From Desulfatibacillum alkenivorans DSM 16219 (lineage in GTDB: Bacteria > Desulfobacterota > Desulfobacteria > Desulfobacterales > Desulfatibacillaceae): 64,000 bases of DNA. How positions within the stretch are numbered: the first letter of the stretch is position 1; each line of letters begins with the position of its first letter. Of the stretch, positions 1 to 64,000 are shown one piece after another. The position numbers and the translations under genes were made by a program. The stretch covers positions 62,001 through 126,000 of the forward strand of contig NZ_FQZU01000014.1 in the NCBI RefSeq assembly GCF_900142135.1. Reading direction: 5' to 3'. A model generated the notes under the pieces. It searched no databases and was not told the origin of the DNA. It saw only the letters and a list, made by a program, of their open reading frames with translations.

Positions 1-2555
1 TGAAGGATTCAGAGCAATTGGGTAGCCTCCTTCGTCTGGAAAGAATCTTGGAACACCACATTGCCGAAGAACGGAAAAAGGTGGACGCCCAAAAGCAATT
101 GGGGCTGGCCTTTCCCGGGGTGACACAGGACCAGTTCACAACCGAGGCTGGAGTTCAGGAGTTTTTTGAAATTCTTGAGGTCCATATTCTCCGACACCTC
201 GACCTTTTTGTACAGGAATCCCGGGAAGGCGAACAGGAGCCGAATCACTTTGCATCGGAAACAGCAAAGGGGCTGAGGCTTTTGAGCCTGGTCTCGGATC
301 GCTATGACGTGGTGGCCACCAATCCGCCGTACCTTTCCGGCCGAAAAATGAACAAAAGGTTGGCCGATATGCTCAAGGATCAATATCCCGAGGGCAAGGC
401 TGACCTCTATGCCGCGTTCATACTTCGGTGCCAGGAGCTTGCGCGCCCCAAGGGTTTCGTGGGCATGCTCACCATGCATTCCTTCATGTTCATCAGTAGT
501 TACGAGAACATGCGGGAAACTCTCCGGGATAATGTTTGCGTGGAAACCCTTGCTCATTTTGGCGGCGGATTGTTTGCCGTAGGCAATCCCGGCACCTTGC
601 AGACAGCCGCCCATGTGTTGCGAAAGGAAACAGAGACGGCCAAACGCCTGGAACACCAGGGCACGTTTTTCCGGCTGGTGCGGGAAAAGGATTCGGAAGG
701 GAAACGCCTCGCCTTTGAAAACGGCCTTGCCGCGTTGAAGGCCGGACAACCCCATCCCCTGGTCTTCACCTCTCACATGGAGGATTTCGATGCGGTTCCG
801 GGTAAGCCGTGGGTGTATTGGGTGCCACCGACTATACTTCAGCTATTTCTTAATCTTGATCTTTTGGGGAATACCGCCCCCCCCAGGCAAGGTCTTGCTA
901 CTGCTGATAACAGCCGTTTTCTCCGAAAGTGGTGGGAACTTGCACTCTCCAATTTAGTCAGAAATGCATCGACCTGCGCTGACAGCAAGATTACAGGTAA
1001 AAAGTGGTTTCCTTATATGAAGGGAGGGGCACCGATTCATTGGTACGGAAATCAAGAGCACATTGTAAACTGGAAAGATGACGGTGTTGAAATCAGAAAT
1101 TTTACAAATGAAAAAGGAAAGGTTCTGTCACGCCCGCAAAACACAGGTTATTATTTCCTTAAAGGTGTTACTTGGAGCGATGTAAGTTCCAAAGGCTTCG
1201 CGGGGAGGCTGTCACCCGGAGGCTTTGTTCATGATGTGTCCGGGATGACCTGTTTCCCGAAGGACTCCCAATTGTATGAGGTTTTGTCCGTTTTCAATTC
1301 AACCGTGGCCAAATATCTTTTGAGTGCTCTGAATCCCACCATTCATTATCAAGTGGGAGATATAGAGCGTCTGCCCATTCCAGATCAGTCTTCGGCCACT
1401 CTGGATTCATTGGTTGAAAGGGCAGTTGATCTTGCGAGGCAAACCAGCGTTGAAAGCGAAATCACCTATGATTTTACCCTTCCCCCTTTGTCCATCGAGC
1501 AGGTGGATAATCGCCACGCCCGGCTGCGGGAGATCGAGGAGGAAATCGACAGGGAAGTGACCCGCCTTTACGGCCTGACCGAGGAGGACCGCCTTGCCCT
1601 GAAGGCTGAGTTGGAGGGCACGGCCACCGCCGATGTGGACGAGGAAGGCGAGGACTCTGACAATGGTGACGAGGAGGACGAGGCTGCCGAAAGCGCCTGG
1701 ACCGAGCCGCAACTCGCGCGCGCCTGGATCAGCTACGCTTTAGGAACGGTTCTGGGCCGGTACGCCATCGGCCAACCCGAGGGCCTGGGCCGTGGGGATT
1801 TTGACGAGGCAACCGTGGCGGCCATCCGCGCCCTGGTGGACGAGGACGGAGTCATGCCGTCTGACCAAGGCCACCAGCAGGACATTACGGCGCGGACCCT
1901 CAAATGCCTGGAGCTTATGCGTGGATCGGACATCTCCCATGCCTTGATCCGAAACGCCGCCGACTCGGACGGCGACCCCGAGGACCTGCTGCGAAATTTC
2001 CTGGACCGCTTCACCGGAAAACCGGAGGTCTCCTTCTGGCGCCACCACTTCCAATTGTACCGCAAGCGGCCCATCTACTGGCCCCTGCAATCCCCCAAAC
2101 GCAAATTCACGGTATGGGTCTTTCAGGAGCGCTTCACCCCGGACACCCTGTTCAAGGTGCGCTCCGAATTCGCGGACCCGAAAATCCGTTGGCTGGAGGG
2201 CCAGGTCAAAGACCTCAAGGAAAAGGCCGACCAAAGCGCGGGCGCGGTAAAACGGGACCTTGAAAAGGAAGCCTCAAAACTTTCCGACATCCTGGACGAC
2301 GTGCAGGAATTTTCCAAACGCCTGAACGCTGTGATCCAGAGGGGCTACACCCCGCGCATAGACGACGGCGTGCTCATCAACGCCGCGCCCCTTTGGGAGC
2401 TTCTGCCCTCCTGGCCGGACACGAAAAAGGCATGGAAGGAACTGGAGGAAGGCAAATTCGACTGGGCGCACCAAGCCATGGACCACTGGCCCGATCGCGT
2501 GAAAGAAAAGTGCGAAACCAACAAATCCTTCGCCATCGCCCATGGGTTGGCATGA
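1..2555 (+). CDS. pglX: BREX adenine-specific DNA methyltransferase PglX (5' end outside window)
   Basis: C-terminal ~850 residues of a PglX-type N6-adenine methyltransferase. The reading frame is open to the left edge, so the start and the SAM-binding motif I region are missing. The catalytic NPPY motif is at 321-332, followed by a target-recognition-like half and a charged, coiled C-terminal region (about 1500-2550). In BREX, PglX methylates the host motif that marks self DNA and is also needed for phage exclusion. The segment of roughly 840-1400 is visibly lower in GC than the flanks, as expected for a swapped target-recognition region. The stop lies 12 nt before the next gene, so the cluster is probably one operon. 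The BREX assignment rests on pglZ and brxL downstream; brxA, brxB and brxC would be to the left. Confidence 0.9.
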   Translation, partial: KDSEQLGSLLRLERILEHHIAEERKKVDAQKQLGLAFPGVTQDQFTTEAGVQEFFEILEVHILRHLDLFVQESREGEQEPNHFASETAKGLRLLSLVSDRYDVVATNPPYLSGRKMNKRLADMLKDQYPEGKADLYAAFILRCQELARPKGFVGMLTMHSFMFISSYENMRETLRDNVCVETLAHFGGGLFAVGNPGTLQTAAHVLRKETETAKRLEHQGTFFRLVREKDSEGKRLAFENGLAALKAGQPHPLVFTSHMEDFDAVPGKPWVYWVPPTILQLFLNLDLLGNTAPPRQGLATADNSRFLRKWWELALSNLVRNASTCADSKITGKKWFPYMKGGAPIHWYGNQEHIVNWKDDGVEIRNFTNEKGKVLSRPQNTGYYFLKGVTWSDVSSKGFAGRLSPGGFVHDVSGMTCFPKDSQLYEVLSVFNSTVAKYLLSALNPTIHYQVGDIERLPIPDQSSATLDSLVERAVDLARQTSVESEITYDFTLPPLSIEQVDNRHARLREIEEEIDREVTRLYGLTEEDRLALKAELEGTATADVDEEGEDSDNGDEEDEAAESAWTEPQLARAWISYALGTVLGRYAIGQPEGLGRGDFDEATVAAIRALVDEDGVMPSDQGHQQDITARTLKCLELMRGSDISHALIRNAADSDGDPEDLLRNFLDRFTGKPEVSFWRHHFQLYRKRPIYWPLQSPKRKFTVWVFQERFTPDTLFKVRSEFADPKIRWLEGQVKDLKEKADQSAGAVKRDLEKEASKLSDILDDVQEFSKRLNAVIQRGYTPRIDDGVLINAAPLWELLPSWPDTKKAWKELEEGKFDWAHQAMDHWPDRVKEKCETNKSFAIAHGLA

Positions 2556-2567
2556 GAGAGGGGAGTC

Positions 2568-3680
2568 ATGGATATATTAAAGAGCATCAGTATTGAGGGC
2601 TTCAAATCCATCCGAAACTTGGATTGTTTGGAATTGGGGCCGATCAATGTACTTATCGGTCCGAACGGAGCCGGAAAATCCAACTTCGTCAGTTTTTTTC
2701 AATTGCTGAACTACGCAATGACCGAGGGTATGCAGACCTATGTTTCGACACGAGGTTTTGCAAACAGCTTTCTCCATCTGGGCTCCAAGATGACCCACCG
2801 AATTCACGCCGAGTTGGAGTTCCAAGTTGAGACGGGAATAAACCGTTATTGCTTCACTCTGGTTCCCGCTGCAAGGGATAGCCTCATTTTTTCCGAGGAA
2901 AAGGTTTTCTTCCAGGCGGAAGGACACCCACATCCTATTGAATGCGAGCTTGATCCGGGGAGCAAGGAAAGCAATCTGCCCAAAGCCACCAGCCCGCCTT
3001 TGAATGCCAACGAGTTACGAACAGCAAGGGCCATTTTGAGTCAATTGATGAGAAAACGGGTCTATCAATTCCACGACACCTCGTTGGAATCCAGATTACG
3101 CAAGGCGACGCATCTTGATGACAACCGCTACCTCCGTTCGGATGGCGGCAATCTGTCGGCAATATTATTCAGACTGCAAAGAGACAAATCGGATTTTTAT
3201 AGACGAATTATATTACAGTTACGCCGGATGATTCCCAGCTTCCAGGATTTTGTTCTGGAGCCCGAAGGTGATCATATTTTGCTTCAATGGAGAGGGACTG
3301 ACCCGGAATACATCTTTGGACCGCACCAGCTTTCTGACGGTAGCTTGCGCCTCATGGCCTTGACCACTTTGTTCCTGCAACCTCCCGAAGACTTGCCCGA
3401 CATGGTCATCGTCGACGAGCCGGAATTAGGGTTGCATCCCGAAGCTGAGGCCCTGCTGGCGGGCATGATCCGGTCGGTTTCGGCCAAGTGTCAGGTTCTG
3501 TTGGCAACCCAATCAGCGAGCCTCGTGGACAATTTTGAACCGGAAGATGTCATCGTCTGCGAATTACAGGATGGAGCGAGCGATTTCCGCAGGCCAACAA
3601 TGGAAGAACTGCAAGTCTGGCTGGAAGACTACACGCTTGGAGAGGTCTGGAGAAAAAACGTGATGGGAGGCCAGCCATGA
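2568..3680 (+). CDS. OLD-like AAA ATPase nested in the BREX locus
   Basis: 370-residue SMC/ABC-like ATPase of the OLD/AAA_15/AAA_21 type. Walker A GPNGAGKS is at residues 31-38, an LSDGS signature-like motif near 258, Walker B MVIVDEPE at 279-286, and an ATQS switch follows. It has no TOPRIM domain of its own. The start has a strong purine-rich Shine-Dalgarno (GAGGGGAG) just upstream. The stop overlaps the next gene by 4 nt (ATGA), so ATPase and DUF4276 protein are translationally coupled and probably act together. The arrangement resembles ATPase + TOPRIM anti-phage pairs such as PARIS (AriA/AriB) or split OLD systems; that is inference. The pair sits between pglX and pglZ, a place where BREX loci often carry extra genes. 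Confidence 0.8.
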   Translation: MDILKSISIEGFKSIRNLDCLELGPINVLIGPNGAGKSNFVSFFQLLNYAMTEGMQTYVSTRGFANSFLHLGSKMTHRIHAELEFQVETGINRYCFTLVPAARDSLIFSEEKVFFQAEGHPHPIECELDPGSKESNLPKATSPPLNANELRTARAILSQLMRKRVYQFHDTSLESRLRKATHLDDNRYLRSDGGNLSAILFRLQRDKSDFYRRIILQLRRMIPSFQDFVLEPEGDHILLQWRGTDPEYIFGPHQLSDGSLRLMALTTLFLQPPEDLPDMVIVDEPELGLHPEAEALLAGMIRSVSAKCQVLLATQSASLVDNFEPEDVIVCELQDGASDFRRPTMEELQVWLEDYTLGEVWRKNVMGGQP

Positions 3681-4369
3681 GCAAGTCGATTGTTTTTTAT
3701 GTGGAAGGTCCCTCGGAGCGGGAATTTGTTAACGAGATTATTGGACCGCATTTGAGCACTTTGGGAATCCCATGGCATAAACCGATACTAGTGGCAAACA
3801 GCGTTCGCAAAGATCGCACTTCACGTGGTGGAGTCAATAAATATGGCCCTATAAGGAAGGATTTGAGAAGGTTGTTACATAGGCAGGGGGATAATTACAT
3901 TATCACAACCTTGATAGATTATTACGGGAGGCCAAGTGACTTCCCGGCTCCAGACGCACCTCTTCCAATAGGAGCTACTCCCTTGGAAAAAGCATTGGCC
4001 GTAGAAAATGCTTGGGCTCAGGACATAAATGATTCACGCTTTCTCCCGTTCTTGTTCCTGCATGAATATGAAACCCTCATTCTGAGTGATCCCAACTCAT
4101 TGCTCACTGCATATCCAGGTGAAGAAGACGCGATGACCGCTCTTGTCCAAGACACGGCCGGTTTTGAAAACCCGGAAGACATCAATGATAGTCCTATTAC
4201 CGCTCCATCCAAACGGATCATTCGGATATTTGAGGCGCATAATTTACGTTATGACAAAGTGACCGGTGGAGCCCTGGCGGTTCTTGAGTTAGGGTTGGAT
4301 GCCATACGCCAAAAGTGCCCGAAATTTAACTGCTGGCTCACTATGTTGGAATCACTTGCTCCAAACTGA
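3677..4369 (+). CDS. DUF4276 family protein (TOPRIM-like partner of the ATPase)
   Basis: 230 residues. The N-terminus has VEGPSEREF with Glu10 in the position of a TOPRIM glutamate, followed by a TLIDYYG stretch that may supply an acidic metal ligand and an HEYETL segment near residue 125. DUF4276 proteins are usually encoded next to OLD-like ATPases, as here (4-nt overlap). The expected role is the nuclease or effector half of a two-protein defence module, but no activity can be shown from sequence. The gene is visibly more AT-rich than pglZ beside it, which fits an inserted cassette. Its stop codon overlaps the ribosome-binding GAGGA of pglZ, so it has been fitted tightly into the BREX operon. 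Confidence 0.75.
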   Translation: MSKSIVFYVEGPSEREFVNEIIGPHLSTLGIPWHKPILVANSVRKDRTSRGGVNKYGPIRKDLRRLLHRQGDNYIITTLIDYYGRPSDFPAPDAPLPIGATPLEKALAVENAWAQDINDSRFLPFLFLHEYETLILSDPNSLLTAYPGEEDAMTALVQDTAGFENPEDINDSPITAPSKRIIRIFEAHNLRYDKVTGGALAVLELGLDAIRQKCPKFNCWLTMLESLAPN

Positions 4370-4379
4370 GGATTCAGGG

Positions 4380-6977
4380 ATGGCCAAACTATCCGACCGC
4401 ATTCGAAGCATGATCGCCCGCCAAGTCAAGGACCGTGGGATTGTTGTCTGGTATGATCCGGAGAAAGCCTATGCGGGGTTGATTCAAAACCTGGACCTGC
4501 CGGAAACCGCTGTCCTCCAATATGCGGACTCCTTTTTTCGCCTGCGCCATGAACTGGAATCCTACCTTGAATTCGTGAATTCGGAGCAAAAACCCAAGGA
4601 CGGGTGCGGCGTGGCGCCGAACGTGGTGGTCTACGTTCCCATGGAGCGAGGACAAACCTCCTTTGCCCTGGTGGAGGCGGAAACCGCCGGCGTGGTGGTG
4701 GAACCGGGAGCCGAAACTGCGGACCGCAACAGCCGCCTGCGCGTTCAGGCAGAGTCCTTTTTCCTGGAAAAGGCGCCGGAAAAGGCGGGCCACCTGGCCA
4801 GGCAAGTGGAGGAAGGATTGCTCACCCTGGAGGATTTGGACCGGATATCCGAAGAGGTGGGGAGCATCACCTCGGGCGCACTCAAGCTCGTGTTCGGCGC
4901 GGCATCGCCTTTGGAATCCATTATTGAATTCGCTTCCGGACCGGACAAGGATGAACAGATTTCCCGGAAAAAGGCGCTCGGCGAATTACGGAGCCTGGTG
5001 AAATCCGAGCTGGGTCTTGATTTTGGTGACGCGACATCCCCGGAGGATGCGCGCCGGGAACTGCGCCGAGTCATTTTACTGGCGGAATTCACTGCATCCA
5101 TATCCGAAACCGCTCGGCCCTCCACGCTGGACACCGTCGCCCTCCCTGAAAATCCCGTGCAAATGGATGCGCTGAAACATCTTTGTGAGACATGGCGCAA
5201 TCGTGTGGACTTTCGCGAGGGATATGTCGAGGCGGCCCTGGACCTTGAGCACGCCGCCGGCATTTCCCAGTTGCCCTTGAATCCCGAAGATGTGGAAACG
5301 GCTCGGACGTTTCCCTGCATCGAAAACCTGCTCGTCCGGTTTGTGCAGGATTGCCTTTTGGAAGGTCGACTCGACGAGGCGATGCGCATAACTCAGCTTC
5401 GAAAGAACACGTTTTGGCCCCGGGAATTGCCGGAACTGCTCTTGAAATGGTCCGCTCTGGAACTCGCCGCGCGTTTCATGATCGAAGCCGCAAAGGTGCG
5501 CAAGCAAATCAAGGCTCATGATTACTCGGTGTCGGAAATGGTGCGAGCCTATGCTTTGTTTTCGGAACCCTGGATGATGATCGACCGCCTGCATCGGCAT
5601 TGGGAAAGCCGCCTCCTTAATCTCGATCCCGATGACATGGAGGAGGATCGGCTCGAAAAGCTGACGGCCAAGGTCAGGAGAATGTATTCTGATTTTGCCG
5701 ATGAACTGAACCGCGCCTTTGTGGACCGTTTCCGAAAGGCCGGCCTCGAAATCGAAGGAGTGCTATCCCAATCTCGCGTGTTCCATGATCGTGTCGCTCC
5801 GGCCATGACCAAAAAGAAAAAAACGGTGTATTTCCTGGTGGACGCGCTTCGCTACGAAATGGCCGCCGAACTGCTCGAAGGCATGGACAAGGATTTCGAC
5901 GTGGCTCTTGAACCGGCAATCTGTAGCCTGCCCTCCATCACGCCGGTGGGAATGGCGGCGCTCATGCCGGGCGCCGAACTGGGAATGGAACTGGAGGCGG
6001 TCAAGTCCGGAATGTGCGTGGGCATAGCGGGCCACCTCCTAAAGGATCGCAAGAGCCGGCTTGAATATGCGCAGCAAAAGATTCCGGGCAAGGTGATGGC
6101 ATTGAAACTGGCCGATGTCCTGAGGCTGGGGGCCAAAAGGAAAAAAGATTTGAAGGAGGCCGACCTGGTCATCGTGACCTCCCAGGAAATCGACCGACTG
6201 GGCGAGGACGGCGACGACTACGCCGAAACCCGCCGATTCATGGACGACATGCTGGAACAGTTGCGCCGCTCCATCAGGATTCTTGCGAAGGCGGGAATTG
6301 AGCATTTCGTCATCACGGCAGATCATGGTTACCTGTTCGCCGATAGGGTGGACCCTGGCATGTTCATGGATTCTCCCGGCGGAACAGTTGTCGAGCTTCA
6401 CCCTCGCGCATGGATCGGTAAGGGAGGAGCGGACGCCAATGGATACGTCCGGGTTTCAGCAAGTGAACTGGAATACGGCGGCGACCTGGAAATGGCATTT
6501 CCGCGCGGGCTGTCCTGCTTCAAGGTAAAAGGCGGTGTTGGCGGGTACTTCCATGGAGGCGTCTCCCTTCAGGAGATGGTCATTCCCGTCGCCGTGTTGA
6601 ATGGGAAAGGTGCCGCGAGCGTCGGTGCAACATCCGGTGTCACGTTGAAACTGGAATTTGGAAAATCGGCAATCACCAACCGTTTCTTTTCCATGACCGC
6701 TACGCTGGAAACCCATGGCCTTTTCGAGTCTGAAAACGTCCGGGTTCGAGCCGCAGTTCTTTCGAATAAAAAGGAGGTCGGGTTCTGCGCCATGGCAGCC
6801 TACGGTTATGAAGAGGGCTCCCGTGAAATCACCATGCGTGTGAACGAACCGAACGCCCTCACCTTCATGCTGTCCGAAGATTCCGGCATCGAGAAGGTGA
6901 CGATTCAGATAGTGGACTGCCATACACAACTTGAATTGGCGACCATGGCCGATGTGCCTGTAAAATTGGGGATTTGA
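4380..6977 (+). CDS. pglZ: BREX alkaline phosphatase-fold protein PglZ (type A)
   Basis: 865 residues, usual size for BREX type 1 PglZ. The central alkaline-phosphatase-like domain is visible: VDALRYE with Asp488 as likely metal ligand, a serine/threonine-rich SLPSITPVG stretch after it, and TADHGYLF with Asp648/His649. The N-terminal part is helical. PglZ is essential for BREX exclusion and for methylation. An in-frame ATG exists 81 nt upstream, but ATG at 4380 follows the previous stop by 10 nt and has a GAGGA ribosome-binding site overlapping that stop, so I take it as the start. brxL follows immediately. Confidence 0.92.
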   Translation: MAKLSDRIRSMIARQVKDRGIVVWYDPEKAYAGLIQNLDLPETAVLQYADSFFRLRHELESYLEFVNSEQKPKDGCGVAPNVVVYVPMERGQTSFALVEAETAGVVVEPGAETADRNSRLRVQAESFFLEKAPEKAGHLARQVEEGLLTLEDLDRISEEVGSITSGALKLVFGAASPLESIIEFASGPDKDEQISRKKALGELRSLVKSELGLDFGDATSPEDARRELRRVILLAEFTASISETARPSTLDTVALPENPVQMDALKHLCETWRNRVDFREGYVEAALDLEHAAGISQLPLNPEDVETARTFPCIENLLVRFVQDCLLEGRLDEAMRITQLRKNTFWPRELPELLLKWSALELAARFMIEAAKVRKQIKAHDYSVSEMVRAYALFSEPWMMIDRLHRHWESRLLNLDPDDMEEDRLEKLTAKVRRMYSDFADELNRAFVDRFRKAGLEIEGVLSQSRVFHDRVAPAMTKKKKTVYFLVDALRYEMAAELLEGMDKDFDVALEPAICSLPSITPVGMAALMPGAELGMELEAVKSGMCVGIAGHLLKDRKSRLEYAQQKIPGKVMALKLADVLRLGAKRKKDLKEADLVIVTSQEIDRLGEDGDDYAETRRFMDDMLEQLRRSIRILAKAGIEHFVITADHGYLFADRVDPGMFMDSPGGTVVELHPRAWIGKGGADANGYVRVSASELEYGGDLEMAFPRGLSCFKVKGGVGGYFHGGVSLQEMVIPVAVLNGKGAASVGATSGVTLKLEFGKSAITNRFFSMTATLETHGLFESENVRVRAAVLSNKKEVGFCAMAAYGYEEGSREITMRVNEPNALTFMLSEDSGIEKVTIQIVDCHTQLELATMADVPVKLGI

Positions 6978-6979
6978 TT

Positions 6980-9010
6980 ATGGACGATGCTCTTGACCGG
7001 AAGGTGACGGACGTTTTCGCGGGGAAGGTGGTCCGCAAGGATTTGGTGCGGAAAATCAAGGTCGGCGCCAATGTTCCCGTGTTCGTGTTGGAATATTTGT
7101 TGGGCAAGTATTGCGCCACCGATGATCCGGCGGCCATCGACGCCGGCATGCGCGTGGTGAACAACACCCTGGCTGAAAATTTCTGCCGCCCCGAGGAAGC
7201 CAACAAGGCCCAGGCGCTGGTCAAGGAAAAGGGACGCCACACCTTCATCGACAAAATCAAGGTCCGCTACCTGGCGCAGGATGACAAATACTGGGCTGAA
7301 CTGGTCAATTTCGGGAACAAGTACCTCCATGTCCCGGACCGATTCGTCCGCGAGTTCGACCGCCTTCTCATGGGTGGGGTATGGGCTCAGGTGGAAATCC
7401 GCCATGAGTACGACGAGGAGATGAAAGGGAGGCGTAGTCCCTTTTGGGTGGAGCAGATCACGCCGATCCAGTTGGCCCATTTTGAACTGGATGAATACCG
7501 CCAGGCCAGGGCCAGGTTCACCTCCGATGAATGGGTGGACCTTCTTGTCCGCAGTGTGGGACTGGAGCCATCTCAGTTTGATCGACGTCTTAAATTGCTG
7601 TTTCTTCTGAGGCTGGTGCCCCTGTGCGAAGGTAATTACAACCTCGTTGAACTTGGACCGAGAGGCACTGGCAAATCTTTCGCCTACCAGGAATTGAGCC
7701 CTTACGCCATTCTGCTCACCGGTCCCACCACCGTGGCAAATCTTTTCTACAACATGGCATCCGGTAAAATGGGCTTGGTCGGTCTTTGGGACGCCATCGG
7801 TTTTGATGAAGTGGCCGACCTGCAAAAAATGCCCAAGGAAGTGGTGACCACACTCAAAACCTACTGCGAATCCGGTTCCTTTGCGCGTGGCAAGGAATCC
7901 CTGAGCGGCCAAGCCTCGATTGCCATGTTCGGCAATACCAACCAGCCGGTTGAGGTCATGGTCCGGTCATCTCATCTGTTCATGCCCATGCCGGATGTGA
8001 TTCGAGACGACCTCGCTTTTCTGGACCGTATCCATGGATACCTTCCCGGGTGGGAGGTGCCGAAAATGCGCATGGAATTTTTCACCGACCATTACGGATT
8101 CGTGGTGGATTACCTCGCCGAAGCCATGCGCGTTCTTCGCCGACATAACCACACCGAGTTGGTGGACAAGTATTTTTCCTTTGGGGATCACCTGAACGCC
8201 AGGGATGTGAAGGCCGTCAGAAAATCAGTGTCGGGGTTGGTCAAGCTCATTTATCCGGAAGGCGATGTGACCAAGGACGAATTGTCGGAGCTTCTTGGTC
8301 TTGCACTGGAATGTCGGCGCCGTGTCAAGGAGCAGTTGAAGAAGATCGGGGCCTTCGAATACCACCAGACCTCGTTTTCCTATCGGGACAAAGAAACAAC
8401 CGAGGAAACTTACGTCGGTGTGCCAGAGGAAGGCGGCCGCAACCTCATATCCACGGACCCGTTAGCGCCGGGCTGCCTGTATACTGCGTCCGTGAATCCC
8501 GAGGGCAAGGTGGGCCTATATCGCATCGAGACCGGCGTATCCTCGGGCACCGGCAAACTCAAACTGGCCGGCGGGTTGCAAAGCCATATGAAGGAATCCG
8601 CTCAACGCGCATTCGCTTTTCTTCAAGGACACAAGGTTCCCATGGGAATCGCAAGCGTGTTCGACACGACGGACTTTCATGTCGAAGCTATCGACCTGCT
8701 CGGCAACAAGATAATTTGCGAGGCGGGCGTAGCCTTTATTGTCGCAATCTATTCGGCCATCAAGAAAGCCCAAGCCATGCCCGGACTCGTGATCCTCGGC
8801 GACCTGAGCATCCAGGGTAATATCAAGGCAGTGCAATCCCTGGTCGAACCGCTCCAAATGGCCATGGAAAACGGAGCAAGGCGCGCGTTGATCCCCCTGG
8901 AGAACAAGCGAAATTTCCTGGAGGTCTCGGGCGACATCATGGAAACCGTCGATCCGGTTTTCTACTCCGATCCTCAAACCGCAGCCATGAAGGCGCTGGC
9001 TTTGAAATGA
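6980..9010 (+). CDS. brxL: BREX Lon-like AAA+ protein BrxL
   Basis: 676 residues. The N-terminal region (VTDVFAGKVVRKDLV) is typical of BrxL. The AAA+ domain has Walker A GPRGTGKS at 226-233 and a Walker B-like GFDEVADL with Asp276/Glu277. The C-terminal ~180 residues have the fold pattern of a Lon protease domain (GLVILGDLSIQGNIKAV). Where Lon has its catalytic Ser this protein has Glu581 (ICEAGVAF), and the Lys position appears to be Val622, so proteolysis by the Lon dyad looks unlikely. BrxL is needed for phage exclusion in type 1 BREX. ATG at 6980 is preferred; a TTG at 6974 overlaps the pglZ stop. Confidence 0.92.
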   Translation: MDDALDRKVTDVFAGKVVRKDLVRKIKVGANVPVFVLEYLLGKYCATDDPAAIDAGMRVVNNTLAENFCRPEEANKAQALVKEKGRHTFIDKIKVRYLAQDDKYWAELVNFGNKYLHVPDRFVREFDRLLMGGVWAQVEIRHEYDEEMKGRRSPFWVEQITPIQLAHFELDEYRQARARFTSDEWVDLLVRSVGLEPSQFDRRLKLLFLLRLVPLCEGNYNLVELGPRGTGKSFAYQELSPYAILLTGPTTVANLFYNMASGKMGLVGLWDAIGFDEVADLQKMPKEVVTTLKTYCESGSFARGKESLSGQASIAMFGNTNQPVEVMVRSSHLFMPMPDVIRDDLAFLDRIHGYLPGWEVPKMRMEFFTDHYGFVVDYLAEAMRVLRRHNHTELVDKYFSFGDHLNARDVKAVRKSVSGLVKLIYPEGDVTKDELSELLGLALECRRRVKEQLKKIGAFEYHQTSFSYRDKETTEETYVGVPEEGGRNLISTDPLAPGCLYTASVNPEGKVGLYRIETGVSSGTGKLKLAGGLQSHMKESAQRAFAFLQGHKVPMGIASVFDTTDFHVEAIDLLGNKIICEAGVAFIVAIYSAIKKAQAMPGLVILGDLSIQGNIKAVQSLVEPLQMAMENGARRALIPLENKRNFLEVSGDIMETVDPVFYSDPQTAAMKALALK

Positions 9011-9025
9011 AGGGAGCGGAACGCC

Positions 9026-9205
9026 ATGAAAAACTCGGACCGTGCAGCCGCCCGGCTTGAGCATGACCGCGCCCTGCAAAAGGTGGTCATCGGCATGCTC
9101 GCCGACCACACGGAACTGTTCAAGCAGTTCAGCGACAACCCGGGCTTCAAGAAGTGGCTGGCGGACACGATCTTTGCGGTGACGTATGAGGAGAGTAGGG
9201 TTTAG
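9026..9205 (+). CDS. Small ORF resembling the C-terminus of a type I restriction R subunit
   Basis: 59 codons, with ATG 15 nt after the brxL stop and an AAGGGAG ribosome-binding site. The product contains LADHTELFKQFSDNPGFKKW and ends shortly after ADTIFAVTYE. This pattern matches, as I recall, the last ~50 residues of some HsdR proteins. It could be the 3' stump of a lost hsdR that now starts at an internal ATG, or a kept small helical protein of the BREX operon. No other hsd gene is in the window. A profile search with the type I R C-terminal domain would decide. Confidence 0.55.
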   Translation: MKNSDRAAARLEHDRALQKVVIGMLADHTELFKQFSDNPGFKKWLADTIFAVTYEESRV

Positions 9206-9246
9206 CTGTCGGGTGTCGATGAAGTGAATGGTTTGCGGAGAAGATT

Positions 9247-10788
9247 ATGGCTCAAAAACAAGTAGGTGCTCGGACAGAAGGCGATGTCGTCCAGGGTCTC
9301 TTCTTTTGGCAACAGGCCGCAAAGCTGATGATACCAGAATCGCTGGTTATTCGGGTAACCATAGAACATGATGAAGCAGACGGAGTTGACGACGTAGCGG
9401 TGTTCTATGGTTCGGACGGGATAAATGCCGGCGGATGGCAATGTATGGCTGACTACTATCAGCTCAAATATCATGTCGACAACAGTCATGCCTATAGTTC
9501 AGACGCTATTGTTGACCCTGCGTTTACCAAGGCGAAATCTTCACTTCTTCAGCGATTCCACAACGCTTACAAAAAGCTAATCGCTACAGATGGTTCATTC
9601 AGATTGCATTTGGTTTCAAATTGGCAGTGGAGAGATGATGATCTTTTGGCAAAATCCATCAGAGAGTCTGATGGTGCATTACCACAATCATTTTTCACGC
9701 TCGGCCCGAGAAGTGATTTAGGCAAAATCCGTGAACAATGGCGCAAACATCTTGATCTTGACACGGAGGCTTTTAAATCCTTTACGAAAACATTACGTTT
9801 TCATCTTAACTATTTTGGCCGGCAAGATTTAAAGGAATGGGTGAATGATAGATTGGCACGTGCTGGTCTACGCATTCCTCCTGCCGATCATGCGGCATGC
9901 CCATATGAGAGTCTAGTTCAAAAGTTTCTGATGGATGGACCAAACTCTTTCGACAGGAAGACATTCTTTGAAATGTGCCGTCGTGAGGAACTCATTGACC
10001 TAAAGGATAGCCCAACACGGAATGACAAAGTAATCGGCATCAGAAGTTTCATTCGCTTTGCAGAGAACATCGAAGAGGAAACTGATAAATTCATTTGCGT
10101 AAGCGATCTTTTTGAAGGCCGACACCCAATTGATGATAGATCATGGAGAATTTCGACTTCACGGATATTGTCATTCCTGTCTGATAGAGAATTGACAAAG
10201 GCTCTGCGATCAAAGGATCATCGACTATTACTTGAATGTCATGGATCATTCGCCTTTTTGGCAGGATATGAAATGAGCAGAAACTCCGGCAGTCAGGTCT
10301 TTCCTGTTCAAAAACCTCGAATGGAAACATGGAAACCAGACGGAAACTCCGCATTCGAAGCACCAACAGTTGTCCTAACCGAAATAAAATATGAAGACGA
10401 TGGTGAAATCGCAGTATCGTTTTCGTTTACGCATGGTATATTGGGTGATGTAGAATCATATTTCCAAAATACCGGGATAAAAATAAGCAAGATTGTTAAC
10501 ATTCAACCTAAAGGCGGTCCTGGTGGTGATAGCCTCAAAGGTGCAGATCACGTTTTGCAAGTTGTTGACGAGGTTGTTGAGCTGTTGCGGAATTTAAGGT
10601 CCAAGGCATCGGATGTAATTCACGTATTCGGTAGTACGCCAAATGCTTTCATGTTTTTTTTGGGTCAGTACCGAAATGCATTGGGCCGCTTGCAACTTTA
10701 TGAATACGACTTCGGGTTTGAAAGACACTGTACCTATTCACCGAGCATTCTCGTACCCAAAGACGTAAACCCAGATCATGGAGGATAA
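9247..10788 (+). CDS. cap4: CBASS effector Cap4: DUF4297-type nuclease fused to SAVED domain
   Basis: 513 residues. The N-terminal ~200 residues look like the DUF4297 dsDNA endonuclease domain of Cap4: Asp48/Asp49 (GVDDVAVFYG) and the Q72-L73-K74 triad form a PD-(D/E)xK-like active site. The C-terminal ~220 residues fit a SAVED sensor (IHVFGSTPNAFMFFLG, then YEYDF and YSPS near the end). When SAVED binds the cyclic oligonucleotide made by the neighbouring synthase, Cap4 degrades DNA and the infected cell dies. It is first in a four-gene operon, with GGAG 7 nt before the ATG. Codon use is clearly more AT-rich than in the BREX genes before it. Confidence 0.88.
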   Translation: MAQKQVGARTEGDVVQGLFFWQQAAKLMIPESLVIRVTIEHDEADGVDDVAVFYGSDGINAGGWQCMADYYQLKYHVDNSHAYSSDAIVDPAFTKAKSSLLQRFHNAYKKLIATDGSFRLHLVSNWQWRDDDLLAKSIRESDGALPQSFFTLGPRSDLGKIREQWRKHLDLDTEAFKSFTKTLRFHLNYFGRQDLKEWVNDRLARAGLRIPPADHAACPYESLVQKFLMDGPNSFDRKTFFEMCRREELIDLKDSPTRNDKVIGIRSFIRFAENIEEETDKFICVSDLFEGRHPIDDRSWRISTSRILSFLSDRELTKALRSKDHRLLLECHGSFAFLAGYEMSRNSGSQVFPVQKPRMETWKPDGNSAFEAPTVVLTEIKYEDDGEIAVSFSFTHGILGDVESYFQNTGIKISKIVNIQPKGGPGGDSLKGADHVLQVVDEVVELLRNLRSKASDVIHVFGSTPNAFMFFLGQYRNALGRLQLYEYDFGFERHCTYSPSILVPKDVNPDHGG

Positions 10789-10790
10789 AA

Positions 10791-11942
10791 GTGGAACTGC
10801 CAACTGATTTTAAATCTTTTCTCACAGCAATTAGGCCAACAGAAAACCAGCGGTCTGAATTAAAAACAGGCCACACAACATTGCGGTCGAGACTAAAAGA
10901 TTTCCAGGAGCTTAAGGATGTTTACATAAGTGATTTCCTACAAGGAAGCTATCGCAGAGCAACCGCTGTTCGGCCAAAGGGCGAGAAACGATCTGACGTA
11001 GATATAATTGTTGTTACGAAATTGCATGAGGAAGAATACACTCCTGATGCTGCAATGGATATCTTTGTACCATTTCTTGATAAATACTATAAAGATAAAT
11101 GGCAGAGACAAGGACGATCATTTGGTATTTCCTTGTCATATGTGGATTTAGACTTGGTGATAACTTCTGCTCCTTCCGAAGCTGAAATAGGAGCGCTTCA
11201 ATCGGAATCTGTCACTTCAGAAACTGATATTGCTGAAGCCAAGGACTGGCGTTTGCATCCTTCTTGGCTTTCGTCGGATAGTAGGTGGTTGGTTGAGAAT
11301 GCACAGGAGTTGTTGGCAAAAGCCAAATCAGAGAGTGAATGGAAACTAAGTGCCCTTCGCATCCCCAATCGTGAAGCCGGGAATTGGGAAGATACACACC
11401 CTCTCATGCAAATCCAGTGGACCAGAGACAAAAACGCATCCACCAATTATCATTTTGTCAATGTGGTAAAAGCCTTAAAATGGTGGAAGATTGAAAACTA
11501 CGATGAGGCCAAGCACCCCAAAGGTTTTCCTCTTGAACGAATTATCGGTGACTGTTGTCCAGATGGCATAACCTCCGTTGCAAACGGCATTGTGACCACC
11601 CTTGAATCTATTGTTTCAAATTACATGGCCTATTCTATCACGAACAGTAAACCGATACTCCCTGATTATGGCGTCCCGGGCCATGATGTTCTTGGTCGCC
11701 TAAGCTCTGAAGATTTTAACATTTTCTACAATCAGGCCGAAGAAGGAGCAAAAATCGCCAGACGGGCCTACGACTCACAGGACCGCAATGAAAGTGGCAA
11801 CCTGTGGCGTAAATTACTGGGTTCTAAATTCCCCGCACCTCCAGATAATGGAGGAAAAGCAAAGGCGGGTTATACCACGCCAGCCGCTGCTGCTGCTCCA
11901 GGAGGTGGAAGATTTGCTACAACTGGAGAGTATCTTGACTGA
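10791..11942 (+). CDS. cdnD: CBASS cyclic oligonucleotide synthase (CD-NTase, probably CdnD-like)
   Basis: 383 residues, nucleotidyltransferase fold. The catalytic pattern is complete: Gly52-Ser53, Asp69-x-Asp71 (SDVDIIVV), then Asp119/Asp121 (YVDLDLVI). It makes a cyclic di- or trinucleotide on infection, which activates Cap4. The start is GTG at 10791, 2 nt after the cap4 stop and 6 nt behind a GGAGG. Cap2 neighbours imply that its C-terminus is conjugated to a target. The tail is Pro/Ala/Gly-rich and reads GGRFA (372-376) followed by a seven-residue extension TTGEYLD. I recall GGRFA-like ends as the mature tail in related synthases, so the extension is odd. Clade assignment is tentative. 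Confidence 0.87.
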   Translation: MELPTDFKSFLTAIRPTENQRSELKTGHTTLRSRLKDFQELKDVYISDFLQGSYRRATAVRPKGEKRSDVDIIVVTKLHEEEYTPDAAMDIFVPFLDKYYKDKWQRQGRSFGISLSYVDLDLVITSAPSEAEIGALQSESVTSETDIAEAKDWRLHPSWLSSDSRWLVENAQELLAKAKSESEWKLSALRIPNREAGNWEDTHPLMQIQWTRDKNASTNYHFVNVVKALKWWKIENYDEAKHPKGFPLERIIGDCCPDGITSVANGIVTTLESIVSNYMAYSITNSKPILPDYGVPGHDVLGRLSSEDFNIFYNQAEEGAKIARRAYDSQDRNESGNLWRKLLGSKFPAPPDNGGKAKAGYTTPAAAAAPGGGRFATTGEYLD

Positions 11943-13791
11943 AATAAAAATGCCCGAGACTATTCGTGTTGGTGCGCACAATGCTCAAGCCATTCCCGGT
12001 GTCGAATTTTTCGATGAGCCATTTTTAAAGCAGTTCAAGGGAGCTTCTTTTTGGGGTTTCGCACTTCGCCTGCAAATCGGAGCATCTTCAGACATTGTTC
12101 CTCAAACAACAGAATGGTTCGCTTTAATAGAGGATAGCTATCCTTTTGGAGACATTTGGGTGTATCCGTCCAAGGCTAACGGGATTGACGTTACCTTTCC
12201 CCATCAAGACCTCAACTCATTTGGTAATGAAAAACAACCTTGGAGGGACGGTAAGCTTTGCCTTGTTAGTCCTGTCCAGGGGCTCGGGAGAATAGCAGGA
12301 GGGAAAGACCCGATAGGGAATTATGAGGAAAGGTTTCGATGGCATTTATCACGAGCAATCACTTGGTTAGGCTGTGCGGCCACAAACTCTTTAATGCAAG
12401 ATGGCGATCCGTTCGAGACGCCATATTATGCATGTTCTTCGCGGCGGCATATAGTTCATAATGAATCTTCGGCGACCTTCCATCTTTGGGCACCATACAA
12501 CGATGGCTCTTTAGGCATAGTTGTATTCCATGAGGTATTTAAAAACGACAATAGGGACTTGGCTGTCAGTTTTGAGACCATGGATGGCATTCCAATAAGA
12601 AGAACTCGACCATACTCAGAGGAAAATCACGGCATAAATAGTCGCCATCGGCGGACTGGATTTTGGTGGTTGTGGAAAGCTCCGATCGTTCTTCCTCCCT
12701 GGCAAGCTCCAACGAATTGGGGTGAGCTTAGAGAGATAGGAGATCAACAAGACATAGATGTTGATCAAGCATTGAGGTCTATTGCTTCCCTCGTCCGAGG
12801 GGAGGCGGCAACTGTGCTATTGATCGGTTATCCAATGCCGCTAATATGTGGTGAGGGGGCATGTGAAATCTACTGGCAAGCCATCCGACTGCCAAGACTT
12901 GAATCGACAAAACAAGCACCCAAGGGTGGATACCTTCCAACTGAAAAAAATTTTTGGGGGCGCGATCGTAGGCAAGCATTTATGGATCAACATAAATTTG
13001 CATACTTGAAAACCGAAAATTGGCATCCCGATAGAATGCAAGCGAGAGGACGTTTTGGTTCTACAATGTGTAAAGCGAAGGTTGCCCTCATTGGATGTGG
13101 TGCATTAGGTTCAATAATTGCCGAGCTATTAGTTAGAGAAGGAGTAGAGGATATTATGCTTATAGACGGCAAGCACCTCAGTGCACACAATCTTGTACGC
13201 CATACTCTTTATGGTGATGTAATAGGAAAAAACAAAGCTGATGCTTTGGCTGAATGCCTATCATTATCCTATCCTTTCACCAAAATAGTTTCAATAAACA
13301 ATTATTTATCTTCATCATCCGATCAAGTTGAATCTCTCCTAATGGATCGTAAAATAGTGTTAGATTGTACTGGGTGCGATGAAATTATACAAATTCTGGA
13401 AAATGTCTGGTGGGAGATGCCTAAATTATTCATATCGTCATCGGTTGGCTATAAGGCGCAACGCACTTTTATCTTTAAGGCAATACGCCATCAATTTCCT
13501 TCAGAAGAGTTCCGGCGTATTTTGGAACCAATACTAAATGAGGAGCGAAACAATTGGGCTGAAAATGGTGAAACCTTAGAAGGACCTGGTTGTTGGTCAC
13601 CCTTGTTTCCTGCACGTCTTGATGATTTGCTACTTTCGGCAACATCTTGTATCAAGGTAATTGAGGAATGTTTATTGCAATTCCGTCCGGATGCCAAAGT
13701 AGTTGTTTTTGAACAATCGTTTTCAAATGATATGTTTACTGGACTAACTCGTAAAGAATGTTCGCTCTTATCTTCTATGGAGGGCGAGTGA
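11914..13791 (+). CDS. cap2: CBASS Cap2: fused E2-like / E1-like (ThiF) conjugating enzyme
   Basis: About 625 residues. The first half is E2-like, with Cys116 in GKLCLVSP as candidate E2 cysteine. The second half is a ThiF/E1 adenylation domain with the nucleotide-binding loop GCGALG at 394-399, LIDGKHLSAHNLVRH after it, and Cys560 (GPGCWSP) as candidate E1 cysteine. Cap2 activates the C-terminus of the CD-NTase and attaches it to a target, priming the synthase. The frame is open to an ATG at 11788, but a perfect AGGAGGTG at 11900-11907 sits 6 nt before TTG 11914, so translation probably starts there, inside the synthase gene. ATG 11950, just past the synthase stop, is the alternative. Confidence 0.85.
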   Translation: MLQLESILTEIKMPETIRVGAHNAQAIPGVEFFDEPFLKQFKGASFWGFALRLQIGASSDIVPQTTEWFALIEDSYPFGDIWVYPSKANGIDVTFPHQDLNSFGNEKQPWRDGKLCLVSPVQGLGRIAGGKDPIGNYEERFRWHLSRAITWLGCAATNSLMQDGDPFETPYYACSSRRHIVHNESSATFHLWAPYNDGSLGIVVFHEVFKNDNRDLAVSFETMDGIPIRRTRPYSEENHGINSRHRRTGFWWLWKAPIVLPPWQAPTNWGELREIGDQQDIDVDQALRSIASLVRGEAATVLLIGYPMPLICGEGACEIYWQAIRLPRLESTKQAPKGGYLPTEKNFWGRDRRQAFMDQHKFAYLKTENWHPDRMQARGRFGSTMCKAKVALIGCGALGSIIAELLVREGVEDIMLIDGKHLSAHNLVRHTLYGDVIGKNKADALAECLSLSYPFTKIVSINNYLSSSSDQVESLLMDRKIVLDCTGCDEIIQILENVWWEMPKLFISSSVGYKAQRTFIFKAIRHQFPSEEFRRILEPILNEERNNWAENGETLEGPGCWSPLFPARLDDLLLSATSCIKVIEECLLQFRPDAKVVVFEQSFSNDMFTGLTRKECSLLSSMEGE

Positions 13792-14276
13792 TGCATCATG
13801 AATGGCGAACTGATTGTGGCGCTTACGGAATGTCAATAACCAAAAATGTTTGGGATTCCATTAAACGTGAATGTATAAAGTCAATTAATAATGAAATTGG
13901 GGGGATTCTAATTGGCTACTATACAAATGAAAACAGAATAGCTGTTGTTTGTGAAGCTACTCCACCACCAAAGGACTCACAGCAAGGAAGAACATGGTTT
14001 TGGAGGGGTATTACTGGCTTGCGGTCACTTCTTCTTGAGAGATGGGATCAGAAACAACGAACATATTACGTTGGAGAATGGCATTACCATCCAGCCAAGG
14101 TAATCGAACCCAGCATTGCAGATTTAAGACAGATGGAAAGTATAAGCAGATCAAAACGCTACTATTGTAATGAACCGATTCTTATAATCGTTGGAAAAGA
14201 AGGAAAAACCGATACTCCTGTAAGAGCTTTTGTCTTTCCAAGAGATCAAAAGCGTATTGAATTTGGTAAGGTGTAG
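13791..14276 (+). CDS. cap3: CBASS Cap3: JAMM/Mov34 isopeptidase
   Basis: 161 residues with a complete JAMM zinc-protease signature: Glu35 (NEIGGILIG), His98-x-His100 (EWHYHP), Ser108 and Asp111, with the expected ten-residue spacing between the second His and Asp. Cap3 reverses the Cap2-made bond between CD-NTase and target and so restrains priming. ATG 13791 overlaps the cap2 stop (TGATG), so the two are coupled; an upstream in-frame ATG at 13758 lies inside cap2 and is less likely. Last gene of the CBASS operon. Confidence 0.88.
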   Translation: MHHEWRTDCGAYGMSITKNVWDSIKRECIKSINNEIGGILIGYYTNENRIAVVCEATPPPKDSQQGRTWFWRGITGLRSLLLERWDQKQRTYYVGEWHYHPAKVIEPSIADLRQMESISRSKRYYCNEPILIIVGKEGKTDTPVRAFVFPRDQKRIEFGKV

Positions 14277-14676
14277 TTCATTCGATTCCTGATTCAAGCG
14301 GTAAGAAATCCAAGAATCCATGATCCGGCCGCATCACGGCCGTTCAGCCCCGCATCCGTCTCCTGCGGCCCTTTGACCAGCGTAGCACAGCTACTTGGGC
14401 TACATGCTACGCATTGCCGGAGCACATGCCGGGTCACAGGATCATCCGCTATGGTTCTGTGAACGATGATTTCCTTGGGTTGCCACATAGACATTCTCCT
14501 TGGGTCCTGATTACCAGAGTAGCGCCGGTTTTACCAGAAACATCAATCACCACCTCACAGATTCGGAGCACTCGTCGCATAGAAGAATGGTTCCGCTCTT
14601 GACGTCCGTCACCAGACAAACTATTTGAAACAGAAACACGTCATCTCTCAATGAACCCTTTCCGTGGAGGAAGATC
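14277..14676. other. Intergenic region between CBASS and the element core
   Basis: 400 bases with no intact gene. On the - strand, from ATG 14488 (AAGGAG about 7 nt upstream) downwards, the product begins MWQPKEIIVHRTIADDPVTR. It reads like the start of a radical-SAM (SPL-like) protein but turns into non-matching sequence after about 27 residues. I read it as a 5' gene stub. A 7-bp inverted repeat CGTAGCA/TGCTACG lies at 14381-14411. Confidence 0.4.
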
Positions 14677-15405
14677 ATGGCCGATAGCAAACCCTCGAAA
14701 AACCGCAAAGCCGCTGACACCCTCACCCCTACCAAACGGGAATCCGAACCCGTGGACATGGCCATGGTGGACAAGGCGGTGACCCACATCAACGAGATCG
14801 CCAACAAAACCATGTACAAGGGTTCCATCGAAATTGGGGAATACGTTCTTGACAAATTCTATGGTGGAGATGTCGAACAGGCGTCTTCCCGGAATCCGCA
14901 TAAGCCGGCCAGTTATCAAGCACTGTGTAAGAGGGAGGACCTGGTCGTGGCCCCGGCCTGGTTGTCCGTGGCCGTCCGAGTAGCGGCCCAGGAGAGATGG
15001 TTTGCAGGGAATAATATCGACATCAGCGGCTTGTCCTACACGCACAAGGCCGAACTCGCGAAGATCGACAACGGGGCCAAGAAGAAATCCTTGGTGAAGA
15101 AGGTGCTGGATAAGGGCCTGTCCTCTCGGCAGTTGGCGGATGAAATCAAGAAGATAACTGCAAAGACAGGAGCGAAGGCACTGTCTGCCCCCCAGGTGAA
15201 AGCGAAACTGGAGAGAACCACCCGATTGTTGTCCGATGACCGCCTGCTGGATTTCCTCTCCGACACCACAAAACTGAAAAGCCTTCGTGATGAAACCAGG
15301 ACTGCCCTGAAATCCGAGGCTGAGCAATTGGTGGAATCCATGGAAGAGGTGATCGGCCGATACAAGGAATTGATCCAGGTGCTTGAGAAAAAGGAAGTCA
15401 AATAA
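14677..15405 (+). CDS. Hypothetical protein with HTH-like segment and C-terminal coiled coil
   Basis: 242 residues, not recognised. The N-terminal ~25 residues are Lys/Ser/Thr-rich and probably disordered. The middle (residues ~80-110, PASYQALCKREDLVVAPAWL) is hydrophobic helical. Residues ~145-165 (KGLSSRQLADEIKKI) look like a helix-turn-helix of ParB/YhcG-type proteins. The C-terminus is a charged helix likely to form a coiled coil. GGAGGAAG sits 4 nt before the ATG. A DNA-binding regulatory or segregation role in the mobile element is possible but unproven. A strong inverted repeat begins right after the stop. Confidence 0.6.
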   Translation: MADSKPSKNRKAADTLTPTKRESEPVDMAMVDKAVTHINEIANKTMYKGSIEIGEYVLDKFYGGDVEQASSRNPHKPASYQALCKREDLVVAPAWLSVAVRVAAQERWFAGNNIDISGLSYTHKAELAKIDNGAKKKSLVKKVLDKGLSSRQLADEIKKITAKTGAKALSAPQVKAKLERTTRLLSDDRLLDFLSDTTKLKSLRDETRTALKSEAEQLVESMEEVIGRYKELIQVLEKKEVK

Positions 15406-15448
15406 ATCAGCATCTTGTACTTTTGTGGCGCCACAAGAGTACGCTGAT
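15406..15448. repeat. Near-perfect inverted repeat (13-bp arms, no loop) with outer arms
   Basis: GTACTTTTGTGGC at 15417-15429 is followed directly by GCCACAAGAGTAC at 15430-15442 (one mismatch, centre GGCGCC). It is framed by ATCAGC (15406-15411) and GCTGAT (15443-15448). It starts at the base after the 14677-15405 stop. There is no T-run, so it is not a clear intrinsic terminator. It could be a transcript-end hairpin, an operator or a cruciform recognised by an element protein. Confidence 0.6.
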
Positions 15449-15530
15449 GTCCGATGTCCGAGTTATCCCTCCTTTGGTTTTTCATCCTATCTTCTTATGG
15501 AAGATTTCAAACAGCCAAAGGAGGAAGACA

Positions 15531-15923
15531 ATGAAAATAGAAAATCTGGTCCTGGCAGTGAAACTGTGGTTGACGGAAAACGGTTATCGTCTGGCTGAAG
15601 ACACCGTTAAAGAAAACGATCATTTGTTGACGGCGCATCAGGAATACGGTGGCAAACCATTCGAATTGAAAATCATCATCAATTCCACCGCCATCAGTCT
15701 CCAAATGAAATACCTGGGCGCATTAGACATCACACCTCGCACGCTTGAAATCATCAACACCATCAACAGCTACAACGGTTACGACAAGGTGTTTTTCGAT
15801 GAGGAAACCGGCACTTTGACCGGAATGACGCGGTTTCCGTCAGGGTCTATTTTCAAAAACGAAATCATTGACCTGGTAGGCAAGATGTTGCTGGTCCTCA
15901 AGGAAATTAGGGGTGGGGCATGA
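15531..15923 (+). CDS. Small YbjN-like protein, function unknown
   Basis: 130 residues. A good ribosome-binding site (AAAGGAGGAAGACA) precedes ATG 15531; an upstream ATG at 15423 has none. The alpha/beta pattern (KLWLTENGYRLAEDTVKEND, ITPRTLEIINTINSYNGYDKVFFDEETGTLTG) resembles YbjN-type or type III chaperone-like folds, in which the N-terminal helix packs on an antiparallel sheet. No catalytic residues are apparent. It is convergent with the helicase operon on the other strand, ending 16 nt before it. Confidence 0.6.
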   Translation: MKIENLVLAVKLWLTENGYRLAEDTVKENDHLLTAHQEYGGKPFELKIIINSTAISLQMKYLGALDITPRTLEIINTINSYNGYDKVFFDEETGTLTGMTRFPSGSIFKNEIIDLVGKMLLVLKEIRGGA

Positions 15924-15938
15924 GCCTGATTACGGACA

Positions 15939-16445
15939 TCAGATGATTCGCTCGAAAATCGGCGGAAGGGGCGGTTCCGTCTCTTCCGCCAACACAGTTC
16001 CCTTCAACCGATCGTGGTGTGGACCAAATATGAGTTCCATGCGGCGATCCAGGGATAGGCAGTTTTTCATCAGTCCTATCAAAATCATTTTGTTGGCCAA
16101 TTGTGGTCCCATCCTGGGTGGTGGGATCAAAACCTGCACATCAAAATCAGCGAACATTTGCACCCCGTTTTCCAATACAAATTTTATGGGTACGGTCTCG
16201 CCAGGTTGAACTGGAGGGACTGGGCCATAGGAATCGTCGATGGATGTGAAATATCTTACCAAACCGAAACTCCTGTCAAAAAACAACCAATTGATCATAC
16301 CCCCTTTTACATCGCGCTCTCCACGCGCACTTGATTTTCCACACTCCCTCACAATCGAATCCTGAAGATTTTTGAGTTGCCGGAAAATATGTTCGTTCAG
16401 GCCAAGGTCCATCTCTTCAACCAGCTCAAAAAAAATCGGTATCAT
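15939..16445 (-). CDS. Conserved hypothetical protein of the element (168 aa)
   Basis: Unknown family. Its start ATG overlaps the stop of the upstream helicase gene (ATGA), with GGAGGAG 5 nt upstream, so it is the third gene of the initiator-helicase operon. Residues ~80-168 include VPIKFVLENGVQMFADFDVQVLIPP and NKMILIGLMKNCLSLDRRM, a mixed alpha/beta domain. A second, frameshifted copy of its C-terminal half lies at 24160-24358, with high nucleotide identity. This suggests the gene belongs to a family of related mobile elements that visited this locus more than once. Confidence 0.65.
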   Translation of the reverse strand: MIPIFFELVEEMDLGLNEHIFRQLKNLQDSIVRECGKSSARGERDVKGGMINWLFFDRSFGLVRYFTSIDDSYGPVPPVQPGETVPIKFVLENGVQMFADFDVQVLIPPPRMGPQLANKMILIGLMKNCLSLDRRMELIFGPHHDRLKGTVLAEETEPPLPPIFERII

Positions 16446-18304
16446 GATTGCTCCTCCTCGTGATTAACAATCGTCCAAAGGTTGTAGGTTTCGGGCGGGG
16501 TGGGCATGATGAAATCGGCTGCGGACTTCTGTGGCTTGAGGTTCTGCCAAGATTTGAAACCCATTGGGAAAAACAGGTACAGGAATCTTGACGACCTGGT
16601 GATGATCGTGTCGAGCACCATCATCTCGTCGATGACCTGGTTTTGTTTCTTGAAGGTGCCGTGGGTTTTATAAAATGACGGGAACGGGGCCAGGAAAAAC
16701 ACCACCTTGGCCTCACCACCCTTGTACTGATGGATATTGGCGATGGTCAGGAAATCATTGGTGTCTGGCACCCCATGATTAACGTAATGGCCGAAGGAAT
16801 CCAGGTTGAGGATTTCCCCGAGAACCCCGGTCGCGCGCGCATTCCTGAACAAATTCTCGATGGTTGGATCGGTGTATGGGTCCGGCATCTTGTCCATTGT
16901 TCGAACAAAATCGAGTACCGCATTGAGGGCGGTGGTTAGATCATCCCCGGCCTGGTTGATGGCATAAGACAGGTTGGCGAATTTCTGAAATACATCCCGG
17001 ACCCGTTTGCCTTCATTGGAAATGTTGTCCGTAGTCCATCGGTTTTCATTGACCAGGTTGAGGACTCTCGTTGTCGTAGTCTTCCCGACCCCTGGCAGAG
17101 CCTTGAGCACGGCGGCCCATTCGTCTTTGGTTGCGGTCCCATAATGAATCTTGAGAACCACCTGTATTATATTGATAGACTTTGTTGGTTCATGGTTCTT
17201 TAGGTGTGAGATGTATGGCCATTGTTCCAGGTCCAATGATTTAACAAGGGACGAGGCATCCTTATCCTGACGAACGAGGACCACCATGTCCTTGAGGGTT
17301 ATACCGTTGGCGATATGATGTTGGATTCTGTCGATAACCCCGCGCACATGCATGTGGCGTTTGCGGTTTACAACGACGATGGGTTTCTCACCTTTGGTTG
17401 ACGAAGATTGTGGAAGAATTGGATAGCCAGGTAGGTGTTGCCGAATTTGCCCCCGGATTTCATTGGACAGATTAAGGATTTGTCTGGACAGCCGCTGATT
17501 CTTGGTCAGCATGTGACTTTCGCAACCACGCATGGCCCACAATTCGGGAAACCGCTTGTGAGATGCCCCGGCAAAACGGAACAAGGTTTGGTATGGATCA
17601 CCAGCCCCTACAAAATGAGTCCCGTGGTCTATCAGGATTTTGAGGGTCTTCCATTGGACAGCCGTTAGGTCCTGAAATTCATCCACCATGATGCAGGGAA
17701 AGACTTTTGTTAGATGTTTTGCATAATCTGGGTCCTGACAAGCGCGGTGCAACAGGAAGGGGATGTGGTCAAAATCTATGTGCCCGGTAGAGAGACAGTG
17801 AGCGTGGACATTGTTGAGGATTTTCCTTTGGGTAGGGCAAGTCTTGAGGTGTTTGCAGGCAGTGGCTAAAGAGACCCCTCGGCGCAGGTGTTGGGTGTAG
17901 ACCTTCTGAAGGAAAACCAGTTCTCCCTTGGTGGAAATTCCGGCAGCATCGGCTTGGTTCTTGATGGTTGATGCGTTGATGCCCGGTGTCAATTTTAGAG
18001 GACATTGATACCCAAGAGCCTCATGATCTGCGTTCTTGAGCAGTTTCCAGGCCCATGCATGGAATGTTGACACCCGTGCCCTTTCATGTCCGGCAGCGCC
18101 GCCCTTGAATCTGTCCTGCATGTTGACCACAGCCTTGTTTGTGTATGCTAGTAAGAGAACCCGGGGATAGCGGTCTTTTCTTGAATGTAGTATCAACGCC
18201 AGGGTTTCTGTTTTGCCTGTTCCTCCTGGTCCGCACAGGCTGACCACCGGCGCCCTGCTTCCAATAACCGCTTTTTGTTCTGGGGTAGGCTTCATTTCCA
18301 CCAT
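16442..18304 (-). CDS. UvrD/PcrA-type superfamily 1 DNA helicase
   Basis: 620 residues, shorter than chromosomal UvrD (~720). Visible motifs: Walker A GPGGTGKT at residues 25-32, motif Ia TNKAVVNM, motif II DEFQDL near residue 210, motif III GAGDPYQTLFRF, motif IV KNQRLSRQI, and a C-terminal TRSSRFLYL that corresponds to motif VI with a diverged sequence. It is ATP-dependent and expected to move 3'-5' on ssDNA. It lies between an initiator-like gene and a small unknown gene with overlaps on both sides (start overlaps the initiator stop by 13 nt). Since Rep_trans-type initiators recruit PcrA, an element-borne helicase for replication or transfer is the likeliest role; a Gabija GajB-like role is less likely because no GajA partner is present. 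Confidence 0.85.
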   Translation of the reverse strand: MVEMKPTPEQKAVIGSRAPVVSLCGPGGTGKTETLALILHSRKDRYPRVLLLAYTNKAVVNMQDRFKGGAAGHERARVSTFHAWAWKLLKNADHEALGYQCPLKLTPGINASTIKNQADAAGISTKGELVFLQKVYTQHLRRGVSLATACKHLKTCPTQRKILNNVHAHCLSTGHIDFDHIPFLLHRACQDPDYAKHLTKVFPCIMVDEFQDLTAVQWKTLKILIDHGTHFVGAGDPYQTLFRFAGASHKRFPELWAMRGCESHMLTKNQRLSRQILNLSNEIRGQIRQHLPGYPILPQSSSTKGEKPIVVVNRKRHMHVRGVIDRIQHHIANGITLKDMVVLVRQDKDASSLVKSLDLEQWPYISHLKNHEPTKSINIIQVVLKIHYGTATKDEWAAVLKALPGVGKTTTTRVLNLVNENRWTTDNISNEGKRVRDVFQKFANLSYAINQAGDDLTTALNAVLDFVRTMDKMPDPYTDPTIENLFRNARATGVLGEILNLDSFGHYVNHGVPDTNDFLTIANIHQYKGGEAKVVFFLAPFPSFYKTHGTFKKQNQVIDEMMVLDTIITRSSRFLYLFFPMGFKSWQNLKPQKSAADFIMPTPPETYNLWTIVNHEEEQS

Positions 18305-19338
18305 CCTTTCTTAGAAACAAACCGCACACGCTGGTCACGCATACGGAGGGAAGGGGTCATTAAGGGAAAGTCCTCGGGGTTTGAACACCACTGGAAGGCT
18401 GCCAGTGTGTCCTTGATGACCGCATTGAGCCTTGAGTCCTTCAGGTAGTAGCCGTGGTTGCTGGCGATACCCTTTTCCCTGAAGAACCGCCGCATTTCGG
18501 CAAGCGACATTCCTTTACAATGTCCTGGTTTGATCCCGTGGCGGGCCAATTTGGTATAGTTTGGCACCCTGAGGGAAATGTAATAGGGGATGAACTCTTT
18601 GTCCGGCGGTACGAAGGAGAAGTCATAATTCGCTAAGGATTCCACCGATGGGACGATTTTCATTTCCGAGTTATCAAACCTTGCTTCCATCCTGACGATA
18701 TTGTGGTTCTGCACCCACGCCTCTTCTTCCTTGGTTAGAATGAGTCTTCTCTTCGCCGGTTTACGGGCCAGGTTCTTTTTGTTTTTAGACAACAGGTCCC
18801 GGCTCTTGTTGTACGTGGTCAGGCGATATCTGCTGTCCAATGAATGATGATGGAAGGTTTCAGGGCAGGTATCACATGGCGCAGGGTCAATTTTACTCAC
18901 CGCCTTGGTATGATCCACCACCCACAGGAGGCGATCTTCCCCTGGTCCGAAGACAAGGTCCAAGGCCAAATGAAATTCCGACAACCTCCACCAGAACCCA
19001 TAGGATTCCGTCAGATGGTTCAAGACAGTTACCACTTCTTTATATTCAAGCGGGGCAAAGTAGGATGAGAAAAATTTGATGGTGAAAGTCGGGACCACAT
19101 GTTCATCACCAACAACAGGGAAGACTTTTACTATTTTCCGTTTGTCAGAAGTAATGAAGTCATAGGAGTAAACAAATTCTGACTTCCCCTTGGAACCTTT
19201 TTCCTTCAGGTTATTCTTATACTTCCCAATATATTTATAACCAGGGAGCCGGAGGTGTCTGTGGTCAACACTTATCCTTGTGGTACTTGTAATTGTGACT
19301 TCATCAATACTACACTTTATATGTTGTGGTAGTTTCAC
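18292..19338 (-). CDS. Probable replication initiation protein (Rep_trans/RstA-like)
   Basis: 348 residues, start GTG at 19338 with AGAGGT about 7 nt upstream. The order of features resembles phage/plasmid rolling-circle initiators of the Rep_trans or replication initiation factor type: YGFWWRLSEFHLALDL (an R-x-D-hydrophobic-D-like strand), then RYRLTTYNKSRDL, a basic stretch around residues 185-215, and IVRMEARFDNSEM (the R-x-E strand). I cannot place the nicking tyrosine with certainty. Downstream overlap with a helicase gene supports a replication role. An AT-rich hairpin region upstream could hold the origin. Alternative: a DNA-binding protein of unknown function. Confidence 0.5.
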   Translation of the reverse strand: MKLPQHIKCSIDEVTITSTTRISVDHRHLRLPGYKYIGKYKNNLKEKGSKGKSEFVYSYDFITSDKRKIVKVFPVVGDEHVVPTFTIKFFSSYFAPLEYKEVVTVLNHLTESYGFWWRLSEFHLALDLVFGPGEDRLLWVVDHTKAVSKIDPAPCDTCPETFHHHSLDSRYRLTTYNKSRDLLSKNKKNLARKPAKRRLILTKEEEAWVQNHNIVRMEARFDNSEMKIVPSVESLANYDFSFVPPDKEFIPYYISLRVPNYTKLARHGIKPGHCKGMSLAEMRRFFREKGIASNHGYYLKDSRLNAVIKDTLAAFQWCSNPEDFPLMTPSLRMRDQRVRFVSKKGWWK

Positions 19339-19908
19339 GCCTATACCTCTTTTCAGAAGGTTTGTAATTTGGTAGCTATAACCATGTTTTTTATGAATGG
19401 TTGTGAACAGGATCAGCAGTAAGTTATACTTTTATGATCGTGGTTGTAGGGAAGTCGTGCGTACTGACCCATCAATCATTCATCATAAATAAATAGGGTT
19501 GGTGGGAATTATTTATATGCGGAGTGACATATAATAATATAATGACACTCCCAGAATACCTCTTACAGCTAACAAGCCTTCAAAAAACTGCCGATACCCA
19601 TTTTTTCAAGCTGAAGACCTGCATGGCCAGCACCCCCACCCCGAGCCTCACCATGGCCCTTCACCCCGCCGCTAAGACTCCACCGTGCCCACCGTGCCCT
19701 CAATGCCCACGATCCCCGGTACGAACACCATGGCCTCGTAGCATCAGGCCGCAGCCCAGCCGTGACCCTTTACCTCAAGGGCAGTCATTTGACGGACCAT
19801 CAGTTCATGCTCAATCGTGCTGGATCGCTTCACCCGGCTTCTGGTGGGAAGGGCCGGTGCTTGGTTACCCAGAACACCGGCCTCTGCGTCGATAATAGGC
19901 TTTTACAG
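19339..19908. other. Intergenic region between initiator and transglycosylase genes
   Basis: 570 bases without a supportable gene. The part next to the initiator (19339-19560) is AT-rich and contains a hairpin-forming repeat. The rest (19600-19900) is C-rich on the + strand and open for only short stretches. Candidate site for the element's origin or for the initiator promoter. Confidence 0.4.
19521..19551. promoter_or_regulatory. Inverted repeat in AT-rich region upstream of initiator (possible origin/operator)
   Basis: GGAGTGACAT (19521-19530) and ATGACACTCC (19542-19551) pair at 9 of 10 positions around an 11-base A/T loop, about 180 bp upstream of the initiator start. Such hairpins in AT-rich DNA are common nick or binding sites for rolling-circle initiators; role inferred from place and structure only. 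Confidence 0.4.
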
Positions 19909-19935
19909 CCCCGTCCCTGGCAAACAGGGACGGGG
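19909..19935 (-). terminator. Perfect 11-bp hairpin downstream of the DpdA-like gene
   Basis: CCCCGTCCCTG (19909-19919), loop GCAAA, CAGGGACGGGG (19925-19935). It lies 13 nt after the stop of the - strand transglycosylase gene. There is no T-run on either side, so it may be a transcript-stabilising hairpin or a Rho-dependent end rather than a classical terminator. Confidence 0.55.
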
Positions 19936-19948
19936 CGTGGAGGAGGGG

Positions 19949-21091
19949 TTAATCGTCTGTGGAGACCTCTGGCGGCGTTGTGCGGCGGTAATACTCTTTA
20001 ACGCTATCATGGCCCTGCTCGACCGCAAGATGGAGCATGTCCAAGGCGCACAGGACCTTCGTTTTAGCTTCCAGGTCCAGCCAGCAGCCTTCCACGTGAT
20101 CGTATAGGATGCCCTTGCGCGCGTATCGGGCCATGCGTTCGGCAAATTGATGGATAACCTGGATATTGTAGAATCCGATCCAGTCCTTGACGGTGGCCTC
20201 TTCAGGCGGGTCATATTCACCCAGAACCGTTTCCCACTTGCCGTCGTTGTAATCCAGGAGGGGCTTCAGGCGGGCCGAGTTCCGGAATTTGCACAATTCG
20301 CCGTCCCGCCTTGGTCGCGAAGCCATGGTGTGATAATCCAGAAAACTCTTGTTCCCGAATTTGTATAGGCCAGCGCGGAAGTGCTGGAGGTATGTGGTCG
20401 AATCAAATGTAATGCGCTTGAACATCCGCATCCCCGCCGCCTGGCCGAGGACCATGACATGGGGGGCGGTCGAGGAACCGAGGAGATGGACCTTGCGCAC
20501 CCCTTGGCTATTCAGATACGACAGGGCGTAGGCGATTTCCTGCGGCCCTCCACCGCGTATTGGAAAGCCATACGTGCGGACACGAGGGTGTCGGATGCGT
20601 GGGAAATAGTCCTCAACGTCCTTTATCACCCCGTATCTGGGCTGCAAGGCGATGGCGAGTTCCACGTTGGGGCATATCTTCTCGGCCAACGGTAGCATCA
20701 TATCCCGTACCTTGATGGATTGATCCCTCTTCCAGATGTAGTCTTCCTTGGTGTCGTACTCGTCAGTCGGATAATCGAGCAGGAAGCCTACTGTGGTGTG
20801 CGTTCGGGCATATTCCAAGCAGATATCCCGAGGGTTCAGGATTAGATGCGATTTCGTTTTTCGAGGGCGCAGATGTGGGCTCACCCACACCCGGCCACCA
20901 TTCTGAAGGCATTTCAGAATCTGATACCCCCCGGAATCCGAACAGACCAATTGTTTTTTACGCAAGGCCCCCTCTCGTGAGCGCGGAAAGGGGTACTTCT
21001 GGTTGATCATGAATTGGTCGGTCAAATCAGGGGCCACCCCCTCAGTGGGGTTCATGACCGACAAATACCAGAATTTACAACGTTTATTCAT
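19949..21091 (-). CDS. dpdA-like: TGT/DpdA-like DNA (or tRNA) guanine transglycosylase
   Basis: 380 residues. A (beta/alpha)8 tRNA-guanine-transglycosylase pattern is visible: DSGGYQ at residues 52-57 (substrate loop with conserved Asp), FLLDYPTDE around residue 98 (second acidic loop), GFPIRGGGPQEI and VRKVHLLGSST in the base-recognition region, and ITFDSTTYL near 245, the position of the nucleophilic Asp. The CxCxxC zinc site of bacterial Tgt is absent, as in DpdA enzymes that put preQ0 into DNA. ATG 21091 has GGAGG 5 nt upstream and overlaps the stop of the ParB-like gene by 8 nt; the longer frame up to 21196 lies inside that gene. No other dpd genes or preQ0 synthesis genes are here. Confidence 0.72.
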   Translation of the reverse strand: MNKRCKFWYLSVMNPTEGVAPDLTDQFMINQKYPFPRSREGALRKKQLVCSDSGGYQILKCLQNGGRVWVSPHLRPRKTKSHLILNPRDICLEYARTHTTVGFLLDYPTDEYDTKEDYIWKRDQSIKVRDMMLPLAEKICPNVELAIALQPRYGVIKDVEDYFPRIRHPRVRTYGFPIRGGGPQEIAYALSYLNSQGVRKVHLLGSSTAPHVMVLGQAAGMRMFKRITFDSTTYLQHFRAGLYKFGNKSFLDYHTMASRPRRDGELCKFRNSARLKPLLDYNDGKWETVLGEYDPPEEATVKDWIGFYNIQVIHQFAERMARYARKGILYDHVEGCWLDLEAKTKVLCALDMLHLAVEQGHDSVKEYYRRTTPPEVSTDD

Positions 21092-22223
21092 CGTTTCCTC
21101 CATTTCTGTTTTGACGAATGCCCAGTTCCTGAAGAATGTGACCCAGGAGCCTGACGGTCTCATCAAGCCGTTCATATCGTTCGCAAATACCTTCATCTGT
21201 CACAGCACCCTCCGCCAGATTACCCCTGAGTTCTTCAGCGGCAGCCGCAATGTAAACACAGACCTCCATGGGAACGTTCATGTCCCTGGCAGGCTCGCCA
21301 TCGGTGTCGTTTGAGGGAGGCGGGGGCGGGGCACCCCCCTTGCCCTTCCCTCCGGAACTGGGCTCCGAATCGGCGTTGAAGGCGTTGTAGGCTATCAGGC
21401 CCGCGTGTTTAACCTTCTCTTTCCGCGCCAGCGGGCACCCACGTTTTTCTTCCAACCTTTTTAGCTCCTGGTCGATTTCTTTCCCGAGATGCTTGTGCTT
21501 TACCGAGAACCTTCTGGTTTTCTTGGTGCCCATACCCTCGGGGTAGTATTCCGCGAGTCCTTCAACCGCGAGCAGACCGATACGCTTTCCGAACCTCAGC
21601 AGCTCTCCCACGGTGTCCTCGCCGAGGCCGGTCTGTTCGTAGATAAGCGCGGTTTCGCTTACCCAGTCCTTCTTGCCCTTGCGTTTGCCACCGTGCCCAC
21701 AAACACGATCCCCAAACACCCGATGGATGTGTCTGGACGTTTTCAGAAGCCGTTGTGTGCGCTCCCAGTTCGTCATGGGCTTGCTAAATTGGGACATGTC
21801 CTGCAAATTGGCCATCAGAACCTGGGGCTCACAGACAGCGATGCCGACGATGACGCACGGAAACTCGGTTATCCCCTCTCTTTTCATGTATCGGTAGCGC
21901 CTGTAGCCGTGTTTGAGGCACAACACTCCATCCGGAAGTTCCACAAGCTCCAGTGGGTCGAGTTTCTCGGGGTCAAGGGTTTCAAAGTCGTGGTATCGGT
22001 CCTTCTTGTGTAATCGTTTCAGGACCCTTGGGATAATGAAAGCCTCCTTTTCGAGGTATAGGATTTCGTTTCCTCCGGGATAGGGGTCCAGGCCCATCAT
22101 GTTCTCCATGATGCGGTCCTTGTCCTCCTCGGTTAAGGTGTGATTGGCAAAGGCCATGGTGGCCCGCTTTTTCATGTCCGGCTTGCCGGATTTGGATTTT
22201 GTGGTTTTAGATTTCTTCGCCAT
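21084..22223 (-). CDS. ParB/Srx-like protein, candidate DpdB-like partner
   Basis: 379 residues. The basic N-terminus (many Lys up to residue 20) precedes a ParB/sulfiredoxin-like domain: LELVELPDGVLCLKHGYRRY at about residues 88-107 is the ParB box (GHRR-like motif as HGYRRY), followed by ITEFPCVIVG. A central helical region with KTRRFSVKHKHLGKEIDQEL and a Gly/Pro-rich linker (about residues 295-310) lead to a C-terminal helical tail. ATG 22223 is preferred over 22262: AAAGGA lies 7 nt upstream. The stop overlaps the DpdA-like start, so the two products are co-translated. In canonical dpd clusters DpdB is, as I recall, ParB-like and acts with DpdA. Confidence 0.7.
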   Translation of the reverse strand: MAKKSKTTKSKSGKPDMKKRATMAFANHTLTEEDKDRIMENMMGLDPYPGGNEILYLEKEAFIIPRVLKRLHKKDRYHDFETLDPEKLDPLELVELPDGVLCLKHGYRRYRYMKREGITEFPCVIVGIAVCEPQVLMANLQDMSQFSKPMTNWERTQRLLKTSRHIHRVFGDRVCGHGGKRKGKKDWVSETALIYEQTGLGEDTVGELLRFGKRIGLLAVEGLAEYYPEGMGTKKTRRFSVKHKHLGKEIDQELKRLEEKRGCPLARKEKVKHAGLIAYNAFNADSEPSSGGKGKGGAPPPPPSNDTDGEPARDMNVPMEVCVYIAAAAEELRGNLAEGAVTDEGICERYERLDETVRLLGHILQELGIRQNRNGGNDE

Positions 22224-22254
22224 AGTTCTGTCCTTTCTGTTTGGGTAAATAAAG

Positions 22255-22283
22255 AAAGCCACCGGTTTTTGGCCGGTGGCTTT
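22255..22283 (-). promoter_or_regulatory. Terminator-like hairpin in the leader (possible attenuator)
   Basis: AAAGCCACCGG (22255-22265) and CCGGTGGCTTT (22273-22283) form a perfect 11-bp stem with a 7-base loop. Read on the - strand it is followed by CTTTATTT, giving an intrinsic-terminator look, and it lies 32 nt before the ParB-like start codon. As no - strand gene is seen just upstream, it could attenuate this operon or block read-through from outside. Confidence 0.55.
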
Positions 22284-22311
22284 GCTTACAACATATTGAT
22301 ATTACACTTCA

Positions 22312-22329
22312 AAGGGCATATATGCCCTT
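22312..22329. promoter_or_regulatory. Perfect 18-bp palindrome (candidate operator)
   Basis: AAGGGCATATATGCCCTT, fully self-complementary, about 90 bp upstream of the ParB-like start. Typical size for a dimeric repressor site; the ParB-like protein itself or an element regulator could bind here. Confidence 0.5.
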
Positions 22330-22598
22330 AAATGGCTTATTTAAAGAGGAAATACCCTCTTGATCCGAAAAACTTAAAAAAGATGGCTGATGGTTTCAAA
22401 TGATGGCCATCAAGGAAAGGGCCTAAGCTATTCAGCTCCCTTCTTTGACTGCTTTCAGATTGTGTGAGAATCTGTGTGTGAAAATCTTTCCAAAGCCTAC
22501 CAAAATAGGAAAAGATCGCAAAAAGACTGGAACAAAATTGGCAATGAATTCGGCAATCTATTGAAAATCGAGGAGGTTAGGAAGCCTTTGGGCCTTTG

Positions 22599-22643
22599 CT
22601 GTTAACCACTGGGTCCGCGGTTCGAGTCCGTGCTGGGGAGCCA
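22599..22643 (+). tRNA. 3' part of a tRNA-Asn gene (attachment-site scar)
   Basis: From CTGTTAA (anticodon loop, GTT at 22601-22603) the sequence continues as a tRNA 3' half. The 3' anticodon stem is CCACT, the T-arm is CGCGG-TTCGAGT-CCGTG, the acceptor 3' strand CTGGGGA, discriminator G and an encoded CCA. Upstream bases do not fit: neither AGTGG for the anticodon stem nor TCCCCAG for the acceptor stem is present. A 3' half alone is the usual product of integration into a tRNA gene, so this marks the right end of the element. Confidence 0.75.
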
Positions 22644-22652
22644 AAAAACAAC

Positions 22653-22681
22653 ACCCGGTCCTTTTGGGCCGGGTTTTTTTA
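22653..22681 (+). terminator. Intrinsic terminator after the tRNA fragment
   Basis: ACCCGGTCC, loop TTTT, GGGCCGGGT, then a run of seven T. The 9-bp stem contains one G-U pair. It is placed 10 nt after the tRNA CCA, so it is the original terminator of the tRNA-Asn gene. Confidence 0.85.
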
Positions 22682-23155
22682 TTGGCCGTCCGCCTCCCCC
22701 TAAAACTCCATTGATTGTTATTACCTCAACTTTCGGGAGCGTTAAATGCTGCGGGGTGTTGGATGAACCTGCGCGTCTGCTTTTTCATTGAATATCGAGC
22801 TTCGGGGAAGGATAGGGCCTGGGCTTCTATCAGCAACATCAGGCGCAGAACCGTCCAACCTAAGGATTTTTTGGGACGTCCCCGAAAATTGTTCAAATGG
22901 AAAATTCGTACTTTATTAAGCGACATCCCCAGGAATGTGAGGGCGAGGCGTCGGAAAGTCCAAGGGGGGCCAGAAACCGCTCCTGAATTTGCTCGAAGCA
23001 AGGATGTCCGGTGGCTGTTTGAACGATCAACGATCAAGCCTGATCCATTTGCACACGATCTGTCTCGGTTTGGAATCGTGAGGCATGGATCTGAAAAGGC
23101 TGATGAGCGGCGCAGGCTGCATGCATGGATGCGCAGACAATCAAAATCACGGTTT
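22682..23155. other. Intergenic region right of the tRNA scar
   Basis: About 470 bases between the tRNA terminator and the CPBP gene stop. Open frames on both strands lack ribosome-binding sites and recognisable motifs. Nothing supportable seen. Confidence 0.4.
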
Positions 23156-23944
23156 TCATTCTGCGACCACCTCCGTTACGGCGTCATGACGCGAGAACAT
23201 GGTCTTTCGATGGAGCCATACCAGGATCACGGCGACAATCACAAACACCCAGGTGTCGTAAGGCTGGGCGTCCGGCCACAGAGGATTGATCACCTGCAGA
23301 TGGAAAAATGCGGGGAGCAGGATGCTGCCGCGCGAATGATTGAAAAGCGGCGTCACAATAATGCTGAGTGCAACGGTGCCCACCAAGAAAGGCGTCAACG
23401 CCCACGCGCTTTGCGGGGCTCCGCTGAGCATGAAGGCAGGCAGGTGCCATAGAGCCCAGATGATTCCAAGCAAGAGAGCGGCCCAAATGGGCGCCATGCG
23501 GCGTTGAAGCATGGGCAGGGCCAGTCCGCGCCAGCCAATTTCTTCGATTGGCCCTTTGACGGCCATGAGGCAAAGCGCCGACAGATAGGCAGTGGCCGAC
23601 GCAAATGGAAACAGGTTTTCCAAGGCGCCTTGTTTAAAAAATGCCCCGATATAGAACACCAGCGGCACGATGAATACCAACATGACATACCAGTATATGG
23701 ATGCCCGCCACAAAAGCAGCCGGGAGAGAAAAGACCTGACGCCTTGAATTCCGTGCCGGTATAACACCAAAATCAACGCCGAAATGGCGGGGGCGTATAC
23801 GGCGAGGTAAAACAGCGGATGTCCGCCTGTGAGATTTCCAAACATCCGGGTCATGGTGTCAGGGGCGAAAATGTAAAGCCCGAGAACTCCCCATGCGATA
23901 AAAAAAGTCATGGCGAAAAAGGGGATCAGGTCACGTTGACGCAT
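23156..23944 (-). CDS. CPBP (CAAX-like) intramembrane metalloprotease
   Basis: 262 residues and about eight membrane segments. The signature motifs are clear: EEIGWRG (EExxxR) at about residues 143-149, then LLGIIWALWHLPAF with the conserved His. Such proteins act as membrane proteases in prenyl-protein processing, bacteriocin immunity or phage resistance; the specific role cannot be told. ATG 23944 has AAGGAG 8 nt upstream; a longer frame to 24022 lacks one. It stands alone, just outside the tRNA boundary. Confidence 0.85.
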   Translation of the reverse strand: MRQRDLIPFFAMTFFIAWGVLGLYIFAPDTMTRMFGNLTGGHPLFYLAVYAPAISALILVLYRHGIQGVRSFLSRLLLWRASIYWYVMLVFIVPLVFYIGAFFKQGALENLFPFASATAYLSALCLMAVKGPIEEIGWRGLALPMLQRRMAPIWAALLLGIIWALWHLPAFMLSGAPQSAWALTPFLVGTVALSIIVTPLFNHSRGSILLPAFFHLQVINPLWPDAQPYDTWVFVIVAVILVWLHRKTMFSRHDAVTEVVAE

Positions 23945-24659
23945 TTTAAAAACTCCTTCATGTGAAAAATATTGGCATCGGCCGCAATATGAATAGCATC
24001 TCCTGGATGGTATGGGTATCATAAATCATTTCAGATCATGACTAATCCGCGAGAAGCCATATTGCTAAACGGCAAAACTGCCAATGAACCGGATGTGTTT
24101 ACGAGGCTTCAGGCATGGGCGTGTGCACGACCCCGGCTTGGACAGCGCTGGGGCTAAGCGGAAATGGTGGTTCCGTCCCTTCCATCAATACGGTTCCCTT
24201 CAACGGATCGTGGTGGGGACCAGAGATGAGTTTCATGCGGCGATCCATGGATAGGCAGTTTTTCATCAGTCCCGCCAAAATCATTTTGTTGTCCCAATGC
24301 GGTCCCATCCTGGGGGATCAAGACATGCACATCAAAATCGGCGAACATCTGCCCCTCATTTTTTGGGGCAGTCTTTGTTGCCCACCCTTTTTTTTGACAG
24401 GACTTCTTCGATTCTGATAATTTATCAGGCATCATTTTATGGTTTTTTTCTTTTTGGGATTCCAACAAAGCATGTGCCGCCGGCATGGGCGGAATGTTTG
24501 GAATTAGTTGCTGAGACGCCCCATTTATTGCTCCCTGGCTATGGTTTTGGGAATAATGCGGCCTTGGTTGCAGCAATCGTCCGTTTAGAGAGAGCAAAAG
24601 CCGCCCGACTCTGACTTTGTATAGAGAACGAGGGGCGCTTGCTGTTTTAAAAGTGACCA
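23945..24659. other. Intergenic region with gene remnant
   Basis: About 715 bases between divergent genes. Apart from the duplicated, frameshifted gene fragment at 24160-24358, no feature could be supported. The promoters for the CPBP gene (-) and the large kinase (+) should lie here. Confidence 0.4.
24160..24358 (-). pseudogene. Frameshifted partial copy of the 15939-16445 gene
   Basis: Aligns by eye with 15961-16166 at high identity: both copies contain GGATAGGCAGTTTTTCATCA and CAAAATCATTTTGTTG in the same order and spacing. The coding frame breaks within the VLIP(P) region. MFADFDVHVLIPQ is in one frame and MGPHWDNKMILAGLMKNCLS in another, owing to lost bases. Only the C-terminal half is present, without its helicase neighbour, so this is a decayed remnant on the chromosomal side of the tRNA scar. 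Confidence 0.8.
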
Positions 24660-27600
24660 ATGAACAAACGCCATTATGATTTCCATTTTGAGCACGGACA
24701 GGTGAAACTTTTCGTTTTGCTTGCGGTTCTCGGTATTATCGCCGCACAGACCCATGTGCACATACCTCATACAGAAGTAATAATTGATGGGCGCTGGGCC
24801 TTTGGATTCCTCGGCTTCGCTCTTCTCCGGCGGTGGTGGGCTGCGCTTATCTTGGGCGCCATACTTTCCTACCCATATGGAACGGCCATCCCTTTGTGGA
24901 TTGGTTTCGGCGGCAACATGCTTTACGCTGTTCCCGCGTTGCTGGTGATTCGTCCGCTTTCAAACCGCATGCAAAAACGCTGGGGGCCGGATTGGCCGCT
25001 CTGGCTGGGCTGGTCGGCGCTTATTTTGGCATGTTATCAAGCGTTCACCACTCCCGTGGTCTGGGGGGTGATTGCTCTTACGGAGCATCAACCGGTGTGG
25101 CCGCATGTCCTTAACGGTTGGAAGACGCAGCCCTTTTTTGTGGAATCAATTTTGGTGGCCTTGTTTTCGGCCACGGCCATGGTTGCCCTGGTCGCTTTAA
25201 AACAGTTTCGCGTCCAACAACAGCGGCTTGCTCACGTTAACAGCGTTTTGCTCGGCATCCGAAACGTCAATCAGCTTATCGTGACCGAAGACGACCCTCA
25301 AAATCTTGTCGCGCTCGCCTGCGTCAATTTGACAGATACCATGGGCTATCTGAATGCCTGGATCGCATTGTTTGGGGGAGAGGCGGGGCGGTCCCTTGGC
25401 TTGCCGGCGGAAAAACCCGTCAGCGCAACTGCGGAAGCGGGTTTCGAAGGCGGCTTTGAAACCATGAAAAATCAGATGGAGTCCGGCGATCTCCCTCCCT
25501 GTGTGAAACACGCCTTGGAACGGGATGAAGTCATCGTCACCGGCAATCCGGCTGAACATTGCCCTGACTGTCCCTTGTCCTCCGGATATGACAAGCTGAC
25601 CGGTTTTGCCAGGCGGCTGCATTTCAGCGGCGTGACCTACGGCATACTGTCCGCCGCCGTGCCGGTGGAATACGCCGGCGACAATGAGGAGCGGGAATTG
25701 TTCGATGAAGTGGCCGGCGATCTGGCTTACGCCCTGCACAAGATCGCTTCGGCCAGGCGCCTGGAGGAAAGCCGGAGACGCTACCTGGAGATTTTTGAAC
25801 GCAGCCGCGACGGTTTTGTCATGGTGGCCCCGGAAGGCCGGATCATTGACGCCAACCTCGCTTTTTGCGAAATGCTTGGATACTCTCTGTATGAACTACG
25901 CTCCCTGCCGGACTTCTATCAAATCACCCCCGAACGATGGCATGAATGGGAATCGAAGGAAATCTGGGAAAACCGCCTGATGCGCCAAGGCTACTCGGGC
26001 GTATATGAAAAGGAATACATTCGCAAGGACGGCGTGGTCTTCCCCGTGGAACTCAGATCCTACGCGGTACGAAACGGAGAAGGTGAAATCGATTACCTGT
26101 GGGGGGCGGCCCGTGACATCACGGAATTAAAAAAGGCCCGGGACGCCTTGCAGACGCAGTTGCAACTTGAACGGGGGATATCCGCAGCATCGACCTGCCT
26201 GCTCACTGCCGGCGACGGAGACCGGAACATCACGGAATCGCTCAACTGCCTGTGCGAAGCAGCCGACGTGTCAAGGGTGTATATGTTCCAGAACTTTCAT
26301 GACGATGCCGACGGCCTTTGCATGCGCCAGACCCATGAGGCATGCGGAACCGAGATCGTTCCTCAAATCGATAACCCCGAGCTTCAGCATGTTATTTATA
26401 CGGACGGCTTTGAGCGCTGGCGGGAAGAGCTCAGCGCCGGCCGCTACATTTCAGGACATGTCGCCGATTTTCCCGAAGGTGAACGGGAAATTCTTGAATC
26501 GCAGGAAATCGTCTCCCTTTTGGTTATTCCGTTATTCGTCAGCGGCGCCTGGCATGGCTTCATCGGTTTTGACGAAACCCGCAGCCGTAGAGAATGGCTG
26601 GAAGAAGAGATGCTGCTGTTGAGGACGGCTGCTGAATTTTTAGGCGGTTATTTGACCCGGCTCAAAACGGAAAAGGCCCTGAAGGAAAACGAAGAGCAGT
26701 TCCGCAGTCTTGTCGAACATGCCCAGGCCGGAATATGGACCTTGGACGCGGCGGCTGTCACGACCTATGTCAATCCCCGAATGGCCGAAATACTTGGTTA
26801 CGCTGTTGACGACATGATCGGTAGCACGCTGTTTGATTTCATGGATGAGCATTGGAGGGGAGTTGCTCTTGAAAATATGCAGCGCCGTCGCAGCGGCATT
26901 TCCGAACTGCATGACTTCGAGTTTGTTCGAAAGGACGGCGAAAAAGTGTATGCAACCCTTTCGGCCAGCCCGATAAAAGATGAAAGAGGCGCATTTGCCG
27001 GCGCCATGGCGGTTGTCATTGATATCACCGAAAAGATACGGCATGCAGAAGCATTGCATATAAGCGAGGAGCGTTTCAAGACGCTTTTTGAGAGCTTGTC
27101 ATCCGGATGCTGCCTTGACGAGATCATCTATGAAAATGGAAAGGCGGTTGACTACCGGATTTTAGACGTAAACCCTTCTTATGAAAAGATCATGGGGATC
27201 AGCAGAGTAAAAGCAAGAAACGCCCTGGGCTCCCAACTATACGGAACCGGTGAGGCGCCTTTTTTGTCCACGCTTTCCAAGGTTGTGGAGACCGGAGAAC
27301 CCGTGCGGTTTGAAACGTTTTTCGAACCTATTCAACGAAACCTGGAATTTACTGTCACCCGGCCTGCCAAAGGCATGTTTTCCACGGTCTTTTCCGATAT
27401 TACCGACCGCAAACTGTCTGAAGCCGAGTTGCTGCGCCTCTTGTCCGCCGTCGAGCAGACCGGCGAAATGGTCGTCATCACTGATACGGATGGGACAATC
27501 GAATATGTCAACCCGGCTTTTGAAAGGGTGACGGGATACGCCGAAAACGAAGCGATCGGACAAAACCCGCGCATCCTGAAAAGCGGTCAGCAAGACGCAG

Positions 27601-29330
27601 CGTTTTACGGACGTCTCTGGCAAACGATTCTTTCCGGCAGCACATGGAAGGGACAGTTGACCAACAAAACAAAGGAGGGCTTGTTTTATATTGAGGCTGC
27701 AACCATTTCACCCGTGTTTGACAATGCCAACCAGATTGTCAATTTCGTCGCCGTAAAAAGGGATATCACCGAGGAAATCCGCGCGGAAAAGGAACTGAAA
27801 GAAAGTGAAAAAAAGTTCCGAACACTTGTCGATCAGGCCGCCGACATGCTGCTTGTTCACGATATGGAAGGCCGCATCATAGATGTGAACCAGGCGTCCA
27901 TTAACGGCTATGGCTATTCCAGGGAGGAACTGCTGTCCATGCATGTGGCTGAATTGGACCCGGATTATGCCGCAAGAGAAGACTCGGGGCGCTTCTGGGG
28001 CCGTTTCGGAATGAAGGAGCCGCTTCGTTTTGAGGCCAGACAAAAACGAAAGGATGAGACCATTTTTCCGGTCGAAGTGACCCTCACCAAACTTATGATT
28101 AACCAGCAGCTTGTCGTCATGGGATTGTGCCGGGATATTTCGGATAGGAAAAATGCGGAAAATGAAAGGGAAAAGTTTCAAGCCCGCCTGCAACAGGCTC
28201 AAAAAATGGAAGCCATCGGCGCCTTGGCTGGCGGCATCGCCCACGATTTTAACAATCTTTTATGTCCGATTGTCGGGATGTCGGAAATGCTGCTGGAGGA
28301 TATCCCCCGAGACAGCCTGGAATATGACAATCTCCAGGAAATTTTAACGGCTGGCAAAAGAGGAAGTGAGCTTGTTAAGCAAATCCTGGCTTTCAGCCGC
28401 CAATCGGAAGGCAAAAAAATACCTGTCCGCATCCAGCAGGTGTTAAAAGAAGTTATCAAAATGGTTCGCGCTACAATCCCAGCCAGCATATCCATCTCGC
28501 AACACATAGACTGGGATTGCGGCTTGGTCATGGCGGACCCTACGCAACTGCATCAAATCGCCATGAATTTAATCACCAATGCTTATCATGCCGTTGATCC
28601 GGCAAACGGCCATATATCCATTCACTTGAAAGAGGTTCTACTAGAACCGGAAACATTGAGTGAAAGGAATATCGAACACGGTTCTTACGCCTTGTTGACA
28701 GTGTCCGATAACGGGTGCGGCATCGCTCCAGACAACATGGATAAAATTTTCGACCCCTATTTCACAACTAAGGAACAAGGCAAAGGCACCGGCATAGGTC
28801 TCAGCACGGTATACGGTATTATCAAGGAACACGGCGGTGATATCCAAGTATACAGCGAATTGGAACAGGGTTCGAGTTTCAACATATATTTACCGTTAAG
28901 GGGCGGGGTCCAGGAATCCCCCTCCGTTAGCGTCGAAGAAACCATTCCCTCCGGTAATGAACGGATTCTGTTGGTGGATGATGAGCAAGCTGTTGCACGG
29001 ATTGAAAAGCAAATGCTCGAAAGGCTCGGATATCGAGTCACCTTCCGAGTGAGCAGCCTTGACGCCCTGGAGGCGTTCAAAGCCGCCCCTGACTCCTATG
29101 ACCTGGTGATCACGGATATGGCCATGCCGAACATGACCGGCAATCGGCTTGCCGAGGAGTTGATAGCAATCCGGCCGGACATCCCGGTGATCATATGCAC
29201 AGGTTTCAGTGAACAACTGGATGCTGACCGGGCCAAGGAACTTGGGATCAGGGGCTTTTTAATGAAACCGATTGTCAGGACTGAAATGGCTAAATTGATA
29301 CGAGAGGTGCTTGATGTAGGGCCTGTTTAA
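24660..29330 (+). CDS. Membrane-bound multi-PAS/GAF hybrid histidine kinase
   Basis: 1556 residues. The N-terminal ~185 residues have five to six hydrophobic segments (MASE1-like membrane sensor). Then come a GAF-like domain (Cys-rich, about 200-365), a PAS domain with PAC (about 375-500), a second GAF (about 505-665), and four PAS domains (about 675-1180). The HisKA domain has the phospho-acceptor His1195 (GGIAHDFNNLL). The HATPase has NxxxNAYHAV, SDNGCGI and GKGTGIGLSTVYG. The C-terminal receiver has Asp1486 (VITDMAMP). No output domain is fused, so it should phosphorylate a separate partner. It converges on another hybrid kinase, with 148 nt between the stops. Confidence 0.88.
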   Translation: MNKRHYDFHFEHGQVKLFVLLAVLGIIAAQTHVHIPHTEVIIDGRWAFGFLGFALLRRWWAALILGAILSYPYGTAIPLWIGFGGNMLYAVPALLVIRPLSNRMQKRWGPDWPLWLGWSALILACYQAFTTPVVWGVIALTEHQPVWPHVLNGWKTQPFFVESILVALFSATAMVALVALKQFRVQQQRLAHVNSVLLGIRNVNQLIVTEDDPQNLVALACVNLTDTMGYLNAWIALFGGEAGRSLGLPAEKPVSATAEAGFEGGFETMKNQMESGDLPPCVKHALERDEVIVTGNPAEHCPDCPLSSGYDKLTGFARRLHFSGVTYGILSAAVPVEYAGDNEERELFDEVAGDLAYALHKIASARRLEESRRRYLEIFERSRDGFVMVAPEGRIIDANLAFCEMLGYSLYELRSLPDFYQITPERWHEWESKEIWENRLMRQGYSGVYEKEYIRKDGVVFPVELRSYAVRNGEGEIDYLWGAARDITELKKARDALQTQLQLERGISAASTCLLTAGDGDRNITESLNCLCEAADVSRVYMFQNFHDDADGLCMRQTHEACGTEIVPQIDNPELQHVIYTDGFERWREELSAGRYISGHVADFPEGEREILESQEIVSLLVIPLFVSGAWHGFIGFDETRSRREWLEEEMLLLRTAAEFLGGYLTRLKTEKALKENEEQFRSLVEHAQAGIWTLDAAAVTTYVNPRMAEILGYAVDDMIGSTLFDFMDEHWRGVALENMQRRRSGISELHDFEFVRKDGEKVYATLSASPIKDERGAFAGAMAVVIDITEKIRHAEALHISEERFKTLFESLSSGCCLDEIIYENGKAVDYRILDVNPSYEKIMGISRVKARNALGSQLYGTGEAPFLSTLSKVVETGEPVRFETFFEPIQRNLEFTVTRPAKGMFSTVFSDITDRKLSEAELLRLLSAVEQTGEMVVITDTDGTIEYVNPAFERVTGYAENEAIGQNPRILKSGQQDAAFYGRLWQTILSGSTWKGQLTNKTKEGLFYIEAATISPVFDNANQIVNFVAVKRDITEEIRAEKELKESEKKFRTLVDQAADMLLVHDMEGRIIDVNQASINGYGYSREELLSMHVAELDPDYAAREDSGRFWGRFGMKEPLRFEARQKRKDETIFPVEVTLTKLMINQQLVVMGLCRDISDRKNAENEREKFQARLQQAQKMEAIGALAGGIAHDFNNLLCPIVGMSEMLLEDIPRDSLEYDNLQEILTAGKRGSELVKQILAFSRQSEGKKIPVRIQQVLKEVIKMVRATIPASISISQHIDWDCGLVMADPTQLHQIAMNLITNAYHAVDPANGHISIHLKEVLLEPETLSERNIEHGSYALLTVSDNGCGIAPDNMDKIFDPYFTTKEQGKGTGIGLSTVYGIIKEHGGDIQVYSELEQGSSFNIYLPLRGGVQESPSVSVEETIPSGNERILLVDDEQAVARIEKQMLERLGYRVTFRVSSLDALEAFKAAPDSYDLVITDMAMPNMTGNRLAEELIAIRPDIPVIICTGFSEQLDADRAKELGIRGFLMKPIVRTEMAKLIREVLDVGPV

Positions 29331-29478
29331 AAACATTCACGCTTTCAACGGGAAAGCAGAATGGAAAAACCAAAATCAATGCGAGCATCCCCTCCAGACT
29401 CTCGCCCTTCCCAAAAACCGGATGAGTTTGTTTGGCTTTTGATGAATACCACAGCGTCAAGACCGGAGCAAAAAGCGT

Positions 29479-32400
29479 CTATTCGTTTTCCGGTTCAAGG
29501 ACCCTCTTTATGGCAGAGGCAATTTGGGCCTTGGAAAACGGTTTTTGAAGAAAGTGAACCCCATCGTCCAATGTGCCGTGGTGGGCGATAACGTTGGCCG
29601 TGTATCCGCTCATGTAAAGGACTTTCAATGCAGGGTTTGACGATTGAAGACGTTTAGCGAGGTTTCTGCCGTTCATTTCGGGCATGACCACGTCAGTTAT
29701 GAGAGCATGGATCTCTCCGGGATACTCCTGGGCAATTGTTAACGCATCCATGGGGTTGTCCGATGGAAGAACCTTATATCCCAATTTTTCCAGCATGGCT
29801 TTTCCCATTCTCATTATAGCGGCTTCGTCTTCAACCAAAAGGATGGTTTCACCAGACCCCTCCTTGATCACGTCTTTCTTTGAACCGTCAATATTTTGAG
29901 CAAGGCTATCATGGCGGGGCAGATAAATTCGGAAGGTTGTCCCCTCACCGGGCTCACTGTAAACATTGATGAATCCATAATTCTGCTTGACGATGCCGTA
30001 CACAGTGGCAAGGCCAAGACCGGTCCCTTCCCCTGTTTTCTTTGTGGTAAAAAAGGGTTCAAAAACATTGGCGCAAGTGTCTTTATCCATGCCGCAACCG
30101 TTGTCGCTAACGGAAAGGCAAACATATTCTCCCGGTTTAAATCCTAAATGGTCGTTACAATAATTCTGGTCAAAGGAAACATTGCAGGTCTCAATGGTAA
30201 CTTTGCCGACTCCCTCAATGGCATCCCGTGCGTTTACGCAGAGATTGGCCAATAATTGGTCCAGTTGGGTGGGGTCCATTTTGACTGTATGGAGGTTTTT
30301 GCCGGGAAGCCAGGAAAGATCAATATCTTCGCCGATGAGCCGGCCGAGCATACGGAGCATGCTCTCCACCGTGGCGTTCAAGTCAAGGTTTTTAGGCGAT
30401 ATGGTCTGCCTCCTCGCAAACGCGAGAAGCTGTCTGGTCAGTTCAGCGGATCTTTTGGCTGCCGACTGAATTTCAATCAAATCATTGGATAGTGGGGAAC
30501 TCTCCTCAATCTGATCCAGCGCCATTTCCGCGTGGCCGAGGATAACGCTGAGCATGTTGTTGAAATCGTGGGCCACACCTCCGGCCAACCGGCCGATGGA
30601 TTCAATTTTTTGAGCCTGGTTCAACTGGGCCTGCAGCGTTGCCTCCTTTTCCTGGGACATCCTTGTTTCTGTGATGTCATTAAAGGAGACAACGAGACCC
30701 TCTGTGATAAAGGTTGCATATATTTCACAAAGCCGTACCGTGCCATCTTTGCAAGTCACCCGGTATTCACCGGTGTTGACAGGTTGGCCTGATTCCCGGG
30801 CGATATCAAGGCAAGGCTTCCATCTTTCAATCACCTGGGCTCTGTAATCAGGGTCCGGATAGGCCAGTTCGTACCACTCCGCCGCTGTGGGGGCGGTGTG
30901 TCCGAATAGATCCTGAGCGCTCCGGCTCCAATAGTGGACGATGTCATCATTGGCATCCACGAGCACAATCGGAAACGGGGAAGCGTCCAAAGCCGCCCGT
31001 AATCTTTTTTCGCTCGTTCTTAAAGCGGCCTCGGCTTCTCTTCTTTCGGTTATGTCTCGTGTAATCCCTTGAAGGCTGAAGGGTTTCCCGGATTCGTCGA
31101 ATAGAATCTGCCCGTGAATCTCCACGGGAATGGCATCTCCGTTCTTTTTAAGCATTGTCGCTTCAAAAATTACGCCAGAATGATCCGTACCTTTCTCCAA
31201 CTCTTCTACAATTATCTGCGCCATCATTTCAAAATTGTATTTATCACAGTGATCCTGCAAGTTGCTTCCTATCCATTCTGTAGCGGTATACCCAAATGTT
31301 GTTTTGATTGCGGGATTAACGTAAGTGAAATCAAGGTTTAAGTTCATTGTCCATATGATATCCATTGTCTTTTCAGCAATAAGCCGATAGCGCTCTTCAC
31401 TTTCCCTAATGACTTCATCTGCTCGCTTTTGTTCAGTAATGTCTGTGATGATTGCTTCAATGGCAATCAATCGGCCGTTATTGTCCTTCACCGGAACATT
31501 GCGCTGATTCATCCAACGGATATCTCCGTTTTTATGAACGATCTGGTATTCATAAGTTTTGGGGACTTGCCCGTTTCGCAATAGCTCCCACTGTTTTTCA
31601 AGATAGGAGCGCCAGTCGGGGTGTATGATATCTCGAATAAAGGCTGGGTTTTCATACCATGTTTCCGGAGGATATCCGAAAACAGTCGATACAGCCGGGC
31701 TAATGTATTCATATTTTCCGTCCGGCAATGACATGCGATAAACAATGTCAGGCGAGTTTTCCGTTAATCGGCGATAACGCTCCTCACTATTTTTTAGCAT
31801 CCGCTCCGCGTGTTTGCGGTCTGTGATATCGTGGAAGGTTCCCTTTAGCCTCACGACCTTGCCATCCACCACCTCAGGTTCGCAAATTGTGCGCGTCCAC
31901 AGGTGATTTCCCTTGGCGGTGATGAACCGCAGCTCCATGTCATAGGGAGCGCCACGGTCAAGGGCGTTTTGGATGGACTGTTCCAGTTTCGGTCTGTCTT
32001 CAGGGTGAAAGAAATGAATTGCGTCCTGTAAGGATGGCTTCTCACCTAACGGGAGTTCGTGGATACGATAGGTTTCGTCAGTCCAAGTAACAGTTAAGCT
32101 ATCCGCGTCCAGCTCCCATCCCCCCACTTTTGCCATGCGGCCTGTGGCGTCAAGAAGCGCTTTGTTTTTGTTTAGTTCTGCAACTTGCAGTTTCGATTCA
32201 GTGACATCGCGTCCAACTGCATAGGTTACGCCTTGCTCCGGGATTGGATGGCTGACCCAGCTTAACCACCGATAGCTTCCATCCTTGCAACGGTAACGGT
32301 TTTCAAAGTCGATTACTTTGGCCCCTGACTTCAGCTTTTGCTCAATCACGGCCCGTGTGGCATCCATGTCATCAGGGTGGACGAAATCCATAAAGGGTCT

Positions 32401-33000
32401 TTCCAGAAGCTCCTTTTCTGAATGCCCAAGGATTTCCGTAAACGAGGGATTGACTTTCATAAAAGTTGCTGTGTTTATATCTGCAATACATATCAGATCT
32501 AGTGACATGGAAAATATCTGAGATAGTTCCTCTTCCGCCTGCTTTCGTTCCGTTATATTTTGTGCAAAGGCAGAGACGCCTAATATCTTATCTGATTCAT
32601 CATAAATGGGATTGTAGCGTACTTCGTAAAAATACCGCAACTGGCCGTCACCATATTGATTTATGGCAACATGCCCTTCTCCTGACAAGGCTCTGTCATA
32701 ATGTTGTTTTACAGTTTCTATATCTGCACTGCCTTTCATATGATCAAAAATACAATCACCAATCTTTGGCTTGGAACCATATACATGTCTCATTATTTGG
32801 GAGTGCGCTTCATTGAAGTAAAGGTAGCAATATTCACTGTCCAGTGAAAGGATGATCACATCCTTGGGGCTTTCGATACTGGATTGTAATAACAATCTAC
32901 TTCGTCTTAAATCATCAAAAGCCCGCTTCCATTCGGATGCAGCCGATTCCAACTCTATGACTCTCTGTTCCAGTTCTTCGTAGGTTGGCTTTTTGGGCAT
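29479..33000 (-). CDS. Cytoplasmic multi-PAS hybrid histidine kinase
   Basis: 1173 residues with no membrane segment. It begins with a coiled coil (KPTYEELEQRVIELESAASEW) typical of deltaproteobacterial PAS kinases, then about six PAS/PAC modules (to ~residue 765). The HisKA has GGVAHDFNNML, the HATPase has NLCVNARDAIEGV, SDNGCGMD and GEGTGLGLATVYG, and the C-terminal receiver has ALITDVVMPEMNG (phospho-Asp) and QKPFSKAQIA. Start ATG 33000 has GAGG 8 nt upstream. The soluble form suggests it senses an intracellular signal such as redox state. Its partner regulator is not adjacent. Confidence 0.88.
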   Translation of the reverse strand: MPKKPTYEELEQRVIELESAASEWKRAFDDLRRSRLLLQSSIESPKDVIILSLDSEYCYLYFNEAHSQIMRHVYGSKPKIGDCIFDHMKGSADIETVKQHYDRALSGEGHVAINQYGDGQLRYFYEVRYNPIYDESDKILGVSAFAQNITERKQAEEELSQIFSMSLDLICIADINTATFMKVNPSFTEILGHSEKELLERPFMDFVHPDDMDATRAVIEQKLKSGAKVIDFENRYRCKDGSYRWLSWVSHPIPEQGVTYAVGRDVTESKLQVAELNKNKALLDATGRMAKVGGWELDADSLTVTWTDETYRIHELPLGEKPSLQDAIHFFHPEDRPKLEQSIQNALDRGAPYDMELRFITAKGNHLWTRTICEPEVVDGKVVRLKGTFHDITDRKHAERMLKNSEERYRRLTENSPDIVYRMSLPDGKYEYISPAVSTVFGYPPETWYENPAFIRDIIHPDWRSYLEKQWELLRNGQVPKTYEYQIVHKNGDIRWMNQRNVPVKDNNGRLIAIEAIITDITEQKRADEVIRESEERYRLIAEKTMDIIWTMNLNLDFTYVNPAIKTTFGYTATEWIGSNLQDHCDKYNFEMMAQIIVEELEKGTDHSGVIFEATMLKKNGDAIPVEIHGQILFDESGKPFSLQGITRDITERREAEAALRTSEKRLRAALDASPFPIVLVDANDDIVHYWSRSAQDLFGHTAPTAAEWYELAYPDPDYRAQVIERWKPCLDIARESGQPVNTGEYRVTCKDGTVRLCEIYATFITEGLVVSFNDITETRMSQEKEATLQAQLNQAQKIESIGRLAGGVAHDFNNMLSVILGHAEMALDQIEESSPLSNDLIEIQSAAKRSAELTRQLLAFARRQTISPKNLDLNATVESMLRMLGRLIGEDIDLSWLPGKNLHTVKMDPTQLDQLLANLCVNARDAIEGVGKVTIETCNVSFDQNYCNDHLGFKPGEYVCLSVSDNGCGMDKDTCANVFEPFFTTKKTGEGTGLGLATVYGIVKQNYGFINVYSEPGEGTTFRIYLPRHDSLAQNIDGSKKDVIKEGSGETILLVEDEAAIMRMGKAMLEKLGYKVLPSDNPMDALTIAQEYPGEIHALITDVVMPEMNGRNLAKRLQSSNPALKVLYMSGYTANVIAHHGTLDDGVHFLQKPFSKAQIASAIKRVLEPENE

Positions 33001-33690
33001 GAGTTCGGCCTCAGATCATGATGAAAGGCGTTTCCATTTCGATATTATGCGGGGCGAATTTTTAAAACTGCCCGCTCAAGGGGTTTTCCGTTTTTTGATG
33101 CGGCTCTTCCTTGTTCAGAGCAGGAAAATGAAATTCCCCCTGACAAGCATTTTGCGTCCCTGCAAATTCGCCCTAATCAAAAAGAGTATGCCAACGTCTA
33201 TGCTTCACCCTTCCATGAGTTGACATGCATTTCCGTCGACTTTTTTGTCTTCCCCATCCCAAACCTGGATGCAATTCCATCCAAAATGGATCGTGGATCA
33301 AGGGAAGGGTAAACGCCGGCAGGCTAAACCGGACGAATCTTTCTTTATCTTTCCAAAATACCTGATTGGATGGACTGTCGTCAAAAATTTTTCCGTCTCC
33401 TAAGCCAATGACGGTTTTGCATCTCGATGCTTCACTGCATCCCCCATATTTCCATCGTCAGCAGGTTAGTGAGAGAAAGATACGCTCAATCAGGTTGCCG
33501 TCTTCGTCGAACCCAAGAGCCTCTATGGGGCCGGAAGTCGTTTGAAATCCCCTTACAGCCGCAAAGAGGCTTTTATTCTTGGCAGTTCGCAAGCAGGGAC
33601 GGATTCAGGGGGTATGGGAACGTGCTCCTGATTTGATTGGGCGACTCTGGCCCAGTGCGCTCAACACAAAGCCAGAGTCGCATCAAGGTT
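33001..33690. other. Intergenic region between kinase and chemoreceptor
   Basis: 690 bases, no gene supported; the short frames on the + strand have no ribosome-binding sites or known motifs. A perfect 11-bp inverted repeat, GCGACTCTGGC (33641-33651) and GCCAGAGTCGC (33671-33681), lies just past the chemoreceptor stop and may end its transcript. Confidence 0.45.
33641..33681 (-). terminator. Hairpin downstream of the chemoreceptor gene
   Basis: Perfect 11-bp arms (GCGACTCTGGC / GCCAGAGTCGC) with a 19-base loop, 10 nt beyond the stop of the - strand gene. No T-run follows, so termination strength is uncertain. Confidence 0.45.
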
Positions 33691-36459
33691 TTAAAAATCC
33701 TGGAAATCCTCATCATCCATGGGGATTACTTGATTGGGATCCGCTTTGCGGTCTGCCAAGCCGGTAATGGCTTTAGACTGCTTAGGAGGCATGATATGCC
33801 TCGTCTTCGCTCCAGGCAAAGCCCTTGGGGCCGGCGTTTTTGTTGCAGTGCTGAACCCGTGATGATTGCTGGACTTTGAGCCGCCTACAATGCCCACCAA
33901 TTCTTTTACGATGTCTTTCATTTGTTCGGCCTGAGCGTTCATCTCCTCGGACGCCGAGGCCGATTCTTCCGCATTGGCGGCGTTTTGCTGGGTTACGCGG
34001 TCCATTTCTGAAACCGCTTTATTCACCTGATCTATGCCCTGGGCCTGTTCCGTGGAGGCGGCCGCGATTTCACCCACGAGCTCTCCAACTTTGGAAGCGC
34101 TCGTAGAGACTTCGCCAAAGGCCTGGTTTGTCTTGCTCACCAAATCCGAGCCATCCGCCACTTTTTTCACAGTGCCTTCAATGAGATCGGATGTGTTTCT
34201 GGCCGCCTCGGCGGCCCGCATGGCCAGGTTTCTCACTTCATCGGCGACCACGGCAAATCCCGCACCGGCTTCTCCGGCACGCGCCGCTTCCACAGCAGCG
34301 TTCAATGCCAAAAGATTGGTCTGGAAAGCGATCTCGTCGATGGTTTTGATGATCTTGGAAGTTTCTTCACTGGCCTTGGAGATTTCTCCCATGGATACGG
34401 TCAGATCCCCCATGGATTGGTTCGCCGCGTTGACCACCTGATTGGCCTCCCGCATGAGTTTGTCCGCCTGGTCAGCATTGTTCGCATTTTGTTTGGTCAT
34501 GGAGGCCATTTCTTCCAGAGAGGACGAGGTTTCCTCCAGGGAAGCCGCCTGTTCTGAAGCGCCTTCGGCCAGGGACTGACTGGCGGCGGACACCTGTCCA
34601 GAGGCGGACGACACCTGCTCCGCGCCTTCGTTTAGCCCTTCTATAATGCGATTGATGGGTTTGGTGATGGATCGCGTGATAAGCAGGGCAATCCCAATGA
34701 TTGCCGCCAAGGTGATAACCGCGATCATTCCAATCAATCCTTTAATGGCCTTGATAGCGGCGAAAGCCTCGGCTTCATCAATTTCCGCCAGAAGACCCCA
34801 GGTAAAATCTCCGACCTTGACCGGGGTGTAGGCGGAAAGCACGGGATTGCCATTATAGTCAACCACAATCCTCTGATCCGTCTTTCCTGCCAGCACCTCC
34901 CGAGCCGCCTCTGTGTCAACCTTTCCAAGGGTTGGGTTGGCAAAGGATGCGTGAACCGTATGATTTTGAGGATCAAGGAAAGAGTCAGACCGCATGAGTT
35001 TATCCCGGCCGATAAGGTAGGTTTCACCTGTTTCCCCCATGCCAGCCCTTTGGTTCATAATATGGTTGATGGCGCCCAAAGATAGTTGGAGGGCCACAAC
35101 CAATTGCACATTCCCGTTATGGATAACAGGCTGCGCCATAAAAGCCGCAGGTTCACCGTTGGAAGGTGCATAAGGCTCGAAATCGGCTATGGCAAAATCT
35201 TTACTTTCGATAACACGGCGCGTCAGCTTGCCTAATCCTGAATTGGCATACTGTCCGTTTACCATATTGGTTCCAAAGTCTGCTTCCTTGGAGACGGTGT
35301 AAAAAACCTTGCCCTCGGGATGAATAAGAAACAGATCATAATATCCGTATTTGTCTATGTACTTGGCGAAATAGTCCTGGGCTTCGCCCTCTGCATGGGG
35401 CACGATGGCTTCTTCCAGGTTGATTTTGGACACCGAAGCCCAATTGAGGCCGTCCACATTCAGAGGATCATAGACTACCATGACAAGATTACCATTGCTG
35501 TCAGTAACAATACGCTGTCCTGAATTGCCTGCAAGAGCCTCCTGGATGTAGGGGGTGCTGATTTCATAGCCTATGACGTACTTTCCGCCTCCCATGGTTT
35601 TCATGTCGCTGCGAAAAGACGACAAATTGTCAAGTTCGCCCACTAAATAAGACTCGCCAGTGGCTCCCATGCCTGCCCGCTGCTGCATGACCCCGTTAAT
35701 TTTGTCCGTGGGCGCCTGAAAAGCCACATATCCTATTACCGATTCATCCTGGTCAAGCACCTTCCCGACCATGAACGCCGCATGAGCGCCTCCGGAGGGG
35801 GCGTATGGCTCAAAATCGGCCACGGCAATATCGTCTTTGCCCATGGCCTGAGCTTTTTTGAAAGCCTTGCCCAAAGGGGAGTCAATAAGTTGGCTTTTTA
35901 AGATATTCATGCCCAGATCCGACTCCTTGGCAGCGGTGTACACAATGTCCCCGTCGGCATGAATCAGAAAAAGGTCGTACCAGCCATTGTCATTCATAAT
36001 GTCTTGCATGCGCTCGTCATAGCGGGCGGCCGCCGTTTTCCATAGGGACGTGTCTACGGAGTTGCCGGATGACTTGTATGCCGCGTCCAATTCTATCATG
36101 GCATTGAGGGTGTATGGATCATCTTTGACAACACGCAACTGGGATTGAAGGCTTGCCATATAGGATTCAATGTTGTTCTTCTTGAGTTGCTGGGCTGTGG
36201 CCAGTTTGTCAAAAGCCGCATCTTTGAGGCTTCTCACGGTCTCCAACAAGACGCCCATATCGCCCTGCCGTTCCGTGAAAAAACTTTCTATTTGCCCCTT
36301 TTTGATTTCACGCACCCCCTCCAAGGCGCTATAGGCCTGATTTTCTAAAGCGGCGCTGGCTTTGAATAGTGAAATTGCCCCTATCACCCCGAAAGGTATT
36401 ACGCCAACAGCCAAAAAAGCCACAAGCAGCTTGGTTCCTAACTTCATGTTCTTGAACAT
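33691..36459 (-). CDS. Methyl-accepting chemotaxis protein with duplicated periplasmic sensor
   Basis: 922 residues. A membrane segment at about residues 10-30 is followed by a ~540-residue periplasmic region. In that region one module is present twice: [15 protein letters not shown]...ADFEPYAPS...[15 protein letters not shown] and [15 protein letters not shown]...ADFEPYAPS...[16 protein letters not shown] second membrane segment ([19 protein letters not shown]) precedes HAMP and a methyl-accepting domain with the hairpin tip [22 protein letters not shown]. The C-terminus DEDFQDF looks like a CheR/CheB tether pentapeptide. GGAG precedes the ATG. cheW is 62 nt upstream on the same strand, so the two are probably co-transcribed. 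Confidence 0.92.
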
Positions 36460-36521
36460 TTGTCGTCTCCTTTTTGTGAAAATATTATAGTGAGTGATCT
36501 TCCTATGTTTTGCAAAAGGGT

Positions 36522-37037
36522 CTATGCAGCTTTTTCAATCATTCCAACCTCCGCCGCACTCAATACCTGGTCGATGTGGAGCAGGATTTTTACTCCGCCC
36601 TCCATTTTTGCCATGCCTAAAATGAATTCAGTATTGAGCTTTGTCCCAAAAGTCGGGGGGGGCTCGATGTCCTCAGCCCGGATGTTAAGAACCTCCGAAA
36701 CCGAGTCCACTACGATTCCAATCTGCACCGTCACGTTTTCTGATGCAATTTCCACAACAATGATACAGGTGCGTTCCGTGTACTCCATGGATCCCATGCC
36801 AAAACGCAGTCTGAGATCCACGATGGGAATCACTTTCCCCCGGAGATTGATGACGCCTTTAACAAAATCCGGGGTTTGAGGCACGGTGGTCACTGGCATC
36901 ATCCCTATGATTTCCCGAATCTTCAGAATGCCGATGCCGTATTCCTCTTCCGCAAGGGTGAATGTGAGGTACTTTCCTTCATGTTCTGCCATGGCAGCCT
37001 TGACAGCCTGGTTCATTGCCTCTGATTCTCGTTTCAT
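36522..37037 (-). CDS. cheW: Chemotaxis coupling protein CheW
   Basis: 171 residues, a single CheW domain: [22 protein letters not shown], then [22 protein letters not shown] (the NLRG signature) and CIIVVEI. It couples chemoreceptors to CheA. GGAGAAG sits 3 nt before ATG. It is upstream of the chemoreceptor on the same strand. No cheA, cheY, cheR or cheB is in the window, so this pair must work with a kinase encoded elsewhere. Confidence 0.93.
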
Positions 37038-37640
37038 GGCTTCTCCTGTCTAAAACACTAAAATCATGGTTGGTTAACCCAATCTTATAGCCTGCGGGCT
37101 AACAGGGGAGATGGTTTGCAAAACCTTTATGACGACTGTGTTAAATTAAACTTAATTTAGTCAAAAAATTTTAATAGGGCTGATGCAAGGACGGCGCCAG
37201 AAAAAAAGGCGGAAATGGTTTAAAGTATTATGAATTAGAGCGATTTGACCATGGCTTATTAATTGAGAATTCCTTGCAAAAATAGCATTAGATGCTAAAA
37301 ACACGCATTTTAAAAGCGCCTGTTGCGCTTCAGTGGCCAAACGCCTATTTCAATAAGGTCTGCTGAAAAATGCAAAAATTTGGGATTTAAATGACCGGCT
37401 TTTTCAACTGGAAGACGCATCAAAATGGTCAACCAGGATCGCCGGGGAAAGGTTTCCGGCGGCGCAGCAATACGGACGTAGAAATTTCAGACGCTCATGC
37501 ATTTCGGGGGTCATTTGTTTGACAGGGTCTGCGATGAGATAAATCGCCGCTTTGAACCGATCCTGATGCTTGTCTTTCTCCGGAGATTGATCGGGCTTCT
37601 TAGCTTTTGAGCCCTGACAATTTCAAGGCTTTGAGACCGA
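37038..37640. other. Intergenic region with a possible gene remnant
   Basis: About 600 bases. The - strand from about 37610 down to 37425 stays open for some 70 codons and reads protein-like (FKAAIYLIADPVKQMTPEMH, then RLKFLRPYCC), but no start codon with a ribosome-binding site was found. The 31-bp repeat at 37650 adjoins it, so this may be decayed mobile-element DNA. The rest shows nothing. Confidence 0.3.
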
Positions 37641-37961
37641 TTAGTCGTATTTCAGGGGACATCCTATAATATCTCCTAAAACGGTTTTGGTCCTCTTTGA
37701 ATAAAAAAATAGCGCCAGGAAATAAATAATTAAACAGGATAAGAAATAGGCAGTATCAAACGCAGACATTGGCTTCATCACTCTTACCCAGAATAAATAA
37801 TCCGGCCACAAAAAATAACCAAATACAAAAGGTCCCAAAATCAAGATAATAAAATTTGTCAATGGGTAAACGAATAAGAATGATTTTTTATTTTCAATAA
37901 AACCAATTCTTGGTGATAAATAAAACAGAACAGGATTATTACAAGTAAAGTTGAAATACAT
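37641..37961 (-). pseudogene. Truncated or frameshifted small membrane protein
   Basis: 106 codons with two or three hydrophobic segments (FIILILGPFVFGYFLW, YFLSCLIIYFLALFF). The last eleven codons (GDIIGCPLKYD) are read from the 31-bp repeat, so the natural 3' end appears lost. Upstream, a different frame (37859-38068) is also strongly hydrophobic and starts MIKKMICYHCLMLIW, which suggests one gene broken by a frameshift. DNA is very AT-rich compared with neighbours. No family recognised. Confidence 0.4.
37650..37680 (-). repeat. Copy A of a 31-bp dispersed repeat
   Basis: Core GGGGACATCCTATAAT. It matches the reverse complement of 51668-51698 at 30 of 31 positions. Both copies lie at the broken 3' end of a coding frame and have the same orientation relative to it. 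Likely the end of a small mobile or REP-like element. Confidence 0.7.
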
Positions 37962-38068
37962 ACTATGATGTTGCAGCTATTATATGTATCATACCTCCGC
38001 GCTATCCACAAATTTAGTAACGTCCATATTAACATTAAACAATGATAGCAAATCATCTTTTTTATCAT

Positions 38069-39610
38069 CTACCCTCGGATTTTTCGTTGCGCCCTGGAGA
38101 AGGGTATTTTCAGTTTAATCATTTTATTACGCAAGGTGCTGGGGTTGACTCCCAGGATTTTGGCCGCGCCGTTCGGGCCGCTGATCCGTCCGTTGGTGCG
38201 GTCCAGCGCACGCATAATGTGCGCGGATAGGAGGTCGTCCAGGGAAAGGAGTTCGCTTGGCCGGCTCTCCTCGGATTTTTTTGGGGGCTCCAAGGACACT
38301 GCATGGAAGGTGGAGAAGGACAAGGGCCCCCTGCGATTGACGATGAGTTCCCGTTCCACGGCGTTTTCCAGCTCGCGCACGTTGCCCGGCCAGTTGTAAT
38401 CCATGAGCATGTCAATGGCGTCGCCGCCCAGGGATGGAATGGGGTGGATGGAAAGGGACCGTGATTTTTTCTGGATGAAATGATCCACCAGGGCCGGGAT
38501 GTCGCCCTTTCTGGCCCGAAGCGGGGGGATGACAATGGGAAAAACGTTGATGCGAAACAGGAGATCCTCCCGAAAGGCGCCTTCCTTGACCATGTTTTCC
38601 AGGTTTCTGTGGGTGGCGGCCACGATCCTGACGTCCATACGGATGGGCTCGGATCCGCCCACCCGTTCTATTTCCATGTTTTCCAGGACGCGCAGCAGCT
38701 TTACCTGGATGTCGGGCTTGAGCTCTCCGATCTCATCCAGAAAAATCGTCCCGTGCTGGGCGCGCTCAAAACGGCCTCTTCGCCGGGTGATGGCGCCCGT
38801 AAAAGCGCCTTTTTCGTGGCCGAACAACTCGCTGTCCACCAGGGTTTCGGGAATAGCCCCGCAATTCACGCAGATAAAAGGCCCATCCCGCCGGGCGGAC
38901 ATCTTGTGGATGGCGCCGGATATGAGCTCCTTGCCCACGCCGGTTTCTCCGTTTATCAGGACGGGGCTGTCCATGGGCGCCACCATTTCTATGAGATTGG
39001 CCACGTTTTTCAGCCCAAAGCTGTGGCCTACGATTTCCTCCAGGGCGATCCCGCCCCGGGTGTCCACGGCCGTGTTGTCCAGCGTTCTCTGGAGCTTGAT
39101 GATTTCCTGGCCAAGCAAATAATGGTCCAAAGCCTTGGCGAAAGGCTCCTTCAGCATGGAAAACAAATCCAGATCCCTCTGCGTATAGCGGTCCCGGTCC
39201 GCGCTGATGAGCGCTGCGATGGCTATGCGCACTCCATCTTTTTCCAGAAAAACCACCAGGTTTGAAAAATCCTGACCGCTTATCTCCTGAAAATAATAGC
39301 CCACCGGATCGTCTTCCGGACGGTTGATGATCCGGGCGTCCGGCAGGGGGGATTTTTTCCATTGGGTGCGGGTGTCCACAGGGATGCTGATGACGGATTT
39401 CGCGATGAGATCGGAATGGATGCCGCCGTCATGATCCCAGATAATGGGCCTTGCCGACTTGAGAGAGGGCTCCAACTGGATGACGGCCAGCCCTTCCGCA
39501 GGCATGTACCGTTTTAGGGCCTGCCGGCACTGGCGTACTGCGCGGAAAAGGTCCAGGTTGGCGTTCAGGGGATGGGAGGTTTCCCGAAAAAAGGCGTTTG
39601 GGTCGACCAC
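38069..39610 (-). CDS. Sigma-54-dependent transcriptional activator (GAF-AAA+-Fis HTH)
   Basis: 513 residues. The N-terminal ~175 residues look GAF-like (signal input). The AAA+ domain has Walker A GETGVGKE, GAFTGA for sigma-54 contact (near residue 275), Walker B IFLDEIGEL and GNVRELEN. The C-terminal HTH (GAAKILGVNPSTLRNKMIKL) is Fis-type. The frame extends to TTG 39616, but AAGGAG is correctly spaced (8 nt) for GTG 39610, which I take as start. It is divergent from the fatty acid/acyl-CoA operon. Inverted repeats in the gap, one of them in its own leader, suggest that it activates that operon and controls itself. The ligand is unknown, perhaps an acyl-CoA or its acid. Confidence 0.92.
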   Translation of the reverse strand: MVDPNAFFRETSHPLNANLDLFRAVRQCRQALKRYMPAEGLAVIQLEPSLKSARPIIWDHDGGIHSDLIAKSVISIPVDTRTQWKKSPLPDARIINRPEDDPVGYYFQEISGQDFSNLVVFLEKDGVRIAIAALISADRDRYTQRDLDLFSMLKEPFAKALDHYLLGQEIIKLQRTLDNTAVDTRGGIALEEIVGHSFGLKNVANLIEMVAPMDSPVLINGETGVGKELISGAIHKMSARRDGPFICVNCGAIPETLVDSELFGHEKGAFTGAITRRRGRFERAQHGTIFLDEIGELKPDIQVKLLRVLENMEIERVGGSEPIRMDVRIVAATHRNLENMVKEGAFREDLLFRINVFPIVIPPLRARKGDIPALVDHFIQKKSRSLSIHPIPSLGGDAIDMLMDYNWPGNVRELENAVERELIVNRRGPLSFSTFHAVSLEPPKKSEESRPSELLSLDDLLSAHIMRALDRTNGRISGPNGAAKILGVNPSTLRNKMIKLKIPFSRAQRKIRG

Positions 39611-39629
39611 GGGCAAGGCTCCTTGGTTT

Positions 39630-39653
39630 AAATTCGCCGTATTCGGCGAATTT
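39630..39653. promoter_or_regulatory. Activator binding site 1 (inverted repeat)
   Basis: AAATTCGCCG-TATT-CGGCGAATTT, perfect 10-bp arms. It lies just upstream of the ribosome-binding site of the sigma-54 activator gene, so binding there could repress that gene while acting as a distant enhancer for the operon. Confidence 0.7.
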
Positions 39654-39743
39654 TAATTACCGAACGAATTATGGGGATGTAAAACCCCTTAAAATTCCTG
39701 GAGAAATGAAAGGTCAGAAAATTTCTTGACGCAGCCTATCAAA

Positions 39744-39764
39744 TTTTCGCCATATTTGGCAACC
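39744..39764. promoter_or_regulatory. Activator binding site 2 (degenerate)
   Basis: TTTTCGCCA-TATT-TGGCAA keeps the CGCC/GGC core and the TATT spacer of sites 1 and 3, with weaker symmetry. Its centre is about 23 bp (two helical turns) from that of site 3, so two dimers could bind side by side. Confidence 0.55.
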
Positions 39765-39790
39765 CATTTTCGCCGTATTCGGCTAAAATG
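39765..39790. promoter_or_regulatory. Activator binding site 3 (inverted repeat)
   Basis: CATTTTCGCCG-TATT-CGGCTAAAATG, 11-bp arms with a single mismatch and the same TATT centre as site 1. It lies about 80 bp upstream of the -24/-12 promoter, a normal enhancer distance for a sigma-54 activator. Confidence 0.68.
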
Positions 39791-39857
39791 CCCAACTTCC
39801 TTATAAGAAATCAATCGCACCAGATACAAATTATTAATATTATTATTTATTTCTCTT

Positions 39858-39872
39858 AGGCACGGTTTGTGC
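39858..39872 (+). promoter_or_regulatory. Sigma-54 (-24/-12) promoter of the acyl-CoA operon
   Basis: GGCACGGTTTGTGC at 39859-39872 has GG and GC 12 bp apart and matches the consensus TGGCAC-N5-TTGC except for the first T and one base of the -12 element. It is followed by the acyl-CoA dehydrogenase start at 39991 and preceded by three candidate activator sites. Confidence 0.75.
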
Positions 39873-39990
39873 TTAATCCAATAACACTATCTCCATCCCC
39901 CGGATTCCTGGTCTTGAACGGGCGGCGTTTTCCCTGCAGGCGAATGTGCTTTCACAAACAATTTCCAGCCGATCGGAGGGGCGACAAACC

Positions 39991-41166
39991 ATGGCGAGCA
40001 ACTCACAAGTCAAATCGGTCAATCAAATCCACTTCACCAAAGAACACGACATGATCCGCAAGTCGGTGGCCGACTTCGTAAAAAAGGAGATCAACCCCAA
40101 TATCGATGAGTGGGAGGAGGCCGGCGCCACCCCCTTGAAGGAGTTGTTCAAAAAAATGGGGGATCTGGGTTTTTTAGGCATCCGGTACGATCCCAAGTAC
40201 GGCGGCCAGGGGCTCGACTATTGGTACGAAACAGTTTTTCTGGAAGAGCTGGGCCGAATCCGGGGTTTGGGGCTTGCCATCGCCATTTCCGTGCAGACCA
40301 ACATGGCCACGCCGGCCATTGACGAGTTCGGGAGCGAATACCTCAAGGACAAGTATCTTCGGGGCGCCATCGCAGGAGATCTGGTGGGGGCCATTGCGGT
40401 CACCGAACCGGCGGCGGGCTCCGACGTGTCCGCGCTGCAAAGCACCGCCAGAAGGGATGGAAGCAGCTACGTCCTCAACGGCTCCAAGATGTTCATCACC
40501 AATGGAACCCAGGCGGATTTCTACACTCTTCTGGCACGGACCAGCGACGAGCCCGGCTACCACGCCTTCAGCCTGTTTGTGGTTCCGGCCGATCTGCAGG
40601 GGGTGCATGTCAGCCGCAAGCTGGAAAAAATCGGGGTCTGGTGCAGCGACACGGCCGAGCTTTTTTTTGATGACGTGAGAATACCCGCCGAAAACCTCAT
40701 CGGCCAGGAGGGGGAAGGCTTCATCTACCAGATGCGCCAGTTCCAGCACGAGCGCTTCTCCCTGCTGCCCCCCATCTACACCGCCGCCCGGGAAATCATC
40801 GACATGACGGTGGATTATTTAAAAGAGCGGGTGGTCTTCGGAAAGCCGCTGATCAAAAAGCAGGCGCTTCAGCACCAGTTGGTGGATTGGATCACGGAAG
40901 TCGAATGCCTGAAGCACCTCTCCTATGAAATCGTACGCATCAAAATGGCCGGCCTGGACGCCTCCAGGGAGATTTCCATGGGCAAGCTCTACGCCGGACG
41001 GATTTTCAATTCCATGGTCGCCGGGTGCCTTCGCATGCACGGCGGCATGGGCTTTATGAAGGAAATGCCTATCTCCCGGTACTATCGGGACTCCATAGGC
41101 TTGGGCATCGGTGGGGGCGCCGACGAGGTCATGAAGGACGTGATCGCCAAGCTCGAAGGATTTTAG
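39991..41166 (+). CDS. Acyl-CoA dehydrogenase (first of the operon)
   Basis: 391 residues, flavin-dependent. Typical motifs: the signature AITEPAAGSDVSAL-type segment (AVTEPAAGSDVSAL) and VLNGSKMFITNGTQADF around residues 145-180. Also visible are LIGQEGEGFIYQM and the C-terminal GGGADEVMKDVIAKLEGF. The YEG catalytic Glu of medium-chain enzymes is replaced by glycine here. As in long-chain and isovaleryl types, the base is likely an acidic residue in the helix around residue 265 (AAREIIDMT). GGAGGGG precedes ATG 39991. It is closely similar over its whole length to the protein of 47844-49016. It should introduce the alpha,beta double bond into an acyl-CoA; the substrate is unknown. Confidence 0.9.
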   Translation: MASNSQVKSVNQIHFTKEHDMIRKSVADFVKKEINPNIDEWEEAGATPLKELFKKMGDLGFLGIRYDPKYGGQGLDYWYETVFLEELGRIRGLGLAIAISVQTNMATPAIDEFGSEYLKDKYLRGAIAGDLVGAIAVTEPAAGSDVSALQSTARRDGSSYVLNGSKMFITNGTQADFYTLLARTSDEPGYHAFSLFVVPADLQGVHVSRKLEKIGVWCSDTAELFFDDVRIPAENLIGQEGEGFIYQMRQFQHERFSLLPPIYTAAREIIDMTVDYLKERVVFGKPLIKKQALQHQLVDWITEVECLKHLSYEIVRIKMAGLDASREISMGKLYAGRIFNSMVAGCLRMHGGMGFMKEMPISRYYRDSIGLGIGGGADEVMKDVIAKLEGF

Positions 41167-41228
41167 TCCAGGATTCAATCTCAATATCGGAAGCAACCCA
41201 ACCGGAACTGAAGATTAAGGAGGGAAGA

Positions 41229-42935
41229 ATGGCAATGGAGCAGATATGGCGAAAATCCTATGGCAAAGAAATTCCTGATCTGGATCCGAACCTTTTTGAA
41301 ACTGACGGGGTAACGGTCATCAATGAATCCATGGCCCGGTTCAAAAAGAATACGGCCATGATTTTTATGGGCGTGAGGATTACCTACGGCGAGATCGACG
41401 CCTACGCCGACCGTTTCGCCCGCATGCTGATCAAGCAGGGGTTCCGCAAGGGGGACGTGGTGGGAATTAACCTGCCCAATATCCCGGAGTACGTCATCGC
41501 CTGGCTGGGAATCATGCGGGCCGGGTGCATCAGCTCCGGCGTGTCGCCGCTTTTATCTCCCAAAGAATTGGAGCATCAGCTCAACGACGGCGAGATCAAG
41601 GGCCTGGTGACGCTGGATGCGCTTTTCGTCCATCGGGTGGCGCCCATGGCCGACCGTCTGCCCCACCTCAAGCTGGTGGTGGGGGCGAGCGTGGCCGGCT
41701 TCCTGCCCAAGATCAAGCAGATTTTGGGCAAACTGCTGAAAAAGATCCCCTCGGGCAAGCTGCACTCTCTTCCCGGAAAGACCGTCATGGCCTTCTCCTC
41801 GATCCTCAAAGATCCGGAATACGCAACAGGGTCCATTGAAGTGGAGCTGGGGCCGAACGACGCAGCCTATCTGATGTACACCGGGGGCACGACAGGGCCG
41901 TCCAAGGGCGCCGTTCTGACCCACAGAAACTTCGTCTCCGAATTGCTGCTCACCACCCATTATATGGAATGGACCGGCCTCCAGGTCGGGATCATGTCGG
42001 CCTTTCCCATGTTTCACATCGCCGGCCTCATGGTCAACGCCTTCGCCATCTATTGCGGCATGACCCAGATGATGCTGCCGGACCCTCGCAACGTGAACAT
42101 GATCATGGATTTTCTGGAAAAGGAGAAGCCGTACATTTTCGGCAATGTCCCTTCCATCTACTACATGCTGCTTGCCCAGCCCCGGTTTAAAACCATCGAT
42201 CATTCAGGCCTGGCCCAGTGCGTTTCCGCTGCCGCGCCTTTTCCCGTGGACTCCCAAAAGCAGTTGGAGGCCGTTATCGGCCAGGGAAAGCTCATCGAGT
42301 TGTACGGGATGACCGAGACCACGGGGGTGGCGGTCATGAATCCGCTCCACGGGGAAAAGAAATTGGGCTCCGTCGGCCTGCCGCTTCCCAATACGGACGT
42401 CAAAATCGTGGACACCGCCACCGGCGAGGAGGCGCCTTTGGGCGAGCCGGGCGAAATCCTGGTCCGCAACCCCATGATCATGCAGTCCTATTTCAAAAAG
42501 CCCGAAGAAACCCGGAAAGCCTTAGACGCCGAGGGATTCATGCACACCGGCGACGTGGGATTCATGGACGAGGACGGGTACATCACCCTGGTGGACCGGA
42601 CCAAGGACATGCTCATTGTGAGCGGCTTCAAGGTTTTTTCAAAAAAGGTGGAAGACATCATGGCGGACCATCCGGCCATTGAGATCATGGCCCTGATCGG
42701 CGCGCCGAATCCCGACAGGCCGGGTTCGGAGGTGGCCAAAGCCTTTGTCACGCTGGATGCGGAATACACTTTTGACGGCGACCAGGAGGCTTTGAAAGCG
42801 GACATCATTAGCTTCGCCAAGGAACACCTGGCGCCCTACGAGGTTCCCAAGGAAATCGAGATCATCGAGGAAATGCCCCTCACGAGCGTGGGCAAACTGG
42901 ACAAAAAAGTGCTTCGGGCAAACGTTGGGGCCTGA
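41229..42935 (+). CDS. Acyl-CoA synthetase (AMP-forming ligase)
   Basis: 568 residues. ATP/AMP-binding P-loop YTGGTTGPSKGA at about residues 217-228, YGMTETTG (A5) near 358, HTGDVGF at ~439, DRTKDMLIVSGFKV (hinge) and the C-terminal SVGKLDKK with the catalytic lysine near 555. It activates a carboxylic acid to its CoA thioester, the entry step of the operon's pathway. GGAGGG lies just before ATG 41229, and the longer open frame upstream is inside the previous gene. Fatty or branched/aromatic acids are all possible substrates. Confidence 0.92.
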   Translation: MAMEQIWRKSYGKEIPDLDPNLFETDGVTVINESMARFKKNTAMIFMGVRITYGEIDAYADRFARMLIKQGFRKGDVVGINLPNIPEYVIAWLGIMRAGCISSGVSPLLSPKELEHQLNDGEIKGLVTLDALFVHRVAPMADRLPHLKLVVGASVAGFLPKIKQILGKLLKKIPSGKLHSLPGKTVMAFSSILKDPEYATGSIEVELGPNDAAYLMYTGGTTGPSKGAVLTHRNFVSELLLTTHYMEWTGLQVGIMSAFPMFHIAGLMVNAFAIYCGMTQMMLPDPRNVNMIMDFLEKEKPYIFGNVPSIYYMLLAQPRFKTIDHSGLAQCVSAAAPFPVDSQKQLEAVIGQGKLIELYGMTETTGVAVMNPLHGEKKLGSVGLPLPNTDVKIVDTATGEEAPLGEPGEILVRNPMIMQSYFKKPEETRKALDAEGFMHTGDVGFMDEDGYITLVDRTKDMLIVSGFKVFSKKVEDIMADHPAIEIMALIGAPNPDRPGSEVAKAFVTLDAEYTFDGDQEALKADIISFAKEHLAPYEVPKEIEIIEEMPLTSVGKLDKKVLRANVGA

Positions 42936-42975
42936 GGCGATTTATTAGGATATCCTACGAAGAAAGGAAGAACCA

Positions 42976-44526
42976 ATGGGAAAATGGATGGACGGGTTCA
43001 TGGACCGGCTGGCAGCGGTTCATGAGCAGAACCTGGAAGGAGGAGGTCAGGATCGCATCGACCTGCAGCACAGCCTGGGCAAACTCACGGCCCGGGAGAG
43101 GATCGATCTTCTGGTGGACAAGGGTTCGTTCATGGAAATGGGCGCCCTGGTGCGGGATTTCCGGGAGGCCTCCGGCAAGATATCCAAGCCCACCCCGGCT
43201 GACGGCGTTGTCATGGGAGGGGCGGAAATCGCGGGCCGGCAGATCATGGTTTACTCCCTGGACTTTACGGTCTTGTGCGGCGCTTTGGGGGATCAAGGGG
43301 CCTGGAAGATCGCCGAACTGGTGGACATGGCCGGCAAGGAGCAGGTTCCCATCATCGGGATGTTCGACGGTGCAGGCTCCCGCATGAGCCTGAAAAACGG
43401 CGCCATCGGCTTGTACGGCTATGCAAAGCTGATTCGCAACTACTGCCTGTACTCCGGGGTGATCCCCCGGATTTCCCTGGTTCTGGGGCCCTGCACCGGC
43501 CCCATGGCCCAAATTCCCGTCCTGTCCGATTTCACCATCATGAACGAAAACACGGGATTCATGTGGCTGGGAGGCGAACGGAAAAGCGAGGACGCGGGAA
43601 ACGCGGACTTCCACATGGAGGAAAGCGGCCAGGTGGACCTTCTGGCCGGCAGCGATGAGGAGGCCATGGAGCTCACGCGGCGCCTGCTGGAATTCATGCC
43701 GCAAAACTGCTGGGAAAAGCCTTTGGCAATCGCCTCGGACGACGACCCGGATCGCCGCGAGGAGGAACTGCTCACCATCATGCCGGACAATCCCAAGTTC
43801 ACCTATGACATGCACGAGGTCATAGAGCTGATTGTGGACAATGGGGAGTTTTTTGAGATCAAGGAGGATTTCGCGCCCAACCTGATTGCCGGATTCGCCC
43901 GGTTTGACGGCATGCCCGTGGGGATTGTCGCCAGCAACCCGGATGAACTGAGCGGCATCATGGAGCCGGACTCCTCGGACAAGTACGACCGGTTCATGAT
44001 GTTTCTGGACACGTTCAACATCCCCCTCATCAATATTTCCGACACCACGGCCTACCCGCCCGGCGATAAGTGGGAACGCCGGGGCGTGATCCGCCACGGC
44101 GCCAAAAACCTCCATGGATACGCCAACGTCACCACAGCTAAAATCACCATAGTGCTGCGCCGTTCCTACGGGGGGTCCAACATCACCATGGGCTGCTCGA
44201 AAATGGGGCCTGACTTTATTTTCGCCTGGCCCACAGCGGAGTTCGCTCCCACCGGTCCTGAATCCATTGTGCTTGCGGTGTTTCACAAGCAATTGGCCAA
44301 AGCCAAGGAGGACGGCAATTATGACGAAGTGTACGACTTTCTCCTGAGCACCCTTAGGGAGCAGTTCAGCGTCATGACCTTCGGCAAGGCTTACACCCAT
44401 TACTACACGGTCAACGAAGTCATTGACCCCAGAGACACGCGGAAGCGCATCGTCAAAGCCTTGAAAGCATCGGCCAACAAGCGGGAACTCACCCCTAAAA
44501 AAAGAAGAGCCGTCAAACCGGCCTGA
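42976..44526 (+). CDS. Acyl-CoA carboxyltransferase beta-type subunit 1
   Basis: 516 residues, two crotonase-like halves of a propionyl-CoA carboxylase beta type carboxyltransferase: GKLTARERIDLLVDKGSF at 35-52, ADGVVMGG, GCSKMGPDFIFAWPTAEF in the C half. This subunit binds the acyl-CoA and moves CO2 to or from carboxybiotin. Some loops differ from the usual PCC form (CGALGDQGAWK; GAGSRMSLKNG), suggesting its own substrate range. GAAAGGAAG precedes the ATG. It is followed by a second, clearly different carboxyltransferase and a biotin carrier, but no biotin carboxylase. Confidence 0.88.
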   Translation: MGKWMDGFMDRLAAVHEQNLEGGGQDRIDLQHSLGKLTARERIDLLVDKGSFMEMGALVRDFREASGKISKPTPADGVVMGGAEIAGRQIMVYSLDFTVLCGALGDQGAWKIAELVDMAGKEQVPIIGMFDGAGSRMSLKNGAIGLYGYAKLIRNYCLYSGVIPRISLVLGPCTGPMAQIPVLSDFTIMNENTGFMWLGGERKSEDAGNADFHMEESGQVDLLAGSDEEAMELTRRLLEFMPQNCWEKPLAIASDDDPDRREEELLTIMPDNPKFTYDMHEVIELIVDNGEFFEIKEDFAPNLIAGFARFDGMPVGIVASNPDELSGIMEPDSSDKYDRFMMFLDTFNIPLINISDTTAYPPGDKWERRGVIRHGAKNLHGYANVTTAKITIVLRRSYGGSNITMGCSKMGPDFIFAWPTAEFAPTGPESIVLAVFHKQLAKAKEDGNYDEVYDFLLSTLREQFSVMTFGKAYTHYYTVNEVIDPRDTRKRIVKALKASANKRELTPKKRRAVKPA

Positions 44527-44549
44527 TCAAGCAACGGGAGGAAAGAAGC

Positions 44550-46106
44550 ATGGGCGCAACAATGGATGCAGCCATTCAAAAATATTTGGATATTCAGGAA
44601 AAAAACAAGCTGGGCGGCGGACAGGAGCATATTGACCGCCAGCATAAACGGGGCAAGCTGACCGCGCGGGAACGCATTGACATCCTGGTTGATCCGAACT
44701 CCTTCAAGGAAGTGGGAACCTGCGTAAACACCACAGGCGTGCGCATTGACGGCAGAAAGTCGGACGCCCCCTGCGACGGGGTGCTTTTCGGTACAGCCCG
44801 TATACACGGCAGAACCGTAATGGTCCATTCCGCCGACTTCACCGTCCTGGGCGGCTCCGGGGGAACCCAGACCCTCATGAAGCTGGCGAGGGGTAACGAG
44901 CTTGCCATCCAGTGGGGACTCCCCATGATCCACTTGATGGACTCTTCCGGCGGGCGCCTGGGCTATCAGGACGTGCCTTTCGCCGGCATAGACTGGTACT
45001 TTCGGACCCAAAGCCGGTACTCCGGGGTGATTCCCCAAATTACGGTGCTTATGGGGCCGTGCATAGCCGGCGGCGCGTATCTGCCCACCCTGTGCGACCT
45101 CTTGCTCATGAGCCGGGTTTCAGGCACCCTGTGGCTGGGCGGACCTCGCCAGACTCAGGCGGCCACGTCGGAAGTCTATGACGAAAACGTGGGCGGCGCC
45201 GACTATCACATGCAATATACAGGCACCTGCGACGCCGTGGGCAACGACGACAAGGAAACCCTGCTCATGTGCAGGGACATGCTCAGATACCTGCCATCCA
45301 ATTACCGGCACAAGCCCCCCATGTGGGAAAAAACAGACGACCCACACCGGGAAACGCCCGAATTGACGAACATCGTCCCGGACGACTTTTCCCAGACCTA
45401 TGACATGCACGACGTCATCAAGGCCATCGTGGATGAGGGCGAATATTTTGAAATCAAGGACGAATACGCCAAAAACCTGACCTGCTGCTTTTGCCGGTTC
45501 GACGGCCGCTCCGTAGGCCTTGTGGCCAACAATCCCAAATATCCCGGAAGCGCCCTGGATGTGGATGCCTGCGACAAATACTACCGCTTTCTGCAGCTTC
45601 TGGACGCTTACAGCATTCCTCTGGTGAATTTGGTGGACACGCCGCCGGTCGTTCCCGGGGAGGATGAAGAAGTGCGCGGAGTGCTCAGGCACATTGGCAA
45701 GGTTCTGGACGTCTACGCCACGGCGACCATACCCAAAATCGGGGTGGTGCTCAGGCAATCCTACGCCGACGCCGGCAGCCTGTTTATGAGCGGGCTCAAG
45801 GGAATGGGCGCGGATATCACCTACGCCTGGCCCATCGCCCAGTTTGCGGTGGAGGCTTCCACCATGGACTACAAGGAGGTCCTGGGAGATTGCATCGAGG
45901 AGGACGTGCGGGAGACTTTCTGGAAATACTCCAGGGAAAAAGTCGACGCCTTTGATACGGCCATGTCCTGGTCCAACCAGATGGTGGACGAAATCATTCT
46001 GCCCAAGGACACAAGAAAAATGATCATCGAGGCCCTGACCATCACCGAGGACAAGGAAGAAACCCTGCCCGAAAGACGCAAGCGGCATGGTTCGGCGCCG
46101 TCCTGA
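44550..46106 (+). CDS. Acyl-CoA carboxyltransferase beta-type subunit 2
   Basis: 518 residues of the same family as the gene before it but only moderately similar: RGKLTARERIDILVDPNSF near 31-49, CDGVLFGTARI, HLMDSSGGRLGYQ, VLRQSYADAG and MGADITYAWPIAQF. The motif order is that of propionyl-, methylmalonyl- or glutaconyl-CoA-handling subunits. GGGAGGAAAG sits before the ATG and the gap to the previous gene is 23 nt. Two different acyl-CoA half-enzymes beside one biotin carrier suggest transfer of a carboxyl group between two CoA esters. Confidence 0.88.
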   Translation: MGATMDAAIQKYLDIQEKNKLGGGQEHIDRQHKRGKLTARERIDILVDPNSFKEVGTCVNTTGVRIDGRKSDAPCDGVLFGTARIHGRTVMVHSADFTVLGGSGGTQTLMKLARGNELAIQWGLPMIHLMDSSGGRLGYQDVPFAGIDWYFRTQSRYSGVIPQITVLMGPCIAGGAYLPTLCDLLLMSRVSGTLWLGGPRQTQAATSEVYDENVGGADYHMQYTGTCDAVGNDDKETLLMCRDMLRYLPSNYRHKPPMWEKTDDPHRETPELTNIVPDDFSQTYDMHDVIKAIVDEGEYFEIKDEYAKNLTCCFCRFDGRSVGLVANNPKYPGSALDVDACDKYYRFLQLLDAYSIPLVNLVDTPPVVPGEDEEVRGVLRHIGKVLDVYATATIPKIGVVLRQSYADAGSLFMSGLKGMGADITYAWPIAQFAVEASTMDYKEVLGDCIEEDVRETFWKYSREKVDAFDTAMSWSNQMVDEIILPKDTRKMIIEALTITEDKEETLPERRKRHGSAPS

Positions 46107-46155
46107 TTTGCGCGAAAAAAACATTCATATTCTGAAATTCCCATAGGAGGCGCGC

Positions 46156-46398
46156 ATGGCGAAGAAACAAGTCAAAGCAAAGATGTCCGGCGTATTTTAC
46201 CGCAGGCCCGCTCCCGAGGAGCCCCCTTATTGCGAAGTGGGGGACGTGGTGAAGAAAAAACAGGTGCTGGGGCTTTTGGAAACCATGAAGGTATTTCAAA
46301 AGGTCAAATCCACGGCGGACGGAACCATCGTGGAAATCCTTGCGGAAAATGAACAACCCCTCAAAGACGGAGACGTGATGTTTGTCATTGAAACCTGA
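46156..46398 (+). CDS. Biotin carboxyl carrier protein
   Basis: 80 residues, a bare biotinyl domain. The biotinylation site is LLETMKVF with Lys45; Met44-Lys45 is kept while the usual AMKM reads TMKV. DGTIVEILAENEQPLKDGDVMF is the expected second half of the flattened barrel. It carries carboxybiotin between the two carboxyltransferases. No Ala/Pro linker or extra domain is present, so it is among the shortest forms. GGAGG precedes the ATG. Confidence 0.9.
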   Translation: MAKKQVKAKMSGVFYRRPAPEEPPYCEVGDVVKKKQVLGLLETMKVFQKVKSTADGTIVEILAENEQPLKDGDVMFVIET

Positions 46399-46443
46399 TC
46401 TCCCGTTCAGGAGGAAGGCGAATAATTTGGAAAGGAGGGCGCC

Positions 46444-46938
46444 ATGGTAGGAAAAGTTGAGGTTGTTGTGAATGAGGAAAATAAAAAGGTCTGCCGCATA
46501 ACCTCTCACCGGAGGACTCTATCTGAAACGGACATTGTCAATTTCGTCAACCTGATCGGACTGCACGAGCCCCCATTTATCGATATGGAGTTTGTGCAGC
46601 AAACCCTGCCGGGCCTGCATAATAAAAGGTTCGCCCCCGCGCCCTTGCTGATTTCGCTGGGTATGGGCCTCATTGCAACCAGAATCATGGACGTGATCGA
46701 CACCCTGGCCCAGGAGGAAAATCTGGGCGCCTTCCACGGCATGGTGGGGCTGGAGGCTGTGGTGAAATATCCGGCTTTTCCCGGCGACACCCTGCAGGTG
46801 GAGGTGGAGGCCTATGTGGACCGCGTGACGTCAAAAGGCAAGTATCTGGTGAACCTGAAGCACGTTTTGAAAAACCAGGACGGCATCCCGGTCACCATTT
46901 TCACCGAAAAGGTCATGTTCGAGCCAAAGGAGAGCTGA
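46444..46938 (+). CDS. MaoC-like hotdog protein
   Basis: 164 residues. RTLSETDIVNFVNLIGLHEP corresponds to the start of a MaoC hotdog domain, RFAPAPLLISLGMGLIA to the central helix region and FPGDTLQVEVEAYVDRVTSKGK to the following strands. The usual active-site NPxHxD reads EPPFIDM: the Asp is kept but the His is not visible, so hydratase activity is doubtful. It may be a non-catalytic or thioesterase-like member, or act on an unusual substrate. AAAGGAGGG sits 5 nt before ATG. Confidence 0.75.
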   Translation: MVGKVEVVVNEENKKVCRITSHRRTLSETDIVNFVNLIGLHEPPFIDMEFVQQTLPGLHNKRFAPAPLLISLGMGLIATRIMDVIDTLAQEENLGAFHGMVGLEAVVKYPAFPGDTLQVEVEAYVDRVTSKGKYLVNLKHVLKNQDGIPVTIFTEKVMFEPKES

Positions 46939-46976
46939 AAGCGGCCAAAAAATCAATCCAATACAGGAGTGCATTC

Positions 46977-47762
46977 ATGAAGGCAATCTGCGAGGACCTG
47001 GCCGCCGAAGGCCAGGCATTGGACGATATTGTTGCAAACATCAGCGACGAACAGTGGGGCATTGTAACGCCGTTTGACGGCTGGACCGTCAAGGCGGAAA
47101 TCTCCCACATTGCTTTTTTTGACTATTTCGCCCGGTTGTCCGCTTCGGACAAAGAGAGTTTCGACATGGAAATGACCAAAATGATCGAAAATTTCGACCG
47201 GCTTTTTGAAGTCACCCTGGAGCCCGGCATGAACCGGAGCAACCAGGAACTTCTTGCGTGGTGGAGGGCGGAGCGCAAGGCCATGATCGACGCCTACCTG
47301 GCTTGCGATCCCAAGCAGCGCCTTCCCTGGCATATCCCCATGAGCGCCCGATCCTCCGCAACGGCAAGGCTTATGGAAACCTGGGCCCACGGCCAGGATA
47401 TTGTGGACGCCCTGGGCGTCAAGCGGGAAGCCACCGACCGTTTGAAGCACATCGCCCACCTGGGCGTGGCCACCTTTGGCTGGAGCTTCAAGGTTCGGGA
47501 TCTGACGCCTCCTGACGCTCCGGTGCGGGTGGAATTGACCGGCCCTTCCGGCGATTTGTGGACCTGGGGCGAGGAGACGGCCGCAGACAAAATTACGGGC
47601 GGCGCCGAGGACTTCTGCCTGGTGGTAATCCAGCGCAGGCATTTCAAGGACGTTAATCTGGAAGTGATTGGGGACGCGGCGGAAAAATGGATGTCCGTGG
47701 CCCAAATATTCGCCGGCCCTCCGGCGGAAGGCCCCAAGCCAGGGTCTTTTCCCAAGCCCTGA
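46977..47762 (+). CDS. TIGR03084-type metal-binding protein (DinB/maleylpyruvate isomerase fold)
   Basis: 261 residues. The N-terminal four-helix bundle carries the likely metal ligands: DGWTVKAEISHIAFFD (His near residue 43) and ETWAHGQDIVDAL (His/Asp near 139-142). A C-terminal SCP2-like part (VRVELTGPSGDLWTWG) follows. Family members are usually next to acyl-CoA dehydrogenase genes, as here; the reaction is not known. An ATG with a weak AGGAG-like site starts it 38 nt after the MaoC-like gene. Confidence 0.8.
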   Translation: MKAICEDLAAEGQALDDIVANISDEQWGIVTPFDGWTVKAEISHIAFFDYFARLSASDKESFDMEMTKMIENFDRLFEVTLEPGMNRSNQELLAWWRAERKAMIDAYLACDPKQRLPWHIPMSARSSATARLMETWAHGQDIVDALGVKREATDRLKHIAHLGVATFGWSFKVRDLTPPDAPVRVELTGPSGDLWTWGEETAADKITGGAEDFCLVVIQRRHFKDVNLEVIGDAAEKWMSVAQIFAGPPAEGPKPGSFPKP

Positions 47763-47843
47763 AAATCTGACTGAAGGCGGCAGCCTTTAAACCGCCAATT
47801 AACCCAACTGCTTATTCCAAAAACAAAAATAGAGGGGGAAGCC

Positions 47844-49016
47844 ATGACAACGCAAAATATCAAGACGGCAGACCAGATGTATTTCACCAAAGAGCATGAC
47901 TTGGTTCGAAAATCGGTTCGGGATTTTGTGAAAAAGGAAATCGCCCCCAACCTGGACGAATGGGAGGAAACCGGAGAAACGCCCCTGCACGAGTTGTTCA
48001 AAAAAATGGGAGACCTGGGATTCCTGGGCATCCGGTACGATCCCAAATACGGCGGCCAGGGACTGGATTATTGGTACGAACTGGTTTTTCTGGAGGAACT
48101 GGCCCATATTCAGGGCCTGGGCCTGCCCGTGGCCATTGCGGTGCAAACCCACATGGCCACGCCCGCCATTTATGAATTCGGCAGCGAATATTTAAAGGAG
48201 ACCTACCTGGTCCCGGCCATAGCGGGCGACATGGTGACCTCCATCGCCGTCACTGAGCCGGGCGCCGGGTCCGACGTGAGCGCCCTGGCCACTACCGCAA
48301 AGAAAGACGGAGACCATTACGTCATCAACGGGTCCAAAACCTATATCACCAACGGAACCCAGGCGGACTATCTCACGCTGCTCGCCCGCACCAGCGACGA
48401 CCCCGGATATCATTCCTTTAGCCTGTTCGTGGTTCCCACCAACCTGCCGGGCTTCCAGGTCAGCAAGAAGCTCGACAAACTGGGTATGCGCAGCAGCGAC
48501 ACGGCCGAGCTCTTTTTCGACGACGTGCGCATCCCCAAGGAAAACCTCATAGGCCGGGAAGGCGAGGGCTTCATCTACCAGATGCAGCAATTCCAGCACG
48601 AGCGGTTTTCCGCCATCCCCGGAGGCTACATCGTGGCAAAGGACATCATCGACCTGACGATTGACTATATCAAAGGGCGCGTTGTGTTCGGCAAGCCCCT
48701 AATAAAGCGCGAGCTTTTGCAACATCGCCTGGCCCAATGGCTGACCGAGATCGAGTGCCTGAAATCCCTGACCTATCACATCGTCCAGATGAAAATGGCG
48801 GGCCTGGAATGCACCCGGGAGATTTCCATGGGCAAGCTGAAGGCCGCCAAGGTCTTGCAGGGAGTCGCTGCTGACTGCATCCAGATGTTCGGCGGCATGG
48901 GATTTATGAACGAAGCCCTGATTACGCGCTTTTATCGGGACGCCCGCATTATTTCCGTCGGCGGCGGGGCTGACGAAGTCATGTGCCAGGTGATCGCCAG
49001 GCTCGAAGGCTTCTAA
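47844..49016 (+). CDS. Acyl-CoA dehydrogenase (paralogue of the first gene)
   Basis: 390 residues. Nearly superimposable on the 39991-41166 product from FTKEHDLVRKSVRDFVKKEI through GGQGLDYWYE to the C-terminal GGGADEVMCQVIARLEGF. Flavin and substrate motifs AVTEPGAGSDVSAL and INGSKTYITNGTQADY are intact. The two copies probably act on related acyl-CoAs or successive intermediates. GAGGGGGAAG stands 4 nt before ATG. An 82-nt gap from the previous gene contains no obvious promoter. Confidence 0.9.
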   Translation: MTTQNIKTADQMYFTKEHDLVRKSVRDFVKKEIAPNLDEWEETGETPLHELFKKMGDLGFLGIRYDPKYGGQGLDYWYELVFLEELAHIQGLGLPVAIAVQTHMATPAIYEFGSEYLKETYLVPAIAGDMVTSIAVTEPGAGSDVSALATTAKKDGDHYVINGSKTYITNGTQADYLTLLARTSDDPGYHSFSLFVVPTNLPGFQVSKKLDKLGMRSSDTAELFFDDVRIPKENLIGREGEGFIYQMQQFQHERFSAIPGGYIVAKDIIDLTIDYIKGRVVFGKPLIKRELLQHRLAQWLTEIECLKSLTYHIVQMKMAGLECTREISMGKLKAAKVLQGVAADCIQMFGGMGFMNEALITRFYRDARIISVGGGADEVMCQVIARLEGF

Positions 49017-49081
49017 AAACGCCTACGCGCCGAATTTAATCCGAGAAAGGCCTGATTTCACGGATCAAAAAAGGAGCAACT

Positions 49082-50281
49082 ATGGAGTTTCAATTCACGG
49101 AAAAGGAATTGGCTTTCAGAGCCGAGCTGGAAGAATTCATCAAAAGCGCCCTGCCCCCGGACTGGCAGGAAAGAGCCAGAAGCTGGCCCGGCGGATACGG
49201 CGCCATGGAATATGATTCCGAACAGGATCGGAAGGACGCGGAAAGTTTTAAGCAAAAAATGGTGGATGAAGGATGGTTTACGGTCTCCTGGCCCAAGGAA
49301 TACGGAGGCCGGGGCCTTTCCAACATGGAGCAGGCCATCTATTTTGAGCGCACCAGCTACTATCGCGCCCCCTCTTTGAACATTGCCACGGCCATCATGG
49401 GCCCCACTATCCTGCAAATAGGCACGGAGGAAAACAAGGAGGACTGGGTCCCTGGAATCGCCAAGGGCGAAATTGAAATGTGGCTGGGTTACAGCGAGCC
49501 CGACGCAGGGTCCGACCTGGCTTCCATCCGGACCACGGCCGTCCGTGAAGGAGACGAATACGTCCTCAACGGCCAGAAGATCTGGAGCAGCCTGGCCCAC
49601 GCCTCCAATTACGGCTGGGTCATCGCACGCACCGACCCGGACGGGCATCGCCACCGGAGCGTGAGCATTATCGTCGTGGACAACAATACCCCCGGGGTCG
49701 CCATTCGTCCTCTCATAAACATCATAGGGGTGCACTCGTTCAATGAGGTGTTCTTTGACAATGTGCGCGTGCCCGCCCGAAACCTCATAGGGCAGGAAAA
49801 CATGGGCTTTTACTACCTCATGACGGCCCTGGATTTTGAAAGGCTTATTGTAAATATCGGCGCCTTCAAGCACGGGCTGGAAATGCTTTGCGGCTACGTA
49901 AAACGGACGGAGCGGGGCGGCAAGCCTCTCGGCGCAGATCCCCACGTGAGAAGGAAGCTGGCCGAAATCGCCGCAAGGGTGGAGATTGCCTATCTTTTTT
50001 ATTGGAGAACCGCCACCCTGCTGGACCAGGGGAAAATTCCCAGCGTGGAGTCCTCGGCCCTCAAACTGGTCACCACCGAACTGAGCCGGATGCTGGCCAA
50101 CGCCAGCATGGAAATTCTCGGTCCGTACAGCATGTTGATGGACCCTGCCCAGGGCGCGCCCATGAACGGCATGGCGCCCAGGGGATACCTGGACTGCATC
50201 TCCGCCACCATCGGCGCCGGAACCTCGGAGATTCAGCGCAATATCATCGCCACGCGGGGTCTTGGCCTGCCGTCCAAGTAA
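49082..50281 (+). CDS. Acyl-CoA dehydrogenase, large-type subunit
   Basis: 399 residues. Typical segments: GYSEPDAGSDLASIRTTA, VLNGQKIWSSLAHASNY, IGQENMGFYYLM, and the C-terminal GAGTSEIQRNIIATRGLGLPSK. It is of the group that forms alpha2beta2 heteromers with an adjacent shorter dehydrogenase (compare FadE28/FadE29-type pairs), and such a shorter gene follows 59 nt later. GGAGCAACT precedes the ATG at 49082. Substrate unknown; heteromeric types often handle bulky or branched acyl-CoAs. Confidence 0.88.
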   Translation: MEFQFTEKELAFRAELEEFIKSALPPDWQERARSWPGGYGAMEYDSEQDRKDAESFKQKMVDEGWFTVSWPKEYGGRGLSNMEQAIYFERTSYYRAPSLNIATAIMGPTILQIGTEENKEDWVPGIAKGEIEMWLGYSEPDAGSDLASIRTTAVREGDEYVLNGQKIWSSLAHASNYGWVIARTDPDGHRHRSVSIIVVDNNTPGVAIRPLINIIGVHSFNEVFFDNVRVPARNLIGQENMGFYYLMTALDFERLIVNIGAFKHGLEMLCGYVKRTERGGKPLGADPHVRRKLAEIAARVEIAYLFYWRTATLLDQGKIPSVESSALKLVTTELSRMLANASMEILGPYSMLMDPAQGAPMNGMAPRGYLDCISATIGAGTSEIQRNIIATRGLGLPSK

Positions 50282-50340
50282 CGGCTTGATAAACGGGATA
50301 TTATCCTTCCCATAGGGAAAGCGATAAAAGGAGCGTATCA

Positions 50341-51462
50341 ATGGATTTGGATTTGACCAAGGAACAAGGCTTTATCAAGTCGTCGGCCCGGGAATTTTTA
50401 AAAAAGGAATGCCCGGTGTCCACGGTGCGGGAAATGCGCGACGACCCGGAAGGCTTCTCCCGGAATGTCTGGAAAAAAATGGCGGTGCTGGGCTGGCAGG
50501 GGATCATGATTCCCGAGGAATACGATGGCATGGGAGGCGATTTTCTGGACCTCGCCCTCATCCTGGAAGCCATGGGCGAAGTCTGCTGCAACGGGCCTTT
50601 TTTCTCCACCGTGGCGCTGGGCGCTGCGGCCATTATTCAATGGGGGACCGAAGAGCAAAAAAAGGAACTGCTCCCCCAAATTTCCAAAGGGAATCTCATT
50701 TTGTCCCTGGCGGTCGCCGAAACGCATCAGTGGTACGGGCTGGACGGTATCCAGACCACGCTGACGGACACCGGCCAGGATCTGGTTCTTAACGGCGCCA
50801 AACTTTTTGTGGAGAACGCCCATATTTCCGACTACATCCTCTGCGTTGCACAGGGGCCGGGCGAGGGTTTAAGCGTGGTGATGGTGGATCCCCGCAGCCC
50901 CGGCGTCCAGTGCTCCCCCCTGAACACTTTTGCTTACGAAAAACAATGCAGTGCAACCTTTCACAATGTGCATATTCCCCGCGCCAACATCCTGGGAACG
51001 CTGGGAGCAATGCGGGAAGGCCTTGAAGGCCTCCAGGAGTTTGCCGCCCTGGCGAAATGCCTTGAAACGGTGGGCGTCATCCAGGCGGCCTTCGAGCAAA
51101 GCGTGGAATACGCCAAATCCCGAAAGCAGTTCGGCCGGGCCATAGGCAGCTTCCAGGCCATCCAGCACCACTGCGCCAACATGGTCGTGGATGTGGACGG
51201 CGCCCGTTTGATTTCCTATCAGGCGGCGTGGCGCGTCGCCCAGGGGCTTCCCGCCTCCGTGGAAATCTCCATGGCAAAGGCCTGGACCGGGGAAGCGGCC
51301 AAAAGGGTGACCGCCCTGAGCCACCAGATTCATGGGGCGATTTCATTTTGCGACGAATTCGACCTGCATTTTTATTATCGAAAGGCCAAGGCCTGCGAGA
51401 CTGCCTTCGGCGACGTGCAGTATCATCTGGACAAAACGGCTGACCGGTTAGGGCTTGTGTAG
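50341..51462 (+). CDS. Acyl-CoA dehydrogenase, small-type subunit
   Basis: 373 residues. The N-terminal and middle dehydrogenase domains are recognisable (IMIPEEYDGMGGDFLDLALI, QEFAALAKCLETVGVIQAAF, SRKQFGRAIGSFQAIQHHCA). The region where the G-T/A-S-E-I-Q flavin motif should lie reads TAFGDVQYHLDKTADRLG, and the VTEP signature is AVAETH, so flavin binding by this chain alone is doubtful. It fits the non-catalytic partner in a heteromeric enzyme with the gene before it. AAAGGAG lies 8 nt before ATG. Confidence 0.85.
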   Translation: MDLDLTKEQGFIKSSAREFLKKECPVSTVREMRDDPEGFSRNVWKKMAVLGWQGIMIPEEYDGMGGDFLDLALILEAMGEVCCNGPFFSTVALGAAAIIQWGTEEQKKELLPQISKGNLILSLAVAETHQWYGLDGIQTTLTDTGQDLVLNGAKLFVENAHISDYILCVAQGPGEGLSVVMVDPRSPGVQCSPLNTFAYEKQCSATFHNVHIPRANILGTLGAMREGLEGLQEFAALAKCLETVGVIQAAFEQSVEYAKSRKQFGRAIGSFQAIQHHCANMVVDVDGARLISYQAAWRVAQGLPASVEISMAKAWTGEAAKRVTALSHQIHGAISFCDEFDLHFYYRKAKACETAFGDVQYHLDKTADRLGLV

Positions 51463-51490
51463 ATCAACATAAAGGGCGGAGCGACGGGAC

Positions 51491-51667
51491 ATGAAAATAG
51501 AAAACGACCTGACCAGAATGCTGGGCGTCCAATACCCCATTATCCAGGGAGCCATGGGGCTGAGGGGAACGGGGACCTCCAAAATCGCCGCGCCCGTTTC
51601 CGAGGCCGGCGGCCTGGGGATTCTCACCACAATCTGCTACAAGGACTCGGAGGAATTCCGGCATGGC
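51491..51667 (+). pseudogene. Nitronate monooxygenase, 3'-truncated
   Basis: The first ~57 codons are a clean start of a 2-nitropropane dioxygenase family (NMO) protein: LGVQYPIIQGAMG, then VSEAGGLGILTT. These bind FMN and need about 320-350 residues. After DSEEFR the frame enters a 31-bp dispersed repeat (51668-51698) and unrelated sequence with a stop at 51877. The gene's remainder is absent. It has its own ribosome-binding site and sat at the end of the acyl-CoA operon. Confidence 0.82.
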
Positions 51668-51698
51668 TTTAGGAGACATTATAGGATGTCCCCTGAAA
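51668..51698 (+). repeat. Copy B of the 31-bp dispersed repeat
   Basis: Contains ATTATAGGATGTCCCC and is the inverse of 37650-37680 with one mismatch (A/G). It is followed by four copies of the heptamer GAAACTG or a near match within 51693-51728. The truncation of the monooxygenase coincides with its left edge. Confidence 0.7.
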
Positions 51699-51788
51699 CT
51701 GGAAACTGTTTGAAACTGCTGAAACTGAAATTCCTTTTATTTAGCCGTTCGCCTGAGGCTTTTGGTTTAATCCATTTTCCAAAAGCAA

Positions 51789-51830
51789 AAAGGCCGGACG
51801 CCCTTTCGGTAATCCGGCCTTTTTCCTTTT
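51789..51830. terminator. Bidirectional intrinsic terminator between convergent genes
   Basis: AAAGGCCGGA (51789-51798) pairs with TCCGGCCTTT (51813-51822), followed by a T-rich tail on the + strand; the - strand also ends in a T-rich stretch (TTTTTGCTTTT). It separates the acyl-CoA operon from the binding-protein gene on the other strand. Confidence 0.85.
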
Positions 51831-51906
51831 TTAGTCAAGGCGGAAGGATTTGCAGCGCAAAGGAAGCTCGGACCTGATTTTCCGGCGCTTTATTCCTTCC
51901 GGGACT

Positions 51907-52923
51907 CTACATTTCCAGGGCTTTGATCCACTTGTAAAGAATAGCGGGATACCCCAATGCGCTGGAATTGACGAATGCGGGCAGGCTGTATACGGCCATG
52001 GACCGGACAGCCGGGACGTTACGCAATTCCGGATCTCTCGCCAGCGCTTCCTTGAGGGCCTTTTGCCCGGCGTAAGAATCGCCGGTCATGACAATCACGT
52101 CCGGGTTGGCGACGCCCAAGTTGGTCAGCCGGCGCAGGGTGTAGTAACCGTGGGATTCCTTGGCTCCTTCCCGAAACATCCGGTTTCCCACGTTTTCGCA
52201 GCCCAGGGGCTCCAGAAGAAATCTGTCAGTGTATCCTTCGGGCGCCTCCACCTGCAAAAAGGACTTGCCGGTTTCTTCGCTGTATACGCCTTTAAGCACA
52301 ACCACCTTCTTGCCCAAAGGCTTCTTGGGCATGGCTTTTTCAGCCTTGGCCGTCTTCTTTTTATATTCTTCCAACACCGACGCCGCGTTTTCCGGAACCC
52401 CTAAAACCGCGGCAATTTCCTGAACCGCTTTTTCCAGGCCTTCGCTGAAATCCACGAATTCCACGGTCATCCCGTGCTCTTTCAGCCTGTCCTCCAGCTT
52501 GACCATGCTTATGGTTGAATTCGCGCTGCAAGATCCGGCCCGGGACTCGGCGATCACCCGGGTGATTCCATGCTTTTTCGCCGTTTCCACCAAGAGGCTC
52601 GTATCCCCAAGCGTACGCGTGGGACACATGAGCGTGTCCGAAACCATCTCCAATTCTTTGGAGGCCGGCCAATGGGAGGATCGCACGCTCATAACCTCCG
52701 GAACCACCCCCAAATGATAAGCCACATCCACCAGGCGGTCCCCCACCATGACAATGGGGATTTTCTTGGGCGCCTTGGTTCCGTAGGCCAAAGCGCCGGG
52801 CGCCGCCAGACAAAGCGCTGCGATCATTACCATTAAAGGCGTCAGGAAACGGCGCCCGATCCCGATCTTTGTTCTATGCAGATAACCAACTGTACCCAAT
52901 TCCGATCTTTGTAAGTGCTTCAT
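51907..52923 (-). CDS. Periplasmic binding protein (BtuF/TroA-like, helical-backbone type)
   Basis: 338 residues. The N-terminal extension plus a hydrophobic stretch (TPLMVMIAALCLAAPGALAYG) makes a signal peptide, with no lipobox. The mature part has two alpha/beta lobes (IPIVMVGDRLVDVAYHLG; KKVVVLKGVYSEETGKSFL; NPDVIVMTGDSYAGQKAL) of the class that binds metal ions, haem, siderophores or cobalamin. GGAAGG is 8 nt before ATG 52923. No permease or ATPase gene adjoins it on this strand. The nearby TonB receptor suggests a shared uptake theme. Confidence 0.72.
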   Translation of the reverse strand: MKHLQRSELGTVGYLHRTKIGIGRRFLTPLMVMIAALCLAAPGALAYGTKAPKKIPIVMVGDRLVDVAYHLGVVPEVMSVRSSHWPASKELEMVSDTLMCPTRTLGDTSLLVETAKKHGITRVIAESRAGSCSANSTISMVKLEDRLKEHGMTVEFVDFSEGLEKAVQEIAAVLGVPENAASVLEEYKKKTAKAEKAMPKKPLGKKVVVLKGVYSEETGKSFLQVEAPEGYTDRFLLEPLGCENVGNRMFREGAKESHGYYTLRRLTNLGVANPDVIVMTGDSYAGQKALKEALARDPELRNVPAVRSMAVYSLPAFVNSSALGYPAILYKWIKALEM

Positions 52924-53052
52924 GTGTTGCGCCTTCCGGTGATTAGAGTTTTTACAAGGGCCGCCGGGATGCAAATTAAGTTTCCTGGCGGCCTGTTTCC
53001 GTCCCCTGTTATTGTGTATGACTAAGTTTTTTTGTCAAGCCTAAAAATGATA

Positions 53053-53081
53053 TTGACACAAAATAGATTTTTATATATCTA
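53053..53081 (+). promoter_or_regulatory. Sigma-70 type promoter for the lipoprotein gene
   Basis: TTGACA at 53053-53058, 17 bp, then TATCTA at 53076-53081 in AT-rich surroundings, about 80 bp before the lipoprotein start. The -35 is a full consensus match and the -10 matches 4 of 6. Confidence 0.55.
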
Positions 53082-53158
53082 ACTATCCCCATTGGAGCTT
53101 GGACTCCCGATGCTTTTTCCACAAAAAAATATAAAACTTGGGTAGATGGAGGAGGAAG

Positions 53159-56100
53159 ATGAAGAAGGCTTTTCTGTATCAGGTTCTCATCCTGATTATT
53201 TTGGCCGCTTTGTTCGCCGGGTGCAGCAGCAGCGACAGCGATACAGTCACTACGAAGAAAAACAACAACGGAGGTGCCGCGGGCCTTGCCATCACAGGCG
53301 CTGTTCAGGACGGCCCCATTTCCGGGGCCCGAGTGTATCTGTACAGCCGCACCACGGGCGAAATTCTTAACTTGTGCGGCTCAACTCTGGGAGGCCCCTG
53401 CGAGGCGGAGACCGATGCCAATGGCGAATTTACCATGCGCATCGATCCTGACGCGGACCTGGACGATATTATGGTCGTGGCCATGGGCGGCGAGGACGTG
53501 GAAACCGGCGTGAATTTCGACGGTCTGGAGCTCAAGGCTCCGTTAGAAATGTTTGAAGGGACGGAAGTCTCGGTGACCCCCGCCACCACTCTCATCAGCT
53601 TGCGGCTGGAAGCCGGAGACGCCCTTGCCGACGTAAAGACCCGCGTAGCCCAGTGGTTGGGAGTTTCCGAGGAGGATTTGGACAATCTTCCCACAGAAGA
53701 TCCCGACATGATGCAGCGCACCCTGTTCCTCACCCAACTGATATTGAGCAGGCTGTCCAATGGCGCGGACGACGCCTTTGGAGAGTTGTCGGAAAACGGA
53801 ATTACCGGCCTCAACAACCTGTTCGGCGCGGACGGATCTTTGAATGAAACCGGGCTGGCGGACATTTTAAGCGGTGAAGAAGCCCTGATGGCCGCCTATT
53901 TTTACCAAGTTCTCAGCGCCAGCGCCGACCCGGAAGAGGCGTTCAAGGAAATGGAGTTGTCCCTGGCCATCACCAGGGCCATCATTCAGCTTCAGGACGC
54001 CGGAGAGTCTTTCGCCGATTTTGACATCGAGAGCGCGGACATTGCGACCTATTGGTCCAACGTGCGTCTGTTGGCCCAGGCCATTCTGACAGCCGGCGGA
54101 GATGACGGAATTCCTTTGGACGGCATGGTTCCCATGCTCCTCGCCAGGTATGTAATCGACGACTTGAGCCTGGACGAAATGGCGGACTTCCTGGTTTCGG
54201 AAGCTGATTTTCTCTCCTTGATCGCCGGGGTTTCCAGCGACGAAAATATTGCTGAAATCGCCAGCGACTCCACGGAATACAACGTGGAGGTAAAACTTAC
54301 CGCCTCTGAATACCTTGGAGACGACAATCAGAAACGCCTGGAATACTACTACGGGTCCGACGTTTCCCACCTTTATGAAGCAGCGCAAGTGGTCCGCCAC
54401 GTGCGGGATGACGAAGTCAACGACCAGGTCATGGTGGAGGTTCTCTCCGGAACGGCGGACGCCGGTTTGTTCAATGATGCGAAAGACATCGTCCTGACCA
54501 ATGTCTGGCAGTCCGAATACCGGGGCGACGGTTGGCGCCGCCTGGCCCTGCGGCAAATCGAGCACGGGTATACCGCCGACGCCCTGGAATCCCTGGACAA
54601 GGCTTACTACTACTATAAGAGGGTGATCAACGCCAAGGGCGAGTCCAATATCGGAAACTCCGACACCACCAACCTACAGGGGATTTGCAACGGGTACCGC
54701 AAGGCCGGAGACAACGACGCGGCCTTGGGCGTTCTGGATTATATGGAAACCATCGCCCAGAACGAAAACACCATCACCACCTGGGGCCGCATGGCAGTAG
54801 GCGCCAGAAACGTGGCCATAGATATGATAGAGGCGGGCGATTATGGCTCGGCCCGGCCCATAATCGAGACGCTTTACGGGTACACCCAAAATTATCCGCC
54901 CAATGAGAAAAGCGGCAAGCAGTATTACAAGGCCAGGGTTTATTACATGAGTGAAACCGCCGAGCTGTACGCCGCCATCGGCGATGCGGACAAAGTTCTT
55001 GCTGTGGTTAACGCTGCGGAAGCCCTGCGCGCCAATGACGGCATTGAGAACCTGACCGCGGGCGAAACCTGGGTGTACGTTCCTTACATGGTGCTTTCCC
55101 TGTATCAAGCGGGACATGAGCAGGAAGCCTACGATCTGGCCCTGTCCATCCCGGACACTTACCAGAATTACGCAGGCTCCACCAAGAGCGCCGCGAGCTA
55201 TCAGCAGACATGTTACAAATCCATGGCCGCCAACAAGGCGGCTAACGGCAGCGTGAACGAAGCACTGGACATCGTTGACAACAAGATCGACGCAGGCAGG
55301 GATCAAATTGAGGCCCTGACCTATTACGCCTCCAATGACGCCACTCCCTACGTTGGTTTGGCTCTCATCGAAGCGGGAAATACAGTAAGCGCCACAGCGG
55401 TTTTGGAAAAAGCCGCCGGCCTGGTGGACGACCTGACCGAAAGCACGGACTATTACAAATGGCTGTACAAGGTGCATCGGGGCTACGCCAAGGTGGGCGA
55501 CCTGTATCACCGCAACGGCCAGGACTTCGAGGCCTTGTCCCAGTTATCCAAGGGCAAAGCCTACGCCGATTCCGGCATCGCATCCGTCGAATACAGGGTG
55601 GATTCCTACTGCTCCCTGGCGCAAGTCTATTTTGACATGGGCGAGACCGCAACGGCCGACAGCCTGATGGATTCCGCCATGGCTTTGATAGACGCCAACG
55701 CGTCCGCGGCCGATCCGGACGACGCCGCGGACATATACCGCTCCATCGTAATCCAGATGCTGGCAATGGGATACCGGGACGCCGCTCTTCCCGCGCTTCA
55801 ATCGGCGGCGGAGCAGGCTGACGCCATCTTTACCGGCGCCACAGCAGAGGATGATCACGACGACGCCATAGACGACGAGGTGGGCCAGCTTATCTACATA
55901 GCCGGATACTATGTGGATGCGGGATTTTACGATACGGCCGCCACGATTCTGGACGCGGCTTTGATCACGGCCTACGAGTTTTACAACACCACGGACAAAT
56001 ATGACGCCATCGTGGATATCGTGGAAGCCTACGCCGCCGCCAAGGACTTTGACTCCGCCCTGAATGCGGCCAATTCCATCCCCTACACCAGCGACAGGAA

Positions 56101-56320
56101 CGAGGCCCTTTTAATCATCGCCCAAACCATGTCGGAAGCGGACGATTTTCCGGACACGGCGGTCGCCACAGTGGACACGGACGGAGACGGCAAGCCCAAC
56201 TTCTTCCATCCCCTGGCCACCGCCCAGGAGATTACGGATTCCGGCTTGGAATTGGATGACGACTCGGACGGAGACGGCATTGGAGACGGCGCCGACGCCC
56301 GTCCGCTTTTCGCCGGCTAA
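53159..56320 (+). CDS. Large helical-repeat lipoprotein with C-terminal calcium-type Asp repeats
   Basis: 1053 residues. Signal peptide with lipobox: hydrophobic LILIILAALFAGC, Cys modified, followed by a Ser/Asp linker. Residues ~45-110 may form a carboxypeptidase-regulatory-like beta domain (VYLYSRTTGEILNLC). From ~residue 400 on, TPR-like or other alpha-alpha repeats recur (DNDAALGVLDYMETIAQ, EALDIVDNKI, GYRDAALPALQSA). The end has DTDGDGKPN and DSDGDGIGDGADARP, thrombospondin-type-3-like calcium sites. GGAGGAGGAAG precedes ATG. Probably an outer-membrane or surface lipoprotein working with the TonB receptor that follows; function unknown. Confidence 0.8.
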   Translation: MKKAFLYQVLILIILAALFAGCSSSDSDTVTTKKNNNGGAAGLAITGAVQDGPISGARVYLYSRTTGEILNLCGSTLGGPCEAETDANGEFTMRIDPDADLDDIMVVAMGGEDVETGVNFDGLELKAPLEMFEGTEVSVTPATTLISLRLEAGDALADVKTRVAQWLGVSEEDLDNLPTEDPDMMQRTLFLTQLILSRLSNGADDAFGELSENGITGLNNLFGADGSLNETGLADILSGEEALMAAYFYQVLSASADPEEAFKEMELSLAITRAIIQLQDAGESFADFDIESADIATYWSNVRLLAQAILTAGGDDGIPLDGMVPMLLARYVIDDLSLDEMADFLVSEADFLSLIAGVSSDENIAEIASDSTEYNVEVKLTASEYLGDDNQKRLEYYYGSDVSHLYEAAQVVRHVRDDEVNDQVMVEVLSGTADAGLFNDAKDIVLTNVWQSEYRGDGWRRLALRQIEHGYTADALESLDKAYYYYKRVINAKGESNIGNSDTTNLQGICNGYRKAGDNDAALGVLDYMETIAQNENTITTWGRMAVGARNVAIDMIEAGDYGSARPIIETLYGYTQNYPPNEKSGKQYYKARVYYMSETAELYAAIGDADKVLAVVNAAEALRANDGIENLTAGETWVYVPYMVLSLYQAGHEQEAYDLALSIPDTYQNYAGSTKSAASYQQTCYKSMAANKAANGSVNEALDIVDNKIDAGRDQIEALTYYASNDATPYVGLALIEAGNTVSATAVLEKAAGLVDDLTESTDYYKWLYKVHRGYAKVGDLYHRNGQDFEALSQLSKGKAYADSGIASVEYRVDSYCSLAQVYFDMGETATADSLMDSAMALIDANASAADPDDAADIYRSIVIQMLAMGYRDAALPALQSAAEQADAIFTGATAEDDHDDAIDDEVGQLIYIAGYYVDAGFYDTAATILDAALITAYEFYNTTDKYDAIVDIVEAYAAAKDFDSALNAANSIPYTSDRNEALLIIAQTMSEADDFPDTAVATVDTDGDGKPNFFHPLATAQEITDSGLELDDDSDGDGIGDGADARPLFAG

Positions 56321-56342
56321 ATCCGGCGCAAGGCGAATTAAC

Positions 56343-56373
56343 CCGGCGGCCCTTTATCCCTCGGGGCCGCCGG
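56343..56373 (+). terminator. Intrinsic terminator after the lipoprotein gene
   Basis: CCGGCGGCCC (56343-56352) and GGGCCGCCGG (56364-56373), then a T-rich tail (TTTGTAATTTTGTTT). Only 17 nt remain before the next ATG, so it may cut rather than stop expression of the receptor gene. Confidence 0.75.
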
Positions 56374-56407
56374 TTTGTAATTTTGTTTCATGGAAAGCGG
56401 TATTATC

Positions 56408-58945
56408 ATGTTTTGTAAAAATGTGTTCAAACGGGGTCTTGCCTGTTTTGCAGCAGCGTGCCTGCTGGCGGCGCCCTGCGCATCATGGGCGGAACAGGAG
56501 CCGGCGCCCCAGGATCAAGCCCAACCTGCTCCGGCAGGGGAGGACGCCGCCCAGGCGCCTCAGGTCGCCTACACCATGGAAGCTGTAGTGGTGAAGGACA
56601 AGGCCTCCAGCTCCGCCACCGGCGAGTCCGTCATTGACCAGGATTTGCTTCAAAACCTGCCCGCCGGAAACGGAAGCATCAATGAAATGCTCAAGGTGCT
56701 GCCTGATATCCAGTTCTCGGAGGATTCCCGCAGTTCACTTACGGGCGGAGAAATTCTGCCTCCCAACGTATCCATTTCAGGCGGGCGGTTTTACGAGAAC
56801 AACTTTTCCATCGACGGGATTGGAAACAACAGCCTGTTGGACCCCGCCGCGGACAACCCCAACACCATGAACGACGTGCCGGGTCATCCCCAGGAGTTTT
56901 TCCTGGACGCAGACCTGGTGGAGCAAATCAAGGTTTACGATTCCAACGTACCCGCCAGCTACGGCGGCTTTACCGGCGGCGTGGTGGACGCAACCACCAA
57001 ACGACCCGGTCTCAGGTATTCCGGCAGCGTCAAATACAGGACCACCCGGTCGGATTGGGCCTCCTTTCACATTGGCGGCGGCGAGACCGGGGAGTACGAT
57101 TTTGAGCATTCGGACAGCTATCTGAAGCAGCCGGAATTTGAAAAGCACGAATTCGCAGCCATCTTCAACGCCCCCATCAACGATTCCATGGGCGTCATCG
57201 GCAGTTACAACACCTTATGGTCCGACATTCCCCTCCGCCACCTGGACGGAAGCAAAACCCAAACGCGGCGCAACCAGAATTTTTTCGCCAAATACGCCTG
57301 GGACCTTAACGACAGCAACTTTCTGGACATCTCCGCTGCCTGCGCCCCGTATGAAGGCAAATATTTTGTGCGCAACGCCATGAACAGCGATTACATAATC
57401 AAGGCGGGCGGCGCACGATTTCTGGCTGACTACACCCATGCCCCCTTGGATTCCGGCCCCTTGAAAGTCAAACTCTCGTACCGAGAAAGCGAGAACACCC
57501 GGGAGTCGCCCCAGCATTGGCGGCTTTGGGCCACTACCGACACCTTTTCGTGGGGAAAGATCAACGGTTCTGAAACCAGCGCGGAAGGCGGATTCGGCGA
57601 CATTGAGAAAACCCAGAAAACCCTGACAACCAGCCTGGATAAAGAATTTAACGAGTTTGATACGTGGAGGATTCGGCACTCTCTCCAGGCGGGCTTCGAG
57701 TACGAACAAACCGCCGGAACATTCACCCGGGAGGACACGACATACGTGTACAAGGACGCCCGGATTTCGCCCGACATCATTTGCGACGACGACTGCTTTG
57801 ACGCCGTGGCTTACGAACAGTTTTTCACCACCAGAAACGTGTATCCCGAGGATGACGCAGAAGCCAACATCAATCTGTACGCCTGGTATCTCTCGGACAA
57901 GCTGGATATCTGGCGCATTTCTATGACGCCCGGCCTGCGGGTGACTGTGGACGACTATATGGATAACGTGAACCTGGCGCCTCGGTTTTTTATGACTCTG
58001 GACGTTTTTGACAACGAAGACACGGTGCTTTCCTTCGGCGCCAACCGGTATTACGCGCGTGCGCTCCTCACTTACAAGTTGCGGGAAGCCAAAAAGCCCT
58101 TCTATCGCGAAACCCGCACTTCGTATCACAACCAACTGACCGATTGGGAGCTATCCTCCCTGTCCGGCTCCAGCACGTATTCCTACTCCGAACTGGACAC
58201 CCCCCATTCGGACGAAATCGCTGTGGGAATCGACCAGGCGCTTTTAACCGGAACTTTTTCAGCCAAATACGTAAGCCGGGAAGGCAAGGACGAGTTCGCC
58301 CGGGACTATGGGCCCGTGCAGTCGGACGGGCTTCGGTATTTCACCATGACCAACGACGGAGAGAGCAGCCACGAAAGCTACCGGGCCTCCTGGGAAAAAT
58401 CCTGGAAAAAGCATTTTCTTTCCATGAGTTGCAACTGGCAGGAAAGCAAGAGTTCCAACCCGGATTACGACACCACCCTGGAGGATGACGAAACCTCCAG
58501 CCAAATCTGGTATAAGGGCGACCTCATCTATCTTTCCGAACTGCCGGCGGCAAACTACAACCGGCCCTTTATCGGAAAGCTCACCTATTCCGGCAAGCTG
58601 CCCTGGGGATTCACCTTTACGAGCCACACCAGCTTCCGGGAGGGATATCTTCGCATCGAGGACACAGGAGACGTCAAGCCTTTGCCGGACGATGAAGGCG
58701 GCGTGGATCCCATAACCGGGGATTCCCTGGCTACGGAAGCAGCCGTGTACGACGAAGTTCAATACGAAGACGCCTGGATTTTCGACGTCAAACTCTCCTG
58801 GACTTGCAACTATTACAGGACCCAGAAGCTCACCCTGAGTGTGGAAGTGGAAAACCTCTTCGACGAAATCTCCCGGGTGGGAAGCGACAGCGAAGAATAC
58901 GAAATGGGCCGCTTGTTCTGGGCGGAAGCCAAGTGGGAGTTTTAA
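56408..58945 (+). CDS. TonB-dependent outer membrane receptor
   Basis: About 845 residues (ATG 56408; ATG 56390 is also possible). Signal peptide GLACFAAACLLAAPCASWA. A TonB-box-like YTMEAVVVKD segment follows, then the plug domain (INEMLKVLPDIQFS, NVSISGGRFYENNFSIDGIG, LVEQIKVYDSNVPASYGGFTGGVVDATTK). The remaining ~600 residues are aromatic-rich beta strands of a 22-strand barrel, ending in a terminal Phe (AEAKWEF). It imports a siderophore, cobalamin or other ligand with energy from TonB. The Ttp-type energising genes start at 61943. Confidence 0.93.
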   Translation: MFCKNVFKRGLACFAAACLLAAPCASWAEQEPAPQDQAQPAPAGEDAAQAPQVAYTMEAVVVKDKASSSATGESVIDQDLLQNLPAGNGSINEMLKVLPDIQFSEDSRSSLTGGEILPPNVSISGGRFYENNFSIDGIGNNSLLDPAADNPNTMNDVPGHPQEFFLDADLVEQIKVYDSNVPASYGGFTGGVVDATTKRPGLRYSGSVKYRTTRSDWASFHIGGGETGEYDFEHSDSYLKQPEFEKHEFAAIFNAPINDSMGVIGSYNTLWSDIPLRHLDGSKTQTRRNQNFFAKYAWDLNDSNFLDISAACAPYEGKYFVRNAMNSDYIIKAGGARFLADYTHAPLDSGPLKVKLSYRESENTRESPQHWRLWATTDTFSWGKINGSETSAEGGFGDIEKTQKTLTTSLDKEFNEFDTWRIRHSLQAGFEYEQTAGTFTREDTTYVYKDARISPDIICDDDCFDAVAYEQFFTTRNVYPEDDAEANINLYAWYLSDKLDIWRISMTPGLRVTVDDYMDNVNLAPRFFMTLDVFDNEDTVLSFGANRYYARALLTYKLREAKKPFYRETRTSYHNQLTDWELSSLSGSSTYSYSELDTPHSDEIAVGIDQALLTGTFSAKYVSREGKDEFARDYGPVQSDGLRYFTMTNDGESSHESYRASWEKSWKKHFLSMSCNWQESKSSNPDYDTTLEDDETSSQIWYKGDLIYLSELPAANYNRPFIGKLTYSGKLPWGFTFTSHTSFREGYLRIEDTGDVKPLPDDEGGVDPITGDSLATEAAVYDEVQYEDAWIFDVKLSWTCNYYRTQKLTLSVEVENLFDEISRVGSDSEEYEMGRLFWAEAKWEF

Positions 58946-58970
58946 CCAAAACAGCAGGAAGAGCAAATTT

Positions 58971-59861
58971 ATGGAACCAGTCATTCAATGCCGTAATCTG
59001 CGCCACAGCTACAACGGTAAAAAGCAGGTTTTGAACAACCTGAATTTTACGGTGGAGGCGGGAAAAATTTTCGGGCTCCTGGGAAAGAACGGCGCCGGAA
59101 AATCCACGACCATCAATATCCTCATGGGCTTTTTGGAACCCACCAGCGGGGATTGCCGGATATTCGGGGAGCCGTCCTATAACATCAGCCCCCAAACCCG
59201 CACCCGGATCGGGCTTTTGCACGAAGGCCACCTTCAGTACGAATTCATGAGCATCGCCCAAATTGATCGTTTTTACTCGGGATTTTACGCCAAGTGGAAC
59301 CGGGATGTGTACTACGAACTCATGGAAAAGCTGGGGCTGCCCCACAACCATAAAATATTCCGCATGTCCTGCGGCCAGCGCAGCCAGGTGGCGCTTGGGC
59401 TCATCATGGCCCAGGACCCGGACCTCATGATTCTGGACGATTACTCCATGGGCCTGGACGCCGGGTACCGCAGGCTGTTTTTGGATTATCTGGCCAAATT
59501 CGTCCGGGAGCGAAAAAAGACGGCTTTGGTCACTTCCCATATTGTTCAGGATATGGAGCAGCTGGTGGACGACATCATTATTCTCAACAAGGGAAAGGTC
59601 ATAGTCCAGTCCTCGTTAAAGGAATTCCAGCAAGGATTGAGGCATTACCGCTTCACATCCCCGGATAAAGGCAAGGGCCTGCACGCTGATGAGGTCATCG
59701 CCAATTTTGACGCCGTGGAAGACCAGGTGAACGTGTTTTCCTTTCACGACAAGGAAGCTGTGGAGGCAAGGCTTAAGGAATTGCAGATCACCAATTCAGC
59801 CTTGTCCGAGCGAAACATGACTCTGGAAGAGGCTTTCATAGGCCTGACCGGTAAATATTAA
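58971..59861 (+). CDS. ABC transporter ATP-binding protein
   Basis: 296 residues. Walker A GKNGAGKST at 38-46, signature MSCGQRSQVALG near 138, Walker B LMILDDYSMGLD with Asp replacing the usual catalytic Glu at the DD position, and H-loop TSH near 178. A C-terminal extension of about 90 residues is typical of exporter-type (CcmA/NatA-like) ATPases. The adjacent permease and DUF4857 protein complete the set. ATG 58971 lies 26 nt after the receptor gene. Confidence 0.92.
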   Translation: MEPVIQCRNLRHSYNGKKQVLNNLNFTVEAGKIFGLLGKNGAGKSTTINILMGFLEPTSGDCRIFGEPSYNISPQTRTRIGLLHEGHLQYEFMSIAQIDRFYSGFYAKWNRDVYYELMEKLGLPHNHKIFRMSCGQRSQVALGLIMAQDPDLMILDDYSMGLDAGYRRLFLDYLAKFVRERKKTALVTSHIVQDMEQLVDDIIILNKGKVIVQSSLKEFQQGLRHYRFTSPDKGKGLHADEVIANFDAVEDQVNVFSFHDKEAVEARLKELQITNSALSERNMTLEEAFIGLTGKY

Positions 59862-59882
59862 GGGACGGAGCGGAGTTTTCTC

Positions 59883-60551
59883 ATGATCAAATCATTGTTC
59901 TACAAGGAATGGATCAAGCTGCGTTGGGTGCTGTTGGGCGCCGCCATCGTCACGGCCGGACTGCTTGTATACATCCTGCTGTCCGTGCGGGAGGTGATGG
60001 AATTCAAATCCGCCATGGACGCCTGGTACAATTACATTCATATTCAAAAAAACTTTTACACCGTCATAAAGTACAACGCCTTGGCCTGGGGCGCCATCTT
60101 CGCCTTCACTCAGTTTGTGTTCGAGACGAGGCAGCACAGGCTCAGGCTTTTGTTCCACCTTCCCCTGGCCCACAACCGGTCTTTGTATTGGATGATGGCT
60201 GCGGGGCTGGCGAGCCTGGCTGCGGTCTGCCTTCTCACCATGGGAGGCCTGGCCTGGATAACCCTGGCCCTTTATCCGGCCGAGGTTTTTACCAGCGTTC
60301 TGTGGACCATCGCGCCCTGGCTTGCCGCGGGCTTTGCAGCCTACTTTTGCATGGCCCTGTTTTTGCTGGAGCCTTCCTGGCAGCGCAAGGTTGCATTCCT
60401 CTTTTTGGGCTGCCTAGTAGGAATGCTTTTCTTTCAGGGAGGAGGATACGATGCCTACAAACACTCCCTGGGGGCGTATCTCGCCTTCGCTTTTGTCCTG
60501 GGCTTTGCGCCCCTGCTGCCTGCATTCCGGTTTAAGAGAGGAAGTTACTGA
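59883..60551 (+). CDS. ABC transporter permease
   Basis: 222 residues, six predicted membrane segments (for example VLLGAAIVTAGLLVYILL, WMMAAGLASLAAVCLLTM, AFLFLGCLVGMLFFQGG). It has the layout of ABC-2-like permeases with a soluble loop after the first segment. It forms a transporter with the ATPase 21 nt upstream. Its stop overlaps the next start (TGATG). Substrate unknown. Confidence 0.83.
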   Translation: MIKSLFYKEWIKLRWVLLGAAIVTAGLLVYILLSVREVMEFKSAMDAWYNYIHIQKNFYTVIKYNALAWGAIFAFTQFVFETRQHRLRLLFHLPLAHNRSLYWMMAAGLASLAAVCLLTMGGLAWITLALYPAEVFTSVLWTIAPWLAAGFAAYFCMALFLLEPSWQRKVAFLFLGCLVGMLFFQGGGYDAYKHSLGAYLAFAFVLGFAPLLPAFRFKRGSY

Positions 60552-61810
60552 TGTTGCGATTTTCAAGGCTGGCGCTTTGCGCCGTATTCATACTCACCTT
60601 GGCTTACGTCTTGCCCAACGCCTATTGGAAGGCTTTCGGCAAGTTCGAAAACAGGCCGTTTTTTCTGTACAGCATTATGCTGGATAAGTTTGTCTACAGC
60701 ATTACCGACGAGCATTTTCAAACCAAATACCTGGACGAGGAAGGCAAAGAGTACTCCAGGAGGGAGTATAACGAAAACCTTCCGTTCTTCTACTACAACA
60801 ACCTGGTTCGATGGGAGACGATTCCCAAATTCATAACCGATCTAGGCATTTCGTCGGCAGCCATCCGGCAGGAGCGGCAATTCGAAAAAATCAGGCCATC
60901 CAGTTTCGACGCCCCCCAGATAGATTTATACCCCCTGTTCGAATCGGAATCCGAGTTTTCCGGCCTGGACATGCCCGATTCCATGTTCCGCATTTCGGAT
61001 CGTATGGAGTTTATCACGGCCAGAACCAATCAAGTGGATGAGGAGGCTTCGGAAAAGTACACCAAAGCCCTTAAAGGGGCCGGGTTCGCCTTTCCCGCGA
61101 CGCACATCGCCGGCAACCCCACTACCCGCAAGGCATACGACCGGGGATATATGGTGTTGGATTCCGCCAATACGCTTTTTCACATCAAGCAGGTCAAGGG
61201 CGAGCCCTTTGTCAGGAACACCGGGCTTAAGCCGGAATTGGGCGTCAAATACCTTGACGTGGTGGAGAACATGGCCCGGGAGTTCATGGCCGTCATGGTC
61301 AACGGTAAGAACGAAATCATCCTCATCGCCCCCGAAGACTATTCCACCAGGGTTTTGCCCGTGACCGGATACGAGCCGGAGCGTATGACCTTTTACTTTA
61401 TAGGCGATCCCCTGAATCGAAACCTCATGCTCACCTGGAAGGATGAAGAAACGCACACCTTCAATTACCGGTGCCTGTTAACGGACCGGGAGTATTACGT
61501 GGAGCGGGTTTTTGAAAAGGTGTTGGAGCGGGACGCTACAGCCGGGCTGCACAAGACTGCGGATCTTCTCTTCCCCTTTGTTCTGAAGACGGAAAAGCCC
61601 TCCAGTTCCTATGTGGCGGCGGACCTGGAAATAAGCGGCGTAAGCGCCTTTGTAGGAATAGGCTTGTGTTTGGCTTTGTTGTTCGGAATCCGGTTTCGGC
61701 AGCCCAACACAGTGGATAAATGGTTTGATTTGGGCATTGTAGCCTTCACCGGTATTTTCGGACTTCTGGCCGTGACTGCCGTAGGAAGCTTTCCTCGCAC
61801 CAAGGTGTAA
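60551..61810 (+). CDS. DUF4857-type membrane protein
   Basis: 419 residues. One N-terminal membrane segment (ALCAVFILTLAYVLP), a soluble ~330-residue domain outside the membrane (REEYN..., DRMEFITARTNQVDEE, RMTFYFIGDPLNRNLM), and two C-terminal segments (ISGVSAFVGIGLCLALLFG; LGIVAFTGIFGLLAVTA). DUF4857 proteins regularly follow this kind of ABC ATPase/permease pair. The role is unknown. The gene is translationally coupled to the permease. Confidence 0.75.
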   Translation: MLRFSRLALCAVFILTLAYVLPNAYWKAFGKFENRPFFLYSIMLDKFVYSITDEHFQTKYLDEEGKEYSRREYNENLPFFYYNNLVRWETIPKFITDLGISSAAIRQERQFEKIRPSSFDAPQIDLYPLFESESEFSGLDMPDSMFRISDRMEFITARTNQVDEEASEKYTKALKGAGFAFPATHIAGNPTTRKAYDRGYMVLDSANTLFHIKQVKGEPFVRNTGLKPELGVKYLDVVENMAREFMAVMVNGKNEIILIAPEDYSTRVLPVTGYEPERMTFYFIGDPLNRNLMLTWKDEETHTFNYRCLLTDREYYVERVFEKVLERDATAGLHKTADLLFPFVLKTEKPSSSYVAADLEISGVSAFVGIGLCLALLFGIRFRQPNTVDKWFDLGIVAFTGIFGLLAVTAVGSFPRTKV

Positions 61811-61828
61811 ATCAGGCATGCCCTTCAA

Positions 61829-61918
61829 CCGGTTGACAGCCTGGAGCGGCTCCGCCCCCTCGATTGGCGTTTTCCCGCCGAGCCTGCGCCAATATTTGCC
61901 GGCCAGGTTGTCAACCGG
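61829..61918. other. 90-nt structured element in an intergenic gap
   Basis: Outer arms CCGGTTGACA-G-CCTGG (61829-61844) and CCAGG-T-TGTCAACCGG (61903-61918) form 16 continuous pairs counting one G-U. Inside is ATTGGCG/CGCCAAT (61863-61869, 61887-61893). It sits between the DUF4857 and DUF3450 genes. It could be a terminator-like or small RNA structure or a dispersed repeat; no T-run follows. Confidence 0.5.
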
Positions 61919-61942
61919 ATCTTATGATTAGGATGCATCACT

Positions 61943-62701
61943 ATGTTCAGACCTTTTTATATTATGGCTTTATTGCTTGTTTCGGCCTCTCCGGGCTGGT
62001 GCGATAACTTCGCCCAACAGGTCCGGGAGCCTGTTGCACAGGCTGTGGAGATCAGGAAGCAGACTCAGGCGTCCCTGGATGATTGGAGCGAAGAAAAGGC
62101 CCGTCTGACCGCCAGGTACAAGTCCTTGGGCAGCCAGAACGCCAGGCTGAAAAAAATGCGGGACGCCATGCAAACCCAGGTGAACGGAATGACAAACGAC
62201 ATCTCGGAACTGGAGCAAAAAAAGGCCGACATCCTGGCGGTTTCCAAAGGGCTTGAGCCTGTTCTGGAGGAAAGTTTTCAATTCCTGGCCTATTCCGTGG
62301 AAGCCAGTCAGCCTTTCTTAAAAGAGGAAAGAACCCGGCGCATGGACTCCCTCAAACAAACCATGGAGGATCCCGAAACCTCTTTGGGAGAGAAATATCG
62401 CCGAATCTCCGAAGCCCTGCTCATAGAGGCTCAATACGGAGGAACTGCGGAAACGCAGCGCCGGGCCATTATGATTCAAAATGAGGAGCGCATGGTGGAC
62501 GTGCTTCGCCTGGGCAGGCTGTCCATTTTCTTCCGCACCCTGAACCAGGATATTTGCGGCATGTGGGACCCGGCTTCCGCGCAATTTGTTGCATTGCCGC
62601 CGGAGCACAACGCCGCAATCAACCAGGCCGTGGAAATGGCGGCGAAAAGAAGGCCTGCGGACATTTTGCTGCTGCCTCTTGGGGAGGCGGCGGCGCAATG
62701 A
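61943..62701 (+). CDS. DUF3450 protein, TonB-system associated
   Basis: 252 residues. Signal peptide (YIMALLLVSASPGWC), then a long coiled coil (EEKARLTARYKSLGSQNARL) and a globular tail with RISEALLIEAQYGGTAET and NEERMVDVLRLGRLSIFF, the DUF3450 signature region. DUF3450 genes stand directly before ttpC-exbB2-exbD2-tonB2 in TonB2-type clusters, and this is what follows here. Its stop overlaps the next start (ATGA). Periplasmic; exact role unknown. Confidence 0.88.
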   Translation: MFRPFYIMALLLVSASPGWCDNFAQQVREPVAQAVEIRKQTQASLDDWSEEKARLTARYKSLGSQNARLKKMRDAMQTQVNGMTNDISELEQKKADILAVSKGLEPVLEESFQFLAYSVEASQPFLKEERTRRMDSLKQTMEDPETSLGEKYRRISEALLIEAQYGGTAETQRRAIMIQNEERMVDVLRLGRLSIFFRTLNQDICGMWDPASAQFVALPPEHNAAINQAVEMAAKRRPADILLLPLGEAAAQ

Positions 62702-64000
62702 AACGTTCAATATTTATTATAGCGGCGTTGGTTTTGATCATAGGGCTTTGCGCCCCGGTTTACGCGGAAGACATCCGCAAGGCGGCCATAATTGCAGAGC
62801 AGAAAAAAAACCAACTGCTGGAACAAAGCCGATTGGAAAAAGCCCGGGCTGAAGAGGAAGCCCGGATCCAGCTTGAGCGCATCACGGACGACAAAATAGC
62901 CCTGTTCCGGGCCATAGACAATCTGGAAGTCGAAAACAAATCCCTGGGCAAGGAAATCTCGGACCTGCGGAACGAAAAGGAAAGCCTATCGGAGCAACGG
63001 GCGCTTTTAAACGCCCAGATTGAAACCGCCCAGGCGGATCTCAAGGAGCTGCAGGGATTCGTCAGCGTGTCCGCCAGAGACCTGGACGCCTTGCTGCAGG
63101 AAAGCCCTCAAAACGTGCATCGCACGGAAGATCTGACCTTTTTGGAAGCTCTGGGCAAGGAAGGGAGCTTTCCCAGCCTGGACGAAATCAGCGCCATGAT
63201 GAGTCTGTATCTGGACGAAATCACGCGCTCCGGCGAGGTCAGCGTGCACAATGGGATATACGTGGACCGGGCCGGCCGGGAGCAGCAAGGCAAAATGCTG
63301 CTTTTGGGCAATTTCACCGCCGCCTATCAATCCGGGGAGGAAACCGGGTTTCTGGTCTACTCTTCGGCCAGCAAGCGTTTCTTCGCCCTGTCCCGGCTTC
63401 CCGGCCCTTTTTACGAAAAGGCCATCAATGATTATATGGCGGGCCAAAGCGCTGCCGCGCCCGTGGATATCTCCCGGGGGGCCGCCTTGAGGCAGTTCGC
63501 CCAGGAGCCTGGCATCCTCGCAAAAATCCCCCAGGGCGGCCCTTTGGTATGGCCTATTGCCGCGCTTGCCATCGCCGCCTTGATCATCGTGCTGGAGAGG
63601 CTTTTTTTCCTGCTGCGCGTACGCACCAACGCGGACAAGCTCATGAAAAACGTGGCGGCCCTGGCCAGGGAAAAAGAATGGGACCAATGCCTGGCCCTGT
63701 GCAAAAAACAGGAATCCCGGCCCGTGCCGACTGTGCTGACGGCCGCCCTGATCCTTAAGGACGAGCCCAGGGAGGACATGGAAAACGCCTTGCACGAGGC
63801 AATACTCAGGCAAGTCCCCAGGCTGGAGCGGTTCCTGTCCACCCTGGCGGTTCTGGCGGCCATAGCCCCCTTGCTTGGCCTGCTGGGAACGGTCACGGGC
63901 ATGATCAACACCTTCAGCGTCATGACCGTCCACGGCGCCGGAGATCCCCGCATGATGTCAGGCGGCATATCCGAAGCGCTTATCACCACCATGCTGGGTC
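62698..64000 (+). CDS. TtpC-like MotA/TolQ/ExbB proton channel protein (cut at window edge)
   Basis: 434 codons before the right edge. Signal peptide (IFIIAALVLIIGLCAPVYA), a periplasmic coiled coil (residues ~20-125), a globular domain, then a membrane segment GPLVWPIAALAIAALIIVLERLFFLLR near 280-306 and the start of the ExbB/TolQ channel domain (LAVLAAIAPLLGLLGTVTGMI at ~383-403). The long periplasmic N-terminus marks it as TtpC-like, the extra ExbB-family member of TonB2 systems, which help energise receptors such as the one at 56408. Further exbB/exbD/tonB genes are expected to the right. Confidence 0.88.
   Translation, partial: MKRSIFIIAALVLIIGLCAPVYAEDIRKAAIIAEQKKNQLLEQSRLEKARAEEEARIQLERITDDKIALFRAIDNLEVENKSLGKEISDLRNEKESLSEQRALLNAQIETAQADLKELQGFVSVSARDLDALLQESPQNVHRTEDLTFLEALGKEGSFPSLDEISAMMSLYLDEITRSGEVSVHNGIYVDRAGREQQGKMLLLGNFTAAYQSGEETGFLVYSSASKRFFALSRLPGPFYEKAINDYMAGQSAAAPVDISRGAALRQFAQEPGILAKIPQGGPLVWPIAALAIAALIIVLERLFFLLRVRTNADKLMKNVAALAREKEWDQCLALCKKQESRPVPTVLTAALILKDEPREDMENALHEAILRQVPRLERFLSTLAVLAAIAPLLGLLGTVTGMINTFSVMTVHGAGDPRMMSGGISEALITTMLG

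Follow-up and report, generated by a model that had tools for sequence, protein, structure and literature searches.

Our analysis revealed two overlapping genes on the minus strand next to the right end of an integrated element in Desulfatibacillum alkenivorans DSM 16219, within a stretch of 64,000 nucleotides (the window, to which positions refer unless a contig or locus is named). The downstream gene (19949-21091) encodes a TGT-superfamily enzyme of 380 aa with catalytic Asp52 and Asp230 and with His202; its best start is the ATG at 21091, which has a GGAGG ribosome site ahead of it. The upstream gene (21084-22223) encodes a ParB-like protein of 379 aa with a ParB/Srx-type N-domain, an HTH region and an HGGxRxG motif. 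It can be read from a GTG at 22262 (21084-22262), the likelier start being the ATG at 22223 with AAAGGACAG just upstream. Because the ParB-like gene ends at 21084 and the TGT-like gene starts at 21091, the two overlap by exactly 8 nt. The original prediction had described such an overlap between a ParB-like gene and a gene for a zinc-less TGT-like protein with the motifs DSGGYQ, LDYPTDE and FDSTTY; reading of the sequence bore this out, since all three motifs were found and the CxCxxC...H zinc motif was absent from the window protein. An 11-bp perfect inverted repeat, read directly from the sequence (22255-22283, minus strand), sits between the ParB-like gene and the attR of the element and is probably terminator-like on the minus strand.

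The element is an island of about 48 kb in tRNA-Asn(GTT), with 51-bp exact repeats at its ends and an integrase at the left end. The repeat at attR (22598-22648, plus strand) is an exact copy of the tRNA-Asn(GTT) 3' end, and the second copy (G000:C45:36630-36680, a contig of the same genome) belongs to an intact tRNA-Asn(GTT), of which it forms the 3' end, with a tyrosine integrase (Phage_integrase, 1.1e-23) alongside. An integrase and direct repeats matching the 3' end of a tRNA gene, the marks of an integrative element, are thus both present. From the positions of the two repeats follows the extent of the island with its cargo of BREX genes (4299-9010, plus strand; PglZ 4299-6977, BrxL 6974-9010), CBASS genes for a SAVED effector, a CD-NTase and an E1-E2 protein (9247-14276, plus strand), and an AbiEi/AbiEii toxin-antitoxin pair (G000:C45:40825-42602, equal to L072:7826-9603). 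The CBASS gene at 13758-14276 we take to be JAB-like by its position. Judged from these features, the element is a true mobile island that holds the pair together with BREX and CBASS, as had been supposed. A gene at 14677-15405, in the cargo region between CBASS and the replication genes, matched ParB-HTH (0.015) and PADLOC PDC-S02, in both cases weakly. The right end of the island consists of the pair and the genes for a Rep_trans-like replication initiator of the element backbone (18292-19338, minus strand) and a UvrD-like helicase (16442-18304, minus strand; Pfam UvrD-helicase 2.5e-26), which overlaps the Rep gene. Genes in the same place and order occur in D. widdelii, with 32% identity for Rep and 30% for UvrD. 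On circularisation, the pair would come to adjoin the integrase side and would be remote from the cargo. The host genome has a separate tRNA tgt and a queC of its own.

By itself the window TGT-like protein had no useful match in Pfam, PHROGs, NCBIfam, PADLOC or PDB, and a contig scan of genomes with this single sequence as query returned zero matches. Its ties to the TGT superfamily are stepwise, leading from the window protein to a relative (L007) that matches Pfam TGT at 1.8e-10, as does a further relative (L031) at 1.9e-16. A paralogue with 44% identity is encoded in the same genome (G000:C6), and another relative shows 54% identity across 145 aa; together with the distant relatives matched by Pfam TGT, these indicate that the gene is not a chance reading frame. 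The best solved structure for the family profile was archaeosine TGT (arcTGT; 1iq8) at 8.3e-11, with eukaryotic and bacterial Tgt behind at 3e-4 and weaker, and a profile comparison of the family with Tgt gave 4e-11. In a tree, Tgt, arcTGT and DpdA (DpdA side 67/89) all fell outside the family, which formed a single clade (97/100) with the window protein on a long branch. An AlphaFold model from three sequences reached a pLDDT of 45, which is too low to judge the geometry of the active site. In plain Foldseek, this model drew chiefly generic TIM barrels, DpdA (7ui4) ranking 9th, and in a second-look structure alignment nearly all of the best 50 matches were TGTs, DpdA included (Z 8.3-9.3). The predicted TGT type is supported at the level of the superfamily, to which homology assigns the protein through its clade rather than through matches of its own. 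A PUA or other RNA-binding domain was not matched by Pfam in the TGT-like proteins.

Asp52, in the D-S-G-G-Y/F loop, and the nucleophile Asp230 are conserved in every full-length family member, and the window protein and nearly all of the clade (13-54% identity) keep both together with the GGYQ loop, Gln150 and His202. The family signatures, from which L035, L019 and L015 deviate slightly, are VH[LMI]L[GA] and D[SA][ST]x[WY]; in the window protein they take the form VHLLG and DSTTY. The corresponding forms are VHLLG and DSTT in Salmonella DpdA (7ui4), HG[WFL]G and DSSxW in phage DpdAs, and VHLFG and DSASY in arcTGT. The window protein lacks the features of bacterial tRNA Tgt, namely Y[LI]MGVG, DCV[LI]PTR (forms such as YLMGVG and DCVLPTR) and the zinc site. 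Eight family members keep the latter; it is missing from the three complete ones in the window's group and also from the phage DpdAs examined. DpdA and arcTGT use preQ0, and bacterial Tgt uses preQ1. On the evidence of its residues, the active site belongs with those of DpdA and archaeal TGT, which insert preQ0. The DpdA features of a His for the Tgt Tyr and a DSxxW/Y nucleophile loop are present; since arcTGT has them too, they are not DpdA-specific and do not decide between DNA and tRNA as substrate.

Likewise, the single ParB-like protein had no useful match in Pfam, PHROGs, NCBIfam, PADLOC or PDB. Its AlphaFold model (pLDDT 51) gave no fold match, and that ParB was missing from the list says nothing. 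A profile of seven relatives did match true ParB at the N-domain, which agrees with the ParB/Srx N-domain expected of DpdB. The HGGxRxG motif is invariant, and one relative has the same arrangement and 51% identity. Over 389 genomes of the class, the profile found six strong loci (E<1e-100), all directly upstream of a TGT-like gene, and one contig-end fragment (G605). Weak matches did not extend beyond profile positions 32-141, the part that ParB-type proteins hit; Noc and ParB structures match in the same stretch, and a Spo0J-type ParB adjoining ParA reached 1.8e-5. A 252-aa ORF at the ParB position of L035 was rejected as a member of the family, its E of 0.31 not being significant against 0.94 for the best shuffle.

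Searches at the level of the phylum (Desulfobacterota) and class identified 12 TGT-like loci in 8 genomes, among them the complete genome of Desulfosarcina widdelii PP31 with three copies of the enzyme gene, and one 'Proteobacteria' MAG. No relatives of the pair were found by tblastn in phages and plasmids, nor of the proteins in viral contigs searched with three alignments and one single protein. The ParB-like gene is directly upstream in seven of the 12 loci and absent from five. Paired occurrence in other genomes, which the original prediction had anticipated, therefore holds for those seven loci and for every strong ParB-like locus and fails at the other five; on these comparisons, the pairing is conserved. 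The TGT-like gene is further accompanied by Rep_trans and UvrD genes (three loci), a DnaG-type primase (four; L031, L033, L034 and L035), a primase-like gene (L018) or a gene for a PolA-domain protein of 1582 aa (L030), and such a replication-type neighbour adjoins it in 9/9 loci with these genes on the contig. The order TGT, Rep_trans-like, UvrD recurs in D. widdelii and at the second copy in the window's own genome, where the Rep protein matches Pfam Rep_trans (E=6.4e-5). An integrase lies beside a tRNA gene at seven loci, the tRNAs of the six relatives being Ser, Glu (twice), Gln, Ala and Met. As predicted, dpdC-K were not seen beside the pair, and neither these nor BREX genes were recognised beside the relatives' loci; a search for preQ0 genes on the element loci (QueC tested) found none. 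The occurrence of one enzyme family across unrelated replication modules suggests, from context, a function connected with the DNA of the element itself.

Several of the genomes hold additional genes in these or similar neighborhoods. At L003:6790-9659 and 17408-19991 (G000:C6), the second TGT-like copy of the window's own genome has two flanking Rep_trans-UvrD pairs and an integrase, without a ParB-like gene. In D. widdelii (NZ_AP021875), the 1582-aa protein (L030:11958-16706) has a C-terminal family-A DNA polymerase domain (3.6e-43) and is encoded just downstream of a ParB-TGT pair on a tRNA-Ser island. Also in D. widdelii, a DUF5131 (Gp37/Gp68) gene (L032:7150-7911), the product of which might act on a modified base, lies directly upstream of a ParB-TGT-Rep-UvrD set. 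On contig G389:C182, a ParB-TGT pair has as its neighbour a very long gene (L088:15719-20000 and L019:1-1353) that combines the beta and beta-prime domains of RNA polymerase. This gene lies near aspS, and genes of vWA, PP2C and kinase-like type come after it; the element would appear to possess a fused RNA polymerase of its own. The MAG relative has a second ParB_N-matching gene (L036:1660-2403; 3.1e-4) directly upstream of its ParB-TGT pair. A 739-aa DpdA-like protein (L087:6750-8969, G500:C325; 2.4e-89 to the PADLOC DpdA model) is encoded beside nitroreductase-like and SMC genes, with no other dpd genes recognised on this 9.5-kb contig, and a bacterial genome (L083:1189-2271, G544) encodes an archaeosine-TGT-like protein (IHLYG, FDSSSF, CECPYC) with an ATPase gene adjacent.

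The original prediction had set the two proteins beside DpdA and the ParB-like DpdB. The TGT-like protein matched neither the PADLOC DpdA model (PDLC02807) nor PHROGs nor anything in the whole PADLOC library; the DpdA model found a true DpdA at 2.4e-89 and phage DpdAs hardly. Comparison of the family with phage DpdA by hhalign covered only 36 columns, the DSxxW loop alone, at a noise-level score. As for DpdB, the ParB-like protein had no PADLOC match, and hhalign against phage DpdB-like proteins was empty. By models, profiles and tree, the pair is placed outside DpdA and DpdB, and the TGT-like family forms a separate clade nearest archaeosine TGT. That enzyme is the closest solved sequence by profile and shares the H + DSxxY signature and, with most family members, the zinc site. 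It is a tRNA enzyme with additional RNA-binding domains, whereas the window protein has neither the zinc site nor a matched RNA-binding domain. In dpd islands, DpdB is an ATPase required for base insertion. These islands (S. Montevideo type, 7ui4) resemble the pair in TGT fold, VHLLG and DSTT signature and ParB-family partner (PMC12839542), but the pair described here matches neither the DpdA nor the DpdB model, has no recognised dpdC-K and is tied to replication genes. BRC systems (HerA/FtsK BREX-related capture, PMC12839542) likewise have a TGT in a defence context without DpdC; they differ in their partners (PglZ, DUF6079, STAND and HerA), and a DpdB homologue was not found by their authors.

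A similar gene arrangement occurs in Rosebush-group mycobacteriophages, Quesadilla and Rhodococcus phage Finch, in which a ParB-like gene is directly upstream of a TGT-superfamily gene and overlaps it (by 4 nt there), and in which DpdA has the H + DSSxW signature and no zinc motif. The predicted phage precedent was thus found: Quesadilla, Finch and Lephleur have overlapping ParB-DpdA pairs followed by queC, queD, queE and folE. The phage pairs differ in these downstream genes, in ParB-like proteins of ~200-260 aa without a profile match to that of the island, and in a DpdA of a different clade. The ParB gene of such pairs was named a possible dpdB in a 2019 paper (PMC6392294). Rosebush DNA contains dPreQ0 at ~28% of G, 7-deazaguanine-modified phage DNA is resistant to restriction in varying degree, and phages with DpdA but without preQ0 genes (7-11, Orion) show little or no modification (PMC6884629). 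ParB-domain proteins are frequently linked to DNA-modifying enzymes, and their fold can bind CTP, ATP or GTP (PMC12783734, PMC12704722).

We propose, with a probability of about 0.6, that the pair represents an element-encoded DNA-guanine transglycosylase and its ParB-like partner, which mark element DNA with a 7-deazaguanine, probably preQ0, in a DpdA-DpdB-like manner. The TGT-like enzyme would exchange guanines in DNA, by way of a covalent Asp230 intermediate, for a 7-deazaguanine base made by the host, most likely preQ0; a host source of preQ0 had been predicted, and the QueC gene is indeed present in the host. Bound to DNA, the ParB-like protein would serve to target or load the enzyme, probably in a nucleotide-dependent way. 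The element's own DNA would be marked on excision or replication with its Rep/UvrD proteins, and the mark would shield it from host restriction. Here we infer DNA rather than tRNA as the substrate, preQ0 as the base, the role of the ParB-like protein and protection as the benefit. Several points speak against marking of DNA: over the whole profile, the family is most similar to tRNA enzymes (first arcTGT, next Tgt) with DpdA at noise, DpdA and DpdB models are unmatched, five of the 12 loci are without a ParB-like gene, QueC was not found on element loci, and DpdA-only phages are scarcely modified. The original prediction had itself named best matches to tRNA-modifying Tgt with no DNA-modifying relatives, and a lack of any co-occurrence, as evidence that would count against it. 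The first came half true, since the nearest solved relative by whole-profile score is a tRNA enzyme, arcTGT; the second did not, as the two genes do co-occur.

The profile matches to tRNA enzymes (arcTGT 8.3e-11, eukaryotic Tgt 3e-4) and the Tgt zinc site kept in eight relatives would also suit an enzyme exchanging bases in tRNA or another RNA and changing host or element-expressed tRNA, with the ParB-like gene merely a neighbour. We consider this rather unlikely, given that the host already has its own tgt, that the full ParB-like profile occurs only beside a TGT-like gene, that the bacterial Tgt nucleophile motif DCV[LI]PTR is replaced, and that the zinc site is lost in window-type members and no PUA or RNA-binding domain is matched in Pfam. 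Somewhat less probable still is a service to replication or partition of the element, in which site-directed base exchange at the origin or att licenses, times or tags replication instead of giving general protection. At each of the nine loci whose contig includes Rep_trans and UvrD, primase or PolA, these genes are adjacent; the partner resembles partition proteins, and the pair lies next to attR. Such adjacency is, however, what any gene of a mobile element's backbone would show, an origin or parS-like site was not identified, and five loci have no ParB-like gene. A further reading, to which we give equally little credence, is that a ParB-like clamp directs this DpdA-separate TGT clade to specific element sites (origin or att), where the 7-deazaguanine mark is needed by the element's replication proteins. 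If true, a base modification would control the replication of a mobile element.

BREX, CBASS and AbiE on the same 48-kb island, and the TGTs known in Dpd and BRC defence systems (PMC12839542), could point to defence cargo: a deazaguanine system, either reduced Dpd-like or linked to CBASS, that would act alongside BREX and CBASS. This appears very unlikely: in relatives the pair stays with replication genes and no dpdC-K or BREX was recognised beside it, PADLOC models are unmatched, and the circular form would separate the pair from the cargo. CBASS comes with E1-E2 and SAVED genes of its own, and the pair was rejected as a part of it. The lost zinc site, the long branch and the missing Pfam TGT match of the window protein would also fit a former enzyme that now serves as a DNA-binding scaffold, which we regard as highly improbable, since both catalytic Asp, the GGYQ loop, Gln150 and His202 are kept in this protein and in nearly all of its divergent clade.

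Marking of element DNA by the pair would be of a kind that is already known; as far as the literature searched shows, the TGT clade, the type of element and the link to swapped replication modules appear to be new. DNA with 7-deazaguanine has so far been described from phages and dpd islands, and a separate TGT clade established next to the replication genes of tRNA-integrating elements would add a third class of carriers. Such a clade could account for the survival of restriction by these islands. Furthermore, a ParB-like partner that occurs at full length only beside the TGT-like enzyme would provide a clean system for the role of the ParB family in DNA modification.
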